Source: Sphingobacterium sp. UBA7855
Lineage (GTDB): Bacteria; Bacteroidota; Bacteroidia; Sphingobacteriales; Sphingobacteriaceae
Assembly (NCBI GenBank): GCA_002500745.1
Contig: DLST01000007.1
Location: 127,786 to 191,785 of the forward strand
Direction: 5' to 3'
DNA: 64,000 nucleotides
The notes beneath the pieces were generated by a model. The model ran no database searches, was not told the DNA's origin, and saw only the letters and a program-made list of their open reading frames with translations. The position numbers and the translations under genes are program-made. Below are positions 1 through 64,000 of the stretch, one piece after another. Numbering within the stretch: the stretch's first letter is position 1; each line of letters opens with the position of its first letter.

Positions 1-475
1 GAATGAAAGCAATTCACAACCAATTTTTATAATAAATAATTCTTTTAAGGCTGCAATTCCTTTATGTTGCAGATGTGTTTGAATAGTGTAGTTTTAAACC
101 TGTGTATTGACTTTTAAATTACGTTTAGGCTTCCCCTAGTCTAGCTATTTCACAGCAATAGCTTAAACATAAGAAAATTTGTAAGATTATCTTACTTAGC
201 AATCGATAAGCATCTTAATTCAAAATAAATAATGTATTTTCGGAAAGAGTATTAACCTATTTTTTTTAATGCCCTTTAATTAACGGAAATTGAATTTTAT
301 AGAAGTGGAAATTACCATGTTTTTTGAATAATAATTTATAATCTATATTGGAATTATGACAGGGTATTATAGAATTTAATATTAGACAGCGGCCTTAAAC
401 GAAGGAATGTTACGACAACCTTTGTTTGATATTTCGCTATCGGGGAGAATATACTAATCTTTTACATCTTTTTTT
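1..475. other. A+T-rich upstream region of the DRT1 locus
   Basis: No convincing coding region. The stretch is very A+T-rich, with a weak hairpin (CTGCAA at 51-56 with TTGCAG at 67-72). It must hold the promoter of the reverse transcriptase gene. Some defence-associated RTs use a non-coding RNA encoded next to them, so this is the place to look for one, but nothing here shows it directly. Confidence 0.4.
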
Positions 476-3400
476 ATGAGAATTATACATTATCTTGATC
501 CTGATCAGGTTTTTAACGCTTACAAGAAGCTTAAACATTATTTTTTTTATGACAATACTACTCTTTTTGTAAGAAAGAGTATAGCTAAATTCGAGAAGGA
601 GAATTTCGATGGAATAAGTGATATTGATAAAATAAAAACAATTTTATATAGAAAGATTCAACATACCTTCAATAAATTGAGTAACTATCAAAATGTACCG
701 TATACTTTGATTAAAACTCATTTACTACCCAAGAAAATTAAAAGAAATGCATCACATATTGTTACTACTAATAGTAAGGAGTTAAAAGAGATCGAATTAG
801 AACGATTGAACGTATATGCTGACGTTCCTATAGAGATCCATGTTTTGTCAACTCTATGGGTTATGTACGCCGGTCGTTTTCTCGCTCCATTATTAAGCGA
901 GTCTTGCTATGCTAATAAGCTTAATTTAGATATAAATGAAGAGACAGAAGATCCATATGAGAATTTGAAATTGTTCAAACCATACTTTGTACAATATCAA
1001 CATTGGAGAGACGATGCGATCTTAAAGGCTGAAAATTTATTGGATGAAAAACGGAATGTTACTATTTTAAGTCTTGATGTAAAGGATTACTACCATTCGA
1101 TCAGTTTGGACTTTGATAAAATTAAAAAAGATCTGAAAAAGAATATAAGAGATTATGCTAAGAAGAAAAAAGAATTCGACGTAGAAAGGTTTTTAGAATT
1201 ATCGATAGATCTCACTGATATGCTTTTTATAGTACATAAGCTATACTCCGTACAGTTAAGGGATGTTTATCCATCAAATAAAAAACAGGATAGAAAATTA
1301 AAAAATAAATATCCATTGCCAATAGGATTACTTTCATCTTGTCTTTTAGGAAATTATTATTTAAAAGATTTAGATAAAATGATCGTTGAAAATATTAATC
1401 CAGCATTCTATGGTCGATATGTGGATGATCTAATGTTCGTTTTTTCGGATTTAACTGAACATTTTAAGCCAGACCTAAATTCTCCAACACTTTCCTTCTT
1501 ATATAGAAATTTCTATAAAAAAGGAATTTTAGATATTCATCCTGATGGAAAAGTACAAGAAGTATTATTTACAAAAGTTGATGACAGTTGGCGATATAAG
1601 GAGTACTGCGATGATCTAAAAGTCGATGAAATTAATATATTTAAGGATTTTGGAATTTATAAAGATGATATAATTAAGCAATTGGTCAACTCAATTAAAT
1701 TTACTATAAGAAATCCAATAAATATTGATCCTTGTATTGACAAAACTGAAAATATAGACTTGGGTTATTCTAATTTAGAAATACAAGTTTCGAAGACGGT
1801 TCTACATTATTTCGATTATAAGGAATCTAGGGCCGTATTAAATATTTTTAAGAAAAGGCTTAGAGAACAGAGAAGCGAATTTCGATTTTTACCAGATGAG
1901 GATGAGATAAGTGAACAGTTCGATGAAGAAGCTTTCAATTTAAAATATAATGATTCTGAAAATAAATTCAGAAGTATAGAGGACTTTTCAGAAAATAAAT
2001 ATGGTGCATCAAAATTTTTGGCAAAAAAGATTTTTGCTGTTAGTTTCGGTGATAGTGAGAATGATGATATAGCAAATCAACAAATACTTACCTTCTTTAA
2101 GGAATCGACTGCATTAAATTTCTACTCATTATGGGAAAAAGTAGCAACATACTTTGTAATTAGCAATCGCCCAGACAATTTGTTGATATTTAAAAGAAAC
2201 GTGGAGAATGCTATTGATAAGCTGGAAATTAGTAAAGATTCGATAGGAAATGAAAATATTTCGAGCGATTATGTTAAGTCTAATTTGAAAAAGTCGCTTA
2301 TAAATTATTTTAAGATCTCTGTTTCTATTGCACTGTCATTGAATCCTAAGTTAGAAATCCAGTATACAAATGGTACTGAGAAAGAACTATTTAAGGAATT
2401 ACATCTTGATGCATTAATGCTTAGAAAGAGTAATTTATTTCGAACTTCATTAATAAAAGTTCCTGGTATAAATTATTTAAGGTTTCAAGATCCGGAATTT
2501 AGTTTATTAGGTAGTGACTATAACTCATATTTTCATCTTGAAAACAAAGAAATAGAAATAGATCTTTTAATCGCTAATTTGGCTCCTAATTATATCCCTT
2601 TCCATGAAATAAATATTTTGAAGATTGTTAGTAGGATTGCCAATATTGATATCACTGATCTGAAAAATAATAAAAATGGTAATAATCAAAAAAACAATTT
2701 AAGTGAGGGGTTTAATGTCAATGCACCAGAAAATGTAGTTAGTGAAAATAGATCAAATGATAGTGATCTACAATACGACAAGATAAATTCAATTCCGGAT
2801 GAAGCCTTTGAATGGTATTATAGGTGTAATTATGGATGGAAAAAGAACTTCAATTCAGATATCAAAAAAAGAGAGCTCAAGAAAAAGTATTTTACTGTTT
2901 ATAAAGAGGATGAAATTTCAAACGATCTTAAATATAATGAAATTGAAATACATGGGGAGAACATAGATGATTTTGACGATAAAGTAGATAAACGAATTGC
3001 TATTGCTAATATTAAGGTTGATGAAAGAAACGTGGAAAGAAGTTATCTAAAAATGCCTAATTTAGACCGAAAAAGACGAAAAACAATATTTAAATTATTA
3101 AATGAGGCAGATAGACATGAGTCTGACTTGATTATTTTTCCAGAAGTTTCCATCCCATATTCCTGGTTGCGGCTGCTCGCTGAACGCTCACATAAACGTT
3201 ACATGGGTATTGTAGCAGGACTCGAACATTGGATTAATAACAATAATATAGCATTTAATTTCATGGTAACAATACTTCCATTTAAAGTTCATGAAAATGT
3301 AACATCGTTAATAAAGATCAGACTCAAAAACCATTATTCACCGAAAGAAAAATACTTATTAACAGGTTACAGACTGATTGTTCCAAAGCAAACTCTCAAG

Positions 3401-3883
3401 GATTATAAAATGTCTTATGATTTATTTCATTGGAGAAAAACTTATTTTTCCGTGTATAATTGTTTTGAACTGGCCGACATTTATCATCGATCGCTCTTCA
3501 AATCAAAAGTTGATTTTATCGTAGCTTCAGAATTGAATCCTGATACTGAATATTTCTCAGATGTTGCAGGCGCTTGGGTAAGAGATGTACATTCATATTT
3601 TATTCAAGTTAATTCCTCACACTATGGAGATTCTAGACTTATTCAACCGTCTAAATCATATAAAAAGGATCTTATTCAAGTCAAAGGAGGTGAAAACTCA
3701 ACTATTTTAGTGGGAAATATGGAAATAGAAAGATTAAGAAATTTTCAATTAATGGAGTATCATTTACAAAAGGATAGTATTGAAAAAGAGAAGTATCATT
3801 TTAAACCTACTCCGCCAGATTTCGATAGGGATAACGTTACAATTAGAATGAATGATAGAAAAATTGGAAAAAGTATTTTATAA
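476..3883 (+). CDS. drt1a: Defence-associated reverse transcriptase with C-terminal nitrilase domain (DRT type 1, UG1-like)
   Basis: A 1135-residue protein with two recognisable catalytic domains. RT motif A is LDVKDYYHS (Asp201) and motif C is YVDD at 315-318, so the polymerase core looks intact. From about residue 839 a nitrilase (C-N hydrolase) fold begins, with the Glu-Lys-Cys triad placed at Glu890 (FPEVSIP), Lys957 or Lys959 (YSPKEKY) and Cys996 (YNCFELAD). RT-nitrilase fusions of this size are known from the UG1 group of Abi/UG reverse transcriptases (DRT type 1), which give phage resistance. The stretch from about 400 to 838 has no motif I recognise. The gene overlaps the next one by one base (TAATG), so the two are probably translationally coupled. 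The A+T-rich composition and flanking orphan genes fit an acquired defence locus. The group assignment rests on architecture only. Confidence 0.87.
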   Translation: MRIIHYLDPDQVFNAYKKLKHYFFYDNTTLFVRKSIAKFEKENFDGISDIDKIKTILYRKIQHTFNKLSNYQNVPYTLIKTHLLPKKIKRNASHIVTTNSKELKEIELERLNVYADVPIEIHVLSTLWVMYAGRFLAPLLSESCYANKLNLDINEETEDPYENLKLFKPYFVQYQHWRDDAILKAENLLDEKRNVTILSLDVKDYYHSISLDFDKIKKDLKKNIRDYAKKKKEFDVERFLELSIDLTDMLFIVHKLYSVQLRDVYPSNKKQDRKLKNKYPLPIGLLSSCLLGNYYLKDLDKMIVENINPAFYGRYVDDLMFVFSDLTEHFKPDLNSPTLSFLYRNFYKKGILDIHPDGKVQEVLFTKVDDSWRYKEYCDDLKVDEINIFKDFGIYKDDIIKQLVNSIKFTIRNPINIDPCIDKTENIDLGYSNLEIQVSKTVLHYFDYKESRAVLNIFKKRLREQRSEFRFLPDEDEISEQFDEEAFNLKYNDSENKFRSIEDFSENKYGASKFLAKKIFAVSFGDSENDDIANQQILTFFKESTALNFYSLWEKVATYFVISNRPDNLLIFKRNVENAIDKLEISKDSIGNENISSDYVKSNLKKSLINYFKISVSIALSLNPKLEIQYTNGTEKELFKELHLDALMLRKSNLFRTSLIKVPGINYLRFQDPEFSLLGSDYNSYFHLENKEIEIDLLIANLAPNYIPFHEINILKIVSRIANIDITDLKNNKNGNNQKNNLSEGFNVNAPENVVSENRSNDSDLQYDKINSIPDEAFEWYYRCNYGWKKNFNSDIKKRELKKKYFTVYKEDEISNDLKYNEIEIHGENIDDFDDKVDKRIAIANIKVDERNVERSYLKMPNLDRKRRKTIFKLLNEADRHESDLIIFPEVSIPYSWLRLLAERSHKRYMGIVAGLEHWINNNNIAFNFMVTILPFKVHENVTSLIKIRLKNHYSPKEKYLLTGYRLIVPKQTLKDYKMSYDLFHWRKTYFSVYNCFELADIYHRSLFKSKVDFIVASELNPDTEYFSDVAGAWVRDVHSYFIQVNSSHYGDSRLIQPSKSYKKDLIQVKGGENSTILVGNMEIERLRNFQLMEYHLQKDSIEKEKYHFKPTPPDFDRDNVTIRMNDRKIGKSIL

Positions 3884-4554
3884 TGGAAAATATGAGCTTT
3901 AGAATTCAGGATTTAATGAAGATTATTATACCTGGCACATTATCTTTGTTTTTTGCCACTTTATTAGTTTTATCTTATGAAAATTATGTTTGGTTAGTCA
4001 ATAATATTAAAGATATTGTGGGGATATTTTTAGTGTTATTTTTTATAATTTGTTATGGTTTTGGTTATTTTATAGATTTTTTTGGTAGTATTTTAGAAAA
4101 AATCTATTACAAATTTAAATTTAAGCCATCCTATTATTTAATAAATGATATTGGGAAATATATTAGACTTTCGAAAAGAGAAGAAGTACTAGAAGAACTT
4201 TGCCTTAGAATGTCGCGGTGCACGACTAACTTATATAGCTCCAAAGAGGCCGAAGATATTTTTAAATTTGCTAATATTTTAAAGGATAAATCTCAAAACA
4301 GCAATAATAGAGATAGATTAAGAGAATATTACTTCTCTATGGTGTTTAGTAGGAACTTATCTAGCGGTTTTATTGTTTCATTGGTGTTATATTTAATTTA
4401 TTTTATTTTCAATAATGCTACTGTTATGTTTAACTGTTACTCACTAATGTTATTTTTGCCATTTATAATTTGTGTTATTAGATGGAAGCAGCATGCATCT
4501 TATTATAGCCGACAAGTGTTTTATGTTGCGTGTGAAAATATCTTCAAAATTTAA
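3883..4554 (+). CDS. drt1b: Four-helix membrane protein, partner of the DRT1 reverse transcriptase
   Basis: 223 residues. Two hydrophobic segments lie near the N terminus (about 14-32 and 43-69) and two near the C terminus (about 160-178 and 182-200), with a charged cytosolic-type section between them (about 72-155). Its ATG overlaps the stop of the RT gene, a strong sign of one transcript and a fixed stoichiometry. Type 1 DRT systems are reported with a small membrane protein as second component, and this gene has the right place and topology. Its role is unknown; a membrane effector or anchor for the RT-nitrilase is an inference from topology. There is no signal peptide cleavage site and no enzymatic motif. 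Confidence 0.65.
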   Translation: MENMSFRIQDLMKIIIPGTLSLFFATLLVLSYENYVWLVNNIKDIVGIFLVLFFIICYGFGYFIDFFGSILEKIYYKFKFKPSYYLINDIGKYIRLSKREEVLEELCLRMSRCTTNLYSSKEAEDIFKFANILKDKSQNSNNRDRLREYYFSMVFSRNLSSGFIVSLVLYLIYFIFNNATVMFNCYSLMLFLPFIICVIRWKQHASYYSRQVFYVACENIFKI

Positions 4555-4751
4555 TACCTGAAATACGTTGAAAAACAGGATATTACAGATTGATTACAAT
4601 GTTAATTCGGGGAGTGGTGAAGTCATTCCGCTTTTCATTTTCGCATTGAATAAATATAAAAATGCGCATTAAGAAACAAAAATGGTAGGGATAGCGGACT
4701 ATCAGTCGTTTTCAAGTCGGATCGCTACTAATCTATCATTAAAAAATCGTT

Positions 4752-5117
4752 TTACTTCCGTTCATAATGATTTTTGTACATAAATATTAATGAAATAATA
4801 ATAAAGGCAATGAAAGAATATCTATAGTCGAAACCTAAGTTGAATTCAAGAGGAATTGAATTTATAAAATCATTTACTAAGAAGTTTAGCAAGAACTTGC
4901 CAAAAGTTAGTAGAAGAAAAAGTCCTCCAAACATACCAAATACATAAATAAACAAAAGAGAAACCATCCACAAGTAGAAGTTGAAATTTTTTTCGGATTT
5001 AAATGGTTCGTTTAAACTAAGCTTATATTTTCTGTATTTATTCTCTTTATCAAATTCCTTTTGGGTGTATTTCGTCATTAAGTAGAAAAGTGTAATTAAA
5101 ATTATATTAATTATCAT
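4752..5117 (-). CDS. Small hypothetical membrane protein (121 aa)
   Basis: Not recognised. The protein begins with a hydrophobic segment (about 1-16), then a charged stretch rich in Lys and Asp/Glu (17-45), a long hydrophobic section with Gly and Phe (about 47-78) that could form one or two helices, and a last helix (about 98-114) before a basic end. It points towards the DRT1 genes and is separated from them by about 200 bases of A+T-rich DNA. Codon use resembles the neighbouring accessory genes. It could be an immunity or phage-resistance accessory protein, but that is only suggested by position. Confidence 0.5.
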   Translation of the reverse strand: MIINIILITLFYLMTKYTQKEFDKENKYRKYKLSLNEPFKSEKNFNFYLWMVSLLFIYVFGMFGGLFLLLTFGKFLLNFLVNDFINSIPLEFNLGFDYRYSFIAFIIISLIFMYKNHYERK

Positions 5118-5296
5118 ATTAAAGTTGTTTTGCTTTTTGAAATTTCATAGTTAGTCGTTTTTATGCTTCATTATATTTCAAAAACGAAGAACGGACGAAT
5201 ATTCATGGGACAAATTTGTTTTTTTATTAAAACGTCCCGATTTTACCAAATTATTATGTCTGACTTTCAATTTTACAAAACTAAAATACCAGATTT

Positions 5297-5322
5297 AATG
5301 TGGCATTCGAAATGACCACATT
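5297..5322 (-). terminator. Stem-loop downstream of the XRE operon
   Basis: AATGTGG at 5297-5303 pairs with CCACATT at 5316-5322, and inside it CATT pairs with AATG across a CGA loop with one bulged A. It lies 46 bases after the end of the minus-strand gene at 5368. A run of T follows only loosely on the minus strand, so termination is probable rather than certain. Confidence 0.4.
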
Positions 5323-5367
5323 CAACTTTTGGATTATAATGACTAGACGCCCATTTTATTTTTATTT

Positions 5368-6177
5368 TTAATTTAAATACTTCTGTACTAAATATCCTAG
5401 AAAAAAGATAAATATCCCCCAAGCTAGATTCAATATCCAATTATTTGCAACAATTTCCCTTATACCAGAAATTGTTAATCCATAGATTTCTTTTGGTTTT
5501 ACTTTCACTTTCAAACTACCGTTTTCAGTTTTTTCAATTATACTCTCAATAATACTAACCTTGTTCAAAGTTGATTTATGAAGAGCAAGATAATTTCTGT
5601 TTTCAAAAGCTTCAGCTTCTTTTTTACCACTTAATGCATCCCTAAAAGATATTTCATTTCTTGCACACAAACTGAGTAATTTCCCACTTTCTCCATGATT
5701 TTCATAATCATAAGTATATATTTTGGAAAGTATCCGCGGTAGATCATACCTATTTTCAATATCAATCTCTAAGGGAGAACCACCAAGAATACGGAATCGA
5801 ATTGAAATTGCTTCAAATCCAAAATTAGTATCTCGCATATTCCAATGAATCCATTTAAACTTAAGCCTTTCTTTAGCAAATTCGTAAAACTCATTTAGCA
5901 TATAATATTCTAATTTATCGTAATCTTCATCAGATAAATTATTAAAATCCATTCTGTTAATTTGAGCCTGAATATGAATTGAAAATGATATGGTTTGTCC
6001 GGTTTGTAAATTCCGGATTGAAATAGAAGTTATTCGCGGGCTTCTACCAAATAAATTTACAAAAGACTCGCAAGAGTAATGTATAATTAGCGTCTTCTCT
6101 TTATTCTCTAAAGATTTTTCTAGGTCTTTCAGTCCTTCACTTCGCTGTTTTAACCTTTTAGATTGTATGAAATTCAT
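5368..6177 (-). CDS. Hypothetical membrane-anchored protein encoded with an XRE regulator
   Basis: About 269 residues when started at the ATG at 6177 (MNFIQSKRLKQ). A longer reading starts at 6237 inside the regulator gene and gives an unlikely Cys-rich N terminus, so the shorter start is preferred; it lies 4 bases after the stop of the HTH gene. The body is soluble and charged with no known motif, and the last 20 residues (WGIFIFFLGYLVQKYL) form one membrane helix, giving a tail-anchored layout. A regulator next to a tail-anchored protein is seen in several defence and toxin-antitoxin-like pairs, but no family was recognised here. Confidence 0.6.
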   Translation of the reverse strand: MNFIQSKRLKQRSEGLKDLEKSLENKEKTLIIHYSCESFVNLFGRSPRITSISIRNLQTGQTISFSIHIQAQINRMDFNNLSDEDYDKLEYYMLNEFYEFAKERLKFKWIHWNMRDTNFGFEAISIRFRILGGSPLEIDIENRYDLPRILSKIYTYDYENHGESGKLLSLCARNEISFRDALSGKKEAEAFENRNYLALHKSTLNKVSIIESIIEKTENGSLKVKVKPKEIYGLTISGIREIVANNWILNLAWGIFIFFLGYLVQKYLN

Positions 6178-6181
6178 GTGG

Positions 6182-6385
6182 TTATGGCTTTGTTGGATAC
6201 AACAGCTCACGAATATCTGTGTCAAGAAGTTTCGCAATTTTGTACAACTCAGTAAGGGGCGGCTGCCGATGATTATTAACCCACCTTGAGACAGTTTCCT
6301 CAGTTTTTTTAATTTTTTCAGCTAGTTCTCTATTCGTTATTTTCTTTATTTCAAGAACTTCAGCTAGTCTGTTAATTTTAATCAT
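6182..6385 (-). CDS. XRE/Cro-type helix-turn-helix regulator (67 aa)
   Basis: A compact Cro/C1-type DNA-binding domain with no other part: the helix-turn-helix spans about residues 17-40 (TNRELAEKI, then EETVSRWVNNHRQPP), followed by the usual LYKIAKLLDTDIREL helices. This length and layout are typical of small XRE repressors that control the gene they share an operon with. The next gene starts 4 bases downstream on the same strand. Two interlocked inverted repeats lie 12 to 40 bases upstream of its ATG and are likely its own operator. Confidence 0.85.
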   Translation of the reverse strand: MIKINRLAEVLEIKKITNRELAEKIKKTEETVSRWVNNHRQPPLTELYKIAKLLDTDIRELLYPTKP

Positions 6386-6396
6386 ATATTTTTCTT

Positions 6397-6425
6397 GTAA
6401 AAAGTTTGACTTTTTACGTCAAACT
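6397..6425 (-). promoter_or_regulatory. Interlocked inverted repeats, probable XRE operator
   Basis: Two overlapping palindromes share sequence. GTAAAAAG at 6397-6404 mirrors CTTTTTAC at 6410-6417, and AGTTTGAC at 6403-6410 mirrors GTCAAACT at 6418-6425. Both have 8-base arms and sit immediately upstream of the XRE gene (start 6385), where its promoter must be. Binding by the XRE protein is inferred. Confidence 0.55.
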
Positions 6426-6477
6426 CTTATCTTTGTTTATGTAATAGCGAATTTTATATAACAACATGTGTTGTATT

Positions 6478-6740
6478 AAAACGAGTCTCTCTATTTGGGA
6501 ATAAATCCGGCTTAAAATAAATACCCTAGAGAGTGCACGTGGATCGTCTATTATTACTGGAAATGTTTATCTTTACAAGCATATCCAGTAAGACGGTCCT
6601 TGCGTTTGTACTTCTGTAGGGTAAGGTAGTGGGCAACTGCTATCTGAATGGTTTTACTCCATTAAGCCGGATTTTCCAACTAATTACAGGAGGAGCAAGG
6701 GCCGACACTGCTGGTGTCGCTCTTGAAAAAGACTCGTTCA
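6478..6740 (+). ncRNA. Candidate structured RNA of about 260 nt, family not recognised
   Basis: Nested pairings fold this non-coding stretch into one closed structure. The outer stem is AACGAGTC (6480-6487) with GACTCGTT (6731-6738). Inside it, a perfect 13-base helix pairs 6503-6515 with 6662-6674 (AAATCCGGCTTAA). That helix encloses TACCCTA (6522-6528) with TAGGGTA (6617-6623), which in turn encloses a long hairpin (6541-6549 with 6591-6599, and TACTGGA 6555-6561 with 6584-6590). Smaller hairpins lie at 6625-6644 and 6696-6725. Imperfect pairs at 6544/6596, 6700/6721 and 6626/6643 are G-U wobbles only if the plus strand is transcribed, which sets the orientation. It matches no tmRNA, RNase P, SRP or riboswitch signature I know. 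The function is unknown. Confidence 0.65.
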
Positions 6741-6760
6741 CATAAAAACCAATAACGATT

Positions 6761-6871
6761 ATGAGAACGAACACAAAAAACACCACCCATTACCCGCAAT
6801 CGATCCAAGTTGGATTGACTGGGTATTCCCGCAAATCACTTTTAAAGAACATATTCCGCGCACCTGAATAG
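6761..6871 (+). CDS. Possible small ORF just after the structured RNA (36 aa)
   Basis: An ATG 20 bases after the outer stem opens a 36-codon frame rich in Thr, Asn, Lys and Arg, ending in RAPE. It has no membrane segment, no recognised family and no clear ribosome-binding site. A hairpin (GCGCACCT with AGGTTGCGC, about 6858-6878) covers its stop codon. It could be a leader peptide tied to the RNA or chance. Confidence 0.25.
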   Translation: MRTNTKNTTHYPQSIQVGLTGYSRKSLLKNIFRAPE

Positions 6872-7372
6872 GTTGCGCTCCATCAAACACAGGCTGTAAA
6901 GAGCATTAAAAAGGGCAGGTCTTGACTTTCCTGTAAACGAAAAGACAGCAGAACCCTGTTCAGTCTAATGTCCCGCTATTTACGCCTGTAACCGACCTTT
7001 ACACTTATATAATTGCATTAAAAAGGTAATATTGGCCAATGATACAGCTTGATTTAAAATTCGCACGTTAAAATTAAGCAATTTTTCATTGAGTCCAAAC
7101 TTTTTACCCTTAGTTTTTATTGCAAGACGATATTACTGTAGGTCGGTCTTTACTTCTTTCCGGCAGGGAGCGCCATAATTAACCCTAATTTATGCTTTGA
7201 AATTGTATCAAGGCGCTTTTCGGACTTTTAATATTATTTGTCCATTTACCACAGGTCTGTTTTGATATGTGGTATGACAGGCCATTTTAACGCGAAAAAA
7301 TCGCGAAAGGGGAAGCTATGCCTTTATCTGAGCCGGCACCTCAAGGTTTGTCACACTTGATGAAACTAAATT
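6872..7372. other. Long non-coding region between the structured RNA and the Sus locus
   Basis: No supported ORF. Several short inverted repeats occur, for example AGAC at about 6952 with GTCT at about 6974, ACCACA (about 7248) with TGTGGT (about 7266), and GCGA with TCGC near 7295. The piece near 7290-7372 probably carries the promoter and leader of the 124-residue gene. The region may extend the upstream RNA element, but the pairings are weaker. Confidence 0.35.
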
Positions 7373-7747
7373 ATGAACCAAAAATCAAACAATCTGCTAC
7401 CCTTTGAGCTAGCATGTTATGAAATATACGACAATGGATACGATCCATTACATACCATTCGGGAGTTCTGGTCCCAACATACCATCACCGACTGTCAGGA
7501 AACCCTGTGGACACTCTTTGAAAACTATAGAAAGGGCATCGCACAGGAAGATGCTGCCGACGTAAAGCAGATGCACACCGTTTTGATGAAACTGTGCCGT
7601 GTGCTGATGGCTTATTTCCTGGTGCACTTCCGCAAGATCGAAATCGATGCGGTACCATTCACCTTTGCTGAACCTGCCGACGTCATTACGGCGGATCTGG
7701 AAGCCAAGCAAAGGATCCACAGTTTCTTTAACCGAATTGCAGAATAA
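7373..7747 (+). CDS. Hypothetical protein ahead of a Sus operon (124 aa)
   Basis: Not recognised. A soluble, largely helical protein with many aromatic residues (for example CYEIYDNGYDP near the start and MAYFLVHFRKI near 84-94), no signal peptide and no membrane helix. The reading is intact and its base composition matches the SusC gene that begins 18 bases after its stop, so it is probably the first gene of that operon. The N-terminal half (YDPLHTIREFWSQH, TLWTLFENYRKG) looks like a compact domain. A cytosolic regulatory or accessory role is possible but unproven. Confidence 0.6.
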   Translation: MNQKSNNLLPFELACYEIYDNGYDPLHTIREFWSQHTITDCQETLWTLFENYRKGIAQEDAADVKQMHTVLMKLCRVLMAYFLVHFRKIEIDAVPFTFAEPADVITADLEAKQRIHSFFNRIAE

Positions 7748-7765
7748 TACCTAATCCATAAGCAG

Positions 7766-10700
7766 ATGACAAAAAGAGCTAATCTTTACGCTGCCTTATT
7801 GGATAAGGTAGTCAATATTCCAGTTATACAGTTTACATTTCTTGTAATCGTGTTCCTCTTAGTTTCTATGTTTAGTTTATCAGCTCAGACGCCCCGCGAG
7901 GACAGCGGGGCCAATGGGCTTTTAACAGTGTCTGGTACTGTGGTCTCCGCTTCGGATCGCAAACCGATAGCAGGGGTATCCGTCAGCATGGCCGATGAAA
8001 AGGGGCGGGCATCCTCCAAAAGTGATGGCTCCTTTACCATCGAAGTGAAAGCGAAGAATGGTAAAATACTATTTTCCCATTTGGGCTATAATGCACATTC
8101 ATTGAATTATACTGCAGGAGTATCAATCGATGTCGAATTGATACCTATGGATAATAGACTGGATGAAACGGTCGTCATAGGTTACGGCACCACAACCCGC
8201 AGGTTCGCTACGGGTTCTGTTACCAAAGTAACCAGCAAGGATATTCAGCATCAGCCCATCAGTAACCCGATGCTCGCGCTGCAAGGGCTCGTACCCGGCT
8301 TGGACGTGATGCCAAGCAGCGGCATCAGCGGAGCCGGGGTGGACCTTAAAGTGCGCGGAATAAGTTCGCTTACGCAGGGTAGCGAACCCCTGGTACTGCT
8401 CAATGGCAATCCCATTGCGACGAATGGGCAGAATATTGCCGAACTTTCCAATGCGACCAAGTCGGGCTTAAGTTTGTTCAACGCCATTAATCCGGCCGAT
8501 ATTGAAAGTATCGAGGTGCTTAAAGATGCGGATGCCACAGCCATCTATGGTAGCCGGGGTGCCAACGGAGTCATCCTCATTACCACAAAGAAAGCTTTTG
8601 CAGAAAAGGCACATCTCAATTTTTCGTCCAATATTGGGGTTTCCAGCGCAGGAAATGTCATTCCGCTACTCGATACCAAAGGTTATCTGGCCATGCGCCG
8701 CGAAGCGTTCGCCAACAGTGGGCTGTCGCTGACGGAAGCAAACGCGCCTGATTTGCTGCTGGCAGATACCACGCGGTACACGGATTTTTCAAAATACCTT
8801 GTCGGTTCCAATAACCTGACGCAGGATTATAACCTCGGCTATGTGACGGGCGGTGACCGCACTTCTTTTCGTCTGAATGGAAACCTGCGCCGTGAAGCAT
8901 TCCAATTTGACCGTTCGAAATCTTCGGATCGGTACAACATTGGGTTCAATGTCAACCACCGCTCTGCAGACCGTCGGTTTACGCTGGACATGGCAGGTAA
9001 CTTTACGCAAAACAATTCCGACCTGACGGTGTATGATCCGGCCGCGTACCTTTACTTGATGCCCCATCTGCAGCTCCGTAATGACGATGGTTCGCTGAAC
9101 TGGAAGATCGGACCGTACTCTTTTTCGAGTCTGGGTTTTACCAATCCGCTCGCGCAACTGGAAAATAGCTTCTCCGGAAAGTTCAAAAACCTGTTTGCCA
9201 ATATCGGCCTGCAATATCAGCTTTATACAGATCTAAATCTGAAAGTAACCGGCGGTTATTCTTTTGGTAACAACAGTGAGAAAGCCCGTTATCCATCGAC
9301 AGGAATAGATCCATCGACCTCGAATTTGCCCTTTGCAAATTTTTCAAACGGGAGCCGGTACAGCTGGATCGTAGAGCCGCAACTGGCCTATACTAAACAG
9401 CTAGGATTGCATAACATTAACTTTTTATTGGGTAGTTCTATACAACAGGATGGAAGTGAAAATACCTTACTGGCAGGAACGAATTATAGCGATGATAACC
9501 TCTTGGGAACCATTGCCGCTGCCGGGAAAGTAGTGCCCAGCTATACGCAGTCGCGGTACAAATATGCTGCTCTTTTCGCGCGCCTCGGATACCGATACAA
9601 TGCACGTTATCTGCTCAATATCGCAGCACGTAGGGATGGTTCCTCACGCTTTGGACCGGGTAAACAGTTTGCCAATTTTTATTCCATCGGTGCCGGCTGG
9701 ATCTTCTCGGAGGAAAAGTGGATGAAACAGCACAGTCCCTGGTTATCCTACGGGAAACTGCGCGGTAGCTATGGCATTACCGGAAATGATCAGATCGGTA
9801 ACTATAAGTTTTTGGATACCTGGTCTTCCAATGCGCTGCTCTATAACGGGGTAGTGGGGATGGATCCCAGCATGCTCTACAATCCAGACTACGCCTGGGA
9901 AGCCAATAGGAAGCTTGAACTGGCCATGGATATGGGATTTTGGAAAGACCGCATACTCTTGTCTTTCTCCTATTACCGCAATCGGAGTGACAATCAGTTG
10001 ATTGCTTATTCGCTGCCCTTTCAGGCAGGTTTTAGCAGTGTAAACCAAAACCTGGATGCCGAAATTGAAAACAAAGGTCTTGAGATCACTTTGGACGCCA
10101 ATCTGATACAGGGCAGTCATTTCAGCTGGTCTACCAAATTCAATATAGCGCGCTCGAGAAATAAACTGCTCAGCTTTCCGGGGCTTGGAAACTCGTCTTA
10201 CGCCAATAAATACGTGATTGGCCAATCCATTCGTACGCAAAAGTTTTACCGCTATACGGGCATCAATGCGCAGACTGGCCTTTATGAAATTGAGGATAGC
10301 AATGGCGATGGCAAATACACCATTCAGGATAGAACAGTGCTGGTCGATTATTCACCGGACTTTTTCGGTGGGTGGAGCAACACCTTTTCCTATAAAAGAT
10401 GGCGTATGGGTTTTCTGGTGGACTTCAAGAAGCAGCGGGGCAATGGTGCGCAAGCAGCAAACCCCAATGCGCCCGGGCTTGGGCTTGTCAATCATGCGAC
10501 ACAGGTGATGGATCGCTGGCAGCAGGAGGGCGATGGGTCCGATTATCAGCGCTTTATTGCATCGCGGACGGATAAAGGCTACAGTGCTTTCCAGAATTTT
10601 CTTAATTCGGATGGAAAGATAACGGATGCCTCGTTCGTTAAATTGCGCAATGTATACCTCAGCTATAGTCCTGATGTGACTGTCTTAAAGTCTATAACAG

Positions 10701-10834
10701 CATTGGAACTGTTCTGCCAGATTCAGAATCTATGGACCTACACGCGGTACAAAGGCGGCGATCCGGAGATACAGAATTACTTGACCACGCCACCCATGCG
10801 CATTATCATGTTTGGGCTAAAAATCAGTTTATAA
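7766..10834 (+). CDS. SusC/RagA-type TonB-dependent outer-membrane transporter
   Basis: 1022 residues. A signal peptide ends near residue 41 (FSLSAQ). A carboxypeptidase-D regulatory-like domain (about 53-128) follows, then the typical SusC TonB-box region (DETVVIGYGTT, about 133-143), the plug (about 145-275, with SLTQGSEPLVLLNG and the DATAIYGSRGANGVI signature) and a 22-strand barrel to the C-terminal aromatic end. There is no N-terminal STN domain, so it is not expected to signal to an anti-sigma factor, unlike the second SusC in this window. It imports a substrate captured by the SusD-like lipoprotein encoded 2 bases downstream. The substrate is unknown; the TlpA-type protein in the operon rather than glycosidases argues against a classical glycan locus. 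Confidence 0.95.
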   Translation: MTKRANLYAALLDKVVNIPVIQFTFLVIVFLLVSMFSLSAQTPREDSGANGLLTVSGTVVSASDRKPIAGVSVSMADEKGRASSKSDGSFTIEVKAKNGKILFSHLGYNAHSLNYTAGVSIDVELIPMDNRLDETVVIGYGTTTRRFATGSVTKVTSKDIQHQPISNPMLALQGLVPGLDVMPSSGISGAGVDLKVRGISSLTQGSEPLVLLNGNPIATNGQNIAELSNATKSGLSLFNAINPADIESIEVLKDADATAIYGSRGANGVILITTKKAFAEKAHLNFSSNIGVSSAGNVIPLLDTKGYLAMRREAFANSGLSLTEANAPDLLLADTTRYTDFSKYLVGSNNLTQDYNLGYVTGGDRTSFRLNGNLRREAFQFDRSKSSDRYNIGFNVNHRSADRRFTLDMAGNFTQNNSDLTVYDPAAYLYLMPHLQLRNDDGSLNWKIGPYSFSSLGFTNPLAQLENSFSGKFKNLFANIGLQYQLYTDLNLKVTGGYSFGNNSEKARYPSTGIDPSTSNLPFANFSNGSRYSWIVEPQLAYTKQLGLHNINFLLGSSIQQDGSENTLLAGTNYSDDNLLGTIAAAGKVVPSYTQSRYKYAALFARLGYRYNARYLLNIAARRDGSSRFGPGKQFANFYSIGAGWIFSEEKWMKQHSPWLSYGKLRGSYGITGNDQIGNYKFLDTWSSNALLYNGVVGMDPSMLYNPDYAWEANRKLELAMDMGFWKDRILLSFSYYRNRSDNQLIAYSLPFQAGFSSVNQNLDAEIENKGLEITLDANLIQGSHFSWSTKFNIARSRNKLLSFPGLGNSSYANKYVIGQSIRTQKFYRYTGINAQTGLYEIEDSNGDGKYTIQDRTVLVDYSPDFFGGWSNTFSYKRWRMGFLVDFKKQRGNGAQAANPNAPGLGLVNHATQVMDRWQQEGDGSDYQRFIASRTDKGYSAFQNFLNSDGKITDASFVKLRNVYLSYSPDVTVLKSITALELFCQIQNLWTYTRYKGGDPEIQNYLTTPPMRIIMFGLKISL

Positions 10835-10835
10835 A

Positions 10836-12233
10836 ATGGATCAAAATTTTAAAGCTATGAAAATTAACATACTACATATCTGTATCTCTAGCTGTATTGC
10901 ATTTAATCTCCTGCTGCTGTCGGCCTGCAACAAGCTGGTGCAGGTAGATACACCGGATCATCTGGTCGACTCAGAAGTACTTTTCCAGTCGAAAAAGGGA
11001 TATGAATCGGCGATGGCCGGCATCTTTATTCAGATGCGGGCACTCAACCTCTCCATGACCAATGGGGGTATGGAAGTGTACATGGGTGTAGCAGCCGATG
11101 AGATATATCCTACCTTAGTGGGTGGTGTTGAGGAGGAGTTTTTTAAGAATCAATTACAGAGTTCCAACGCAGTGGTAAGCAATTTTTGGATATATGCCTA
11201 TCGGGGTATATATCGCGCCAATCTAGTGATCGAAAATGCAGAGCGCGATCAGATGCTTTCTCTTACCGACCGACAGAATTTTTTGGGTCAGGCACTTTTT
11301 GTCCGTGCATTCTTACATTTCCATCTATGTCAATTGTTTGGTGATGTACCCTATATTTCTTCGTCAGATTATAGGGCGAATGCTGTCAAAGCAAGAGATA
11401 GCAAATCAATAGTCATGGAATCACTGTCAAAAGATCTGGAACGAGCTGCAGAACTCCTCCCCAAAGAAATCAAGGGCGAGCGTGTTATGCCATCTTATTA
11501 TGCCGCAATCGCATTATTGGCAAAAGTTAAATTATATCAGGGGCAATTTGAACAAGTACTTGATCTCACAGATGAGATATTGAGCAATAAAAATTTCACG
11601 TTAGAAATGGACCTCAACGATGTCTTTAAAATCAAATCGGCAGAAGTTATTTTCCAGATTGAAAGTACAGTAGCAAATACTGCTGTAGCGATGAATTTCC
11701 TTCCTTTTAGTCCCACGAGCAAGCCCATGTATGTCTTACAGCATGATCTGTTGCAAAGCTTTGAAGTTGAAGACCTCCGAAAGAAGGCTTGGACGGAATC
11801 AAATATACTGGATGGAACTGCTTATTACTACCCTACAAAATACAAGAACAAACTAATGACTCCGATTGAAGAATACAACGTGGTATTTCGACTGGCTGAG
11901 GTTTACCTGATGCGTGCCGAAGCGCTGTTTGGAGTTAAAGACTACGATCAAGTGCTATCGACATTGAACAGCTTGAGAAAAAGGGCAGGGCTAAAGGATA
12001 AAAAATACGCGGATGCAGTACAGTTATGGGAAGCTATCGTAACTGAAAGACGCCATGAGCTCTTTGTTGAAGGGGGCAACCGCTGGCTCGATCTCATCCG
12101 GTGGAATACCATTGATGACGTGCTTGGAGCATCAAAACCCTCTTGGCAATCCTTTGCAAAATATCTTCCTATTCCATCAAACGAAATTCTATTGAATACG
12201 CATTTAATTCAAAATCCTGGATATGATAATTAA
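10836..12233 (+). CDS. SusD/RagB-type substrate-binding lipoprotein
   Basis: 465 residues from the ATG at 10836. A second ATG at 10857 (MKINILHI) gives a more classical signal peptide and may be the real start. The lipobox LLLLSACN places the acylated Cys just after the hydrophobic segment. The body has SusD features: YRGIYRANLVIE, GQALFVRAFLHFHLCQLFGDVPY, the TPR-like middle, and a C-terminal part with EVYLMRAEALF, RRHELFVEGGNRWLDLIRW and PIPSNEILLNTHLIQNPGY. It forms the lid of the SusC transporter on the cell surface. The next gene overlaps its end by 11 bases, indicating coupled translation. Confidence 0.95.
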   Translation: MDQNFKAMKINILHICISSCIAFNLLLLSACNKLVQVDTPDHLVDSEVLFQSKKGYESAMAGIFIQMRALNLSMTNGGMEVYMGVAADEIYPTLVGGVEEEFFKNQLQSSNAVVSNFWIYAYRGIYRANLVIENAERDQMLSLTDRQNFLGQALFVRAFLHFHLCQLFGDVPYISSSDYRANAVKARDSKSIVMESLSKDLERAAELLPKEIKGERVMPSYYAAIALLAKVKLYQGQFEQVLDLTDEILSNKNFTLEMDLNDVFKIKSAEVIFQIESTVANTAVAMNFLPFSPTSKPMYVLQHDLLQSFEVEDLRKKAWTESNILDGTAYYYPTKYKNKLMTPIEEYNVVFRLAEVYLMRAEALFGVKDYDQVLSTLNSLRKRAGLKDKKYADAVQLWEAIVTERRHELFVEGGNRWLDLIRWNTIDDVLGASKPSWQSFAKYLPIPSNEILLNTHLIQNPGYDN

Positions 12234-13518
12234 ACAATTTCTCTTTGTTGTTTTGGTGTTTTTTCTTTTTAAGGAAACTACGGCGCAACAGGTAAAGGTC
12301 GGCGATAAGCTGCCCGCAATGAATTTTAAACAGGTACTGGGTCCGGACAAGGAAATTGATCTAAAACCGAATAAGTACAAACTCACCATCCTGGATTTTT
12401 GGGCACACGGCTGTGGATCGTGTATCGCTTCCTTTCCTAAGGTCGAAAAATTACAAGCTATGTTTGGTGATTCTATTCAGATTATTCTGGTAAATTATGA
12501 ATCGAAAGATTCTACTGAAAGCTTATTCGAAAAGCGTGACTGGATTAAAAAGCCCAATGTGAAAATGATCGTTGGCGATACCTTGCTTCACAAAAGATTT
12601 GCTGTGGTAGGCGTGCCGCATATCATTTGGCTAGATGAACAGCTTCAGATAAAATATATAGCTCGAGGTACCTCGCTCAATGCAGGGAATATCCGAAAGT
12701 TTCTAAAAGGCGAAAAACTAAACTCTAAGGAAGCCAAGCAAATGGTTGTCAAGACTTCTTTATTTGAGCGTGAATATGAATCGGATATGCAATCATTTAG
12801 TTACCTCGCACGGTATAATAGTGATTTTAGGTTTCGTGGAGGCGAATGGGGAAGTGCGCGAAGCTTTACCGCAAAAGGTATGACAGCAATAGATCTGATC
12901 AGATCTGCATATGCTGCAGACGGAACAGTGGATTGGCGAAGACCCTGGAAAACGGTCTTGAAAATTAAAAACCTCGATTTATGCCTGAAGCCAGACAATC
13001 TCGAAAATCCAGAAGATTGGCTTTACAATCATTCTTACGTCTATCAGCTTGTTATTCCGAGTGGAAGAGAGTCAGAAAAATATGAGATTATGAAAAGAGA
13101 TCTCGCTAATCATTTTCCGCTTAAGTTTTATATCGATACCATAGCAATGGAAACATTGGTCTTGCGTAAAGTCGGAAAAGAGGACAAGTTGAAATCTAAA
13201 GGTGGAAAACCGGTAAACACTTTTCGGAAAAGAAATGAATCTGCCAAAGGTAGCATATTTGAAGATAAACGCAGGATTCTGAAAAATCAACCCTTCCACT
13301 ATTTGCTGAATGGGATAAGGCCGCTAATAGAATATGATTTGGAAAAGCCTTTTGTAAATGATGTAGCTTATACAGCTAACGTGGACGTGGATTTTGATGG
13401 CTTAACTTTTGATTTCTTTACATTAGAGGCGCTGAATGAAGAGTTAATGCGCTATGGACTTCAACTCATTAATGAGATAAGACCTGTAGAAGTTTTAGTT
13501 ATTAAGGATGTAGATTAG
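12223..13518 (+). CDS. TlpA-type thioredoxin-fold protein with C-terminal extension
   Basis: 431 residues. A signal peptide (about 1-21) is followed by a TlpA/ResA-like thioredoxin domain with the redox motif CGSC at 64-67 (DFWAHGCGSC), a cis-Pro region (VVGVPHIIWLD) and an end near residue 165. The remaining 260 or so residues have no recognised motif; one section (GMTAIDLIRSAY and later TIAMETLVLRKV) resembles the long C-terminal parts found on many Bacteroidota TlpA proteins. It acts in the periplasm, probably keeping thiols reduced or in heme or metal handling linked to the SusC/SusD import. It overlaps the susD-like gene by 11 bases and closes the operon before a strong terminator. Confidence 0.85.
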   Translation: MIIKQFLFVVLVFFLFKETTAQQVKVGDKLPAMNFKQVLGPDKEIDLKPNKYKLTILDFWAHGCGSCIASFPKVEKLQAMFGDSIQIILVNYESKDSTESLFEKRDWIKKPNVKMIVGDTLLHKRFAVVGVPHIIWLDEQLQIKYIARGTSLNAGNIRKFLKGEKLNSKEAKQMVVKTSLFEREYESDMQSFSYLARYNSDFRFRGGEWGSARSFTAKGMTAIDLIRSAYAADGTVDWRRPWKTVLKIKNLDLCLKPDNLENPEDWLYNHSYVYQLVIPSGRESEKYEIMKRDLANHFPLKFYIDTIAMETLVLRKVGKEDKLKSKGGKPVNTFRKRNESAKGSIFEDKRRILKNQPFHYLLNGIRPLIEYDLEKPFVNDVAYTANVDVDFDGLTFDFFTLEALNEELMRYGLQLINEIRPVEVLVIKDVD

Positions 13519-13544
13519 CTGGTAACGCCAAGCTTAGCTATAGA

Positions 13545-13578
13545 AAAGCCCGGATGAATTGATTTCATACCGGGCTTT
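13545..13578. terminator. Bidirectional intrinsic terminator
   Basis: AAAGCCCGG at 13545-13553 pairs with CCGGGCTTT at 13570-13578 around a 16-base loop. It lies between the end of the TlpA gene and the convergent end of the small exported protein gene, and can serve both strands. Confidence 0.8.
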
Positions 13579-13617
13579 CTACTGACCATATACAAACATT
13601 CGCTTACTTCAATACTA

Positions 13618-13986
13618 TTAATTGTTGGATTGATTTATACGATGGTCTTCAGCTGGATTGGAGGGGGCAGGTGACCCGGGCGCTTGCGGTGTGGCAAAAC
13701 CTACAATACAGCTTGCTTCCAGTTCATCCTGACAATTCGTAATCTGCTTGCTTCCACCGGGCATTGATTCTGACTTGGTTTGTGGTGTACTGTTGAGCTG
13801 TGCCCCTAATGTATTACTACTTGAAACGGAGTACCAATACAATGCAGGTTCTGCTTTTTCAACTGGTGTTACAGCTTTGCTGTTTTCGGTACCTTCGGAT
13901 GTGAGCGACCAAGCTGATAATCCGATCATCATCGCCATACCTAGTACAGCTACGATATTTTTTTTGATGTTGTGAATGAGGTTCAT
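13618..13986 (-). CDS. Small exported protein, DUF6520-like
   Basis: 122 residues. The N terminus (about 1-32) is a basic start followed by a hydrophobic stretch (NIVAVLGMAMMIGLSAWSLTS), as in a signal peptide. The rest is polar, with the aromatic motif YWYSVSS near residue 50, two Cys residues (in ITNCQDELEASCIVG) and a Pro/Ser-rich tail. Short exported proteins with this layout, an aromatic motif followed by a Cys pair, occur in many copies in Bacteroidota under names such as DUF6520; membership is judged by eye. It converges on the Sus operon and is preceded by 370 bases without a gene. The function is unknown. Confidence 0.55.
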   Translation of the reverse strand: MNLIHNIKKNIVAVLGMAMMIGLSAWSLTSEGTENSKAVTPVEKAEPALYWYSVSSSNTLGAQLNSTPQTKSESMPGGSKQITNCQDELEASCIVGFATPQAPGSPAPSNPAEDHRINQSNN

Positions 13987-14360
13987 GACCTTAATTTTTA
14001 AAATTGATTTAATCTTTCTTTTTTACTACCCGTTCCGACCGATTTTTCTGTGCGTTGCCATCGGCAGCCGAACTAGCTTCATAAATGTCTTTTGGCAGAC
14101 TCGCCCTTTCTGCTGACAACCTAGCATCAGCATTCCGATGTCGCTTCACTGTCTTAGTTTTATTTAATTCATTCAGTTATGCCCTCCGCTTACAAATCTT
14201 TCCCCAATGACTGCTTTCAATCGAATAAACCGTCGACCATCTTATACCAAAGTTCGCCAGTAAATAGCAAGTGGGATATACAGAATCTGGACTCTCGTAT
14301 ATACAGAATCTGGATAATGGATGCCAATAGCTATAAAATGTATAATAGGGGCGTGTCAAA
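13987..14360. other. Intergenic region with a 16-base direct repeat
   Basis: Lies between the small exported protein and an AraC gene. The 16-base sequence ATATACAGAATCTGGA occurs at 14276-14291 and again at 14299-14314. A minus-strand open frame near 14015-14170 has no ATG and is not called. The promoter of the small exported protein should lie close to 14000-14100. Confidence 0.5.
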
Positions 14361-15359
14361 TCATTGGTTATTGTGCTTAAAATATGCCGTTGGCGTCATG
14401 CCCGTTTGATTTTTAAAAAAGCGGACAAAGCTGCTGGGCGATGTGTAGCCGAGCTCGTAGGCAATTTCATCGGTGTGCATGCCATCAGCTATATACTTCT
14501 TGGCAAGGCGTAGCATAAACGCTATTTTGAGCTCCTGGGGGCTCTGTCCGTAATAGCTATGTATAAGTTGATGCAGATAGTCCTTACTGATTCCAAACCG
14601 GTAGGCAATATCTTCCAGTTTAAAATCCTGGCCATGCACTGTTACAGCCTGTTTGATGGCTGAATAGGCTGCTTTGGACTGTGTTTGCGATTGCGATATC
14701 TTCTCGTATTCTTCAAAAATCTTTTCCTTCGATAGCTGGATCAGTTTTTTGATGGCCCAGAGGATATTGACCTCGCTATCCAGGTCGCCTTTTTTGATTT
14801 TTGCCGCAATGGACTTCATCAATGAAATGGTTCGGGGCCCAACCCGAAAATCAATGCTGCAGCAGGATCGCTTGTCTCCATTTCGATAGGCATCGACCAG
14901 GTGATGCAAGAACTGGAAGGGGCGTTCGTTGCCAGCCCGGAAAATACTGCCGCGGAAATAAAAGTTGACAAGCGTATAGCTGCCCGCAGGGATGTATATT
15001 TCATAATCTCCTCTGGTTAAGTAGCAATAGCGTCCGCGATTGGAAGCGATGCTGTAACTGGTCTGCTGCCTAATATCCTTGATGTGAATAGCGGAGTCAT
15101 CACTTAAAACATAGATGATATGCATATCGGAGCGCTTTACCCTTACCGGAATAGCGATATCGCTTGATAGCGCAACATCCAGCAGGTTGATGTAGCCAAG
15201 CAGCCCATCAAACTCCTGCAGGCAAGCCTGGCCAGAGGGGTGCCGGTAGTGACTTATCTTTCCATTTGATAGTGCTATCTGCGGCTGAATAGTCAACTCC
15301 GCAGGCGCACAGCACGCGCCAAAGACAGATTCAAGATGGAGATGTAATGCTTTTTTCAT
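14361..15359 (-). CDS. AraC-family transcriptional regulator
   Basis: 332 residues. The C-terminal 100 residues are a double helix-turn-helix AraC domain: FKLEDIAYRFGISKDYLHQLIHSYYGQSPQELK, in two parts, then the second helix pair with MHTDEIAYELGYTSPSSFVRFFKNQTGMTP. The N-terminal half has no clear cupin signature but contains a Cys pair (ACCAP) and beta-rich sections, so it is a probable ligand or partner-binding domain. It is transcribed away from the membrane LytTR-like gene, with about 300 bases of shared upstream DNA. Such AraC proteins in Bacteroidota are often local activators; the target is not visible. Confidence 0.88.
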   Translation of the reverse strand: MKKALHLHLESVFGACCAPAELTIQPQIALSNGKISHYRHPSGQACLQEFDGLLGYINLLDVALSSDIAIPVRVKRSDMHIIYVLSDDSAIHIKDIRQQTSYSIASNRGRYCYLTRGDYEIYIPAGSYTLVNFYFRGSIFRAGNERPFQFLHHLVDAYRNGDKRSCCSIDFRVGPRTISLMKSIAAKIKKGDLDSEVNILWAIKKLIQLSKEKIFEEYEKISQSQTQSKAAYSAIKQAVTVHGQDFKLEDIAYRFGISKDYLHQLIHSYYGQSPQELKIAFMLRLAKKYIADGMHTDEIAYELGYTSPSSFVRFFKNQTGMTPTAYFKHNNQ

Positions 15360-15658
15360 TCGCTTTAGGTGTATAAATTTCCCCCGGCCAGAATTTCGGG
15401 ATGATCGGGGGAAGTTGATTTTTCGATAAGCTCCAATTGGCTTCCTACTGTTTTAAATTTTTCTTCATCTGATTACTATTTATGATAAATATGGCTTTTA
15501 TTTGATCACGGATGCAAGTGTAGTGTCCTAACCTCCGCTATTTTGGAGGATAATTTTCCTTTTAAGTACCGCGAATCACTTTTTAGTAGATTTTATTTAG
15601 TAAATTGGATGATTAAATAATAACAACCTAAACCAATTAAGGGAATTCGAATGAGCTT
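15360..15658. promoter_or_regulatory. Divergent promoter region with two hairpins
   Basis: Shared upstream region of the AraC gene (minus) and the LytTR-like gene (plus). It holds two inverted repeats: CCCCCG at about 15379 with CGGGGG at about 15404, and CCTCC at 15532-15536 with GGAGG at 15545-15549. Either could be an operator or a transcript-end structure. Confidence 0.35.
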
Positions 15659-16690
15659 ATGAAGGGATTAAAACTAATTGCGCTGAGCCTGCTTATTGCC
15701 GTGCTTTTTAATTTGATCGGAACGAACGAAATCGGGCTAAAGCCTTTTTGGCCGCTCATGTCTTGGACCTATGTATTCCAATTTACCCTATCCATCCTCT
15801 TGCCTGTGCTGCTTACACAGGCGCTCCTAAAAGTTTTTTGGACCCATTGGCAGAAGCAATATCCCGATCTGAACCTGCTCGATAACGGCAAGATTAAGAC
15901 CGAGAGCTTACCCTACACTAAGCGCATCAGGGCGATCTTATATACCGCCGCGGGGACTATATCCATCCACCTGGGTTGCATGTATGTGTTGTTTGATCGA
16001 ATCGACGGTCAGGATAAGCTGTTTAGCATGTATTGCTTGTATTATTTGCCCTGGGTGAGTACGGGGTTGGTCGCCAATGTAATCGTTGTTTTCCGTCAAG
16101 GCAGGCTGTGGTGGCTAACGTCAGAAAACGTATTGGTCTTATTTGAGAAGGAGATTATGGCAAAGCAACATACCGTTGAAAATAGACCAGAAAGCGCAGG
16201 ACGCGCACAGCTGCCTACGGTGTCGGATGCGTATATCGTACCCGGTTTTCTCTTTGACGTGCTCTATAATAGCAGCCCCTTCAATATCGAAAACTTGCAA
16301 AAAGATGCAGTACGGATGTTTGATGTACCCTTCTATTTTTCGCAGAAAAGAAAAAAGGAGATCATTCTGATCGACGGCAGCCGTGTGGACGGCAGTCATT
16401 TTGTGCAGGAGCTGGAACGGCTGGGGCTCGACAAATGGTATTTCCGTATCAGTAAAACGTGCCGGGTGAATATGATGCTCGTACGTTATCCTGTAGATCC
16501 TTATGCAACGCATCTGGAGTTTAGAAAAGAGGTGTTCGATTATCTGCATACAAAGATGTCAAAACTGGAAATCATGAGTCTACTGCTCGTCACGGAATGG
16601 ATGCGTAAAGAAAAAAAACTAAAGGATTTTATCGATAACCTACATACACTGCGGCATGAGCACTGGGATCGCCTTATACCGCTAAACTGA
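15659..16690 (+). CDS. Membrane protein with LytTR-like C-terminal domain
   Basis: 343 residues. Four hydrophobic segments at about 5-20, 37-60, 91-112 and 123-146 make the first half an integral membrane domain. The second half is soluble; the section KEIILIDGSRVDGSHFVQELERL, in two pieces, and YFRISKTCRVNM (about 234-275) resembles the LytTR DNA-binding fold, where a similar block reads small-residue strand, turn, then R-x-S/H-K. This architecture, membrane sensor plus LytTR, is common in Bacteroidota. The similarity is partial, so DNA binding is likely rather than certain. It is divergent from an AraC gene, which could be functionally linked. Confidence 0.6.
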   Translation: MKGLKLIALSLLIAVLFNLIGTNEIGLKPFWPLMSWTYVFQFTLSILLPVLLTQALLKVFWTHWQKQYPDLNLLDNGKIKTESLPYTKRIRAILYTAAGTISIHLGCMYVLFDRIDGQDKLFSMYCLYYLPWVSTGLVANVIVVFRQGRLWWLTSENVLVLFEKEIMAKQHTVENRPESAGRAQLPTVSDAYIVPGFLFDVLYNSSPFNIENLQKDAVRMFDVPFYFSQKRKKEIILIDGSRVDGSHFVQELERLGLDKWYFRISKTCRVNMMLVRYPVDPYATHLEFRKEVFDYLHTKMSKLEIMSLLLVTEWMRKEKKLKDFIDNLHTLRHEHWDRLIPLN

Positions 16691-16993
16691 TGCATCCCGA
16701 AATTGTAAAACGCGATAGAGCGGGCGCGGCAGCCAGCCAACCTGTTCCCTATAGCACCCATTCTACAGGTGGACTTTGGCCTCTCCAAGTAGGATAAGAT
16801 GACGTCCAACAATGTGGCACTGCAGCTGAATATTGCCCAGGCGGTAGGCGGTGCGTATCCAAACTTTAGCTCATATTACAGCAAGATACGCATTACTTTT
16901 TTCGGGCGTCTCTCTGATAGATAGACGTTTTATTTAGCTGTTTTTTTGCATTACGTAATTTATCAGTTCCACGCCCTTTCGGCTGACTTGTTG
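16691..16993. other. Intergenic region with a possible coding remnant
   Basis: Between the LytTR-like gene and the convergent GNAT gene. A 41-codon plus-strand frame at 16799-16924 reads as MTSNNVALQLNIAQA then GGAYPNFSSYYSKIR and ends RLSDR. It could be the tail of a lost outer-membrane protein gene or chance. No terminator was found. Confidence 0.3.
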
Positions 16994-17386
16994 CTATTGG
17001 ATAACCCGATATCCGCGGCGCTCAAAAAAGGGCTTTGCCGTAATCGAAGCATGGGTTGTAAATAGATCGCATCCGGCAGCATTTTCTAATTTATTGCACA
17101 GTGCAGTGGCAATACCCTGTCCCTGATAGTCTTTGTGCACGTAAAGTCGGTCGAGGTAGCCCGCTGTAGTGATATCACCAAATCCTACAAGCTGATTATT
17201 AACCACTGCAACGAAGGTATGGTGCGCCAAAAAGGATTCGTTCCAGGCCTCTAGGTCAAGCTGGCCCGTCGCCCACACATCCAATTGCTCCTGGCTGTAA
17301 TCCGCTGCGTTGACCTTATGCACTGTATCATAAAATAACTGACTGATCTGTGCCAGATCGGAGGGCTGATAGTGTCGTATTTCCAT
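16994..17386 (-). CDS. GNAT-family N-acetyltransferase
   Basis: 130 residues, a single GNAT domain. It starts MEIRHYQPSDLAQISQLFYDTV, typical of the family, and has the acetyl-CoA loop in YVHKDYQGQGIATALCNKLE (about 79-98), with the Q-G-x-G-x-A pattern, and the late strand FFERRGYRVIQ. This form, with DRLYVHKDYQGQGIA, is close to small PhnO/YafP-like acetyltransferases that act on amines. The substrate cannot be read from sequence. It stands alone, converging on the LytTR-like gene. Confidence 0.88.
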   Translation of the reverse strand: MEIRHYQPSDLAQISQLFYDTVHKVNAADYSQEQLDVWATGQLDLEAWNESFLAHHTFVAVVNNQLVGFGDITTAGYLDRLYVHKDYQGQGIATALCNKLENAAGCDLFTTHASITAKPFFERRGYRVIQ

Positions 17387-17792
17387 TGTTTATTTTTAAG
17401 GGCTTCAAATTTAAGATTATTTGCACCATTGCCCAACTTTCTTGGCACTTTCTCCCAACCAAATCCTGCCTTTACAATAATCTTGCTCGTATTGGGCTCA
17501 GCTTTTCCTCGTAATAAATTCGAGCAGCGCCCGATGCCGTCCCGATGAAATCCCGATGAAAGCTGGGAGTTGATAGGGAATTGATTGCGTGTTGGCTTTG
17601 CAATGCTATCAATTTTTTTGTGCTAGAAAACTCAACGTTGAGATAAATTCGGTCTGTAATCGGTTAGGTTTCTGATGCTTTTCGGTCAGCTGTAAGTCTT
17701 TAATTGATTTGCTTTTTGTTGTTGATTTAAAGTTTTTTATGTTTGTTATATTAATTAAATGTGCCGGTATAAAACGGGGTTGGTATAAACTA
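17387..17792. other. Intergenic region upstream of a DUF6266 remnant
   Basis: No supported gene. A short tandem repeat of CCCGATGAAA/T occurs near 17540-17562. Open frames on both strands here are low-complexity or antisense to the remnant below. Confidence 0.4.
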
Positions 17793-17909
17793 ATGGGAAC
17801 TATTGTGCATGGAGCAAATGGGGGCTTTAAGGGTAAATCTGGCTCGGTAATCGGAAGTACGTGTATCTCCAAACGATACGCTCGACTATGCCAAGATCAG
17901 CATTGCTGA
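17793..17909 (+). pseudogene. N-terminal remnant of a DUF6266-family protein
   Basis: The frame MGTIVHGANGGFKGKSGSVI followed by GS is the characteristic start of DUF6266 proteins, which usually read as M-G-x-x-x-x-G-x-x-G-G-F-S-G-K-x-G-x-V-x-G and run to about 200 residues. Here the match stops after about 23 residues and the frame ends at residue 38. The rest of the gene is gone, and a perfect inverted repeat begins inside the last codons. The remnant is therefore a truncated copy, marking a past deletion or insertion at the left edge of the protease island. Confidence 0.6.
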
Positions 17910-17919
17910 TCTTGGCATA
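17887..17919. repeat. Perfect 16-base inverted repeat
   Basis: TATGCCAAGATCAGCA (17887-17902) and its exact reverse complement (17904-17919) are separated by one base. No T run follows. It overlaps the end of the DUF6266 remnant and may be a terminator of the lost gene or a recombination scar. Confidence 0.6.
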
Positions 17920-18250
17920 TATGGGGCCGGGAGCGTAACGGTTTCTTTGGGGGATTGGTCACTTTATTACTTGTTAGAGAAGATATGTAATTCCACAGAA
18001 TACGATTACCATTCAACACGCTAACTAAAAACAAAATCTCCTGAATGATTAATTTAAAAACATAGCAGTATCAGACATAGAATATAAAAAAATTGTTATC
18101 ATACTTTTTGGTTTCAATTTGGTAAATTTGGATATCTGCGTTTGCTTAGATGTAAGCTACACAAACATTTTATTGAAAAACAGATAGAACCTTATTGGTT
18201 CACCTTTTGTAAAATCTATTTGTATAATCATTAAAAAAATAATATTTACT
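17920..18250. promoter_or_regulatory. Upstream region of the first TetR gene, with an operator-like site
   Basis: A+T-rich. At 18112-18126 the sequence TTTCAATTTGGTAAA keeps the spacer ATTT and the right arm GGTAAA of the palindromes found further into the island. It lies about 125 bases ahead of the TetR start. It fits autoregulation, but only one half-site is good. Confidence 0.4.
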
Positions 18251-18907
18251 TTGAATGCGAATAAAAAGAGACGCTCTGTCGCCTCCACTTATAATAAAGA
18301 GAGAACCAAATCTAAGCTTATAAAAGCGGTAGGTAAAATACTCATAAAGGAAGGACACCAAAACATCCGGATCAATAAAATCGAAGAAGTTTCAGGGGTA
18401 GCTAAAAAAAGTATATATGATTATTTTGGAGGACTTAATGGGTTAATAAAGGCTTATCTTGATCAAGTTGATTTCTGGAAAGTTGTAGAGCATAAATTAG
18501 GGACTAAAGAAAATACTGAACTTCCAGATATAAGTGTCGATTTTTTGTTCAATCTTCTAAAAAGCGATTTTCAGTATTTTTTTAAGTCAACAGAAATGCA
18601 GAAAATTGTCTTATGGGGAATAAGTGAAAAGAATAAGATCATTCGGATGATGAATGAAGATAGCGAGAAACTTGGCGAACTGATATTTGAGAAAGCTGAT
18701 GATAAATTCAAGGGGACTGAAGTCGATTTTCGTGCGACTACAGCTATATTTGTTGCTTCAATTTATTATATGGTTTTACATTCTAAAAACAACGGCAGTA
18801 CTATGTGTGGAATAGATATCTCTACCGAAGCTGGAAAAAACCGCATTTTCAATGCTTTGTACCGTCTGATAAATTTAACATATAAGGATGCTGACGAAAA
18901 GTTCTAA
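18251..18907 (+). CDS. TetR-family regulator (first of two paralogs)
   Basis: 218 residues from a TTG start; no in-frame ATG precedes the DNA-binding domain. The TetR helix-turn-helix spans about residues 20-68 (SKLIKAVGKILIKEGHQNIR, then GVAKKSIYDYFGGLNGLIKAYLDQ in two parts). The ligand-binding half contains EMQKIVLWGISEKN and FKGTEVDFRAT, which are almost repeated in the TetR protein at the other end of the island. The two are clear paralogs. Related palindromes upstream of this gene, around the next gene and in the promoter of the lipoprotein operon make it the likely local regulator. The ligand is unknown; a product of the adjacent oxoamine synthase is a tempting guess. Confidence 0.9.
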   Translation: MNANKKRRSVASTYNKERTKSKLIKAVGKILIKEGHQNIRINKIEEVSGVAKKSIYDYFGGLNGLIKAYLDQVDFWKVVEHKLGTKENTELPDISVDFLFNLLKSDFQYFFKSTEMQKIVLWGISEKNKIIRMMNEDSEKLGELIFEKADDKFKGTEVDFRATTAIFVASIYYMVLHSKNNGSTMCGIDISTEAGKNRIFNALYRLINLTYKDADEKF

Positions 18908-19000
18908 ATTTCTATTCATTCATTTATTTAAAATATTTTATCTTTTAATCTAAACAACCGATTAGACTACCGCGATAAAGGTTAAGAATAACGTCCAAAT

Positions 19001-19023
19001 TTTGCCCACCATTTAGTGGTAAA
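19001..19023 (+). promoter_or_regulatory. Operator-like palindrome upstream of the oxoamine synthase
   Basis: The sequence reads TTTGCCCACC-ATTT-AGTGGTAAA, the same plan as the perfect site at 20370-20391 (arms ending ACC and GGT around ATTT). A TTTG at 19001-19004 could be the -33 element and TATATTTA at 19028-19035 a poor -7, placing the palindrome between them. It starts 74 bases before the ATG. Confidence 0.55.
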
Positions 19024-19074
19024 ATTATATATTTAAGGAATATATTAATTTTCACGAAAATATAACCTTAAATT

Positions 19075-20367
19075 ATGAACCATCAAAATCTTATGGACGC
19101 AATTGACCTGAGTATCTCAGAAGGCGTTAAGAGAGGAATACTCCATTTAAACCAAGAAGGCATTCTTACAACGGACAACCAAATCAGAATAAACGGTTCC
19201 AACTTAGTAAATTTCACTTCTTGTAGCTATTTAGGCCTTGAGCATGATGTCCGGTTAAAAAATGCGGCAATAGCTGCTGTAGAAAAATATGGAGTACAAT
19301 TTTCTGAATCTAGGGCATATGTATCTATTGGCCTTTACAGTGAATTGGAAGAACTGATGAGCAAGATTTTTGGATCCCCGACCATTATTGCCCCAACCAC
19401 GACATTGGCTCACCTATCGGCTATACCAGTGATCTTAGACTCCCGAGATGCAGTAATAGCTGACCAACAACTTCATAACTCCGTACTGAGTGGGATAAAT
19501 GTTTTTCGTGCCAATTGGCCTATTCATTTCGAAGTTCTTCGGCACAATAGGATAGATTTGTTGTTCGAGAGGATTGAAGTCCTCCAGAAAACCCATGATC
19601 GAGTGTGGTATTTTGCGGACGGAGTATATTCCATGTTCGGCGATCGATGTCCTTCAGATGAAATCTTCAATCTATTGAATGCATACCCTTCGTTCCATAC
19701 CTACATTGATGATGCACACAGTATGAGCATAATGGGTAAACATGGAAAAGGATTTATACTTGGTGAACGTGACATTCATGACAGAATGATTGTAGCATCA
19801 TCTATGGCCAAAGCATTTGCCACCGGTGGGGGAATCCTGGTACTCCCGAATAAAGAAATCGCAAGGAAAATAAGGGCATGTGGAGCGCCCTTTAATTCTT
19901 CAGGACCATTGCAGCCAGCCACTCTTGGAGCCGCTGTAGCCTCAGCTAAAATTCATCTATCGGAGGAGATTTATGCGCTTCAAGCTGAATTAGTAAGTAG
20001 AATAAAATATGCTAATTCTCTTTTTAAGGAAACATCATTACCGGTGATTTCGAATTTTGATTCGGGAATATTTTTTATTGGTACATCGAGATCGGAACTC
20101 GCTTACATCATTATGGAAAAAATGATGAAGAGGGGATTTTTTTTGAACATCGGTGTATTTCCAGCTGTTTCTAAGAATCATTCCGGTATAAGATTTACAA
20201 TAACTGTGTTACAGTCTTATGAGCAAATAGAGATGATGATTATGATCCTAAATGAAGTGTTTTTAGAAACATTAAAAGAGCACCAGTACACAATCAACCA
20301 GATCTATAGTGCATTTAAGGTCGTAGCCCGATTGGACGATCGGCCAAATGGTGAATTCCTGAGTTAA
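19075..20367 (+). CDS. Alpha-oxoamine synthase family PLP enzyme (KBL/BioF/SPT/CqsA-like)
   Basis: 430 residues of fold-type I PLP enzyme. Family residues are present: His134 (ADQQLHNS, stacks on PLP), Asp212 and His215 (YIDDAHSMS) and the Schiff-base Lys246 (ASSMAKAFATGGG). The start FTSCSYLGLEHDVRLKNAA matches the N-YLGL motif of the group. These enzymes join an amino acid to an acyl-CoA with loss of CO2, giving for example KAPA, 3-ketosphinganine or the CqsA autoinducer precursor. The acyl acceptor cannot be named; a housekeeping serine palmitoyltransferase would not normally be linked to TetR genes and proteases. The extended C terminus (about 395-430) is unusual. It lies between operator-like palindromes and upstream of the lipoprotein operon, so it may make a signal or lipid linked to that operon. 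Confidence 0.85.
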   Translation: MNHQNLMDAIDLSISEGVKRGILHLNQEGILTTDNQIRINGSNLVNFTSCSYLGLEHDVRLKNAAIAAVEKYGVQFSESRAYVSIGLYSELEELMSKIFGSPTIIAPTTTLAHLSAIPVILDSRDAVIADQQLHNSVLSGINVFRANWPIHFEVLRHNRIDLLFERIEVLQKTHDRVWYFADGVYSMFGDRCPSDEIFNLLNAYPSFHTYIDDAHSMSIMGKHGKGFILGERDIHDRMIVASSMAKAFATGGGILVLPNKEIARKIRACGAPFNSSGPLQPATLGAAVASAKIHLSEEIYALQAELVSRIKYANSLFKETSLPVISNFDSGIFFIGTSRSELAYIIMEKMMKRGFFLNIGVFPAVSKNHSGIRFTITVLQSYEQIEMMIMILNEVFLETLKEHQYTINQIYSAFKVVARLDDRPNGEFLS

Positions 20368-20369
20368 CA

Positions 20370-20391
20370 TTTACCACCATTTGGTGGTAAA
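20370..20391. promoter_or_regulatory. Perfect 22-bp palindromic operator candidate
   Basis: TTTACCACC-ATTT-GGTGGTAAA has perfect 9-base arms. It begins 2 bases after the stop codon of the oxoamine synthase gene. It is the best copy of a motif seen five times in 2.4 kb, so regulator binding (probably by TetR) is more likely than a terminator; no T run follows. Confidence 0.65.
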
Positions 20392-20396
20392 TTACA

Positions 20397-20408
20397 CACT
20401 ATTTAGTG
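20397..20408. promoter_or_regulatory. Second, shorter palindrome of the same type
   Basis: CACT-ATTT-AGTG repeats the ATTT-centred plan with 4-base arms. Its centre is 22 bases from the centre of the perfect site, about two helix turns, so two regulator dimers could bind the same face of the DNA. Confidence 0.4.
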
Positions 20409-20523
20409 ATATTGATACATGAAAAAAAATAGATTTTTATGTTTTTTTATAATTTTAAAAATCTTTAAATCAAGTGTTTATGTGTGAATTTCAAAATAGA
20501 AAAAAATAAAAAAAATTTCTTTA

Positions 20524-20554
20524 TTGACCATTTGGTAAAATATATGTATAATTG
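20524..20554 (+). promoter_or_regulatory. Bacteroidota-type promoter with overlapping operator
   Basis: TTG at 20524-20526 and TATAATTG at 20547-20554 match the -33 TTG and -7 TAnnTTTG elements (one mismatch) with a 20-base spacer. The spacer starts with ACC-ATTT-GGTAAA (20527-20539), the core of the island palindrome. A bound repressor would block the polymerase directly. The C10 protease gene starts at 20575. Confidence 0.55.
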
Positions 20555-20574
20555 TTTATTATACTCCTAAATAT

Positions 20575-22083
20575 ATGGAAAGAACCAAATCCAAACCGAC
20601 CAAAAGAGTTAGAATAGTCTATATGCAGTTTATTCTACTTCTGACAATTGCTGCGATCTCATGCTCAAGAGACCATGACGTCATTGACGAAACGGAATCA
20701 CAAAACCAATTTGTTGGCGAAATATCTCTTTCAGACGACGAAATTACTGGTCTCAAATATGCGGAACCTAAAGAAATTTCTGAGGGACAGGCCATACAAA
20801 TAGTTAACGATTTCCAATTGAAATTTCAAAAGGATCCGCTGACGAAATCATTTAACAATACCGCTTATTCAATAATAAAAAAGACCTTTATTGATAAGGA
20901 AGGTACACCTTTAAAGAATAAAACCTTGACGAAAGGTAATTTTGAGGATCAAATGCCCGTATATGAAATATTAATAAGCACGAATGGAACAAAGTCTATC
21001 GCCTACGTTGCCGCAGATGAGAGAATTTCAGATATCATCGCAATTGTACCTACAAAAAATGGTATTTCTCTTAATGATGTATCAATCGACCCAATGTTGC
21101 AACTTTCCCAACAGACTCATGCTAAAAATGTTTCAAAACTGAACAATACCGTTGATTCTATCAATGCTATAACCTTAAAAAAGTTAAAAGACAAGTTTGG
21201 TACATTGCCAAGGTCAAATGTTTATCAGTCTTTAAAAAGAAATATTAAAACTACATCGAATAAATCGGTGGAAACGAAGAGTATGGTGCAGGGTACTATA
21301 AATAATCTCCTTTCACAAGTAGGCCCTCTAATGTATACTTTTTGGCATCAAGATTATCCTTTTAACGACCAAATGGCACCAAGTACTGATTGCGGAAAAT
21401 ATTCCGCAGGATGTATGGTAGTTGCTATCAGTCAAGTTATGGCATATTATAGACCGAATTTTAGTATAAAAGTTAATAATGCAACAACGCCACTCAATTG
21501 GAGTTTAATAACCAACAATTATAATGGAACTGATGCGTATGGGGAAGACTACCAATTTTCTTTATCTGCCAAACCTCATGTAACAGGTTTAATTAAAGCG
21601 ATTTATGATCAAACTGGAACATCACCTTCTTGTTCCGGATCTTCAACTAATGCTTCAACTGGCATAAACTTCATGAAACAGTATTTCACTTTCAATAACT
21701 CTTCGAATCATACTCCTGGAATAAATATGAGCGATATAAAAAGCTCTTTGGATATGAATAGGTTGGTCTTTGCGACAGGGAAAAGAATACCTACTGGTGA
21801 AAGCCAAAAAGTAGGTCACGCATGGGTTGTGGATGGATATGCGGTAACAGAGTTAAATCCAGGGGAGTCAATTGTGGGTAACAATGTTTGGCAGCGTTAT
21901 AACATGTATTTGCATGCAAATTTAGGTTGGGGGAGACCAATTATTGGTTGGTTTACAAATTTACATGGCACAGGTTGGTATTTGGTCGGTAAAGACAACA
22001 ATGGATCACTGAGCTTTCAAGCGAATCAGGAGCAAGACTATAATATTGATCTAACATTTTACTCAAATATTGTTAAAAAATAA
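20575..22083 (+). CDS. C10 (streptopain-like) cysteine protease, lipoprotein
   Basis: 502 residues. The hydrophobic N terminus ends in a lipobox (TIAAISC, Cys30), so the protein is probably anchored to the outer membrane. Residues about 55-235 form a propeptide region of the SpeB type. The catalytic domain starts near 245 (GPLMYTFWHQDYPFN) and contains the nucleophile Cys280 in SAGCMVVAISQVMAYY, His415 in VGHAWVVDGY and Trp452 in NLGWG, all as in active streptopain. C10 enzymes cleave host or food proteins and are also found in the interpain and prtT families of Bacteroidota. It is the first gene of a five-gene operon and carries a likely repressor site in its promoter. Its closest relative in the operon is the catalytically dead copy at 25025. 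Confidence 0.92.
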   Translation: MERTKSKPTKRVRIVYMQFILLLTIAAISCSRDHDVIDETESQNQFVGEISLSDDEITGLKYAEPKEISEGQAIQIVNDFQLKFQKDPLTKSFNNTAYSIIKKTFIDKEGTPLKNKTLTKGNFEDQMPVYEILISTNGTKSIAYVAADERISDIIAIVPTKNGISLNDVSIDPMLQLSQQTHAKNVSKLNNTVDSINAITLKKLKDKFGTLPRSNVYQSLKRNIKTTSNKSVETKSMVQGTINNLLSQVGPLMYTFWHQDYPFNDQMAPSTDCGKYSAGCMVVAISQVMAYYRPNFSIKVNNATTPLNWSLITNNYNGTDAYGEDYQFSLSAKPHVTGLIKAIYDQTGTSPSCSGSSTNASTGINFMKQYFTFNNSSNHTPGINMSDIKSSLDMNRLVFATGKRIPTGESQKVGHAWVVDGYAVTELNPGESIVGNNVWQRYNMYLHANLGWGRPIIGWFTNLHGTGWYLVGKDNNGSLSFQANQEQDYNIDLTFYSNIVKK

Positions 22084-22106
22084 TTTATTAAACCAAATAT
22101 AATATT

Positions 22107-23063
22107 ATGAAAAAGCACATTAGAAAAATCTGTGTCGTCATTCTTGCAATTATGGTTGTTTTTGCGGCTTGTCAGAAATCGTCCGAGCCTAAGAATAACG
22201 AAACGATAGAACGCAAAGATCCCAAAAAAGAATTTGGAAATTTTACTCCTTATACAATAAAGTATTATGATGACAATAATAGGGTAGATATCCATTTTGT
22301 GGAGACTCCGATGGTCTTTACCCTCAATCTTAAGGAAAAAAATAGTCATTCTTATCTGGAAATAGTCAAGAGTTCCATTAAATCAGCAACTCCTGTCCTT
22401 GTAAGCACTTATGAGGGTGGTATGATCGGAAGTAAAATTGAGATTGCCACAGTTGAAAAATCAACAGATGCCGTAATTGAAAAATTTAAGAAAGAAACAT
22501 ATTCGCCCGATGCGACGCCTTTATCAAAGGAAAGTGACATTGTACCAATGCCGAGTGAAGCAGTTATGAATACCGTTTTTAATCAATGTAAAAATGACCC
22601 TGACCAATCTTTCGCCTTCAAACCTGACGGCTGTTATGCACGTGCACATAAGATGATGGCTGTAATCAGCCAGAATGGTTATATGAGTGGTAAACAATTT
22701 GTTTATGGAAATTTGGCCGTAAATATAGGCGGTGGTTGCTGCCAAACTTGGGGTTGGCATGTTGCTCCCCTAATAAGGTTCAGGAATGCTGCGAATCAAA
22801 TTGAAGTTAGAATCTTCGACCCTTCGGTTTCAAGCACACCACTGACAAAAGCTCAATGGGAGACATTAATCACAAGTTCCTGTACATCTGGATCAGGTAT
22901 CGCATTAAGATTTTTAGCTAGACCGGAGGTATATAACAGAAATCCGAATACTGGACAGACAACAACTGACAACAATCTTACAAAAACATTCTGCACATTG
23001 AATTTATATAAGCAATATTCAGGTGGATGTATGGGACTTCCTCCAGGGGCTTGTTCTTGGTAA
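22107..23063 (+). CDS. Protein-glutaminase-like deamidase, lipoprotein
   Basis: 318 residues with lipobox VVFAAC (Cys22). The C-terminal half closely follows the Chryseobacterium protein-glutaminase: DGCYARAHKM with the nucleophile Cys176, KQFVYGNL, WGWHVAP with His218 and FDPS with Asp238, so the Cys-His-Asp triad is complete. The tail carries the same Cys-rich pattern. Residues 30-150 correspond to the propeptide that inhibits the secreted enzyme. The known enzyme deamidates glutamine side chains in intact proteins, releasing ammonia. Here it is a lipoprotein instead of a free exoenzyme and lies 23 bases after the C10 protease, which could mature it by cutting off the propeptide. Confidence 0.88.
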   Translation: MKKHIRKICVVILAIMVVFAACQKSSEPKNNETIERKDPKKEFGNFTPYTIKYYDDNNRVDIHFVETPMVFTLNLKEKNSHSYLEIVKSSIKSATPVLVSTYEGGMIGSKIEIATVEKSTDAVIEKFKKETYSPDATPLSKESDIVPMPSEAVMNTVFNQCKNDPDQSFAFKPDGCYARAHKMMAVISQNGYMSGKQFVYGNLAVNIGGGCCQTWGWHVAPLIRFRNAANQIEVRIFDPSVSSTPLTKAQWETLITSSCTSGSGIALRFLARPEVYNRNPNTGQTTTDNNLTKTFCTLNLYKQYSGGCMGLPPGACSW

Positions 23064-23102
23064 GAAAATATGATCAAAATGTATATTAGCCTATAACAAG
23101 TT

Positions 23103-23903
23103 ATGAAATTTATTTTAATATTCACCCTACTTTTAGCGCTATTCTTTTCAACAGGCTGCTCAAAGGACAATGATAACCATATTCCTGAAGAAGTTCTTGT
23201 TGAGAAAATTTCTGGAACCATTCCCAAGACGATTGATCTGAATGGAAGGAAGATTGAAGATTGGTTAATTTCATATGGTAATTATAACTACAATACCCAA
23301 TTAATAGGTTCAGAAGTCATGGGAACAGCTATAGGAACAGGGTATAACAACCTTTATCGAGCCTCTATTTTATTCGCCCCAAAAGATTGGCGAAATGAAT
23401 TGGGTGAAATTCCATTGGTCAAATCATTGCCGCCTAGCAAGCCAAACTTTAAAAATCAGAATACATTGGATTCAATTTTATGGGCGGATATTCTTTACGC
23501 AAATTATGATGGCGAAAAAGTTTCTGAAATCAATGGGCTTGAATTTTCGCATGCTAATGCCCTGTGGGATTTCCACTTGGATGGGTTCCCAGAAGGAACA
23601 ACCATTAAATTAACTCAATTGGCAAAGGGTGAATTTCTACCCTATAAGAAAGGTGATGGAAAGTTTCAATATGTTATGATGGGAAACTGGTGGACACCCG
23701 ACCATTCAAAACAGTATATTTTAGCATATGTAGAAAATGAAATATACAAAATTGAACTGGATATGAACAAAAAGAACACGATCTATCGATTTGAACTCCA
23801 TTTCGATAAATTAACTAAAACTCTAGTCATCAAAGAATTGAAAGAAGCTGTATGGAGCGATGAGCCTTGGCCTGAAGATTCAGAAATTTCCAAAAACTTA
23901 TGA
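23103..23903 (+). CDS. Lipoprotein of unknown function in the protease operon
   Basis: 266 residues with lipobox FFSTGC (Cys19). After a short polar linker come beta-rich sections without a family signature that I can name. A middle block (HANALWDFHLDGFPEGTTI) has a flavour of fimbrillin-type lipoproteins, where a similar small-residue strand plus hydrophobic run is seen, but the match is weak. No catalytic residues stand out. Its stop overlaps the ATG of the C11 protease gene by 4 bases (ATGA), so the two are probably coupled. It could be a binding partner or scaffold of the proteases. Confidence 0.55.
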   Translation: MKFILIFTLLLALFFSTGCSKDNDNHIPEEVLVEKISGTIPKTIDLNGRKIEDWLISYGNYNYNTQLIGSEVMGTAIGTGYNNLYRASILFAPKDWRNELGEIPLVKSLPPSKPNFKNQNTLDSILWADILYANYDGEKVSEINGLEFSHANALWDFHLDGFPEGTTIKLTQLAKGEFLPYKKGDGKFQYVMMGNWWTPDHSKQYILAYVENEIYKIELDMNKKNTIYRFELHFDKLTKTLVIKELKEAVWSDEPWPEDSEISKNL

Positions 23904-25009
23904 CACAACTCAAGACATATATTTTCATCGTTCTATCTTTTATTATCATAAATGGTTGTGAGAAGTCCAATGATAAACCGCAAGAAGAGTTTGAGCATGG
24001 GATCCTTATATATATTGGGGCCAACAACAATCTTCATTATGATGCCATTAATACAATTGAGAAGATAAGGGAAGGTGCAAAATCACTGAAGAAGGATCAG
24101 GCCATTGTTGTTTATGCTAAAACTCAATCAATCTCTACACTACTAAAAATAACTAGGTCTGATAACGGGGTGAAGATCGATACCCTTAAGAACTTCAGTT
24201 CAGAAAATTCATCGAATCCAAATTTTTTGAAAGGAGTGGTCGAAATTACAAGAAACTCCGTTAGGGCAAAAAAATATGGATTAGTGCTATGGTCACATGC
24301 AACTTCTTGGATCCCCCCCACAAATTCGAAAACCAAATCTTTTGGATCTGACGACTTTCAGGAAATGGATATTAAAGACCTCAAATCAGCTTTGCCGGGG
24401 AAATGGGAGTACATTATGTTTGACGCCTGTTCCATGGCAAGTATTGAAGTATGTTATGAATTGAAGGATATAGCAAAGTTTATCCTTGGCTCTCCTGCGG
24501 AGGTTCTGAGCACGAGCTTTCCTTATGATGTTATTCTGATGGATCTGTTCAAAGGTGAGGAAGGGCTTGTAAGGGTCTGTTCTAAGTTTATGGAATATTA
24601 CCGGAAACAAACGGGCCTATATGCCTCTGCTACAGTATCTCTCATAGAAACATCGCAGCTATCAGATATAGCCTTACATACACAACGCCTATTGCAAATG
24701 AAAAAGCCAGTAGAAGACTTCAATAGAAGCAAAATTCAATCGCTGGATTTTGATAATATAGGCGATGTGCCGGCTTATGATTTTATAAGTTTTCTAAAAC
24801 AAAACTTTGAAGAAAGTGAATATGGCGAGTTAGCGCATTCGATCGAAAAATCGATCCTTTTTAAAGACCATACATCTGAATTCTTTAACTTTCCGATTAA
24901 GGAATATTGCGGACTCAGTATTTACCTGCCTGAAAAAAATGATCCATATCTAAATTATTATAAAACCCTACTTTGGTCAGGGGACAGTAAATGGCACCAA
25001 TTATTTTAA
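23900..25009 (+). CDS. C11 (clostripain-like) cysteine protease, lipoprotein
   Basis: 369 residues with lipobox IIINGC (Cys20). The caspase-like fold is clear: the strand FEHGILIYIGANNNL, the catalytic His133 in YGLVLWSHATSW and the nucleophile Cys177 in MFDACSMASIE, with the typical H...C order of clan CD. C11 enzymes cut after Arg or Lys and often self-process; here no obvious Arg/Lys-rich activation loop was seen. It overlaps the previous gene by 4 bases. Together with the C10 protease and the deamidase it forms a surface protein-processing set. Its specificity towards basic residues would complement the broader C10 enzyme. Confidence 0.88.
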   Translation: MTQLKTYIFIVLSFIIINGCEKSNDKPQEEFEHGILIYIGANNNLHYDAINTIEKIREGAKSLKKDQAIVVYAKTQSISTLLKITRSDNGVKIDTLKNFSSENSSNPNFLKGVVEITRNSVRAKKYGLVLWSHATSWIPPTNSKTKSFGSDDFQEMDIKDLKSALPGKWEYIMFDACSMASIEVCYELKDIAKFILGSPAEVLSTSFPYDVILMDLFKGEEGLVRVCSKFMEYYRKQTGLYASATVSLIETSQLSDIALHTQRLLQMKKPVEDFNRSKIQSLDFDNIGDVPAYDFISFLKQNFEESEYGELAHSIEKSILFKDHTSEFFNFPIKEYCGLSIYLPEKNDPYLNYYKTLLWSGDSKWHQLF

Positions 25010-25024
25010 ATTATAATTTATTTT

Positions 25025-26398
25025 ATGAAAAGAACCCTATCAGTATTACTTCTTATTTCGTTAATGGGATGTAATAAGACAAAACAAGAAATTCAAATAG
25101 AAGCACAGGATAAAGTAAATCTTACGCCAGTTGAATACAAGAGCATATTCATAAATGAGGGTGATGTAATCAACAATGAAAATATTGGTAAGTTACTTCA
25201 AGATTTTTCGGAACAAACCATAGACCCAAATTTGAAGACTAAGACCTCCAAATCAGTAAAAATTGTAAAGATGGAACCATTTAATGTAGGTACCAAATCA
25301 AGCTCTTCAATTAATACAAAATCTTTATTGAATGTTCTTTCTGTTTCTGAAAATGGGGATTCGACGTCTTCTTTGATTTCGGTAGATGCGAGATTACCTG
25401 CTGTATTAGCTTATATCAAAGGTAGTAGAGCCATAACCGAGAATAAAGCCCCCGAAGCTGTCTCCTTAATGTTAAATGCAGCATTGAAATCTTACGAGGA
25501 TAAATTAAATGTAGCAAATAATCAAAGGGATTCGATTAAACTAGCAACAATATCTAAAATTTCTCAGAAAACGTCAATACCTAAAGAAGATCTAAGCCCT
25601 GAAAAGATAAAGTCCCTCATTTCTGTCAAAACAGAGATTGGAACAAAGTCTCAAATGCTCAAAGACCCTAGAGATCTGTATACAAGTTGGGTTGTTATTA
25701 ATAATTATATCCCATTTTTGAGAACCTCTTGGGGGCATGCTATGCCATATAATCGATTAATGCCACAGACCTGTACAAATAATTGGCTTTGGGATTATAG
25801 ATTCCCAATACCTTCATCTGCTGTTGCAATTGCTCAGATTCTTGCATTTTATAAACCGGCTGTTACAATGAATGGTATGACAATGGACTGGACTTATTTG
25901 ACTGTAAATAAAGAGATCCATGAGGAAACCGATTATTTTGGAACCTATGTTCAAGATCCATTGTTACGTAGAAATATGGTAGCCGAACTCATGAAAGGAG
26001 TTATCGCTAATTGTAATATAAGTTATACTTGTACTGGAAGCTCAATGACAATTACTCCAGTAAAGAATTATCTCGCTACTTTTCAGATCACAACAGGAGC
26101 AGAAACTGGACTCACATGGCCACCTATTAGAAATTCAATAGCTGATTTTAAACCAGGCCTGCTTTATGGTCAGACTGACGCAGGTCAAGGCCATTTTATG
26201 GTCGTTGATGGGGGTATGCTGATGAGAACAACTCCAACAGACTATATTGATTTTCATTTCGTACATGTTAATATGGGGATGGGGGAAGCATATAATGGTT
26301 ATTATTTGCAAGGTGACCAAAAGTTAGAGCCAGGTTTTGCAACTTTTACCAAAAACTGGAAATTACTTCCTTCGATCACAAAGAATTATACAAATTAA
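25025..26398 (+). CDS. C10-type pseudoprotease, lipoprotein
   Basis: 457 residues with lipobox SLMGC (Cys16). It aligns with the active C10 protein of the same operon: TSWGHAMPYNRLMP matches TFWHQDYPFNDQM, and PIPSSAVAIAQILAFY matches SAGCMVVAISQVMAYY. In that alignment the nucleophile Cys is Ser264, and the conserved Trp of NLGWG is Met419 (NMGMG), while the His is kept (His390 in GQGHFMVVDGG). The protein therefore cannot use the usual thiol chemistry. An extended N-terminal region (about 20-215) is larger than needed for a signal and may be a kept propeptide. It may act as a binding protein, decoy or inhibitor of its active neighbour. It is the last gene of the operon. Confidence 0.85.
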   Translation: MKRTLSVLLLISLMGCNKTKQEIQIEAQDKVNLTPVEYKSIFINEGDVINNENIGKLLQDFSEQTIDPNLKTKTSKSVKIVKMEPFNVGTKSSSSINTKSLLNVLSVSENGDSTSSLISVDARLPAVLAYIKGSRAITENKAPEAVSLMLNAALKSYEDKLNVANNQRDSIKLATISKISQKTSIPKEDLSPEKIKSLISVKTEIGTKSQMLKDPRDLYTSWVVINNYIPFLRTSWGHAMPYNRLMPQTCTNNWLWDYRFPIPSSAVAIAQILAFYKPAVTMNGMTMDWTYLTVNKEIHEETDYFGTYVQDPLLRRNMVAELMKGVIANCNISYTCTGSSMTITPVKNYLATFQITTGAETGLTWPPIRNSIADFKPGLLYGQTDAGQGHFMVVDGGMLMRTTPTDYIDFHFVHVNMGMGEAYNGYYLQGDQKLEPGFATFTKNWKLLPSITKNYTN

Positions 26399-26528
26399 TC
26401 ACCAACTTCTGAACACCTAATTGATACGCTATAATATTTCAATTCTGGTCTTAAGATGTTAAGTCAGAACTTCATAAAAAGACAAGAAAGGATCAAATTT
26501 ACAATGAACTGCGGTACTTTCTTGTTTT

Positions 26529-27161
26529 TTATTTGTGTTTCTCTAGATAGCACCACTCCAAAATCTGATTAACTGCTTTGAATATCCTAGTTTTACCTTC
26601 TTCTGTTTTCAAATCGATCTCACACATTTTCACTCCCGAAGTTTTAGCATGTAGCACCATATAATATATGGCAGATACCAGAATGGTATTTATTGCCCTA
26701 AAATCTACATCGGTACCTTTAAAATCTTTATCTGTTAATTGAAAGATAACTTTTCCAAATTCTTCCCGCTCTTCGATCAACTTTTCCAATGATGTATTTT
26801 TTTCACTAATACCCCATAAAATTACCTTTTGCATCTCTACAGATTTTTCAAGATAGTGGAAATTGTCCTTTAGTAAGGAAAGCATACTTTCTTTTGATAT
26901 TGAAGATGTTAAATTATATGCATTTTCATTAAAATCTCTTTTTCGTTGATTCCAAAAATCAACTTGATCTAAATATGCTTTGGTAAGCCCATCAAGTCCA
27001 TTAAAATAATTATATATTAATTGTTTACCAACCCCTGCTGTTTCTGCAATTCTGTTAATTTTAATAGCATGAAATCCCTCTTTGCGTAATAATTTTCCAA
27101 CTGCATTAATCAATTTTTGCTTTGTTTTTTCTTTGTTTCTGATGATAATACCTTTTGCCAT
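26529..27161 (-). CDS. TetR-family regulator (second paralog)
   Basis: 210 residues, ATG start. The helix-turn-helix (QKLINAVGKLLRKEG, then GVGKQLIYNYFNGLDGLTKAYLDQ in two parts) and the ligand domain (EMQKVILWGISEKN, FKGTDVDFRAI, IYYMVLHAKTSG) are close copies of the TetR protein at 18251. The gene is convergent to the lipoprotein operon and has no copy of the island palindrome in front of it. It could compete for the same sites or act elsewhere; the paralogy suggests duplication at both borders of the island. No terminator between the two genes was recognised. Confidence 0.9.
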   Translation of the reverse strand: MAKGIIIRNKEKTKQKLINAVGKLLRKEGFHAIKINRIAETAGVGKQLIYNYFNGLDGLTKAYLDQVDFWNQRKRDFNENAYNLTSSISKESMLSLLKDNFHYLEKSVEMQKVILWGISEKNTSLEKLIEEREEFGKVIFQLTDKDFKGTDVDFRAINTILVSAIYYMVLHAKTSGVKMCEIDLKTEEGKTRIFKAVNQILEWCYLEKHK

Positions 27162-27381
27162 TTAATACTCTATATTTAATGTAGCTCGAAGAGCTTGTTT
27201 AACAAAGATAAGCTTTAGAATCATCATTAAGACTCACACTAAAATTGTTTAATAAAAACTGAACATATTCGATTTTTTAACATTCCCGTTTATGTAAGCC
27301 GGATCTTCATCAAGACACCTTCATCATCCGTCAAAGGAACCTGGCAGGTCGTTTAAAGCACAAGAAAGTGCCAACCGCCAT

Positions 27382-27406
27382 AAAAAAGCCATGCATGGGC
27401 ATGGCT
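27382..27406 (-). terminator. Intrinsic terminator of the arsenic operon
   Basis: On the minus strand AGCCATGC-CCAT-GCATGGCT is followed by six T residues (A run at 27382-27387 on the plus strand). It lies 24 bases after the acr3 stop codon. Confidence 0.85.
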
Positions 27407-27429
27407 CAATGCTATCAGTTGTAGTTAAC

Positions 27430-28476
27430 TTAGGCAGTCGATGGGGAATTAAAATACTTCCTTCGGAACCAAAAAGCCAGATTGACCAATGCAATCAAGG
27501 CTGGAACTTCAACCAATGGGCCAATAACGCCGACAAAAGCCTGCCCGCTATTAATACCAAATACGCCGATGGCAACCGCTATAGCCAGTTCAAAGTTATT
27601 TCCTGCGGCAGTAAAAGCAATTGCCGTACTCTGTGCATAATCTGCGCCCACTTTCTTGCCAGCGATAAAGCTAACAACAAACATCAACGCAAAGTAAATC
27701 ACCAGGGGAACAGCAATGCGCAGTACGTCGACAGGAAGCTGGAGGATCATTTCCCCTTTAAGGCTAAACATGACAACAATGGTGAACAGCAAAGCAATCA
27801 GTGTAACCGGAGAGATAAATGGAATAAAACGCTCCTGAAACCAGTTTTCACCCTTTAATGCTATTAGCCCATACCTACTGAAGATTCCGGCAAGGAAAGG
27901 AATACCCAGATAGATGCCAACGCTTTTTGCAATCTCCATAATTGATATATCAACGGAGAGCCCAGACACGCCAAACAGCGGAGGCAATACAGTAATGAAC
28001 AGGTAAGCGTAAAGACTGTGCAGCAATACTTGAAAAATACTGTTGAGCGCAATCAGACCAGCAGCATATTCTCTGTTTCCAGCAGCAAGTTCGTTCCAGA
28101 CCACCACCATTGCGATACAGCGGGCCAGCCCGATCAGTATCAATCCTGTCATATATTCCGGATAACCGTTCAGGAAGAGGAGGGCCAAGGCAAACATCAA
28201 TACCGGACCGATAATCCAGTTCAGCAACAGCGAGGTTCCCAGCACCTTAATATTCCGGAAAACCTTTCCAATATGTTCATAGCGTACTTTGGCCAACGGC
28301 GGATACATCATCAGGATCAGACCGACTGCCAGCGGAATATTTGTTGTTCCGCTGCTGTAACTGTTCACCCAGGTCGAGAATGATGGAAAGAATTTCCCGA
28401 ACATGATTCCAACGGCCATTGCCAAAAAAATCCATAGTGTAAGGTAGCGGTCAAGAAATTTAAGTTTCGATTGCAT
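27430..28476 (-). CDS. acr3: ACR3-type arsenite efflux permease
   Basis: 348 residues and about ten membrane helices, as in the BART/ACR3 family. It starts with [17 protein letters not shown], carries the near-invariant [12 protein letters not shown] stretch and the conserved [16 protein letters not shown] with Cys120, which is thought to take part in As(III) recognition. It exports arsenite using the proton motive force. It is the last gene of the arsR-DUF6428-arsC-acr3 operon, 3 bases after the reductase gene, and is followed by a strong terminator. The divergent-looking open frames on the plus strand here are antisense. Confidence 0.95.
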
Positions 28477-28479
28477 AGG

Positions 28480-29097
28480 CTAGCATTTAATAGTATAGAA
28501 TACATAAAACATCGCTGTTGCGATTTGAAGACTCCGCTGTTCGTAAACCTGAGTCTGCTGCGGCGTTCCGTCTGATACCTTGGGATCTTCAAAAGTAAGG
28601 GGTATGCGCTTTTCTGCACCGGCAATGTAAGGACAACCACTGTCCGCCTGGGAGCAGGTCATAATTGCCGCAAATTCAGTTGATGGGTTGAACGGACTGT
28701 CATATTTTTTTGAAAATCCGATCATGGGCACCGCATTGTCGCTGCTCTTTATAGCATATACTGGATTATCGCCGTCAGCAATTGTTAAGATCTGAAAGCC
28801 CTGGGCTGTCAACGTTTTTGCAACCTGTGGGAAAAGCGCCGTTTCTTCTGTACCACCGGAGTAGCAGCAGACATTCGGTATCTTGAAATAAGTGGCGGCA
28901 GTTTGCGCCCAAATCTGGGCCAAATGGCTCCGGCGTGAGTTATGGGTACAGATAAAGTTCAGGTTTATGGGTTGCTTAGCTGTTACCTTCTGCTGGATAT
29001 AATCTGTCAGAAGCTGTAAGGCGGCTTTGCGCTCTTCACCAGCGAACTGGTCCCATTTCAACTGTGCGATCGTATTGGATAATCTAGGGTACATCAC
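28480..29097 (-). CDS. arsC: Arsenate reductase-like low-molecular-weight phosphatase
   Basis: 205 residues. A low-molecular-weight phosphatase fold with the P-loop CTHNSRR (Cys50 to Arg56, the CX5R motif) and two further Cys residues, Cys148 (MTCSQ) and Cys155 (SGCPY), in the place of the redox Cys pair of thioredoxin-coupled ArsC. It is longer at the N terminus (about 45 residues) than the classical enzyme. It should reduce arsenate to arsenite, which acr3 then exports. It begins 13 bases after the DUF6428 gene. Some proteins of this branch act as phosphatases, but the operon supports arsenate reduction. Confidence 0.85.
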   Translation of the reverse strand: MMYPRLSNTIAQLKWDQFAGEERKAALQLLTDYIQQKVTAKQPINLNFICTHNSRRSHLAQIWAQTAATYFKIPNVCCYSGGTEETALFPQVAKTLTAQGFQILTIADGDNPVYAIKSSDNAVPMIGFSKKYDSPFNPSTEFAAIMTCSQADSGCPYIAGAEKRIPLTFEDPKVSDGTPQQTQVYEQRSLQIATAMFYVFYTIKC

Positions 29098-29110
29098 GAT
29101 AGTTTATGGT

Positions 29111-29584
29111 TTAACAGCATCCCGAACCCGGAGTGCAGCAGGATGATTGATTGACCGATAGCTCAATAAGCTTCTTTTTTTGTTTTTCAACGGGAATACC
29201 GCAGGCATCCTCAGCAAGACAGGCAGTTGTGCGGCTTTTTAAAACAAAAGTCTTCCCATTGAAATCAAGTCCATATTTACCGATGGTATCAAGCTGATAT
29301 TCTACTTCGATCTCCGCATCTTCCATTCCCAACTTTTCTTCCGAAAGGTTAATAATGTGGAGCAGCTTGGCGGGTTTCAGGCGGTGATCATAATCATCGG
29401 CATTCCAAAGCTGAAAGTTTACCGTTTTCTCCTGACGGACAACACCGCCACAGTCAATAAAATTTTTTGTGATCTGGCCCACTTCGGTTACGTGGAAGTG
29501 CTCGGGAACCAATGTTCCGTTATCCAATTGGAATTCAATAGTTTCCAATGTTGGTAGGATTTCTTTGATTTCAGATAGTCTCAT
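29111..29584 (-). CDS. DUF6428-family protein of the arsenic operon
   Basis: 157 residues, soluble. The core starts LPEHF-like at LVPEHFHVTEVG and contains FIDCGG, FQLWNADDYDHRLKPAKLL and the tail with CCTPGSGCC, a Cys cluster suited to binding As(III) or another soft metal. Proteins of this kind are regularly found between arsR and the reductase gene in Bacteroidota. The exact function has not been shown; a metallochaperone role is suggested by the Cys-rich end. A copy of the ArsR operator lies 29 to 49 bases ahead of its ATG. Confidence 0.8.
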   Translation of the reverse strand: MRLSEIKEILPTLETIEFQLDNGTLVPEHFHVTEVGQITKNFIDCGGVVRQEKTVNFQLWNADDYDHRLKPAKLLHIINLSEEKLGMEDAEIEVEYQLDTIGKYGLDFNGKTFVLKSRTTACLAEDACGIPVEKQKKKLIELSVNQSSCCTPGSGCC

Positions 29585-29612
29585 GGTATTGGATTTAAAT
29601 TAGTGTAATTAT

Positions 29613-29633
29613 ATATTGCAATATTACGATATT
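29613..29633. promoter_or_regulatory. Probable ArsR operator in front of the DUF6428-arsC-acr3 genes
   Basis: ATATTGCAATAT (29613-29624) is a perfect 12-base palindrome, followed by TACGATATT. The same 20 bases occur upstream of arsR at 30001-30020. The copy lies between the arsR stop and the next gene, so an internal promoter with its own operator is likely. Confidence 0.7.
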
Positions 29634-29651
29634 GATAATTAAAAAAAAGCG

Positions 29652-29984
29652 CTACGGACAGCAGCTATTTACTTTTACTTCCTGGTTGAAAAACGTATTG
29701 AAATTGCGCTGCACCGACTTCCATACCGCTTCGTCAATACAATAGCAAACAGACTTTCCTTCAATAGTGCCCTGAATAATACCTGTAGCTTTGAGTTCCT
29801 TTAGATGCTGCGAAATGGTTGCCTGGGCAAGTCCCAGTTCATCCACAAGATCATTGCAGATACAAGCTTTCTTATCAATAATGTACTGAAGTATGGCAAT
29901 TCTTGCAGGATGGCCCAATACTTTGAACGCTGAAGCCACTTTATTCTGCTCGTCCGTAAAAATCTCTGTCTTGGTAAGTCCCAT
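29652..29984 (-). CDS. arsR: ArsR-family metalloregulator
   Basis: 110 residues, a winged helix-turn-helix with the DNA-contacting helix AQATISQHLKELKATGII. Soft-metal ligands include Cys41 and Cys43 (KKACICNDL) in the helix before the recognition helix, plus Cys80 and Cys82 and a C-terminal Cys pair. Binding of As(III) would release the protein from its operator. Its promoter region carries the same palindrome as the next genes, supporting autoregulation and control of the whole operon. Confidence 0.9.
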   Translation of the reverse strand: MGLTKTEIFTDEQNKVASAFKVLGHPARIAILQYIIDKKACICNDLVDELGLAQATISQHLKELKATGIIQGTIEGKSVCYCIDEAVWKSVQRNFNTFFNQEVKVNSCCP

Positions 29985-29999
29985 AGTGAAGCTTATTTA

Positions 30000-30020
30000 A
30001 TATTGCAATATTACGATATT
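30000..30020. promoter_or_regulatory. Probable ArsR operator in front of arsR
   Basis: ATATTGCAATAT at 30000-30011 followed by TACGATATT, identical over 20 bases to the copy at 29614-29633. It starts 16 bases ahead of the arsR ATG, in the place of the promoter. Confidence 0.7.
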
Positions 30021-30146
30021 AATAGGTGAAATACAAACTGATATAAAAAATTGTCAGCTTAATTGGGTTCGCAGCGTTTTCCCAATATTTCGCCAAAATA
30101 TTCAAAAAAAGAGGTCCGCAAGGTATCTCAACCCAAAAGTACTGGC

Positions 30147-30545
30147 TCATTTTTTTTCTTGTGGTATCTCTTCTACCAGAATTTCGTTTCCGGCCGCATC
30201 GTAATACGCGCAGGTCATTTTGTCGAGAAAGACCGTCCATTTTTCGATACCGCATGTCGCACACATCGCTATAAAAGTGGCGTAATCTGTTTTGCCCTGT
30301 TGATGTTCTTTTAGCGCTTTCTTAAACTGTTCCGCATCGACAGTACGACCAAGTATTAATGGCTCATGGCTAGCTGCTGAGCTGGTTTTGAAATGATTAT
30401 CCCCATAATAATCGGAATGGCCATCCGCAACAAAAACGTCGTAAGCGGTAACACCCAATTTTTTGATGTCCCGGATATAGGCCGGGAAATCCGCGCCTGA
30501 TTTTACCTTGCTATGTGCAGCATTTAGTTGTGCTATTGTAAACAT
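30147..30545 (-). CDS. DUF1398-family protein
   Basis: 132 residues, soluble, no signal peptide. The protein is recognisable by FTIAQLNAAHSKVKSGADFP, by YDVFVADGHSDYYG and by the late block MTCAYYDAAGNEILVEEIP, as in the DUF1398 family (YbcV-like). The family has no proven function. The gene is in the same direction as arsR but is separated from it by 160 bases that include an operator, so it is probably outside the operon. It stands divergent to a Crp/Fnr regulator. Confidence 0.8.
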   Translation of the reverse strand: MFTIAQLNAAHSKVKSGADFPAYIRDIKKLGVTAYDVFVADGHSDYYGDNHFKTSSAASHEPLILGRTVDAEQFKKALKEHQQGKTDYATFIAMCATCGIEKWTVFLDKMTCAYYDAAGNEILVEEIPQEKK

Positions 30546-30705
30546 GTTTTCTTAATTGTGTGCGTTAAAGACCTGTGAAATATCCTCCCATTCAGTTGTG
30601 AAGTAATGAAACAAAAGCATCAAATCGCCAAAACGGTGTTGTTGAGGTTATGTTATTTTTTAGTAACTTGATCGAACTAAAGATAAGGAAAACAGACTTA
30701 AAATA

Positions 30706-31281
30706 ATGCTTGAACAGTTTAAAAAACACCTGGATAAATTTATAAAAATTTCCGATGATGAATTTGTCGATATCACCCAATATGTTGAGCTGCAACGGTT
30801 AAAGAAGAAAGAAAACATACTGACCGAAGGACAGATCTGCAAAGCCAATTATTTTGTGCTGGACGGAATTCTGCGAAAATTTTTCATTAACGAAAAGGGG
30901 GTGCAGCAGACCACTGAATTTGCGATCGAGAACTGGTGGATGACAGAGACCTTCTCTTATATCAATCAGACAGCCACAGAGTTTTACATCCAGGCCGTAC
31001 ATCCGACGCAGCTTCTGGTCATTCGCCAGCAAGCTTATGATGAACTGCTCGAGAAGCATCCGCCCCTGGAAAAGTATTTTCGCATGGTGTACCAAAAAGC
31101 GTATGCCGCAGCGCAGATGCGTATCAAGTTCCTTTATGAATACTCTAGGGAAGAGCTATACCTTCATTTTCTCAAAGACCAGCCGGCCTTTCTCCAGCGC
31201 GTACCGCAATATCTTGTGGCGTCCTATCTGGGCTTTACTCCCGAATATCTCAGCGAAATACGCAAAAAAAATCTTTCTTAA
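30706..31281 (+). CDS. Crp/Fnr-family regulator
   Basis: 191 residues. The first two thirds form a cyclic-nucleotide-binding beta barrel (LKKKENILTEGQICKANYFV, then LDGILRKFFINEKG) and the last third a helical part with the sequence YLVASYLGFTPEYLSEIRKKN, the shortened helix-turn-helix seen in Bacteroidota members. Key cAMP contacts are not conserved, so the effector is unknown. It is directly upstream of the AhpD-like gene, with 66 bases between them, and is the likely regulator of it. Confidence 0.85.
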   Translation: MLEQFKKHLDKFIKISDDEFVDITQYVELQRLKKKENILTEGQICKANYFVLDGILRKFFINEKGVQQTTEFAIENWWMTETFSYINQTATEFYIQAVHPTQLLVIRQQAYDELLEKHPPLEKYFRMVYQKAYAAAQMRIKFLYEYSREELYLHFLKDQPAFLQRVPQYLVASYLGFTPEYLSEIRKKNLS

Positions 31282-31347
31282 ACCCGTTTAAGTTTTTCCG
31301 GCTTCTCATTTCCCAATTTTGTAGAAGCAAAACAAAAAATAAGAAAC

Positions 31348-31791
31348 ATGGAAAAACGAATCAACATCAGTACGTCAGAACCACAGGGCTATAAAGCCAT
31401 GTTGGGATTGGAAGGTTATCTTTCCAAAATTGACATTTCAAAAACGCTTAAAGAGCTCGTCAAAATTCGTGCATCACAGATTAACAACTGTGCATACTGT
31501 ATCAACATGCACACCAAGGATGCCATTAAAAACGGTGAAAGACCAGAGCGTATCTTTATATTGAGTGCCTGGCGGGAGGCGACCAAATTTTTTACCGAAG
31601 AGGAGCAGGCCATACTGGCAATGACAGAGGAAATAACCCTTATACACCAGCAGGGATTAACTGAAGAAACCTACAGCAAGGCGGTTCAGTTTTTTACTGA
31701 GAACCAGATCGCTCAAATCATTATGCTCATCGTAACCATCAATGCCTGGAACCGTATTGCCGTAAGTACGCATCTGCAAATAGAAGATTAA
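31348..31791 (+). CDS. AhpD-like carboxymuconolactone decarboxylase family protein
   Basis: 147 residues, all-helical. The redox motif CAYCINMH (Cys48, Cys51, His55) is that of AhpD-type alkylhydroperoxidases, and the later VTINAWNRIAVSTHL is also typical. Such proteins reduce peroxides or react with thiol-active compounds. Together with the Crp/Fnr gene immediately upstream it forms a common two-gene unit. A terminator follows 13 bases after the stop codon. Confidence 0.88.
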   Translation: MEKRINISTSEPQGYKAMLGLEGYLSKIDISKTLKELVKIRASQINNCAYCINMHTKDAIKNGERPERIFILSAWREATKFFTEEEQAILAMTEEITLIHQQGLTEETYSKAVQFFTENQIAQIIMLIVTINAWNRIAVSTHLQIED

Positions 31792-31804
31792 TGGTCAGAA
31801 AAAC

Positions 31805-31851
31805 AGGGAGCTGTCGCAATAAAAGAGAAGTATTGCTTTAGCTCCCTTTAT
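31805..31851. terminator. Terminator between AhpD-like and NAD(P)-binding genes
   Basis: GGGAGCT at 31805-31811 pairs with AGCTCCC at 31839-31845; inside, CAATA pairs with TATTG. A TTTATTT tract follows. It lies between two convergent genes and can serve the plus strand. Confidence 0.7.
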
Positions 31852-32604
31852 TTAAATCACAGCGGTATTCAGTGCCCAGTCCTCAAAATGAATCTTGCCG
31901 GCATGGTATGCTCCGGCAGGTACAAGCAATGATTTAGGAACAACAAGATGCATATATTTGCTGTCCTCGTCGGAAACTACCCTTATGTGCTTCCCGGTGA
32001 TCGCGATATATTTCGCGACAAAATCGTCCATATTGGCCTTTATGGGCCCCGCAATCTCGACCGTACCATTTTTAGGCTCCTCGAGTGCAAACTGCACAAT
32101 GTAGTCTGTGACATCTTCTACGGCAATGGGCTGGTAATCGATCTTGGAAACAAATACCTCGTCTCCCTGGCCCTGCACGGCAATGATGGCATCGGTATGC
32201 TCATAAAATTGTGTCGAACGAATGATGGTATAAGGTATTCCGGACTGCTTGATATTGTCTTCCTGATATTTCTTGGCGCGAAGATAGCCGATCTCTGGCG
32301 CGTCGTCCGTTCCGACAATGGAAAGTACGAGGTGATGCCTGATGTTTGCAGCCAGCTCTGCTGTTACCAGATGCTTTCCTGCGGTCTTAAAAAAGTGGAT
32401 GGCATTTTCTTCTTCCGGAGAGGAGGAATTGGAGAGATCGATCACGATCGCTGTATTTTCCAGCGCCTGGGAGAGACCTTCTCCCGTCATGAGATCCACG
32501 CCATGTGATGGCGAACCAATGACCACCTGATGACCAAGGTTGGCCAGTTTTTTTGTGACCAGCCTTCCAGTAAGACCCGTACCACCGATTACTAAGATTT
32601 TCAT
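31852..32604 (-). CDS. NmrA/atypical SDR family NAD(P)-binding protein
   Basis: 250 residues. A Rossmann fold begins at the very N terminus (MKILVIGGTGLTGRLV), with the GGTGxTG motif of atypical short-chain dehydrogenases. The catalytic Tyr-x-x-x-Lys is not clear, as is usual for NmrA-like members that act as redox sensors or on quinones. The pocket section GIPYTIIRSTQFYEH fits the family. It is followed by an AraC gene on the same strand, 134 bases upstream, which may control it. Confidence 0.85.
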   Translation of the reverse strand: MKILVIGGTGLTGRLVTKKLANLGHQVVIGSPSHGVDLMTGEGLSQALENTAIVIDLSNSSSPEEENAIHFFKTAGKHLVTAELAANIRHHLVLSIVGTDDAPEIGYLRAKKYQEDNIKQSGIPYTIIRSTQFYEHTDAIIAVQGQGDEVFVSKIDYQPIAVEDVTDYIVQFALEEPKNGTVEIAGPIKANMDDFVAKYIAITGKHIRVVSDEDSKYMHLVVPKSLLVPAGAYHAGKIHFEDWALNTAVI

Positions 32605-32738
32605 AGCTGAGCGATTTAAATTTACAACTTATTTATACTGCAAAATTGATCAAAAAATGAACGCCGGTAAACTGACAAACAAAGGTAAAAGGTGGACAAA
32701 AAAAGAAGCCGTGTTTGAGTTGAATAGTATAAGGTTGT

Positions 32739-33626
32739 CTAATCCAGTTCCGCATTGGAGCGTAGTGTCTTTCTGTAATCGCCCGGGGATAGCCCAGTTT
32801 TTTTTGTGAAAAGCCGGATAAAGTACTTGGTGTCTTTATAGCCTAGCTGCACCGCAATTTCTTTAATACTTAATCGCGAATAATAGAGGAGGCGCTGTGC
32901 TTCGCTCAATATTTCCTTCTGGATCAATGCGGATGCGGATAAGCCCGTAACCATTTTAACAACATCGTTTAGGTGGGCCACGGAGATGTTTAACTGCTGG
33001 GCATAGTCCGATGGACGTTTAAGGTTGCGGTAATCGCCCCTGACAAGATTTCTGAATGCGTTGGCTATACTCATAACCCGTGGGCTATGACTGATGGAGC
33101 CGGTGGCCAATTTGCGATCGTGACAAATTACCGCTTGGGCTATAAAAGCTGAAAGCAAGGGTTGCTGCACTTCCTGATAGGAAGTATTGTTTATGCTGTG
33201 CAAATTTATTAGCGAATCGAGCACGGACGTAAACCATTGTTGCTCGGGCGCTGAGAGGGTCAATATAATGGTTTCATGTAAAGCTGCATCAAGAATGTCC
33301 TTGGCTGAGCGGGTTATATGACGGCCTTCGAACGACATGTAATAACCCGATGCCCCTAATGTGCTGGTGATCTGATGAACCTGATGCGGCGGGCAGATAA
33401 AAAGTGTTCCCGCAGGCATGGTGAGCGGTTCAAAATCAAATAGGACTTCCAGCTGACCAGCCTCCACAAACATGCAGGTATAGTGGTCGTGCCGATGCGG
33501 ATCTAGCGCTTCTAAGATGCCCGGAGTGGTACCATCCCATAGCCCAACAGCCATACTGCTGCTGGAATCCATGCTGTTCACTAAAATAGGATCTCTTTTT
33601 GGCATGCGTCGCAATTTTAAATTCAA
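32739..33626 (-). CDS. AraC-family regulator with cupin-like N terminus
   Basis: 295 residues. The first half has a cupin-like pattern (HRHDHYTCMFVEAGQLEVLFDFEPL, in two pieces, and PAGTLFICPPHQVHQI), which binds a small molecule. The second half is the AraC domain (SDYAQQLNISVAHLNDVVKMVTGLSA and IKEIAVQLGYKDTKYFIRLFTKKTGLSPGDYR, in pieces). It sits directly upstream of the NAD(P)-binding gene on the same strand. It is likely the activator of that gene; the inducer is unknown. Confidence 0.9.
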   Translation of the reverse strand: MNLKLRRMPKRDPILVNSMDSSSSMAVGLWDGTTPGILEALDPHRHDHYTCMFVEAGQLEVLFDFEPLTMPAGTLFICPPHQVHQITSTLGASGYYMSFEGRHITRSAKDILDAALHETIILTLSAPEQQWFTSVLDSLINLHSINNTSYQEVQQPLLSAFIAQAVICHDRKLATGSISHSPRVMSIANAFRNLVRGDYRNLKRPSDYAQQLNISVAHLNDVVKMVTGLSASALIQKEILSEAQRLLYYSRLSIKEIAVQLGYKDTKYFIRLFTKKTGLSPGDYRKTLRSNAELD

Positions 33627-33691
33627 ATGTAGTTCATATCCTTTAATAATTACGATCGATGGGATTTTATGTGATGTAATCTCGTATAAAC

Positions 33692-34240
33692 TTATGCGTT
33701 TAATTTTGAGTAGACCACGGTATCGAGAAATTTGCCGTTATAAAATTCATTTTCTTTGAAATAAGCTTCTCTTACAAAACCGCATTTTTCGAGTACGGCG
33801 CGGGAAGCTATATTCTCCGGATCGACTAACGCTTCGATGGAATGAAGTCCCATCGCTTCAAAGCCGTAGTTGACTACCGCCGCAATTGCTTCGCTAACAT
33901 AGCCCTTCCCCTGAAACTCCGGAAGCAGCATATAGCCAATCTCTGCGCGATAATGCTCAGGCTTAATGTAATAGAAGCCTATTGTGCCAATCAGGGTAGG
34001 GTCACCCTTGATGCTGATCTTCCAATTGATCATTTTATTGCTGGCTATTTTCTCATCCGTCAGGCGAAGGAACTCGGCGATCTCGTCTGGCGAAGTTGCC
34101 ACAGGGCGCGGAATGTACTTCATGATCTGTTCGTCAGAACGCAAGCGGTAGAGCTGCGGTATATCCGTTGCATCTGCCCGTCTGAGGGTTAGCCTTTCGG
34201 TGTGTAGCGCAGGAAATGGGGAGAAATTCAGTGTTAACAT
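33692..34240 (-). CDS. RimJ/RimL-type GNAT acetyltransferase
   Basis: 182 residues. Typical start (LHTERLTLRRADATDIPQLYRL), the acetyl-CoA section EIGYMLLPEFQGKGYVSEAI with the Q-G-K-G pattern, and the family end with LEKCGFVREAYFKENEFYNG. Members acetylate ribosomal protein termini or small amines such as spermidine and antibiotics. The substrate is not readable here. It is a single gene, 115 bases after the efflux pump gene on the same strand. Confidence 0.9.
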   Translation of the reverse strand: MLTLNFSPFPALHTERLTLRRADATDIPQLYRLRSDEQIMKYIPRPVATSPDEIAEFLRLTDEKIASNKMINWKISIKGDPTLIGTIGFYYIKPEHYRAEIGYMLLPEFQGKGYVSEAIAAVVNYGFEAMGLHSIEALVDPENIASRAVLEKCGFVREAYFKENEFYNGKFLDTVVYSKLNA

Positions 34241-34355
34241 GGCTAGTTTATTATAATGTTGTGCTATGCTCTAATACTTTAGACGATAGCTGATTCAACT
34301 GCAATGATAATAAAAACAGTATTAAATCCAGCTGTTAATTTAAATTTTAAAATAA

Positions 34356-35807
34356 CTAAGCTGCCTTCTGGCCTTCTTTTTGTGAAGGCAAGCCCCTTAA
34401 ATTGCTGCCGTCACTCGGACTGATTTTGAAATACTCAATTAACGATAGCATCGATAAAACGGCTATTAACTGCAGCGCCAAACTAAAATCGCGCATCTGA
34501 TAAACCGTATCCTGGTAGTAACTGCTTGCCAGGTGCAGTGTTACTGCGCCCAGCGCGATACCCATACCGAGCGCCATTTGCTGCGCCGTATTGTACAGGG
34601 TATTGGCATTACTCATCTTTTCATTCGGTACGTCAGCGTAAGCCAACGTGTTGAGGCTCGTAAATTGAAGCGAGCGTGTCAGTCCGGAAAAAAAGAATAC
34701 GATGGCCACCAGCCAAATCGGTGTCTGTATGGATAGCAGCGAGAGCCCGGCAGTGACAAGCGTCAGGATAATACCATTGCCGATTAAGACTTTTCGGAAA
34801 TCATATTTCCGTGTGATCCACATGGCTACAGGCTTCATGCTCATACTGCCCAGCATGTTGGCCATGTAGAGCAGACCGGCATGGAATGGGCTCAGTCCAA
34901 AACCGAGCTGCAACATCAGGGGCAATATAAAGGGCGCCACATTGATCACCATCCGCGTGATCGAACCCGAATACACCGTAATCCGGAAGGTCTTTACTTT
35001 AAGGATACTGTAATCGATCAGCGGATATTTGATGCGTCTGGAGTGCCATACGGCGACGGCCATAAGCGCAAAACTTGCAACAATGGTCACAAGCGGTTTT
35101 GTATAATTGCCGTTGGCAGCACCGATCATTTCGGTCCCCAGCATAATGCCGGCAAGACCGATACCGCTGATAAAAAAGCCGACGATATCAAGTGGACGGC
35201 TACTTTCTGAATCCATCGCCGGGATAAATTGATGCACTGCCCACAGCGCAAATACGCCTACGGGTACATTGATAAAGAAAATCCAATGCCAGGTAAAATA
35301 GGTGGTGAAAAATCCGCCCAGTACAGGACCAATAATAGGGCCCAATAGTCCGGCCCAAGCAATATAACCGATCGCTTCAACCAGATCTTTCTTTTGGGTG
35401 TGCTTCAGTACAATGAGACGTCCCACAGGCACCATCAGTGCGCCGGCAGTACCTTGGCAGATGCGTGCCAGGACAAAGGCTGTTAAGCTGGTACTGAGCC
35501 CACAGGCGATCGACGACAGGATAAACCCTATAATCGCCATATTGAACACTTTTTTTGCGCCATAGCGGTCCGCGATCCAGCCACTGATCGGAATAAATAC
35601 AGCCAACATAACGGTATAAGACGTAATACCCGCGCTGAGGTGCACTACATTTGTCTCAAAATCATGAGCCATTTTGGGTAAGGCCGTGGATATCGCTGTG
35701 GTGTCGAGCATCTCCATAAGCAGCGTTCCCCCGACAATGAGCGATATGATGCGTGATTCTTTCTTCATTTTGCTCTTCTTCAATCCCGAACGGGAAATAT
35801 TTGCCAC
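34356..35807 (-). CDS. DHA2-family multidrug efflux transporter (MFS, 14 helices)
   Basis: 483 residues with 14 predicted membrane helices. Motif A is GWIADRYGAKKVF and the start MEMLDTTAISTALPKMA is the helix-1 signature of the DHA2 (QacA/EmrB) group. It exchanges cationic or amphipathic drugs for protons. A shorter start at the ATG for MKKESRII (position 35768) is also possible and looks more natural. It stands divergent to the sigma factor gene with 124 bases between. No TetR or MarR gene is beside it, so its regulation is not visible. Confidence 0.9.
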   Translation of the reverse strand: MANISRSGLKKSKMKKESRIISLIVGGTLLMEMLDTTAISTALPKMAHDFETNVVHLSAGITSYTVMLAVFIPISGWIADRYGAKKVFNMAIIGFILSSIACGLSTSLTAFVLARICQGTAGALMVPVGRLIVLKHTQKKDLVEAIGYIAWAGLLGPIIGPVLGGFFTTYFTWHWIFFINVPVGVFALWAVHQFIPAMDSESSRPLDIVGFFISGIGLAGIMLGTEMIGAANGNYTKPLVTIVASFALMAVAVWHSRRIKYPLIDYSILKVKTFRITVYSGSITRMVINVAPFILPLMLQLGFGLSPFHAGLLYMANMLGSMSMKPVAMWITRKYDFRKVLIGNGIILTLVTAGLSLLSIQTPIWLVAIVFFFSGLTRSLQFTSLNTLAYADVPNEKMSNANTLYNTAQQMALGMGIALGAVTLHLASSYYQDTVYQMRDFSLALQLIAVLSMLSLIEYFKISPSDGSNLRGLPSQKEGQKAA

Positions 35808-35931
35808 AAAAGTAAGCGTATCGCATCAAAGAAAAGTCATGTAAAGGCTATTTTTACCCGATAGTAATGGGGTTGCTTTCTCGCAGCAATCGGTTGGAAG
35901 GAATTTGAATTTTAGATTTTTTCAATGATTT

Positions 35932-36582
35932 TTGATATTTATTAAAAAAAGTTTAAATTTATGTCACTTTACTATTACTAATCTATCTGTAGACTTGAAA
36001 ACAATATCGATCACTAGTGAAGAGGATCTGTTACAGAAATTACGGCGTGGCGATAGGGAAGCATTTAAAGAACTTTACGATTTATACCACCGCCGTTTAA
36101 CCTTAAAGCTTGTTTACCTGCTCAAATCCGAGGAGTTAGCACAGGATGTGCTTCAGGATATTTTTGTGAAAATATGGGAAATCCGTGAAACCATAGACCC
36201 CAGCGGTAACTTCGGAGGCCTATTGTATAAAATGGCCGCTAATTTGTCGAAAAATGTTTTTCGTAAAAGCATCTATGATCAGCTCATGCGCAGCGAGTTT
36301 GCCAAAAACGACAGCTATTCACCTTTTGAGGATCTGGACGATGCATCCAACGCAAAGACCATTTTAAATATCGCCCTCGACAGGTTAACGCCTAGGCAAC
36401 GCGAGGTGTACTGCCTGCACAAGATTGAAGGGATGAGTTACCGCGAAATAAGCAAGCTGTTAAGCATCAGTGATTCGGCCATTAACCATCACATCCAGCA
36501 AGCCAATAAGCAGCTTAAAGAGCTGTTGAAAACAGATCGTTTATTAATCATGCTATTGATTTCCTTTTTTAATAGCTTTTAA
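35932..36582 (+). CDS. ECF sigma factor, FecI-like
   Basis: 216 residues from a TTG; region 2 (KLRRGDREAFKELYDLYHRR and QDVLQDIFVKIWEIRE) and region 4 (RLTPRQREVYCLHKIEGMSY, then REISKLLSISDSAINHHIQQANK) are both clear. A second TTG at 35995 (TTG AAA ACA ATA) would give a start of the usual length for the family and lies closer to region 2, so the true start is uncertain. It forms a signalling unit with the FecR-like gene downstream and the STN-bearing SusC. When the transporter is loaded, the anti-sigma factor would release this factor to transcribe the operon from 38 kb on. Confidence 0.88.
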   Translation: MIFIKKSLNLCHFTITNLSVDLKTISITSEEDLLQKLRRGDREAFKELYDLYHRRLTLKLVYLLKSEELAQDVLQDIFVKIWEIRETIDPSGNFGGLLYKMAANLSKNVFRKSIYDQLMRSEFAKNDSYSPFEDLDDASNAKTILNIALDRLTPRQREVYCLHKIEGMSYREISKLLSISDSAINHHIQQANKQLKELLKTDRLLIMLLISFFNSF

Positions 36583-36797
36583 TGTTGTAAACCTAAGTTT
36601 TTGCGGATGATAACGTTATAATTATCTATAATGTGGAGCTCTGTTAATCTTTTATAGCGCTAAAAACCCTCAACTTTACGTTTTCTTTTAATTTTTTTAA
36701 AATATTTTCATTTCGGGGTGCTATTTTTCCTTTTTGGCGTGTATTCATTGTATAAGGGCCCCGGAATATGGGGCTTAAAATAACAAGAACACCAAAA

Positions 36798-37943
36798 ATG
36801 AGAAACCTATTTCTGAAATATCTTAACAATACAATCAGTGCAGACGAACTAAAGACCCTCTGCCACTATTGTCAGTTAGATGAAAATGATGCAGAAATTG
36901 ATGTCCTTATCAAGGAATATTTCCAAACGGAATCTTCTGCGGATGATGCAGTAGTCTACCGCAATTTGGAAAAACAACGCGAGGACTCCTGGGAAAGCAT
37001 AGAAAAACGGCTGAAAGTCGACCGGGCACCAAAGCGGCTGACGCGTTCCTTCACGTTTAAATTGAGTATTGCCGCCAGCGTATTGATTTTGGGTTCTTTT
37101 TCTTTTTACATGATCGGCCGGCTAAAACCGGACAAAACACAAGTAATCGAACTGCAGGACCTGCAGTCGAATCGGCAGCAGGCAAAACTTATTGTTTCGG
37201 ATGGCACCGTTTACGATTTGAATGGAAAAAATCACGAGGTGATTTCCGATGAGAGCGGTATACGCTATAAAAATGGGGATACGCTTGCCAAGGTAACTTC
37301 AAGCAAATTGGTGACGTTATTGACGCCTAGAGGCGGGAACTATACGCTGACACTGGAAGATGGTACGCGTGTATGGTTAAACGCGCAGTCGTCCTTAAGA
37401 TACCCTATATCCTTCAATGGTGTAAAGGAACGCGTCGTCGAACTGCAGGGTGAAGCTTATTTTGAAGTTGCCCACAATAGCAAACAGCCCTTTATCGTCA
37501 ATACCGCCATACAGAAAGTAAAGGTGCTGGGCACATCGTTTAACATCAACGCCTACGCAAATGAAAATAGGACCATTACGACCTTAGTAACTGGGCGTGT
37601 TCAAATCAACGATAAATCGGATCGTAAATTACAGGTGTTGGCCCCGCTGCAGCAAGCGAGCAACAACGGCACATCGGTAGCGGTGGAAGATGTGGATACT
37701 GATCTTTACACGGCATGGAAAGAAGGTACGTTCAGGTTCCGGTCAACCTCTTTGCCCGTTGCACTGCGGCAGATTGAGCGTTGGTACGATCTGGAAATTG
37801 ATTATAAAGATATCCCCGAAAATATTAAAATACATGCTTCGATTTCTCGGGATAGCAATCTGTCAACCGTATTACATGCATTGGAAAAAATTACAGGTTT
37901 AAAGTTTAATGTAAAGGGAAGGAGTGTGCATATGATGAAATAA
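36798..37943 (+). CDS. FecR-like anti-sigma factor
   Basis: About 381 residues from ATG 36798; the longer reading from 36768 adds ten residues and is less likely. A cytoplasmic N-terminal domain (about 1-85, LFLKYLNNTISADELKTL) is followed by one membrane helix (about 86-110, LSIAASVLILGSFSFYMIG) and a periplasmic FecR domain (LLTPRGGNYTLTLEDGTRVWLNAQSSLRYP, in pieces, and FNVKGRSVHMMK at the end). The C-terminal STN-like part (SLPVALRQIERWYDLEIDY) contacts the SusC protein. It passes the signal from the transporter to the sigma factor. Confidence 0.9.
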   Translation: MRNLFLKYLNNTISADELKTLCHYCQLDENDAEIDVLIKEYFQTESSADDAVVYRNLEKQREDSWESIEKRLKVDRAPKRLTRSFTFKLSIAASVLILGSFSFYMIGRLKPDKTQVIELQDLQSNRQQAKLIVSDGTVYDLNGKNHEVISDESGIRYKNGDTLAKVTSSKLVTLLTPRGGNYTLTLEDGTRVWLNAQSSLRYPISFNGVKERVVELQGEAYFEVAHNSKQPFIVNTAIQKVKVLGTSFNINAYANENRTITTLVTGRVQINDKSDRKLQVLAPLQQASNNGTSVAVEDVDTDLYTAWKEGTFRFRSTSLPVALRQIERWYDLEIDYKDIPENIKIHASISRDSNLSTVLHALEKITGLKFNVKGRSVHMMK

Positions 37944-38068
37944 AGGACTGTACATTTTTGAATCGGTTCTTGTAAAAAATTGTTGATGGTGTGGGGACAC
38001 CACCAACATATAGATCCGATATCTGACGATATTGAAACAACTATCAAAAATCTAATCATTACAAAATT

Positions 38069-41000
38069 ATGAATTATTTCCTTTTCCACAAGGGTAAGGG
38101 GAGCTGTGTATTGCCTCGGAGGTATGATCAACTAGCCATTCCATATACATTTCCAAGATTTATCACGAAAACACTGTTTATATTCATCTTATTGATGAGC
38201 GGGCTATGCGCATCATATGCGCAGACGGTGTCGCTCAATTTAAAAAATGCCTCATTTGTAGTGGCTACAGAAACGATCAGTAAACAGACAAGATATGATT
38301 TCTCTTATAATGATCAGATCTTGAAAAAAGCAAAGCCGGTCACCTTAAAGGTCGTCAACGAACCTTTGCAGGATGTCTTAAAAAAACTATTCGCGCAGCA
38401 GCCCTTAAGTTATGAGATCAAAGACCGGATGATCATTATTTTTGACAAAATTCCAACTGTTCCAAAGCGCAGTGGGTCCGTCTTATCGGTCACGCCGATC
38501 AACGGTCGGGTAACCAATGAATCGGGCAATCCATTGGTTGGAGCCACCATCAAAGTCAAGAATGAGGCGTTTTCTACACGAACGGATAAGTCTGGCAACT
38601 TTGTGATTCCGGCCGAATATGTCAACGCTATACTGGAAATACATCATCTGGGCTATGCCAAGCTGGAAGTGAATGCGCAACGCGCCCGAACGGTGGCGTT
38701 GCAAATGACGGCCGCCAAGTTGGATGAAGTGAACGTTGTGGTCAATACGGGTTATCAAAAAATTGATAAACGGCACCTCACCAGTGCGGTGACAACGCTA
38801 AAAATGGATGATATTCTTACGCCGGGCGTCAATACCATTGACAAGCTGCTGGAAGGAAGGGTACCCGGTTTGGTCCTTATGCAAAACTCGGGTCAGGTGG
38901 GGGCCGCACCGAAATTGAGAATACGCGGAACATCAACAATCTTGGGCAATAGGGAGCCCTTGTGGGTGCTCGACGGTATAGTATTGACAGATCCCGTCAA
39001 TGTGGACCCCCAGCAGATCAATGACCTCGATTTTGTTAACTTACTCGGAAATGCGATTGCAGGTTTGAATCCGGAGGATATCGAACAGATTGATGTCCTT
39101 AAAGATGCATCCGCTACAGCATTGTATGGCGCCAAGGCAGGTAATGGTGTTATTGTCATTACCACAAAGAAGGGAAAGCCCGGAAAACCGACCATTAGCT
39201 ATTCAACTGCTGCGACCTATACCAGAAGGCCGCGCTATTCAGACCGAAATATGTATATGATGAACTCGCAGGAGCGCATGGATGTGTCTCGAGAGATGAT
39301 TGACCGTGGTATGCACTATAACAATGTAACCCAATGGGCAGGCTATGAAAAAGCGCTTCAGGATTATTATAAAGGTTATATTGATTATGCGGAGTTTAAA
39401 CAGCAGAGTGATTATTATGCCAATATCAATACAGATTGGCTTGGTCTGCTGACCAATGATGCTTATTCACACAATCATACGCTAAGTCTCTCCGGAGGAG
39501 CGCAGGATGTGAGATATTATTCATCCATCGGCTATCTGGACGAACGCGGCGTTATTAAAGGCGAGGGTGCAAAACGTTACTCGGCGATGATGAACCTCAC
39601 GGCGGATTATAAAAAGTTCATGGCGCAGATTTCTTTTAATGGAAATTATTCAAAAAGGAACTATTCACCCACGGACTTAGGGGTAATGAACTATGCGTAT
39701 AATACAAGCCGAACGGTGCCAGCCTATAATCCGGACGGAAGCCTGTTCTTTTATCCACGGACCGATGGCTCTTTGATCTATAACTACAATATACTGAAAG
39801 AACAGGAAAATAGCGGCGATGCGACCGACCTCATGGCAGCCAACATCAAGGCTTTCCTAAAGTACAAGATGTTACGTGGGCTGGATGTAGAAGGAACATT
39901 TGCCTATGGTATCAGCAGCAATAACAGGGAGCTATATTATACCAAAGACACGTACTATATCCATAAACTGCGCGCTGATCGATCTTTTCGTAATGACCTG
40001 AGCCCTGTTGGTGGCGAGCTGCAGCGCAGCGAGTCGCGCAACCATAACTATACGGCTCGCCTGCAGGCCAATTATGTCACATCGTTGGGAGCGGAAAAAA
40101 AACATCTCGTATCCGCGACGGCTGGTATAGAGGTAAAGTCCAATGAATACAATGAATTTGATATCACCCGGAGAGGATATTTTAAGGAGATGGGCGGATA
40201 TTTTGATATTGTACCTACAGAGTATACCGCTTATTATCAGCGATGGATGACCACAAAACCAGCATTGGGCTACTACGGTAGGCAGTTGACCAATGAGCTA
40301 GCTTGGTATGGCACTGCAGGATACTCCTGGAACGACCGCTATATCTTCAATGTGCATGTCCGCGGTGAACAGTCGAACCTATTCGGAAGACGGTCTAACA
40401 ACAAATTTATGCCCATATGGGCGCTTTCCGGAAGGTGGAACATGAAACAAGATCTGCTCAGTAAGGTCGAGTGGGTCAATGATCTTGCCATGAAGGCCTC
40501 CTGGGGATGGCAGGGCAATATGCTCCCGGGGCAGTCTGCTTACATGATCATCCGGCAGTCTTTAAATACCGATCCCTATTACAATTCGACATTTTCCAAT
40601 ATTGTAAATTATCCAAATCCTGATTTGAAATGGGAGCGTACCTCGTCGTCCAATGTCGGTGTGGATTTCGCCCTTTTTGGAAATAAAGTAAAGGGTACGC
40701 TATCCTATTTTTACAAGAAAACGAAAGATGCATTCTTGAATAAAACAGTATCGGAGATCAACGGATTACAGTCTTATGTCATCAATAGTGGTACCCTCGA
40801 AAATAAAGGGGTCGAGGTGGCATTGAGCATAACGGCTATCGACAAAGCTGGCCTCGACAAGTCGCGCCGCGGTTTTGTGTGGCGGTTTGACCCACAGTTG
40901 GGGCAGGTGCTCAACAAGGTACTAAACCGGGCCATAAACAACCGGAATAATGTGCTCATCGACAATCTGACTTATAATAATTTTCTGAATGGAAGTGTGC

Positions 41001-41743
41001 AACTGGCGGGTAAGCCCATCAATACATTTTACTCCTATAAGTTCAAAGGGCTGAGTGCTGTGGATGGATCCCCAATTTTCTATGGAACGGAAGCTGAACA
41101 GGCCGCTGCGTACCAGGAGAAATACTCCCAAATGGAAAAAGAAGATGTATACCTCGAAGTATTGGATGAGTCGGGGCGTCGTGAACCGTTTATACAGGGA
41201 GGACTATCGAATTACTTTGGCTGGCGCAACTTTGGATTCTCGTTCAATCTGAGCTATTCCTTAGGAAACAAAATCCGTTTAATGAAAATTGCTTCGGGCT
41301 ATGCATCCACCAATGTCTATCCGCAACAGAACATGCGTAAAGAGTTTGTCAGAAGGTGGCGCCAACCGGGTGACGAAGCCTATACCGATATCCCTGGCCT
41401 GCAGGCTTCCAACAACATCAACATGTCTTGGTGGCAAATGTATCCAGCAACTGAATATAATCTAGGCGGCAGTGCTTATGAAATGTATGATAACTCGGAT
41501 GTACGCCTGGTAAGCGCAGATCATCTGAAGCTGCAGTCGGCCTCGTTGCGATACAATTTTGCGGAGAAACTGACCAAAAAACTCGGTCTGAGCGCTGCTT
41601 ATGTCAGTATTACCGGCACCAATCTGTTTATGCTCAGCAGTAAAAAACTCAAAGGCCAAGATCCGACACAGTCTGGTTCTACACCCAATATTAATCTTTC
41701 AGTAAGGCCTACCTTTTCGGGAAGCCTTAATGTATCCTTTTAA
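38069..41743 (+). CDS. SusC/RagA-type transporter with STN signalling domain
   Basis: 1224 residues. After the signal peptide (about 35-52), an STN domain (about 54-126: VSLNLKNASFVVATETISKQ, QDVLKKLF, and IKDRMIIIF) is followed by a carboxypeptidase-D-like domain (144-213), the TonB-box zone (about 218-229, DEVNVVVNTGYQ), the plug (about 230-370, with RIRGTSTILGNREPLWVLDG and DASATALYGAKAGNGVIVI) and the barrel. The STN domain links it to the FecR-like protein just upstream. The SusD gene follows after the stop codon directly. It imports a substrate bound by that lipoprotein. The Sus operon also holds thiol-redox proteins, a peptidase-like protein and a serine protease, so peptides or proteins are the likely substrate. 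Confidence 0.95.
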   Translation: MNYFLFHKGKGSCVLPRRYDQLAIPYTFPRFITKTLFIFILLMSGLCASYAQTVSLNLKNASFVVATETISKQTRYDFSYNDQILKKAKPVTLKVVNEPLQDVLKKLFAQQPLSYEIKDRMIIIFDKIPTVPKRSGSVLSVTPINGRVTNESGNPLVGATIKVKNEAFSTRTDKSGNFVIPAEYVNAILEIHHLGYAKLEVNAQRARTVALQMTAAKLDEVNVVVNTGYQKIDKRHLTSAVTTLKMDDILTPGVNTIDKLLEGRVPGLVLMQNSGQVGAAPKLRIRGTSTILGNREPLWVLDGIVLTDPVNVDPQQINDLDFVNLLGNAIAGLNPEDIEQIDVLKDASATALYGAKAGNGVIVITTKKGKPGKPTISYSTAATYTRRPRYSDRNMYMMNSQERMDVSREMIDRGMHYNNVTQWAGYEKALQDYYKGYIDYAEFKQQSDYYANINTDWLGLLTNDAYSHNHTLSLSGGAQDVRYYSSIGYLDERGVIKGEGAKRYSAMMNLTADYKKFMAQISFNGNYSKRNYSPTDLGVMNYAYNTSRTVPAYNPDGSLFFYPRTDGSLIYNYNILKEQENSGDATDLMAANIKAFLKYKMLRGLDVEGTFAYGISSNNRELYYTKDTYYIHKLRADRSFRNDLSPVGGELQRSESRNHNYTARLQANYVTSLGAEKKHLVSATAGIEVKSNEYNEFDITRRGYFKEMGGYFDIVPTEYTAYYQRWMTTKPALGYYGRQLTNELAWYGTAGYSWNDRYIFNVHVRGEQSNLFGRRSNNKFMPIWALSGRWNMKQDLLSKVEWVNDLAMKASWGWQGNMLPGQSAYMIIRQSLNTDPYYNSTFSNIVNYPNPDLKWERTSSSNVGVDFALFGNKVKGTLSYFYKKTKDAFLNKTVSEINGLQSYVINSGTLENKGVEVALSITAIDKAGLDKSRRGFVWRFDPQLGQVLNKVLNRAINNRNNVLIDNLTYNNFLNGSVQLAGKPINTFYSYKFKGLSAVDGSPIFYGTEAEQAAAYQEKYSQMEKEDVYLEVLDESGRREPFIQGGLSNYFGWRNFGFSFNLSYSLGNKIRLMKIASGYASTNVYPQQNMRKEFVRRWRQPGDEAYTDIPGLQASNNINMSWWQMYPATEYNLGGSAYEMYDNSDVRLVSADHLKLQSASLRYNFAEKLTKKLGLSAAYVSITGTNLFMLSSKKLKGQDPTQSGSTPNINLSVRPTFSGSLNVSF

Positions 41744-41755
41744 ATGGAGTCTATT

Positions 41756-43339
41756 ATGAAATTTATGTATTTGATTTTACCATTGGTTTGCCTCACAGCT
41801 TCATGTGGCAAATTCTTGGAAGAGTACTCAACAGATCAGAAATATGTCGAAACCACAGCAGATCTTAAGAGTCTGATGATCGGCGAGGCCTATATCAATA
41901 AACTGACATTTTCGATCTATGATCAGGCAACCATGGGAACATTAACCGCAGAAACGGGCATTACGGCGCCTTGGTTACATGTAATGGATGATGACAGTGA
42001 ACCTTTTTTAGTCGATTATGTGGCGACCGATCAATTGACGCCATTTTATATGTTATCGGGTTTTCACAATTGGAGTCAGGAACCTGCACGCAGTATCCTT
42101 AACATGGAATGGACAGACGTGTTTTGGCGAAAGATCTACAAACGTATCGGTGCGCTGAATGCCATTCTCTTTCAGGCGGCAAGCCTAGCGGAAAAGACGC
42201 CCGGTGATGATGAACTGAAGCACCTGCGCGGTGAAGCTTATTTTCTGCGGGCTTATTATTATTTCCTGTTGCAAAATACGTATGGTTCACCGTATCGCAA
42301 GTCCACCGCTGCTGCAGACGAAGGGGTGCCCCTAAAGGTCAGTGAAAAGGTAGAAGACCATTATTTTAAACGCGATAAGAATGAAGCGATTTATAAACAG
42401 ATGGTAGCAGATCTCGAACAAGCTGCAAACTACCTCAGCAATTATAATCCTGTTTCCAAATTACAGGTGGGCATTGCGGCTGTTAAAATCTTACAGAGCA
42501 GGGTGTATCTTTATATGGAAGAGTACGATAAGGTCGTGGCTTCGCTGGATGGCTTCGAATCGTTGGGATATGCGGTGTCTGACCTAAACCAATATGTGCA
42601 AAATTCCAGTTTTAGCGCCCGCAGTTCCAGTGAGACGGTGTTTACCATGGGTACAAATATGATTCCTACGGTTTTTTTAAACGATTCGATGGGTGCGTAT
42701 GGCGGCAATGACCGCCGTGCATCGGCCTTCAAAAGTTCAGATAACCTGATGGAAACCTATGCGCAGGAGGATTTAAGACCAGCAGCTTTCTTTATGCGTT
42801 CGACAAAGAACAAAGCCTGGTTACCGGCCAAATACCGTACATGGAAAACCTATAATGATCCTGAACAGGTGTCTTGTCTTTTTTCTTTCCGGGCCGCTGA
42901 GGTTTTATTGAACCGGGCCGAGGCGATGGCCATGCTTGGCTCAGACGTACAGGCACGAAATGAGCTGCAGACGCTTCGTCAAAAGCGCTTAAAAAATGCA
43001 ACGGCCGAAGCAATACCGCAGGCAAACGCCGCGCTGGTCGATTTTATTAGGCAGGAACGCCGCCGTGAGCTGTGTTTTGAAGGCCACCGTTGGTTCGACC
43101 TGAGACGATATGCAGTCAACTCCAGGTATCCGCTGCCAGCTTCATTTACCATTAAACACCCGGCATACAATTACGATGCGCAATCCAATGCGTATACACG
43201 CGCAGGGTATTATGTGCTCCAAGGTGTTCAGCAGGATGCTCCTTGTTGGCAGGTGCCTATACCGAATTATGCTATAGAGTTTAACCGGGGTGAGCTAACG
43301 AATCCTGTGCGTCCGGTACGTGCTGTTCAACCCTTGTAA
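41756..43339 (+). CDS. SusD/RagB-type lipoprotein
   Basis: About 527 residues from ATG 41756 (MKFMYLILPL). An upstream ATG at 41744 would touch the SusC stop codon (TAAATG), but GGAG lies at 41748-41751, 4 bases after it and 5 bases before 41756, so the second ATG is preferred. Lipobox LTASCG puts the acylated residue at Cys17. Conserved SusD blocks are seen (HLRGEAYFLRAYYYFLLQNTYG, in two pieces, and RQERRRELCFEGHRWFDLRRY). It captures the substrate on the cell surface for the transporter upstream. The gene overlaps or abuts its neighbours, so it belongs to the same transcript. Confidence 0.93.
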   Translation: MKFMYLILPLVCLTASCGKFLEEYSTDQKYVETTADLKSLMIGEAYINKLTFSIYDQATMGTLTAETGITAPWLHVMDDDSEPFLVDYVATDQLTPFYMLSGFHNWSQEPARSILNMEWTDVFWRKIYKRIGALNAILFQAASLAEKTPGDDELKHLRGEAYFLRAYYYFLLQNTYGSPYRKSTAAADEGVPLKVSEKVEDHYFKRDKNEAIYKQMVADLEQAANYLSNYNPVSKLQVGIAAVKILQSRVYLYMEEYDKVVASLDGFESLGYAVSDLNQYVQNSSFSARSSSETVFTMGTNMIPTVFLNDSMGAYGGNDRRASAFKSSDNLMETYAQEDLRPAAFFMRSTKNKAWLPAKYRTWKTYNDPEQVSCLFSFRAAEVLLNRAEAMAMLGSDVQARNELQTLRQKRLKNATAEAIPQANAALVDFIRQERRRELCFEGHRWFDLRRYAVNSRYPLPASFTIKHPAYNYDAQSNAYTRAGYYVLQGVQQDAPCWQVPIPNYAIEFNRGELTNPVRPVRAVQPL

Positions 43340-43349
43340 TTCCGTCTTT

Positions 43350-44276
43350 ATGAAAAATATACTTTATATAATTTCGCTCATCGTTCTTGCGCTGACAGGG
43401 GGATGCAGCAAAGAAGAGACCACCGCTTTTAACGACTATGACAAAAATTGGTTGGTGGTAGAAGATGATGCCAATGATGCTTCGACCCATGCAAGATACC
43501 TTTTCTTTAAAGAAACGGGAATACCGGTATTTGCAAATGACACGATTGGCACGCAGCAGCGCATCGATGTTTTCGGAAAGGAGTATACCCATTATGAAAA
43601 GCTATCCATGAGTTATTCCCTGGGTGGGGTGCAGACTGGGGCTCCGCCGCTGGTACAGTCATTTACCTATTGTAATAAAGCCGATGTGGGCACTGCGCTT
43701 ACCTTTCTCAGGGATGAAATTATTCCTGTGTTACCGGAAGGAGTGCATGTTCCCAGTATTCTCTTGGTGGATGATATGACGAGCAATGCTTTTGGGTCGT
43801 ATGCTTTTAAGGGGTTCAATACCGTAGTGATCGCGCAGGTATCTAAAATTCCGGGTATGGATGCGGCGACAAGGGCCAATTACAAAGCGGCAATTTTAAG
43901 GGCCATACTGACCAATACCATTCTGGAGAGCAGATTCAACAGCTTGCTGGACAAATTTTATGCCGTATCCAGAAAATATGTGCCCAACATGGATGCCTAT
44001 GGCCTCTATATCTATTCATTAAACGCCACCAACGTGAAAGGACTTCCTGATGGCGTGCCCATCACTACACAAGCAATAGGCTTTTTGGGTACTGATCCCC
44101 GAAATTCCTATTATACCCCCATATCGACATGGATGGATGTGTGTATGTACCTCGAGGCGGCTGTGGCAAATACACAAGCACAGTTTAAACAGAAATATGG
44201 CGACAATCAGCGCATTATGGATAAGTATGCCATCATACGCCAGATATTCGAACAGATAAATTTTAAAATACAATAA
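43350..44276 (+). CDS. Metallopeptidase-like lipoprotein of Sus operons, without HExxH
   Basis: About 308 residues from ATG 43350, 10 bases after the SusD stop codon. Lipobox VLALTGGC puts the acylated residue at Cys19. The layout matches the putative zinc-binding metallopeptidases (Peptidase_Mx1 type) found next to SusC/SusD genes: a start YDKNWLVVEDDANDAS-like section, SFTYCNKADVGTALTFLRDEI, and a block ILRAILTNTILESRF in the place where the HExxH helix would be. The zinc motif is absent from that block and from the whole protein. It is probably a substrate-handling or binding lipoprotein that lost protease activity. The assignment is by layout and context. Confidence 0.5.
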   Translation: MKNILYIISLIVLALTGGCSKEETTAFNDYDKNWLVVEDDANDASTHARYLFFKETGIPVFANDTIGTQQRIDVFGKEYTHYEKLSMSYSLGGVQTGAPPLVQSFTYCNKADVGTALTFLRDEIIPVLPEGVHVPSILLVDDMTSNAFGSYAFKGFNTVVIAQVSKIPGMDAATRANYKAAILRAILTNTILESRFNSLLDKFYAVSRKYVPNMDAYGLYIYSLNATNVKGLPDGVPITTQAIGFLGTDPRNSYYTPISTWMDVCMYLEAAVANTQAQFKQKYGDNQRIMDKYAIIRQIFEQINFKIQ

Positions 44277-44320
44277 GCCAATACGTAGTAAATAAAACAA
44301 TTGTTTAGCAATTTTTAAAA

Positions 44321-45685
44321 ATGAACAAAAAAACAAATAACATGAGAAACATCGTGATGTTAATGTTGGGAGTTACGCTTTCGACATCGCTTTCTGCGCA
44401 GACGACAATAGGGGGAAAGTTTAGTAAAATATTGCCGAATGGTGTAGATGTCGATCGGGTATTTTTCTCCAAACCGGACGATGGGGGGTTAATGACGGTG
44501 GAAGAAATGCTAAAATCAAAGACTGACCAAACTTTTCAGGCAGAGCTTAAACCGGCTGACCTGAATGTGATCCGGTATGTTGGCGTGTTCGAGGAGCAAT
44601 ATCCCGTTTACCTAAAGCCCGGTGAAAAGTTAACGATAGAAGCCGTTGATGGTAAAATAAATTATTCGGGCAACTTGAGCAAAGAAAATCAGGTTTTTGC
44701 AGCTTGGTATAAGCTTATTGCACCTTTAAGAAATTACGGCTATACAAAAAAAGGGTATACGCTACCTCCTGATGGCTATGTTTCTCTGCTTGATTCATTG
44801 GAGAAACCGGTACAGGATTTTGTGAAAAATATTCGTACAGGCAACGATAGCTTCGATAAGCAGGTCAAATATTTACTTCCCTACAGTTACAAGTTTGACG
44901 TATTGATGCCCTTGGCTACAGGTCTTTCCTTTAGATCCAAAAACGAATATCCTGCCCAGGTAGCTCAATTGGTCCAAGAAGAAAAATATGCCGATGCAAA
45001 TCTATGGTCGCTGCCCATGGCATATCATTATATGATCAATTTAAGTTTTGTAAAATACATTCTTTATGATAATAAGCAAGGAATTGCAGCTGAGATGCTC
45101 GTTCCGGAAATTACAGATAACCCACTTCGGGCCAACTTTGTGTTGGCACATGCGCAACGCGGGACGACTCAAAGTCTCGTCAAGTTTTTGGAGGGGAATA
45201 GTAAATATATGATGAATGATAAGCAGAAAAAGGAATTGGCGCTGTTGCTTCGTCGTGCCAACTTGCAGGTTGCCGGCGGATCGTGGATTGATTTTTCTTA
45301 CCCTGATGTCAATGGGAAGATGCACAGTCTTTCCGAAAACCTTGGAAAGGTCGTGTTGCTGGATCTATGGGCAACCTGGTGCGCCCCTTGTCTGGCGGAG
45401 GTGCCGGCACTTGAAAAATTAGAGAAAGAATTTCAGGGAAAAGATGTTGTTTTTATTAGTTTATCGTTGGATACGGACAAGGCTAAATGGCAGAATATGG
45501 TCAAACAAAAGCAACTGTCTGGTGTTCAGCTTTTTTCAAACAGCGAGCCGCGCTTTATGCAGGATTATGAAGTTAATGAAATTCCGCGTTACATTGTGTT
45601 TGACAAGAACGGTAAAACGGTCAATTTCAATGCGCCGAGGCCTTCTGATCCAAAATTGAAAACACTAATCGAGTCAAACCTTTAA
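44321..45685 (+). CDS. TlpA-like thiol-disulfide protein with N-terminal domain
   Basis: 454 residues. Signal peptide about 8-26 (LMLGVTLSTSLSAQ); a start at ATG 44342 is also possible. The N-terminal 320 residues are a helical section with DUF4369-type flavour (VRYVGVFEEQYPVYLKPGE). The C-terminal domain (about 322-454) is thioredoxin-like with CAPC at 354-357 (LWATWCAPC), EIPRYIVFD and a cis-Pro. It acts in the periplasm, reducing or exchanging disulfides. It is the fourth gene of the Sus locus and lies ahead of another thioredoxin-fold gene by 21 bases. Confidence 0.85.
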   Translation: MNKKTNNMRNIVMLMLGVTLSTSLSAQTTIGGKFSKILPNGVDVDRVFFSKPDDGGLMTVEEMLKSKTDQTFQAELKPADLNVIRYVGVFEEQYPVYLKPGEKLTIEAVDGKINYSGNLSKENQVFAAWYKLIAPLRNYGYTKKGYTLPPDGYVSLLDSLEKPVQDFVKNIRTGNDSFDKQVKYLLPYSYKFDVLMPLATGLSFRSKNEYPAQVAQLVQEEKYADANLWSLPMAYHYMINLSFVKYILYDNKQGIAAEMLVPEITDNPLRANFVLAHAQRGTTQSLVKFLEGNSKYMMNDKQKKELALLLRRANLQVAGGSWIDFSYPDVNGKMHSLSENLGKVVLLDLWATWCAPCLAEVPALEKLEKEFQGKDVVFISLSLDTDKAKWQNMVKQKQLSGVQLFSNSEPRFMQDYEVNEIPRYIVFDKNGKTVNFNAPRPSDPKLKTLIESNL

Positions 45686-45706
45686 AATTATCTTAACCGA
45701 AATAAA

Positions 45707-46798
45707 ATGACTAAAATTTATACAGCGTTTCTATTCACGTGCTGCTTGTTGTGGCAGGTGACAGTATCCGCACAGGGAATTAATTTTGAGCACCTCACCT
45801 TAAATGAGGCCATTTCCAAAGCGTCTAATCCTGCAGATCCAAAACTGATTTTGGTCGATTGTTATACGTCCTGGTGCATTCCGTGCATCGAAATGGCTTC
45901 AACCGAATTTCCCAAAAAAGTGGCCGGTGATTATTTCAATCCCAAATTTGTATCCGTAAAATTTGATATGGAGAAGGGGGAAGGAAAAGAGATCGCACAA
46001 AAGTATAATGTTAAAGCGTACCCGACTTTTCTGCTGCTCAATGCCAAAGGGCACGAATTGAATAGGGTAGTGGGTAAATCGACAGCGGAGGAGTTTATAG
46101 AAAAAGTGACTGTCGCACTGGATCCTAAAAATTCGCTTCCGGGTATAAAAGCTGCTTATGAGGAAAAAAAGAGCATGGAGACCGGGATGCCTTACGCTTT
46201 GGCGTTATACCAAAATTCACAGGATCCGGGTCCGGTGCTGGACGAATTATTTGAAAACTCACAGGATTTTGAGCGCTTTAGCAAAAACTACCTCGAACTG
46301 GCCTTGGGCACCACCAAATTTGGCAGTCCGTTTTTTAAGAAATTGATGCTGGAAAAAGTGCGGATAGACCAGGCAATAGGTTCGGAAGTGGCCAATAGAA
46401 TCATCTTTGATAAAGTCAGAAAGGACATGTATTTTATTGCCAATGAAAACGGCGCGCGCTTCAATATAGCTTATACCCCAAAAGAAGTGGAGGAGGTTGC
46501 CTATACCCTCGCTCTGTTAAAGTTGGATCCAAGTGTGCCCGAACACCATATGCCCAAGGTGGCACTGTATGTTGCAAATAATGACCTGGATGGCCTGATC
46601 CGCTACTACAACCGATACATCGGTCGATTGCGCTCTGATGATGTTTTTAAAGGTATTTTTGATGGTATTCTGTCGAGTAAGCTGAAAAAAGCTACTCCAG
46701 AGCAACATGCCGCTATCAAAGCGTATTTTCAGAACCAGGCTAACCGACTCAAAAAGGAATCGATGCAGTATCAAGAATATACTGATAATATTAAATAA
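45707..46798 (+). CDS. Exported thioredoxin-fold protein
   Basis: 363 residues. Signal peptide about 1-23 (CCLLWQVTVSAQ). The thioredoxin domain comes first: VDCYTSWCIPC has the CIPC motif at 57-60, and VKAYPTFLLLN carries the cis-Pro, as in DsbD-gamma-like proteins. The rest (about 150-363) is helical with no recognised motif. It follows the TlpA-like gene by 21 bases and may act on the same substrate or keep that protein reduced. Confidence 0.85.
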   Translation: MTKIYTAFLFTCCLLWQVTVSAQGINFEHLTLNEAISKASNPADPKLILVDCYTSWCIPCIEMASTEFPKKVAGDYFNPKFVSVKFDMEKGEGKEIAQKYNVKAYPTFLLLNAKGHELNRVVGKSTAEEFIEKVTVALDPKNSLPGIKAAYEEKKSMETGMPYALALYQNSQDPGPVLDELFENSQDFERFSKNYLELALGTTKFGSPFFKKLMLEKVRIDQAIGSEVANRIIFDKVRKDMYFIANENGARFNIAYTPKEVEEVAYTLALLKLDPSVPEHHMPKVALYVANNDLDGLIRYYNRYIGRLRSDDVFKGIFDGILSSKLKKATPEQHAAIKAYFQNQANRLKKESMQYQEYTDNIK

Positions 46799-46847
46799 AC
46801 CAGCTCCGCGCAGTTGCTGCGCGGAGAATGTATAGCATATATAGGAT

Positions 46848-47741
46848 ATGGGTAACAAAAATATTGGAAAATATCTGGTTGCGGTTATTGTGGCTGCTGG
46901 ATTGACCGTTGGAAAAGGGAAAGCGCAAGTTTTTACAAATGATGCAAAAATAATAGCCGGGTACGAACATGCTGTCGATTCGTTGCTTGCATTGGGTGGC
47001 TCGTTGTCCAGCGAGCTGGCACAACAACAGTTGAAGGAAGGAGGAAGTAGCGTTAAAATTAATGCTGTAAAACCTTTAAAGCGAATGCTAAAGAGTAATG
47101 AACTCTACAAATTGGCTAAGCAGGCAACTGTCATAACGGGCTGCGCTTATCTTTGTCCTAAGTGTGATAAGGTGCACCTTAGCGAATCTTCGGGGTATAT
47201 CATTGATCCTAAAGGCATCGTTGTCACAAATTATCACGTGATGGCGACCTATGCTTTCATGAAAGATGGCAACAAGCCCAAAGGATTCTATGTGCGTCTT
47301 TCTGACGGAAAAACGTATAATGTAAAATCTATACTAGGTTCTTCGAAAATAGACGATCTTGCGATTTTGCAATTGGATACTCAAGGTGAAGCGTTGCCGG
47401 CCCTGCCGTTGGCAGCACGTGCAGAAGTAGGGGATAAGGTCTACGTGCTAGGGCATCCGAAGGGTATGCACTATTATTTTTCACAGGGCTATGTCAATAA
47501 CAAATATCTGGAACAGACCGGCGAACCGAACAATAGGGTGTACCGCGAAATGATGGCTATTTCGGCCGACTATGCAACGGGCTCCAGTGGTGGCCCGGTG
47601 TTGGATATCTGCGGCAATGTCGTCGGAACGGTATCCAATACAAACATGCTGTTGCACAGCGATATGAATCCGAGTGTACAGATGGTCGTCAAAAACACGG
47701 TCCCCGTAGAGTCGCTGCGGAAAATAGTGTCACCGTTATAA
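46848..47741 (+). CDS. Trypsin-like (S1C/HtrA-type) serine protease with a Cys-rich insert
   Basis: 297 residues. After an N-terminal export segment (about 1-26) comes a chymotrypsin-fold domain with the triad His130 (VVTNYHVMA), Asp170 (IDDLAILQLD) and Ser247 (YATGSSGGPV). There is no PDZ domain, so the protein is shorter than HtrA. Just before the first strand lies a Cys cluster, Cys99, Cys103, Cys106 and His110 (CAYLCPKCDKVH), which may bind zinc or form a disulfide controlled by the two thioredoxin-fold proteins encoded upstream. It is the last gene of the Sus locus, followed by a terminator. Confidence 0.88.
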   Translation: MGNKNIGKYLVAVIVAAGLTVGKGKAQVFTNDAKIIAGYEHAVDSLLALGGSLSSELAQQQLKEGGSSVKINAVKPLKRMLKSNELYKLAKQATVITGCAYLCPKCDKVHLSESSGYIIDPKGIVVTNYHVMATYAFMKDGNKPKGFYVRLSDGKTYNVKSILGSSKIDDLAILQLDTQGEALPALPLAARAEVGDKVYVLGHPKGMHYYFSQGYVNNKYLEQTGEPNNRVYREMMAISADYATGSSGGPVLDICGNVVGTVSNTNMLLHSDMNPSVQMVVKNTVPVESLRKIVSPL

Positions 47742-47748
47742 TTATTGA

Positions 47749-47780
47749 GGGGCCACGTAGAAATACGTTGGCCCCTTTTT
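47749..47780 (+). terminator. Intrinsic terminator after the serine protease gene
   Basis: GGGGCCACGTA (47749-47759) pairs with TACGTTGGCCCC (47764-47775) with one bulged T, followed by five T residues. It closes the Sus locus. Confidence 0.85.
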
Positions 47781-47819
47781 AACCATGCCTGCGTTGTATC
47801 AGATCAATATACCGCTAAA

Positions 47820-48428
47820 TTAGGGCTTTGCATAAGGCAGCCGTGCAATCCGGTTGGTGGTATGATAGCTGTCGAGCCCGCTACTTGTGACTGTGCCCGC
47901 TTCTTCGATATCAATATAGCCATCTTCCTTGACATAAGTATCCGGCACCAGCACGGTTGTGATCTGCCCAATGACCAAGGTCGTACCGTTGAGTTCAATG
48001 GCTGTTTGCTGCACAAATTTGCAGGCAAATTTTAGGGTACTTTCGCGCACAAAAGGAGCCGGAATGTTTTCCAGGTATTCGGGGCTGAGCCCGGCCTGTT
48101 CAAATTCGCTCACCCCTTTTGGATATTTGGCGCTGCACTGATGCGCCTGTTTTACAAAAGCTGGTGAAACATGATTGATGGTATAATACTGCTGTTCAAC
48201 AATATTATCCAATGTACTGCTAAAGGGAGTGGCCGGCCGAACGATAATACCACAAAGTGCAGGATCTGCGCCCAAGTGGAATAAGCTACTGAACGTAGCT
48301 AAATTTTCACTTCCGTCGCTGTTCTTGGTACCTATGAGAACCAGGCTTTTAAACCCGCCCAGTGAATTGATAAAATTGGCCCTGTATCTTCGCTCAAATG
48401 CGTCGATTGCGTTTTTAGTATAAATCAT
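47820..48428 (-). CDS. Flavin reductase-like FMN-binding protein
   Basis: 202 residues of split-barrel flavin-binding fold. Typical blocks are NFINSLGGFKSLVLIGTKN near the start, NLATFSSLFHLGADPALCGIIVRP and TLDNIVEQQYYTINHV, which match the flavin reductase/DIM6 family of Bacteroidota. It binds FMN non-covalently and probably reduces it with NAD(P)H or acts on a small substrate. It is a single gene, convergent on the Sus locus; the plus-strand open frames inside it are antisense. Confidence 0.88.
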   Translation of the reverse strand: MIYTKNAIDAFERRYRANFINSLGGFKSLVLIGTKNSDGSENLATFSSLFHLGADPALCGIIVRPATPFSSTLDNIVEQQYYTINHVSPAFVKQAHQCSAKYPKGVSEFEQAGLSPEYLENIPAPFVRESTLKFACKFVQQTAIELNGTTLVIGQITTVLVPDTYVKEDGYIDIEEAGTVTSSGLDSYHTTNRIARLPYAKP

Positions 48429-48701
48429 CGTGTATAAATGCTTTGTGTTCGATTGTTAGCGATCCTGTCTAGCAGCCCCTGCATAGGAAGCTACAGAAAG
48501 CCGGTATGGCATAAGATTGCTATCTTTCAGCTGCAGCAGGTCATCACCTTTAAATTGATGCATAAATATACTAAAACATCAATTGCAACATCATGTTTAC
48601 AAAAACTTTTGCTATGGCAATGTTACACGCACGTAATGCTCCATTTTTTATATTTGTGGCAGATGCAGATCAAATTGCATACGATAGTAATAATAAAGCC
48701 T

Positions 48702-49067
48702 ATGTTAAGACGAGTCATCGTTCAATTTCTCTTACTTGTGAGTGCCATGATGCTTGTTGTGAAGCCTTTGATCGGCTTTTCACTCTACCATCAGGCAAAA
48801 ACGCAGGGCGAGAATGAGTTTATCACCGTTATCAAAGCCTTTAGTAAACGCAAACAGGAATATTTGGACTGGGTGGATGCAAAGGATGGGGTCTGTCTCA
48901 CGCTAGCGCCAGTTCGCCATTTTGCGGGTAAAATAAAAGAGTTTTTTATTACCCGTTTTTTCAACAGGTTTGTTCCTAATTTCGGCGCGTTTGCTACTAC
49001 GCAGTTCCAATCTATCCTTTTGCCGCTAGACCGGCTCTACCTCCGTCACCTCCAGCTCACCTTATGA
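48702..49067 (+). CDS. Small hypothetical protein ahead of the RND operon (121 aa)
   Basis: 121 residues from ATG 48702. The longer open frame (from 48438) has a non-coding-like N terminus, so the start before LRRVIVQFLLLVSAMML was chosen. One N-terminal hydrophobic segment (about 5-25) is followed by a polar section with YLDWVDAKDGVC and FFITRFFNRF. Small proteins like this are often met directly before OMF-RND-MFP operons in this phylum. It lies 79 bases before the TolC-like gene and may be its first cistron. The function is unknown. Confidence 0.5.
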   Translation: MLRRVIVQFLLLVSAMMLVVKPLIGFSLYHQAKTQGENEFITVIKAFSKRKQEYLDWVDAKDGVCLTLAPVRHFAGKIKEFFITRFFNRFVPNFGAFATTQFQSILLPLDRLYLRHLQLTL

Positions 49068-49146
49068 TAAAAAAGCCATTTTAATTGTATGAAACACGTC
49101 CCCCGGGACGACAGACATTCATTTATTTTTAAAATAAGCTTTTTAT

Positions 49147-50535
49147 ATGTTTCAGAAACTTGTCCTTATGGGGCATGTGCTGCTCTGCTGTAGCCTATGG
49201 GGCTATGGTCAGGAGCGTCATGTGCCTATCAAACTCAACCAGCTGCTATCTTCGGTAACGGCGCATGCACCCGCTCTGCAAACCGACTATGTGCGTACAC
49301 AGGTGCAGCAGGCTCGCGCTGCCGAAGTGAAAAATAACCGTCTGCCCAGCCTTCAGCTGTCGTATCAGGCAGATATCGGTTCCAATAATAATGTACCGGG
49401 GCCGTACTTCGGATTTGGTCTCGTGCCCACGAATAACGGTGGTATCAGAGCCGATAATAAGTATCAGGCGGTGAGCAGCAATCTTGGCATTGCAGCGTTC
49501 CAGTGGGAGCTGTATAATTTTGGTCAGTTCAAAGCCCAGGACGCACTCGCCCAGTCGGAGGTGAATGTCGAAAACCTCCGTTTTGAGCAGTCTAAATACG
49601 ACTTACAGTCTTTTACCATCTACAGCTACCTGCAGTTATTAAAGCTGCACGACCTGATCGGTATTCAGTCGCGTAGTATAGCGCGTAATCAGGAAATACG
49701 GCAGTCCATATTTGCACTGGTCAAAAGCGGCATCCGGGCCGGTGTAGATACCAGTATGGCCGATGCCGAAATATCGCGGAGCCAGCTTAGCCTCATCGAG
49801 CTGGACAATCAGCAACAGCAATTGCAGATTCAGCTGGCCACGTTGTCGGGTATGTCGCCCCGGGAGATTGTCGCAGATACCTTGGCCGAAAAGATTCTTT
49901 TCGAGCAGGTAAAGAATGCACCCATTGAACTCGACGGTGGCCGCCAGCATCCGATGGTCGCCTATTATAATGCGTTGTTCGATAAGACCAAGATGGAAGA
50001 AAAGCTGGTTGCCAGCAGCTACCGCCCCAAGCTGTTCCTCTCCGGCGCAGTCTGGGGAAGGGCGTCCAGTGTGCATAGTGACAATAGCTATGGATCGCTC
50101 ACCGATGGCTTTGGTTTGCAGCGTGGCAATTACCTCGTTGGCCTAGGCATCAACTACAACCTGTTCGACCTGCGCCGCAAAAAGGTAAAACTCAATACGC
50201 AGCGTCTTATGGTGGACGAGGCCGGACAAAAGCTGCAGGAACAACAGGCCAACATTGCCATGAATATCGCCCAGTCGGCCGCCGAAGTGGAAACCGCCGC
50301 ACGACGGCTCAAGGAAATACCGCGGCAAACCAAGGCTGCGAATGCCGCCTATCGGCAGAAGTTTTCCCTCTACAAAAACGGCCTCATCGATATCGTGGAG
50401 GTCAACGTAGCCCAGAACATGCTCTATCAGGCAGAGCGCGATTACATCACCGCCAAGTATAATTATTACCTGGCATTGTTTCACCAGGTGGTGGCACAGA
50501 ACAATGTCGATGGCTTTCTTCAACTTTTTAATTAA
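49147..50535 (+). CDS. TolC-family outer-membrane efflux protein
   Basis: 462 residues. Signal peptide to about residue 20 (WGYGQ). The two halves show the repeated OEP pattern: LNQLLSSVTAHAPALQTDYVRTQVQQARAAEVKNNRLPSLQLSYQ, in pieces, in the first half and ANIAMNIAQSAAEVETAARRLKEI in the second, with long coiled coils. It forms the outer-membrane exit duct for the RND pump encoded 6 bases downstream. The ending of this operon with its MFP gene and a terminator shows a complete tripartite system. Confidence 0.92.
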   Translation: MFQKLVLMGHVLLCCSLWGYGQERHVPIKLNQLLSSVTAHAPALQTDYVRTQVQQARAAEVKNNRLPSLQLSYQADIGSNNNVPGPYFGFGLVPTNNGGIRADNKYQAVSSNLGIAAFQWELYNFGQFKAQDALAQSEVNVENLRFEQSKYDLQSFTIYSYLQLLKLHDLIGIQSRSIARNQEIRQSIFALVKSGIRAGVDTSMADAEISRSQLSLIELDNQQQQLQIQLATLSGMSPREIVADTLAEKILFEQVKNAPIELDGGRQHPMVAYYNALFDKTKMEEKLVASSYRPKLFLSGAVWGRASSVHSDNSYGSLTDGFGLQRGNYLVGLGINYNLFDLRRKKVKLNTQRLMVDEAGQKLQEQQANIAMNIAQSAAEVETAARRLKEIPRQTKAANAAYRQKFSLYKNGLIDIVEVNVAQNMLYQAERDYITAKYNYYLALFHQVVAQNNVDGFLQLFN

Positions 50536-50541
50536 TCTTTT

Positions 50542-53500
50542 ATGTCACTTGTCACAGCTGCTTTACGAAGGCCCATTACCACGGTGATCATCACGCTGAG
50601 CTTGCTGCTCTTTTCGGTGCTGTCTGTACTGAAAATACCGATTGATATCTTTCCGCAGCTCAATTCGCCGACCATTTACGTCATCGAATCATATGGCGGG
50701 ATGTCGCCGCAGCAGATGGAAGGTTTCTTTTCCTCGCGGATGCAGGATCAGTTTCTCTATGTTAATGGAATCAAAAATATATCTGCCAAAAATATTCAGG
50801 GCCTTACGCTCCTGAAACTTAGTTTTTACGAAAATACCGATATGGCCGAAGCCTCGGCGCAGGTGGCACTGCAGGTCAATCGGGCCATGAAGTTTTTTCC
50901 GCCAGGGGCATTGCCCCCGCAGGTGGTCCGTTTTGATGCTTCTTCACTCCCTGTGGGGCAGCTGGTGCTGTCTTCGAAGACCAGAAGCCTCAAAGAGATC
51001 TACGATATGGCGAGTACACTGGTGCGCCCAACGTTTTCGTCGGTACCGGGGCTCTCGGCACCGCCACCCTTTGGCGCCAACTCCAGAACGATCACCGTGA
51101 ATGTAGACCCCAACAAATTGCGGAGCTACAACCTCACCGCTGATGAGGTGGTGATGGCCTTGTCCAAATTCAACGTCATGTCGCCGTCGGGTAACCTGCA
51201 CCTCAACAACACCATGTACGTAACCACCATCAATTCTTTGATCAAAAATGTGGCGGATTTTGCTGATATCCCTATTCTCACAAAAAATGGAATCCCGATT
51301 TATATCAAGGATGTGGCGCGGGTGTCGGACGCTTCGGATGTAACCGTAAGTTATGCCCTCATCAATGGGCGGCGGTCGGTGTATATTCCTGCTGTGAAGA
51401 CATCGGATGCGTCTACCTGGGCGGTGGTGAGCAACCTCAAAGCCAAACTGCCCGAAATCCAGAATCTGCTGCCAGAAGATGTCAAGGTCTCTTATGAATT
51501 TGACCAGTCGGTGGCGGTAATGAATTCCGTGCAGAGCCTCTTGCATGAAGGTGGACTGGGCGCTTTGCTTACTGGACTCATGGTGCTGCTGTTTCTGCGC
51601 GACTGGCGGAGCAGCCTTATCGTCATTGTGACCATACCGGTATCCATTCTGATCGGTGTACTGCTGCTGACTTTGTTTAGACAGACCATCAATATCATGA
51701 CCTTGAGTGGATTGGCACTGGCTATCGGTATTCTGGTCGATCAGGCTACCGTGACCATCGAAAGCATACACCAACATCAGGAACAGGGGGCACATAAACG
51801 TAAGGCCATCTATCAGGCCTGTCAGGAAATCGCTGTACCGTTGCTGTTGATTCTGTTTTGTATTCTGGCTGTATTTGCACCATCCTTTATGATGACGGGG
51901 ATACCGCGGGCCATGTTTCTGCCACTTTCTTTGTCCATTGGATTGACCATGATCGCTTCTTACTTTATGGCGCAGACGCTGGTACCTATTCTATCCAACT
52001 GGCTGCTCAAAGAGCATCATATCGGTCATTTCAAATCAGACTCGCCGGGATTTTTTGAGAAAATTAAAAAACGATACCGCTTTGGCCTGTACCGCTCCAT
52101 GCGGCACAAGGGCAAAGTGATCATCGGTTATCTGCTGCTTACGGTAGGGCTTGCAGCAGCAGCGTTTATGTACATCGGCAAGGATATGATGCCCAAGGTC
52201 AATAATGGGCAGTTTCAGCTGCGCATCAAGGAACCGGATGGGACTAGGCTCGAACGTACCGAAGAGTCTGTCAAACAGGTGCTGCAGGTAATTGATAGTA
52301 CGGTAAACCATCAGGTTGCCATTAGTTCGGCCTACGTGGGTTTGGTGCCCAGCAGCTATGGGGTGAGCAACCTCTATGTATTCAATACCGGTACGCATGA
52401 GGCAGTGATTCAGGTGAATCTCAATGCAGACTATCATGTCAATATGGATGAACTCAAAGATGCTTTGCGGCGAAATATCCGGTATAAACTGCCCAAATTG
52501 CGCCTCAATTTTGAGCCTATTGATATGACCGAAAAGATTATGAGCCAGGGAGCGGCAACACCGATCGAAGTGCGTGTTGCGGGCAAGAAAATGGACGAAC
52601 TAAAGGTCTACGCCGATAAGGTGGTCAGCTCATTGCAGCACATCGACTACCTGCGCGATGTGCAGATCGCGCAGCCACTTCGCCTGCCGACGATTGCCAT
52701 TGCCATCGACCGGCTCAAAGCCTCACAGCTCGGTCTGCAGATGGATGATATTGCGCGATCGGTGACCGCCAGTACTTCGTCTAGCCGATTTACGCAAAAA
52801 ATCCAATGGCTCGACGAAAACAATACCTATACTTATCAGGTACAGGTGCAGGTGCCGGAATATGTGATGAATACCATGGACGAACTGCGGGAAATTCCAC
52901 TGGTGAAAGGGCAGCTGACGCCAACCTTGGGCGATATCGCTACTTTCAATACCCAATACGTACCGGGTGAGTACGACCGGCAGGGGCCAAGGCGCTATTT
53001 GACCGTGATGGCCAACATTCATCAAAAAGACCTCGGCACAGCGACTGCCGATGTGCAACAGGCTATTCGCGAGCTGCCGGCGCCGCCGCGCGGTGTCGTT
53101 GTCGAGATGAAAGGGATGTCAACCTTATTGCTCGATACCATGGGCAGTCTGCAGCTCGGCTTAGCCTGCGCCGTCGTTGTGATCTTTCTGCTGCTGGCCG
53201 CCAATTACCAAAGTGTCAAGCTTTCGCTAACCGCATTGGTGACTATTCCTGCAGTGATCCTTGGATCCTTGGCCATGCTTTTGCTCACCGGTTCTACGCT
53301 CAATCTGCAGTCTTATATGGGTATGATTATGTCCACGGGGGTGTCGGTGGCCAATGCGATCCTGATCGTGTCCAATGCTGAAACGTTGCGCATAGATTTT
53401 CGCAATGCCCGCACAGCGGCGCTGGCCAGTGCGACCACACGGCTGCGCCCCATCCTGATGACCAGTATGGCCATGATTGCCGGCATGATTCCCATGGCCA

Positions 53501-53715
53501 TGGGCATGGGGGAGACAGGCGAACAGGCCGCTCCGCTGGGAAGAGCCGTTATCGGTGGATTATTTGCATCTACCTTTGCCGCTCTCTTCGTACTGCCGCT
53601 CCTGTTTGTGTGGATGAAGGAAAAATCCACGTTTGATTCCGAATCGCTGTTGCCGCAGGACGAGCCTGAGCACCGGCCTTCATCCATCGAAACCCATCCG
53701 CAGAAACTGCGGTGA
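50542..53715 (+). CDS. RND-family efflux permease (AcrB-like)
   Basis: 1057 residues with 12 membrane helices and two large periplasmic loops. The N-terminal block SLVTAALRRPITTVIITLSLL and the pore region SYGGMSPQQMEGFFSSRMQDQ are typical. In helix 4 the proton relay reads GILVDQATVTIE: Asp400 is kept, the next position (Asp in AcrB) is Gln401, and Glu407 follows, a pattern nearer to non-drug RND proteins. It pumps its substrate to the TolC-like duct with the periplasmic adaptor encoded 112 bases downstream. Which drug or metabolite is moved cannot be told. A short hairpin (53698-53712) covers its last codons. Confidence 0.92.
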   Translation: MSLVTAALRRPITTVIITLSLLLFSVLSVLKIPIDIFPQLNSPTIYVIESYGGMSPQQMEGFFSSRMQDQFLYVNGIKNISAKNIQGLTLLKLSFYENTDMAEASAQVALQVNRAMKFFPPGALPPQVVRFDASSLPVGQLVLSSKTRSLKEIYDMASTLVRPTFSSVPGLSAPPPFGANSRTITVNVDPNKLRSYNLTADEVVMALSKFNVMSPSGNLHLNNTMYVTTINSLIKNVADFADIPILTKNGIPIYIKDVARVSDASDVTVSYALINGRRSVYIPAVKTSDASTWAVVSNLKAKLPEIQNLLPEDVKVSYEFDQSVAVMNSVQSLLHEGGLGALLTGLMVLLFLRDWRSSLIVIVTIPVSILIGVLLLTLFRQTINIMTLSGLALAIGILVDQATVTIESIHQHQEQGAHKRKAIYQACQEIAVPLLLILFCILAVFAPSFMMTGIPRAMFLPLSLSIGLTMIASYFMAQTLVPILSNWLLKEHHIGHFKSDSPGFFEKIKKRYRFGLYRSMRHKGKVIIGYLLLTVGLAAAAFMYIGKDMMPKVNNGQFQLRIKEPDGTRLERTEESVKQVLQVIDSTVNHQVAISSAYVGLVPSSYGVSNLYVFNTGTHEAVIQVNLNADYHVNMDELKDALRRNIRYKLPKLRLNFEPIDMTEKIMSQGAATPIEVRVAGKKMDELKVYADKVVSSLQHIDYLRDVQIAQPLRLPTIAIAIDRLKASQLGLQMDDIARSVTASTSSSRFTQKIQWLDENNTYTYQVQVQVPEYVMNTMDELREIPLVKGQLTPTLGDIATFNTQYVPGEYDRQGPRRYLTVMANIHQKDLGTATADVQQAIRELPAPPRGVVVEMKGMSTLLLDTMGSLQLGLACAVVVIFLLLAANYQSVKLSLTALVTIPAVILGSLAMLLLTGSTLNLQSYMGMIMSTGVSVANAILIVSNAETLRIDFRNARTAALASATTRLRPILMTSMAMIAGMIPMAMGMGETGEQAAPLGRAVIGGLFASTFAALFVLPLLFVWMKEKSTFDSESLLPQDEPEHRPSSIETHPQKLR

Positions 53716-53827
53716 TAAAGGCCGCAAGGTTGAGTACACAGAAAGAAATAGTAATTAAAGACAAAAATGCCAAAGGCATGCGCGCTGACTGAATGCAGCA
53801 TGCCTGCGTTAAAGAAAATACAAACGC

Positions 53828-54937
53828 ATGAAAAAGAACACGAATCGGATGCAAAAAATAGGCTATACATTACTACTGGCGGGCTTGCTGTCGGCTTGTG
53901 GTCACACCGAAAAGCCAATTGATCTGACGCCAAAAAATCCATCTAAAGCCAGTACTTACCAAACCACATTAATACAAGAGAAAGTGATGTCTAGCAGCGT
54001 ACGCCTGCCCGGTAAACTCAAACCCTTTAATGAGGTAAATATCTATGCCAAGATGAACAGCTTTGTGAAGCATATCTATGTGGATAGAGGAACCCTTGTA
54101 AAAAAAGGACAGTTGCTGATGCAGCTGGAGGCACCCGAGATGCTCGCTGCGGTACAGGCGGCGCATTCCCGTTTTGTGCAGGCACAGGAAACGGCTTCGG
54201 CAAGTAAGGATAAATATAAAAGGCTTAAAAATGCAGCGCAGGAGGAGGGGGCAGTGTCGCCGCTTGATCTTGATAATGCCCTTTCGAAGATGAAAGCGGA
54301 CGAAGCGGTAGCGATGTCCGAGAAAGCGAATGTGGAGGAAGTTGAAATGTTGCAGTCTTACCTGAATATCAAGGCGCCTTTCAATGGCGTCATTGTGCAG
54401 CGTAACGTCTCCGAAGGAGCGCTCGTAGGACCGGGGAAAGGGAATGATCAACCGCTATTGATCTTGCAGGATCTCCATAAGCTCCGGTTGGAGGTACAGA
54501 TTCCCGAGACGTATGTAGATAAAGTGGATCTCGAGAAAAAAGTGACCTATCGTTTCAATAATACGCCAAATAGGGTGTTTGAAGGGATGATTGCGCGTTC
54601 GGCAAATTCTCTGGGCGCCATGCAGTCGGAAGCCATAGAGGTGGACGTGCCCAACTCGGATAATAGACTCAAGCCTGGGCTCTACTGTGAGGTGGATATT
54701 CCCTTATCTGCAGGAGCTAATTCACTATTGGTGCCCTCCAATAGTATTGTGCGTTCGACAGAAAGGCAGTATGTAATTCAGCTCAAAGACGGCAAGACGC
54801 ATTTTGTGGATATCAAAGAGGGGGTGTCGACACATGATTCGACCGAAGTTTTTGGAAAGCTGAATAGGAATGATCAGATCTTGCTGCACGCCAACGATGA
54901 AATCAAAGAGGGAGTCAAACTGCCTTTGGAAGAGTAA
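53828..54937 (+). CDS. RND periplasmic adaptor (membrane fusion protein), lipoprotein
   Basis: 369 residues with lipobox LLSACG (Cys24), so it is anchored in the membrane by lipid. The order is beta-barrel (RLPGKLKPFNEVNIYAKMNS), lipoyl half with GTLVKKGQLLMQLEAPE, helical hairpin (about 95-180), second lipoyl half (APFNGVIVQRNVSEGALVGPG) and membrane-proximal end. It links the RND permease with the TolC-like duct. It is the last gene of the operon and is followed by a strong terminator 25 bases on. Confidence 0.92.
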   Translation: MKKNTNRMQKIGYTLLLAGLLSACGHTEKPIDLTPKNPSKASTYQTTLIQEKVMSSSVRLPGKLKPFNEVNIYAKMNSFVKHIYVDRGTLVKKGQLLMQLEAPEMLAAVQAAHSRFVQAQETASASKDKYKRLKNAAQEEGAVSPLDLDNALSKMKADEAVAMSEKANVEEVEMLQSYLNIKAPFNGVIVQRNVSEGALVGPGKGNDQPLLILQDLHKLRLEVQIPETYVDKVDLEKKVTYRFNNTPNRVFEGMIARSANSLGAMQSEAIEVDVPNSDNRLKPGLYCEVDIPLSAGANSLLVPSNSIVRSTERQYVIQLKDGKTHFVDIKEGVSTHDSTEVFGKLNRNDQILLHANDEIKEGVKLPLEE

Positions 54938-54962
54938 GCATCCGCCAATGGCTGATCCGTAT

Positions 54963-54985
54963 GAAAGGCCTCCACGAGGCCTTTC
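54963..54985 (+). terminator. Intrinsic terminator of the efflux operon
   Basis: GAAAGGCCTC (54963-54972) and GAGGCCTTTC (54976-54985) form a perfect 10-base stem with a CAC loop, followed by a short T run (AAACTTTTG). Confidence 0.85.
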
Positions 54986-55221
54986 AAACTTTTGTTAGCC
55001 TTGGGTTGCGACCAATAACTCAGACGTTATACCCAAAAATTCATTTTCCGCAGCACAGCAATCGGATGCAACTATTCGCGTTTAAAAAAAAGATGATTTA
55101 TTATCATTTTTTAAAGCAAAGACCGTCGCTTTTGGCACGATTATTTATCGATATTTATACTTTCATCGCATTCGTTTGGGCGTAACGACTATGGTTTAAA
55201 ATTTTTAGAAGATTTATATTT

Positions 55222-55482
55222 ATGCAAGGCACAATAGACAGGATAGACAGCGAGCATCACCGTTCGCAGGTGTTCCGTTTAACCTACAAAGGACAGGATT
55301 ACCAGTTGGTGTTGTTAAAAAAATCTTTATCAAAGCTCGATATGGAGCTGCCAATTTTGCTGGATGGAATTGACCAAAAATTAGTTAAAAAAGGAGACAG
55401 CTGGTTTTTTGAAAATATGCATTCCGATCAGCACTTTGCTACCGAGATCTGGCGTAACCTATCGCTTCGGTACCGCCTGTAA
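55222..55482 (+). CDS. Small hypothetical protein (86 aa)
   Basis: 86 residues, soluble, beta-rich start (GTIDRIDSEHHRSQVFRLTYKGQDYQLVLLKK, in pieces) and a short end IWRNLSLRYRL. No signal peptide, no family recognised. The reading is intact and A+T content is like that of the neighbours. It stands between the efflux operon terminator and the SDR gene and is probably a separate small unit. Proteins of this size and layout with SWFFENMHSDQ are seen in related genomes, but no function is known to me. Confidence 0.5.
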   Translation: MQGTIDRIDSEHHRSQVFRLTYKGQDYQLVLLKKSLSKLDMELPILLDGIDQKLVKKGDSWFFENMHSDQHFATEIWRNLSLRYRL

Positions 55483-55651
55483 GCGAAAATTTATTCTTGC
55501 CTCGTCTTCCTGTGGACAATAAAAGAATGGTGCAACTTAGCCAACCTCGAGGCAGTTTGTTGTAATTGTTTGATTTTCGCCATCTATTGTTTCTATTTAG
55601 TCACCACCGTCGTTGATCGATGTGCTAAATTTGTCTTATAAATAAATTGAT

Positions 55652-56500
55652 ATGGAGACAAATAAAGTATGGTTTATAACGGGAGCGTCCAAAGGTATGG
55701 GGCTGTCGTTGGTAAAAAAACTGATTGAAAAGGGCTATCGCGTAGCAGCAACAAGTCGAAAATTACTAACTTTAATTGATGCTGTGCAGCATGTTGATCC
55801 GATCCATTTCTTACCACTGGAAGTGGATTTGAAAAGTGAGAAAGCTATCCGTGAAGCTGTCGCACGTACCGTTGCTCACTTTGGAAAAATTGATGTTTTG
55901 GTAAATAATGCAGGCTACGGGATAGGGGGGGCGGTTGAAGAAATAGATCAGCAAGAAATCAAAGATAGTTTTGACATTAACGTCATGGCTGTCATCAAAA
56001 CTATGCAGTCCGTTATGCCTTACTTCAGGCAGCAACGATCGGGCAACATCATTAACATTTCTTCTATTGCGGGGTTTGCCCCGGGAATTGGCTGGGCAAT
56101 GTATGCTGCTACAAAATATGCGGTAACAGGGCTTTCGGAAGTCATGGCAGAAGATGTAAAGGAGTTTGGCGTGAAGGTGACGGTGGTGGCGCCGGGGGCT
56201 TTCCGCACCGAGTTTCTGCAAGATAGTTCACTTGTTTTGGCCCAAAAGAAAATTGATGGCTACAGCGCGGTGAGGGCCTCACATGAAAAATATGTCGCAA
56301 TGCACGGGACACAGATCGGCAATCCCGAACTGCTGGCTCAGGTTTTTATCGATCTGGCAGAGCATCCCAATCCTCCTGTGCGCCTCTACCTAGGAAGCGA
56401 TGCCTACAAAAGGGCAACGGAAAAAATCAAGTTACTTTCGGAAGAGCTGGAAAGCAATAAGCCTATTTCTTATGCGACTGATTTTAATGCAATGTCGTAA
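55652..56500 (+). CDS. Short-chain dehydrogenase/reductase (SDR)
   Basis: 282 residues, classical SDR. The cofactor motif TGASKGMG is at 10-17, NNAG at 85-88, the catalytic Ser near 138 (IINISSIAG) and Tyr151/Lys155 (MYAATKYA). The extended end LASKNP-like tail with YLGSDAYKRATEKIKLLSEELE is typical of this SDR branch, which oxidises small alcohols or reduces ketones with NADP(H). It is followed by a terminator and an AraC gene on the same strand, which may regulate it from the other side. Confidence 0.92.
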   Translation: METNKVWFITGASKGMGLSLVKKLIEKGYRVAATSRKLLTLIDAVQHVDPIHFLPLEVDLKSEKAIREAVARTVAHFGKIDVLVNNAGYGIGGAVEEIDQQEIKDSFDINVMAVIKTMQSVMPYFRQQRSGNIINISSIAGFAPGIGWAMYAATKYAVTGLSEVMAEDVKEFGVKVTVVAPGAFRTEFLQDSSLVLAQKKIDGYSAVRASHEKYVAMHGTQIGNPELLAQVFIDLAEHPNPPVRLYLGSDAYKRATEKIKLLSEELESNKPISYATDFNAMS

Positions 56501-56511
56501 GCGACAAATAG

Positions 56512-56540
56512 AGACGTTGTCATTATCAGTGACAACGTCT
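56512..56540 (+). terminator. Intrinsic terminator after the SDR gene
   Basis: AGACGTTGTCA (56512-56522) and TGACAACGTCT (56530-56540) form a perfect 11-base stem with a 7-base loop, followed by TATTTGATTTT. Confidence 0.8.
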
Positions 56541-56565
56541 TATTTGATTTTCGTATATTCAATGC

Positions 56566-57477
56566 ATGGAAAAATTGCAGTCGCTGGAGGAATTTTATCA
56601 GTCTAAATTTGAACGTATTCCGGAGAACATCCGTCATGGGGTAGGGCATTTCAATGTCTTTACAATTGATGAATATATAGGGAAGCATACGAAGCCAGTC
56701 GTCTATAGCCGAAAAGATTATTATAAGATCACCCTGATTATTGGTAAAAACAGAATACATTATGCCGACAAGGTGGTCGAAATAAAAAAACAGGCCTTGT
56801 TTTTTACCAATCCGCAGATTCCTTACAAATTTGAATGGATTGATGATTATAAATCTGGATTCTTTTGTGTGTTTACGGCATCGTTCTTTCATCATTTTGG
56901 TAACCTCAACGACTACGAAGTGTTTAAACCCAACGCCTTACCCGTATTTGAGCTGACGGATGAACAACTGGAAGATATTAAGCAGGTGTATAGGAAGATG
57001 CAGGATGCCTTATATTCGGAGTATGTACATAAATACGATCTGCTGAGAAATCTTGTGTTTGATCTGCTTCATTATACGCACGGCATGCAGACGGCGTCTA
57101 AAGTGGCAAAGAAGCAAGCAAATGCATCTCAACGGATAACCCATATGTTTCTGGAACTCTTAGCGCGTCAGTTTCCGATTGAGGATGCGCGCCAACGGAT
57201 CGGCTTTCGCTCGCCCTCGGAATTTGCAGCACAGCTCGCCGTCCATGTTAATCACCTAAACCGCGCCGTCAAGGAAACCACCGAAAAAACAACCTCCACG
57301 ATTATTGCCGACCGTCTGCTGCAGGAGGCCAAAATATTGCTGCGGCATACGGAATGGAATGTTTCCGAAATCGCTTATTCGTTAGGTTTTAAAGAGGCTA
57401 CTCATTTCAGTAATTTCTTCAAAAAAAAGATGCAGATGACACCGCTCCGCTTTCGGGAAATGGATATCGTCGGTTAA
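56566..57477 (+). CDS. AraC-family regulator
   Basis: 303 residues. The N-terminal half has a cupin-like section (YYKITLIIGKNRIHYADKVVE, in pieces; QALFFTNPQIPYKFEW) and the C-terminal 100 residues are the AraC domain (AAQLAVHVNHLNRAVKETTE and VSEIAYSLGFKEATHFSNFFKKKMQMTPLRF). It follows the SDR gene after a terminator. It probably regulates a nearby oxidoreductase gene such as the SDR upstream. Confidence 0.9.
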   Translation: MEKLQSLEEFYQSKFERIPENIRHGVGHFNVFTIDEYIGKHTKPVVYSRKDYYKITLIIGKNRIHYADKVVEIKKQALFFTNPQIPYKFEWIDDYKSGFFCVFTASFFHHFGNLNDYEVFKPNALPVFELTDEQLEDIKQVYRKMQDALYSEYVHKYDLLRNLVFDLLHYTHGMQTASKVAKKQANASQRITHMFLELLARQFPIEDARQRIGFRSPSEFAAQLAVHVNHLNRAVKETTEKTTSTIIADRLLQEAKILLRHTEWNVSEIAYSLGFKEATHFSNFFKKKMQMTPLRFREMDIVG

Positions 57478-57572
57478 ATCTGTGATTATTGAACTATTTG
57501 TGGACCTCTTGTGTTCTCAAAAGAACAGTAGATACATTGTAAAGATAAATTTAAAAACATAAACTGCAAAAT

Positions 57573-58016
57573 ATGAATGGATTGAATAAAAATATGCTGG
57601 GCGGATTGTTCGGTGCGCTCGTACTTAATATAGTCCATAGTGCTGCCAAACGGTTTGACTCCAAAGCTCCTGAAGTGGATAAAGTGGGGGAGGAGGCGAT
57701 GCAAAAAACGGCGCGCTTTGCGGGTTTTAAACCGCCAAAAGGTAATGCATTGGTCGCGGCTACATTCGGTGCGGACGTCGCTTCAAATGCGATGCTGTAT
57801 ACGCTTATCGGATATGGCAGTCAGAATAACCTGCTGCTCAAAGGGGCGCTGCTGGGAACGTTGGTGGGCGTAGCCACATTGACTATACCAGAACAGGCCG
57901 GACTGAATGCCGAACCAATAAAAAAGACCGATCGTACCAAATTAATGACCGTGGCATGGTATGTAATCGGCGGAATAGCGGCTGGACTGGCAATAAAGGC
58001 TATGGGAAAAAAATAA
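57573..58016 (+). CDS. Small hypothetical membrane protein (147 aa)
   Basis: 147 residues with Gly/Ala-rich hydrophobic stretches at about 9-23, 63-78, 84-101 and 124-144 and a motif FGADVASNAMLYTLIG in the middle. The N terminus has NKNMLGGLFGALVLNIVHSAA. No family was recognised. The amphipathic, Gly-rich helices suggest a small inner-membrane protein. It has no operon partner; a stem-loop flanked by 11-base direct repeats follows directly. Confidence 0.55.
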   Translation: MNGLNKNMLGGLFGALVLNIVHSAAKRFDSKAPEVDKVGEEAMQKTARFAGFKPPKGNALVAATFGADVASNAMLYTLIGYGSQNNLLLKGALLGTLVGVATLTIPEQAGLNAEPIKKTDRTKLMTVAWYVIGGIAAGLAIKAMGKK

Positions 58017-58025
58017 TAAACAGTT

Positions 58026-58071
58026 TCATCGCTTTATGCACAGGGGAAGTACCCTGCGCGTAAAGCGATGA
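58026..58071. terminator. 20-base stem-loop, probably transcript end
   Basis: TCATCGCTTTATGCACAGGG (58026-58045) and its near-complement (58052-58071) form a stem with one G-U pair and one mismatch around a 6-base loop. It follows the small membrane protein gene and faces the convergent monooxygenase gene. It is flanked by direct repeats ATAAACAGTTT at 58016-58026 and 58076-58086. Confidence 0.6.
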
Positions 58072-58117
58072 GTTGATAAACAGTTTTATGTGCTGGCGAA
58101 GGGGCAAAGCGTAGGCA

Positions 58118-59290
58118 TTAGTCTAAAATAAAATTTTCCTGATCTTTCGTGAGTATAATCGGATCTGTCATTATTTTTTGCACATCACTGAAACTAGCAT
58201 TCCGGAATTTCGAAACAAATTTGGCAAGGTGAAAGGCATTTTCGGGTAAAAAAGATAAGGCATTATTCTTCGCATTGCTCTGAAACTTACTGATAACAGG
58301 CTGCATCAGGTGGTTGTATTTTTGACAGGCGGACGGCAGGTCGTCAGGCGCTAAAGCAAGATAATGGGCTAAAGCTTTGGCACCATAAATTGAAAGTGAA
58401 GCCCCCATGCCGGATAGCGCTGTAGGACAGTAGCCTGCATCACCCAACAACACCATCCTTCCGTTGATCAGGTTTGACGTATGTACCATGCCCATCTTGT
58501 CAATGAAAAATAAACCTTCATCCAAAAGACTGTCAAGTAACTGATTTACTTCAGCATTGTAATTGCCAAAAGCATTTTTAAGAATGGACGGTGCGCAGTT
58601 TCTTAAACTACTCAAGTTCTCAAAACTACGTAGGTAACATTGGATGGCAATCTCATCTTCTGCGATGGGATAGATCGACAGCATTTTGTCTACATCGATA
58701 TAGATTTTGAAAGCACCTACTTTCTTGTGGTGATAGCGCTTCAATCTGCCGCCTACGTACAGCATATTGAAGTCCTCAAATTGAACGTCTTTAAAATACT
58801 GCTGCCGAGTAGCAGAACGTAGTCCTTCCGACACGATAATCAAATTGACACAAAGGGTCTTCCCGTTTGAAAGCTTTACTTCTGCGTAATCTCCCTTTTC
58901 GTTGACTTGTACCAGCGTGGTGTCAAAAAGGATTTCGACATCGCTCTTAATGGCGTCGTGCAATACCTCGTGCAATCCGCCGCGCGATATCAAAACCGAG
59001 CGTTCGATGTTTTCATTCATTTTGTCATAAGCGATGCTTTGGATGATGGTCTCGTCGGTTTCCACAAAATCAACGGTCTCGGAAGGGGATGATGCTGCCT
59101 TTAGGGCAGGGGTAAGTCCGAGCTCATCCATGATTTTTACACCGAAGCTTTTTAAAGATATAAGGAATCCTGCCTTGCTGAATGATGGCGTGCGATCCAC
59201 CAGCGTGACACGATGACCTTGTTGCGCCAGGAAGTTTGCTGCAGTCAAGCCGGCAATGCCGGCACCAGTAATTAAAATATGTTTTTTCAT
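58118..59290 (-). CDS. FAD-dependent monooxygenase (TetX/PHBH-like)
   Basis: About 390 residues from ATG 59290; the longer reading from 59350 adds 20 residues before the natural start MKKHILITGAGIAGLTAANF. The dinucleotide motif GAGIAG is at about 9-14, and the second FAD motif GDAGYCPTALSGMGAS near 278-293 is intact, as in single-component aromatic hydroxylases. Members of this branch hydroxylate small aromatics or drugs such as tetracycline; the substrate is open. It is divergent from the AraC gene at 59376, whose start is 86 bases away, so that regulator is the likely controller. Confidence 0.9.
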   Translation of the reverse strand: MKKHILITGAGIAGLTAANFLAQQGHRVTLVDRTPSFSKAGFLISLKSFGVKIMDELGLTPALKAASSPSETVDFVETDETIIQSIAYDKMNENIERSVLISRGGLHEVLHDAIKSDVEILFDTTLVQVNEKGDYAEVKLSNGKTLCVNLIIVSEGLRSATRQQYFKDVQFEDFNMLYVGGRLKRYHHKKVGAFKIYIDVDKMLSIYPIAEDEIAIQCYLRSFENLSSLRNCAPSILKNAFGNYNAEVNQLLDSLLDEGLFFIDKMGMVHTSNLINGRMVLLGDAGYCPTALSGMGASLSIYGAKALAHYLALAPDDLPSACQKYNHLMQPVISKFQSNAKNNALSFLPENAFHLAKFVSKFRNASFSDVQKIMTDPIILTKDQENFILD

Positions 59291-59375
59291 TGCATTATTG
59301 TTAAGAATTAATGCAAACTTATGTATACTTTTAAGGCTAAAATAGTTCAATAAAAAGCAAAATTAGTCCAATAAA

Positions 59376-60347
59376 ATGAGTGGTGTCCATAAAAATGAAG
59401 AAATGAGCTACTGGGCCGATCGCCTGGGCGTTTCGCTATCGCCCGACAGACACGAATTGGAAATGCTCGAACTGAATGAGCTGAAGATGGTCGATCTGTT
59501 GCCCGAAATGCTGCTTATGATTCGTTCGGTGGTGGCCAAGCAAACCTTTTGCTTTCGGAGGGAGCCAATCAAAATCATCGAAAATGGGGTATCGATTTCG
59601 TTTCAGAATATCATTCATTCACCCTCAACTGCGCATGCACAACCCCATGTCCGCATCGTACCCTTACATGTGGCAAGCGAGTTGACATTTCCAAAAGCCG
59701 TCAATATTCAGCAGGTCACCATCCTCGTGAGCCTCGGCTATTTAAAAAGTTTCATCGGAAAGGAACACAAGACATTCGATTATCTGTTTGATAACGACAA
59801 AACGCTCTGGATCGAGGAATTTATGTCGCCGGAGATAGCGGCAATCGCCAATGAAATAGCGAAGTGTACCGGTAGGGAACCGCTTTCTGATGCCTTTTAT
59901 AGGTTAAAATCACTCGACTTACTCTTTCATCTGTTTAAAAACCTGTCTGCCAGAACGCAGGTCACGCATCAGCAATTAACAAAATATGAACTCGAGTCGA
60001 TCTATCGGGTGAGGGATCAGCTCGCAAACGACATGGGCCGGCCTTTTCTTCAGGAAGAATTAGTGCGCATAAGCGGAATGAATGTCATTAAACTGCGTAA
60101 GCTTTTTACACAGGTTTTTGGGATGGGAATGTATCCTTACTACCAGCGTCTGCGCATGCAGGAGGCTGGACGGCTTTTAAAGGAAGAATTATTGTCTGTT
60201 TCTGAAACTGGCTACCGCTTAGGATTTAGCAATTTAAGTTATTTTGGCAGATTATTCGAGAGCCATTTCGGATCTAAACCGAAAAAATGGATGCAGCTTC
60301 ACAAGCATGTTTCTTCCGGATCTAAAAAATTCCGAGATACGTTCTGA
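59376..60347 (+). CDS. AraC-family regulator divergent from the monooxygenase
   Basis: 323 residues. Two domains: a long N-terminal half without clear cupin motif (about 1-215, with VPLHVASELTFPKAVNIQQVT) and the C-terminal AraC domain (RPFLQEELVRISGMNVIKLRKLFTQVFGMGMYPYYQRLRMQEAGR, in pieces, then VSETGYRLGFSNLSYFGRLFESHFGSKPKKW). The shared upstream region of 85 bases with the monooxygenase gene makes regulation of that gene likely. It ends 3 bases from the end of the convergent desaturase gene. Confidence 0.9.
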   Translation: MSGVHKNEEMSYWADRLGVSLSPDRHELEMLELNELKMVDLLPEMLLMIRSVVAKQTFCFRREPIKIIENGVSISFQNIIHSPSTAHAQPHVRIVPLHVASELTFPKAVNIQQVTILVSLGYLKSFIGKEHKTFDYLFDNDKTLWIEEFMSPEIAAIANEIAKCTGREPLSDAFYRLKSLDLLFHLFKNLSARTQVTHQQLTKYELESIYRVRDQLANDMGRPFLQEELVRISGMNVIKLRKLFTQVFGMGMYPYYQRLRMQEAGRLLKEELLSVSETGYRLGFSNLSYFGRLFESHFGSKPKKWMQLHKHVSSGSKKFRDTF

Positions 60348-60349
60348 GT

Positions 60350-61411
60350 CTATTTTGACATGGCTTCCAATACTTTTAAATGCGATCGAAAAGCAGTCCC
60401 AAAGCTACGGAATTCGTTGTACTGTATTTTATATTCGCTACACGTCTGCTTGACAATCCGGTTGAGTGCTGGATAATGGACGTGGCTGATCTTTGGAAAA
60501 AGATGATGCTCCACCTGAAAATTGAGTCCGCCAAGCAACCAGGTTAGTACCTTGTTGCGGGTAGCAAAATTTGCGGTGGACTGGATCTGGTGGATCATCC
60601 ATTCTTCTTCGACCTTAGACTGGTCAATGGTTTTGAATTCGGTCTCCTCAACCACATGGGCCAGTTGAAATACAGTGGCCAGACTCATGCCACATACCGC
60701 ACCTGAAATCAGCAATCCGATAAGAGTGGGCAGCCACCCCACGAAGATGACCGGAATAATGACAAATAAGCTGATGTGAACAAGCTTACTGACCCAGAAA
60801 ATAATACGCTCGCTGAGCGGAAAATGAAATCGCTCAATTTTATCACCCATACGGCCACGAAAATACTTCTCATAATCCTGGTAAAAGATCCATGCTAAAT
60901 AGGAAATTCCATAAAGCAACGGAAAGTAAAACCGTTGATAGCGGTGGTGCTTACGCAGTTTCTGGTCGTGATGTATACGCATAAATTTGACCTCGATATC
61001 GTGGTCTTCGCCATCGATGTTGGTGTAGGTATGGTGGGCGATATTATGTTTGAGTTTCCAAAAGTAGATATTACCGCCCAATAGATTGAGCGAGTAGGAA
61101 AGTAAAGTATTGAGGCGTTTGTTGTCTGAAAAAGAATTGTGCCCCGCATCATGCATGATATTAAAACCAATGGCAGCCAGGTTGATGCCAAAAATCAGGC
61201 ATAATACGATGGCAACGCTCCAGTGCAGGGGGGCGAATACGAGCAGGCTATATAACACAATGAAGCTGATGAGCAGGATAGCCGCTTTCAGATAAATTTT
61301 ACGATTCCCTGTTTTGGGTTGTAGTGAACTTTGAAAATACGTATTGATTTTTTGTTTTAGCGTTTTAGAGAACAATGTATTTACATTGCTGAATTTTACA
61401 GACTGGGACAT
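60350..61411 (-). CDS. Membrane-bound acyl-lipid/acyl-CoA desaturase
   Basis: 353 residues with the three His boxes of the membrane desaturase family: HDAGH at 87-91, HNIAHH at 122-127 and QVEHH ending at His303. Four membrane helices are arranged around these boxes. The HxxHH pattern with QVEHHLFP in the third box is typical of front-end and Delta-12 type enzymes that add a double bond to fatty acyl chains. It should sit in the inner membrane and change membrane fluidity. It ends against the AraC gene at 60347 and has the next AraC gene on the same strand upstream. Confidence 0.93.
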   Translation of the reverse strand: MSQSVKFSNVNTLFSKTLKQKINTYFQSSLQPKTGNRKIYLKAAILLISFIVLYSLLVFAPLHWSVAIVLCLIFGINLAAIGFNIMHDAGHNSFSDNKRLNTLLSYSLNLLGGNIYFWKLKHNIAHHTYTNIDGEDHDIEVKFMRIHHDQKLRKHHRYQRFYFPLLYGISYLAWIFYQDYEKYFRGRMGDKIERFHFPLSERIIFWVSKLVHISLFVIIPVIFVGWLPTLIGLLISGAVCGMSLATVFQLAHVVEETEFKTIDQSKVEEEWMIHQIQSTANFATRNKVLTWLLGGLNFQVEHHLFPKISHVHYPALNRIVKQTCSEYKIQYNEFRSFGTAFRSHLKVLEAMSK

Positions 61412-61518
61412 TTGACTTTTTACGGGAGAGATATGCTTTCTTTTTTTACGATTCGATCTTGAGTGATTGAATTGGTCTAAAGGTACGTTAATTTATTCGA
61501 ACGACGATCATAATAAAG

Positions 61519-62448
61519 TTAAAGATTGTTAAAGCCTATCGTTCTCCTAAATTCAAGGGGTGAAACCGATGTCTTCTTTTTAAATAACCGATTGAGGGAC
61601 TGTGGTTGTTCAAATCCAAGCTGATAGGCGATTTCGGCGACAGAAAGTTGAGACCGTGAAAGCAGATTTTTTGCTTTTTCGATGACCTTATGTTGGATGT
61701 GGTTCTGTGCGCTCTCACCGGTTTGCGCTCGCAGTAGATCGCTTAAATAGTTTTTTGACATATGCAGCCGTTCCGCAAAATACCCTACCTGCGGAAGGCT
61801 GGTACGTGCTGTGTCGGAGTCAAAGTATTCATCAAGCAGTTGCTCAAACCGGCTTACCAACGGTATATTGTGTGCCTTACGGGTGATAAACTGACGGTCA
61901 TAAAAGCGCTGTGCATACACAAGTAACAATGCTATGAAACTGACAATGGCATCTTGGCTGTAGCTGTCAATCGTGCTTTCATATTCGCTCAAAATTCCCT
62001 TTCCGATCGTTCTGATCTGCTGCTTTTCCTTTTCGGATAGGAAAAGTGCTTCATTGACTTCATAGTCGAAAAAGCTATAGTTACCGATGTTGTTTGCCAA
62101 GTCATAGGTGCGGATAAAATCTGGATGGAAAACAACCGAATAGCCAACTTTGACATCAGAGCTCGTCGGATCTACAGTAATGGTCTGCCCGGGCTTGAAG
62201 AAGGTCATTAGGCCTTCGCGAAAGTCGTATTGATGGGGGCCATAGCGTAATACGCACTGTGCATCTTCTTTGACGGAAATGCAATACAGATTGAGCAGAA
62301 AGGTGGTTTCTACCGATGGATGTGTATGCTTGTTCTTCGAGAAATCGATGATACTGAAAAGCGGATGCTGCGGTTTGGGCAACTGCAATGCTTCATGATA
62401 CTCCGCGATGGAATTTACCTTAACAAATGCTGGTTCTTTCTTTGACAT
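61519..62448 (-). CDS. AraC-family regulator
   Basis: About 309 residues from ATG 62448; a start at 62466 adds six residues. The N-terminal half has a cupin-like pattern (LRYGPHQYDFREGLMTFFKPG) and the C-terminal half the AraC domain (VGYFAERLHMSKNYLSDLLRAQTG and VAEIAYQLGFEQPQSLNRLFKKKTSVSPLEF). It lies between the desaturase and the aldo-keto reductase genes, all on the minus strand, and may control either. The upstream hairpin at 62518-62550 separates it from the reductase gene. Confidence 0.9.
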   Translation of the reverse strand: MSKKEPAFVKVNSIAEYHEALQLPKPQHPLFSIIDFSKNKHTHPSVETTFLLNLYCISVKEDAQCVLRYGPHQYDFREGLMTFFKPGQTITVDPTSSDVKVGYSVVFHPDFIRTYDLANNIGNYSFFDYEVNEALFLSEKEKQQIRTIGKGILSEYESTIDSYSQDAIVSFIALLLVYAQRFYDRQFITRKAHNIPLVSRFEQLLDEYFDSDTARTSLPQVGYFAERLHMSKNYLSDLLRAQTGESAQNHIQHKVIEKAKNLLSRSQLSVAEIAYQLGFEQPQSLNRLFKKKTSVSPLEFRRTIGFNNL

Positions 62449-62517
62449 GTTCGTAGTAGCTATCAAATATCTTTGACGTTTTTGTATTGCCTAGCGTATG
62501 ATAGGCTAATTTAAGTA

Positions 62518-62550
62518 AAATGTCATGCGCTTTGGGCAAACATGACATTT
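62518..62550 (-). terminator. Stem-loop after the aldo-keto reductase gene
   Basis: AAATGTCATG (62518-62527) pairs perfectly with CATGACATTT (62541-62550) around a 13-base loop. It is 8 bases past the stop codon of the reductase gene read on the minus strand; the T run on that strand is weak (TTTTAC). Confidence 0.55.
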
Positions 62551-62557
62551 ATATTTT

Positions 62558-63553
62558 TTACGATTGCAGCGGTATACTGACATCGCGCGATCCGGTATCT
62601 AATCCTACAGGTAGAATAGCTTCAATGCGCTGTATCTCCTGGGCAGTCAATAGGATTTCGGTGGCTGCAATATTCTGCTCCACATAGCGCACTTTTTTAG
62701 TTCCAGGGATAGGCACAATGTCTTTTTGGATGAGCCAGGCAAGGGCGAGCTGCGATGGCGTAACTTGTTTTTCTACACCCAATCGTTCAAGCTCGCGTAC
62801 GAGTTCCAGATTTTTGTAAAACTGCTCGCCCTGAAATCGTGGAATAAGTCTGCGAAAATCATCTGCTGGAATATCGTCCGGCGACTTGATTTCTCCTGTA
62901 AGAAAGCCGCGGCCCAAAGGGGAGTAGGCCACCAGGCCGATGCCCTCCGTTTGTGTGAGTTCGTATACACCGTTGGTTTCCACCTCACGTCCGAAGAGGG
63001 AAATTTCATTTTGCACAGCCGTAATCGGATAGGTAGCATGTGCTTTTTTTATTTGCTCGGCACTGACTTCTGATATGCCTATATACCGCACCTTACCCGC
63101 TTTGACCAGTTCGGCCATGGCACCGACAGTTTCTTCAATAGGCACATTGGGGTCGGGTCGGTGCATATAGTATAGATCAATGACGTCGGTATCGATATTT
63201 TTTAGGGATCGTTCGATTGACTTCTGGATATAATCTGGCCGGCCATTTATACGCCAGGTCACTTGACCACTGGCATCAATCTCAAAGCCGAATTTGCTGG
63301 CGATGATAAACTCATTCCGTTTCCCCCTGATGGCCTTGGCGATAAGCTTTTCGTTTTCAAAAGGACCGTAAAGATCGGCAGTATCCAAAAAGTTTCCACC
63401 GAGTGCTAAGGATCGATGGATGGTCGCAATGGATTCTTTTTCGTCGGCCTTACCGTAAATATCGCCTGTGGATGCAAAACTGCTCATGCCCATACAGCCG
63501 AGACCTATCATTGGAATTTCTAGCCCTTGGCTGCCTAGTTTTCTTGTTTTCAT
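62558..63553 (-). CDS. Aldo-keto reductase
   Basis: 331 residues of (beta/alpha)8 barrel. The catalytic tetrad is visible as Asp57, Tyr62 (FLDTADLYGPFENEKL), Lys87 (IASKFG) and His131 (YYMHRPDPN). The late section VPIPGTKKVRYVEQN binds the phosphate of NADP. It reduces aldehydes or ketones with NADPH; the substrate is open. It belongs to the AKR13/YakC-like branch, which is common beside AraC genes in Bacteroidota. The start MKTRKLGSQGLEIPMIGLGCMG is standard. Confidence 0.93.
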   Translation of the reverse strand: MKTRKLGSQGLEIPMIGLGCMGMSSFASTGDIYGKADEKESIATIHRSLALGGNFLDTADLYGPFENEKLIAKAIRGKRNEFIIASKFGFEIDASGQVTWRINGRPDYIQKSIERSLKNIDTDVIDLYYMHRPDPNVPIEETVGAMAELVKAGKVRYIGISEVSAEQIKKAHATYPITAVQNEISLFGREVETNGVYELTQTEGIGLVAYSPLGRGFLTGEIKSPDDIPADDFRRLIPRFQGEQFYKNLELVRELERLGVEKQVTPSQLALAWLIQKDIVPIPGTKKVRYVEQNIAATEILLTAQEIQRIEAILPVGLDTGSRDVSIPLQS

Positions 63554-63884
63554 TTGATGCTATTTTTTTGTTACTCAAAATTACAGTGAAAGATCTGTTG
63601 GGTACTTACCCCAATTACAGAATAATGTAACCGAATTACGGATCGTAACGTATACTTCCCCGTATACCTTTTGGTAGGTGCTCCGGTGATCAGAGCAACT
63701 AAGGGATCTCGTTGATGGATAGGCAGAACGAGGCGACCGCATGGCAACGAATGTCGGCACAGCGATGACGAATTGTAAACGGCTGCAGTTAAATATTAAA
63801 TCGCTGAACAAATCGATCATAAAAACGCTTAAATTACATCAAAATTGAGCCCATGATAGGCTTCAATGGATAATTTAAATAATC
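63554..63884. other. Upstream region of the AKR gene and of the truncated exported protein gene
   Basis: No supported gene. A repeated GTATAC (63650-63655 and 63662-63667, six bases apart, forming an inverted repeat) is the only notable element and may be an operator. The region before 63885 is A+T-rich and holds the promoter of the next gene. Confidence 0.35.
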
Positions 63885-64000
63885 ATGATGAGAAAATATT
63901 GTTCTATACTGCTTCTTCTAGCAGCTTTAGTCGGAAATGTAGAGGCGCAAATAGTAACGACTAAACTGCTCCCGCAGCGGATACCCGCAGGTTTTGACCG
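63885..64000 (+). CDS. Exported protein, 3' end outside the window
   Basis: Two consecutive ATG codons (63885, 63888) start a frame with a signal peptide: KYCSILLLLAALVGNVEAQ, cleavage likely after GNVEA or NVEAQ near residue 22. The readable part ends at TTKLLPQRIPAGFD, so only about 38 residues are visible. The start is typical of Bacteroidota exported proteins. The family cannot be named. Confidence 0.6.
   Translation, partial: MMRKYCSILLLLAALVGNVEAQIVTTKLLPQRIPAGFD

Follow-up and report, generated by a model that had tools for sequence, protein, structure and literature searches.

A TetR-family gene and an alpha-oxoamine synthase beside predicted surface hydrolases that differ between loci, on a low-GC island of Sphingobacterium

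The recurring unit in this stretch of Sphingobacterium sp. UBA7855 DNA is best read as a TetR-family gene paired with an alpha-oxoamine synthase (AOS), joined at three loci by operator-like sites and a cargo of lipoprotein hydrolases. A TetR-family gene adjoins every one of the 13 close relatives of the AOS that were found (67-86% identical) and lies alongside at 25 of 30 loci of a second AOS subfamily. In the window, the 64-kb stretch that was analysed, all eight genes of the original prediction (TetR, AOS, five lipoproteins, TetR) are present in the order claimed, and the analysis supports its view that a TetR gene is linked to a dedicated AOS and to predicted surface hydrolases. The features are as follows, in window positions.

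17748..27342, no strand: low-GC island, right end at 27294-27342, placed by flank alignments to two genomes (G155 and G256) and by GC
18251..18907, + strand: TetR1, TTG start, similar to TetR proteins in profile and fold searches
19002..19023, + strand: operator-like palindrome before the AOS, core ACCATTTAGT at 19008
19075..20367, + strand: AOS, PF00155, candidate PLP lysine K246
20370..20411, + strand: two operator-like sites in tandem ahead of the cargo, cores at 20376 and 20398, 22 bp apart, the second degenerate
20527..20536, + strand: third core site, ACCATTTGGT, 38 bp ahead of the C10a start codon
20575..22083, + strand: C10a protease lipoprotein, PF01640 (8.7e-20), Cys280/His415
22107..23063, + strand: protein-glutaminase (PG) lipoprotein, PF18626 (1.1e-20), Cys176
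23103..23903, + strand: orphan lipoprotein, 266 aa, four proteins in the database search
23900..25009, + strand: C11 (clostripain-family) protease lipoprotein, PF03415 (5.8e-42), Cys177/His133
25025..26398, + strand: C10b, a C10 homologue, PF01640 (2.3e-15), Ser265 in place of Cys
26529..27161, - strand: TetR2, PF00440 above cut-off

The island and its insertion site

The island spans 9.6 kb and has a GC content of 35.2%, against 44.5% and 43.9% in its flanks, in line with the A+T-richness originally noted. In the flank alignments to G155 and G256, two close relatives, a pfkB gene occupies the site of the island, and no close AOS was found in either genome; the flanks of the nearest relative found are about 99% identical to those of the window. 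The island is best read as foreign-looking, acquired DNA. No mobile-element gene was recognised among its ORFs of at least 100 aa, there is no tRNA in the 64-kb window and the 220-bp stretches compared at the two ends share no direct repeat of 9 bp or longer. A wider comparison gave one 11-bp direct repeat (17601 and 27407), both copies of which lie outside the island. In a search for viral carriage 17 stretches fitted a pattern and none encodes a relative. Among plasmids 612 records match the AOS, every one at less than 60% identity, and a TetR gene next to the plasmid AOS is absent in both plasmids inspected.

The synthase, the regulators and the operator-like sites

The AOS matches PF00155 with 70.7 bits (1.7e-19; cut-off 19.7) and has His134, Asp212, His215, Lys246 and Arg373, all invariant across 30 aligned relatives, which we take to be the PLP-site residues of the superfamily, with Lys246 as the candidate PLP lysine. 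This match and these residues place it in the superfamily. It scores 139, 125 and 88 bits with serine palmitoyltransferase models that have cut-offs of 640, 500 and 670, falls below the NCBIfam equivalog cut-offs for BioF, KBL and ALAS, and reaches 80 bits against a cut-off of 428 for CqsA (PRK07179), so that assignment as serine palmitoyltransferase, BioF, KBL or CqsA was rejected. The best subfamily model, PRK07505, gives 244 against a cut-off of 342, which is not reached, and the scores with the solved cysteate acyltransferase and the CAI-1 synthase are 59 and 33 bits.

The two TetR proteins are 49% identical, in line with the claim that the closing gene is a paralogue of the first. TetR2 scores 33.2 bits with TetR_N (PF00440), above the Pfam cut-off, while TetR1 scores 16.7, below the 24-bit cut-off; the structure model of TetR1 (mean pLDDT 72.7) resembles solved TetR-family proteins, and a TetR profile search gave a weak match to AvaR1 (E 9.5e-4). 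The nearest folds to the TetR1 model mix a uracil sensor, efflux regulators and fatty-ligand regulators (FadR, and TM1030 with octanol), so the fold names no ligand. The presence of such a TetR was rejected as a reliable sign of the system because lone relatives exist: L170 (62% identical) and L171 (51%) hold close TetR relatives but no AOS, no cargo and no tandem site, and a survey of 60 TetR-centred loci gave only two with this AOS and eight with the second AOS subfamily.

At 10 Sphingobacterium loci TetR and AOS are kept with none of the cargo of the window. Their AOS-promoter motif is present as a single copy per genome, only at the AOS, in nine of the 10. In one related locus (L010) the AOS is broken by stops and a site four mismatches from the palindrome lies downstream.

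It is possible, though clearly short of an even chance, that a lipid base or another end product is what the AOS makes, that the compound sensed by TetR comes from outside, a fatty acid for instance, and that joint switching of AOS and cargo serves envelope remodelling with no self-made signal. The fatty-ligand regulators among the nearest folds and the Sphingobacterium loci that retain the pair without this cargo are consistent with such a role, as is the inclusion of serine palmitoyltransferase and cysteate acyltransferase among AOS enzymes in the accessible part of one account (PMC9304779). Against this, the AOS lies below the serine palmitoyltransferase cut-offs and scores 59 bits with the solved cysteate acyltransferase, and no other lipid gene is seen among the island ORFs.

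The palindrome ACYATTTRGT is found upstream of the AOS and upstream of the cargo. With up to three mismatches allowed there are two matches in 64 kb, against 0.00 expected, and these are the ones before the AOS and before the cargo; the window holds six core motifs, of which four fall in the 374 bp that make up the gaps before the AOS and before the cargo and none is near the start of TetR2. With such palindromes ahead of AOS and cargo alike, the proposed small-molecule control is plausible. Tandem sites, again 22 bp apart, occur at the cargo promoters of two Niabella-group loci, L029 and L077, and nowhere else among 13 genomes, and the tandem site of the window is eight positions off the Niabella-group consensus. 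In three of four L029 and L077 cargo promoters a site lies between TTTTG and TAnnTTTG. The AOS promoter of the window matches this pattern only if it is relaxed (23-bp spacer), and neither the C10a promoter nor the AOS promoter in L029 or in L077 matches it; the promoters of the window are a poor fit to the shared pattern. No palindrome of this kind was noticed by eye in seven aligned upstream regions of the second AOS subfamily, two of which were cut at the wrong base.

Cargo proteins and their turnover between loci

The five cargo genes are separated by 23, 39, -4 and 15 bp. C10a keeps both catalytic residues, Cys280 and His415, as expected of a C10 protease, and C11 (145 bits) keeps His133 and Cys177 of its family; together with Cys176 of PG, the catalytic cysteines named in the original prediction are all correct. 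C10b lacks the catalytic cysteine and has Ser265 at the nucleophile position, where 23 of 24 other relatives have serine and one alanine, in agreement with its description as a pseudoprotease. PG reaches the PF18626 cut-off and aligns with a solved protein-glutaminase across the pro-region and catalytic domain. It is like the Chryseobacterium proteolyticum enzyme in this alignment (128 bits) and in the motif DGCYARAHKM, which is kept, and unlike it in carrying a lipobox and in scoring 168.3 bits with NF040782, below the 250-bit equivalog cut-off. Of the five lipoboxes claimed, three follow the strict pattern, whereas those of C11 (INGC) and C10b (LMGC) are recovered only if Asn or Met is allowed at -2. 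The strict pattern is found in 10 of 13 cargo proteins of the three loci and also, over a shorter stretch, in eight of 36 other long ORFs of the window.

One of the four proteins retrieved with the orphan is the window's own or nearly so. The structure prediction of the orphan is useless (mean pLDDT 33.5) and a profile search gave one match, which is implausible; the sequence may resemble type V pilin subunits. An orphan homologue (P0122) comes from a contig of length 9422 and an AOS homologue (P0015) from one equally long; as an agreement of lengths only, this hints at a second similar island. A known anti-phage defence system was rejected, as PADLOC gave no match at E 0.01 for the six of eight locus proteins submitted (all except the orphan and TetR2).

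The surface proteases and deamidase might instead serve nutrient scavenging, digesting outside protein under a nutrient-linked inducer with the AOS as a bystander. By family, the C10, C11, subtilase and glutaminase cargo is all protein-acting, as this would need. However, operator-like sites precede the AOS as well as the cargo, TetR adjoins the AOS even where the cargo of the window is absent and no transporter gene is found among the ORFs of the island, all of which make a scavenging role doubtful.

The idea of one five-protein surface machine, conserved as a unit, was rejected. When the five cargo proteins of the window were run by tblastn (E 1e-5) against the 13 other loci that have a close AOS, a single relative came up, a distant C10 protease in the L029 array with 24% identity to C10a (E 5e-7), which a larger tblastn search had missed. 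The five-protein kit is not seen elsewhere among the loci searched. The original prediction held that finding the genes only separately in relatives would count against it; given this search that is largely the case for the kit, while TetR and AOS stay together. The cargo of L029 includes C10 and DUF7689 proteins and that of L077 subtilases (Pfam), and in both loci small lipoproteins, whose Pfam matches are weak or, at E 0.1, absent, lie alongside large ones. Since L029 and L077 retain the AOS and the likely switch protein and carry different surface enzymes, a plug-in arsenal of different enzymes behind one chemical switch is suggested. In L029 the 3' end of the AOS is repeated between cargo blocks with 94% and 90% identity, a pattern such as cassette exchange would leave.

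Variation of cargo between loci, the repeated AOS 3' ends and the pairing of small with large lipoproteins would also suit antagonism, in which exchangeable cargo would act as weapons against other bacteria and the small lipoproteins as inhibitors or immunity proteins. In the portions available of two reports, Bacteroidales surface C11 proteases activate antibacterial toxins (PMC11169675) and B. fragilis C10 genes are co-transcribed with inhibitors (PMC2873492). In the cargo of the window, on the other hand, no toxin or known immunity family was found, and the small lipoproteins have at best the weak matches described above, so we consider antagonism unlikely.

A proposed circuit and its known counterparts

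We give about even odds to a self-regulated, acquired island in which AOS and cargo stay repressed by TetR until the product of the AOS relieves them. TetR1, perhaps with TetR2, would sit on the ACYATTTRGT palindromes at the AOS and cargo promoters and hold both off. The AOS would form an alpha-aminoketone by condensing an acyl thioester with an amino acid, and this product or a derivative would release TetR, so that a little product would switch on more AOS and cargo. The cargo would be exported as surface lipoproteins, some of them as zymogens; the C11 protease would probably activate or release other cargo, and the C10 protease and glutaminase would then cut and deamidate extracellular proteins. 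The cargo block may be exchangeable among lineages while TetR, AOS and operator stay. For this reading speak the TetR-AOS adjacency in both AOS subfamilies, the palindromes at both promoters, the shared 22-bp spacing and promoter pattern, the different cargo and repeated AOS 3' end, the gaps between the cargo genes and the PG alignment. Against it stand the close TetR relatives that lack an AOS, the Sphingobacterium loci that lack this cargo and have their motif only at the AOS, the eight differences of the tandem site from the consensus, the poor promoter fit, the mixed folds near TetR1 and the lack of a core motif near the start of TetR2. The gene content, the TetR-AOS adjacency, the palindromes at both promoters, the differing cargo in two relatives and the pfkB gene at the site in two relatives are observed; that TetR binds and represses, which reaction the AOS carries out, the ligand role of its product, display at the surface, the order of activation and the targets are inferred.

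Streptomyces gamma-butyrolactone-type autoregulator systems consist of a synthase and a TetR-family receptor. Here too a small-molecule synthase adjoins a TetR-family regulator, as at all the close AOS relatives, with the receptor role putative, and operator-like sites precede synthase and output genes; the weak AvaR1 profile match is a further point of likeness. Those systems belong to another phylum and control antibiotic genes, whereas here an AOS is the synthase, surface hydrolases form the output and the ligand is putative. CqsA/LqsA alpha-hydroxyketone signalling likewise uses a synthase of the AOS superfamily, but its known receptor is a sensor kinase, while the AOS of the window, far below the CqsA cut-off, neighbours a TetR gene. 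The C11 lipoprotein, with Cys and His kept, resembles the Bacteroidales surface clostripains fragipain and DpnB, from which it differs in being encoded fourth in a cargo operon linked to TetR and AOS, its activity being predicted from sequence. Such clostripains activate toxins and release surface lipoproteins, as far as the available text of PMC11169675 and PMC12632263 goes. B. fragilis C10 proteases, with staphostatin-like inhibitors, likewise lie on acquired DNA in Bacteroidota, namely mobile elements; the abstract mentions no AOS or TetR partner (PMC2873492), and here C10 is one cargo among several.

A tentative extension is a Bacteroidota signalling system in which the AOS would make a diffusible aminoketone-type signal, TetR would be its receptor and the output would be a surface-hydrolase cassette that lineages exchange by recombination, with the 3' end of the AOS and the tandem-operator promoter as its conserved ends. 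In literature searches on TetR, AOS or signal synthases, no title or abstract opening described a synthase-receptor pair of this kind. Should TetR have the AOS product as its ligand, the two would be a testable synthase-receptor pair of the Bacteroidota tied to surface enzymes that modify whole proteins. A gene block with a tandem operator beside a TetR-AOS pair is then predicted to be surface effector cargo, and the tandem operator would give a handle on family-less proteins such as the 266-aa orphan.

Gene content of the island

ORF calls and Pfam matches gave the following genes for the locus, in order, with five predicted lipoproteins (the cargo) lying between the alpha-oxoamine synthase (AOS) gene and TetR2.

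18251..18907, + strand, TetR1, TetR-family regulator
19075..20367, + strand, AOS, alpha-oxoamine synthase
+ strand, C10a, C10 protease
+ strand, PG, protein-glutaminase
+ strand, orphan
+ strand, C11, C11 protease
25025..26398, + strand, C10b, C10 homologue
26529..27161, - strand, TetR2, TetR-family regulator

Within the cargo the intergenic distances are 23, 39, -4 and 15 bp, and longer gaps lie 5' of AOS (167 bp) and 5' of C10a (207 bp). The catalytic residues named in the original prediction (Cys280, Cys176 and Cys177) were right when checked in the window sequence. C10b has a serine at the nucleophile position. Among 24 other C10-like lipoproteins compared with it (P0126-P0149) the catalytic cysteine is replaced by serine in 23 and by alanine in one, and the histidine is retained in all 24. 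As this pattern is kept across the relatives, the serine is a conserved variant rather than a product of decay, and the family may consist of conserved pseudoenzymes or of enzymes that depend on Ser. A strict lipobox pattern is passed by 10 of the 13 cargo proteins of the window and of L029 and L077, two Niabella-group loci with a close AOS; those that fail are an L029 copy whose N-terminus is short and, with Asn or Met at position -2, window C11 and C10b. By itself the pattern is weak evidence, because 8 of the 36 other long ORFs in the window also pass, over a shorter stretch.

Named relatives of the AOS with 83-86% identity are from Sphingobacterium and the right flank of the window is 99% identical to G155, a genome in the same genus as G007 (S. 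detergens), matches that place the host in Sphingobacterium or a near neighbour. The left-flank match to G155 ends at 17747 (99.1% over 320 bp) and the right-flank match starts at 27343 (98.6% over 6973 bp), with 1044 bp bearing a pfkB-family gene between them. The second relative, G256, is 95-97% identical to the window near the site and shares 97.8% of the same 1023 bp; its left end coincides with that of G155, and its right end is closer to 27294. No close AOS was found in either genome, the top matches being 25-26% identical, so the island is confined to this strain or its lineage. Gain by replacement is the simpler reading, because the pfkB state is common to the two relatives. The island has a GC content of 35.2%, compared with 44.5% and 43.9% on its two sides; in other 9.6-kb stretches of the window the value lies between 34.3 and 47.8%, the low values coming from its A+T-rich left end. 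There, in DNA of 28-30% GC, 476-3883 encodes a reverse transcriptase of a defence type, to which a nitrilase-like domain is fused (PADLOC RT_UG5-nitrilase, E 2.7e-218). The neighbourhood varies between strains at more than one place, as 7921-14232, covering a TonB-dependent receptor (7766-10834) and genes downstream, is also unaligned to G155. Both relatives lack most of a gene for a small GNAT acetyltransferase (16994-17386; window 16740-17343).

Association of TetR with AOS

A scan of genome contigs gave 32 AOS loci, and in the 11 closest a TetR-family gene adjoins the AOS in every case; in the locus DNA of the other 21 (48-53% identical) no relative of TetR1 or TetR2 was found at E 1e-5. 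Two further close loci (G345 and G795) also have an adjoining TetR, giving 13 of 13. In the ten Sphingobacterium loci the TetR lies 3' of the AOS on the opposite strand, and in the three Niabella-group loci it lies 5', arranged as in the window. The Niabella-group TetRs cluster with TetR1 (support 95/92, to be read with the tool's long-branch warning). The close AOS is rare: in one family 10 genomes out of 399 have it (an eleventh hit is a 40% relative), and it occurs in 2 of 394 of another at E 1e-150, 3 of 17 in the Niabella-group genus and none of 79 in a further genus, scanned without a positive control.

In a second AOS subfamily of 424 aa (30 loci, L185-L214, drawn from 35 matches that come from 34 of the 93 genomes) a TetR of the same family lies directly downstream at 25 loci, and at all 20 whose AOS shares 72% or more identity with the query. 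Counts centred on TetR speak against a strict link: at 60 loci examined, from 66 places, a window-type AOS lies within about 1.5 kb at two and the 424-aa AOS at eight. So does locus L170, which has a TetR 62% identical to TetR1 but neither an AOS nor the tandem site. A third TetR of this family occurs in Sphingobacterium (L035-L043) next to a gene that we take to be OmpH-like, with AOS absent from the four loci looked at. Enterobacterial plasmids carry AOS relatives of 30-31% identity (L108, 2065-3162; L109, 5001-6092), one adjoining an MFS transporter gene and the other an asparagine synthase gene.

Operator-like sites and proposed cargo exchange

The palindrome TTTACCACCATTTGGTGGTAAA lies 5' of the cargo, and a second match, 3 mismatches away from it, lies 5' of AOS; the number of matches expected in the window is 0.00. 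There are six copies of its core, ACYANNTRGT, in 64 kb, and the two gaps, 374 bp together, hold four of them, a count that is descriptive as the motif was picked after the sites had been seen. Two of the four gap cores are spaced by 22 bp. The cargo promoters of L029 and L077 have two sites each, with spacing identical to that in the window. Their 37-bp consensus, from which the window tandem site differs at 8 positions, matches those four places alone in 13 genomes (~81 Mb; reversed-pattern control 0), and only the absence elsewhere is informative because the consensus was built from them. At three of these four promoters one site sits between TTTTG and TAnnTTTG, spaced by 19-20 bp, a Bacteroidota promoter form. 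The fourth lacks this pattern, as do the window C10a promoter and the L029 and L077 AOS promoters, and the window AOS promoter fits it in relaxed form only. In nine of ten Sphingobacterium genomes the motif 5' of AOS is single-copy, always at AOS (reversed-pattern control 1 match).

By Pfam, the L029 cargo comprises a C10 protease that also bears a Spi-type inhibitor domain, one lipoprotein with DUF7689 and three small lipoproteins, and that of L077 two subtilases and one small lipoprotein. The 3' end of the L029 AOS is present twice more, 94% and 90% identical, with convergent cargo after each copy; a small lipoprotein and the promoter region are also repeated. These repeats are what exchange of cargo via recombination at fixed ends would leave. 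A transposase gene adjoins the array. For Sphingobacterium, complete gene lists were viewed for L001 and L005, and other loci could hold further lipoproteins.

Proposed working of the locus

The leading reading is that TetR represses and the product of AOS would release it, since palindromes lie at each of the two promoters and TetR is paired with AOS in two subfamilies. Nearest to a model of TetR1 among solved folds are TM1030, in one entry with octanol, FadR, the uracil sensor RutR and efflux regulators, which fit a hydrophobic ligand but name none. Protein-glutaminase is described as synthesised with a pro-sequence (PMC6132073), surface C11 proteases as acting in toxin activation and release of surface lipoproteins (PMC11169675, PMC12632263) and B. 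fragilis inhibitors as co-transcribed with C10 genes (PMC2873492). It is plausible that the cargo proteins would form an activation chain at the cell surface.

Every protein family in the locus is already known. Among the openly licensed papers listed for TetR with AOS, signal synthases or C10/C11 proteases none describes the arrangement by title or abstract start, and no openly licensed paper was found on protein-glutaminase together with Sphingobacterium, both weak evidence of absence. We regard the locus as a variation on a known type, in which a switch resembling an autoregulator would control surface effectors that can be exchanged.
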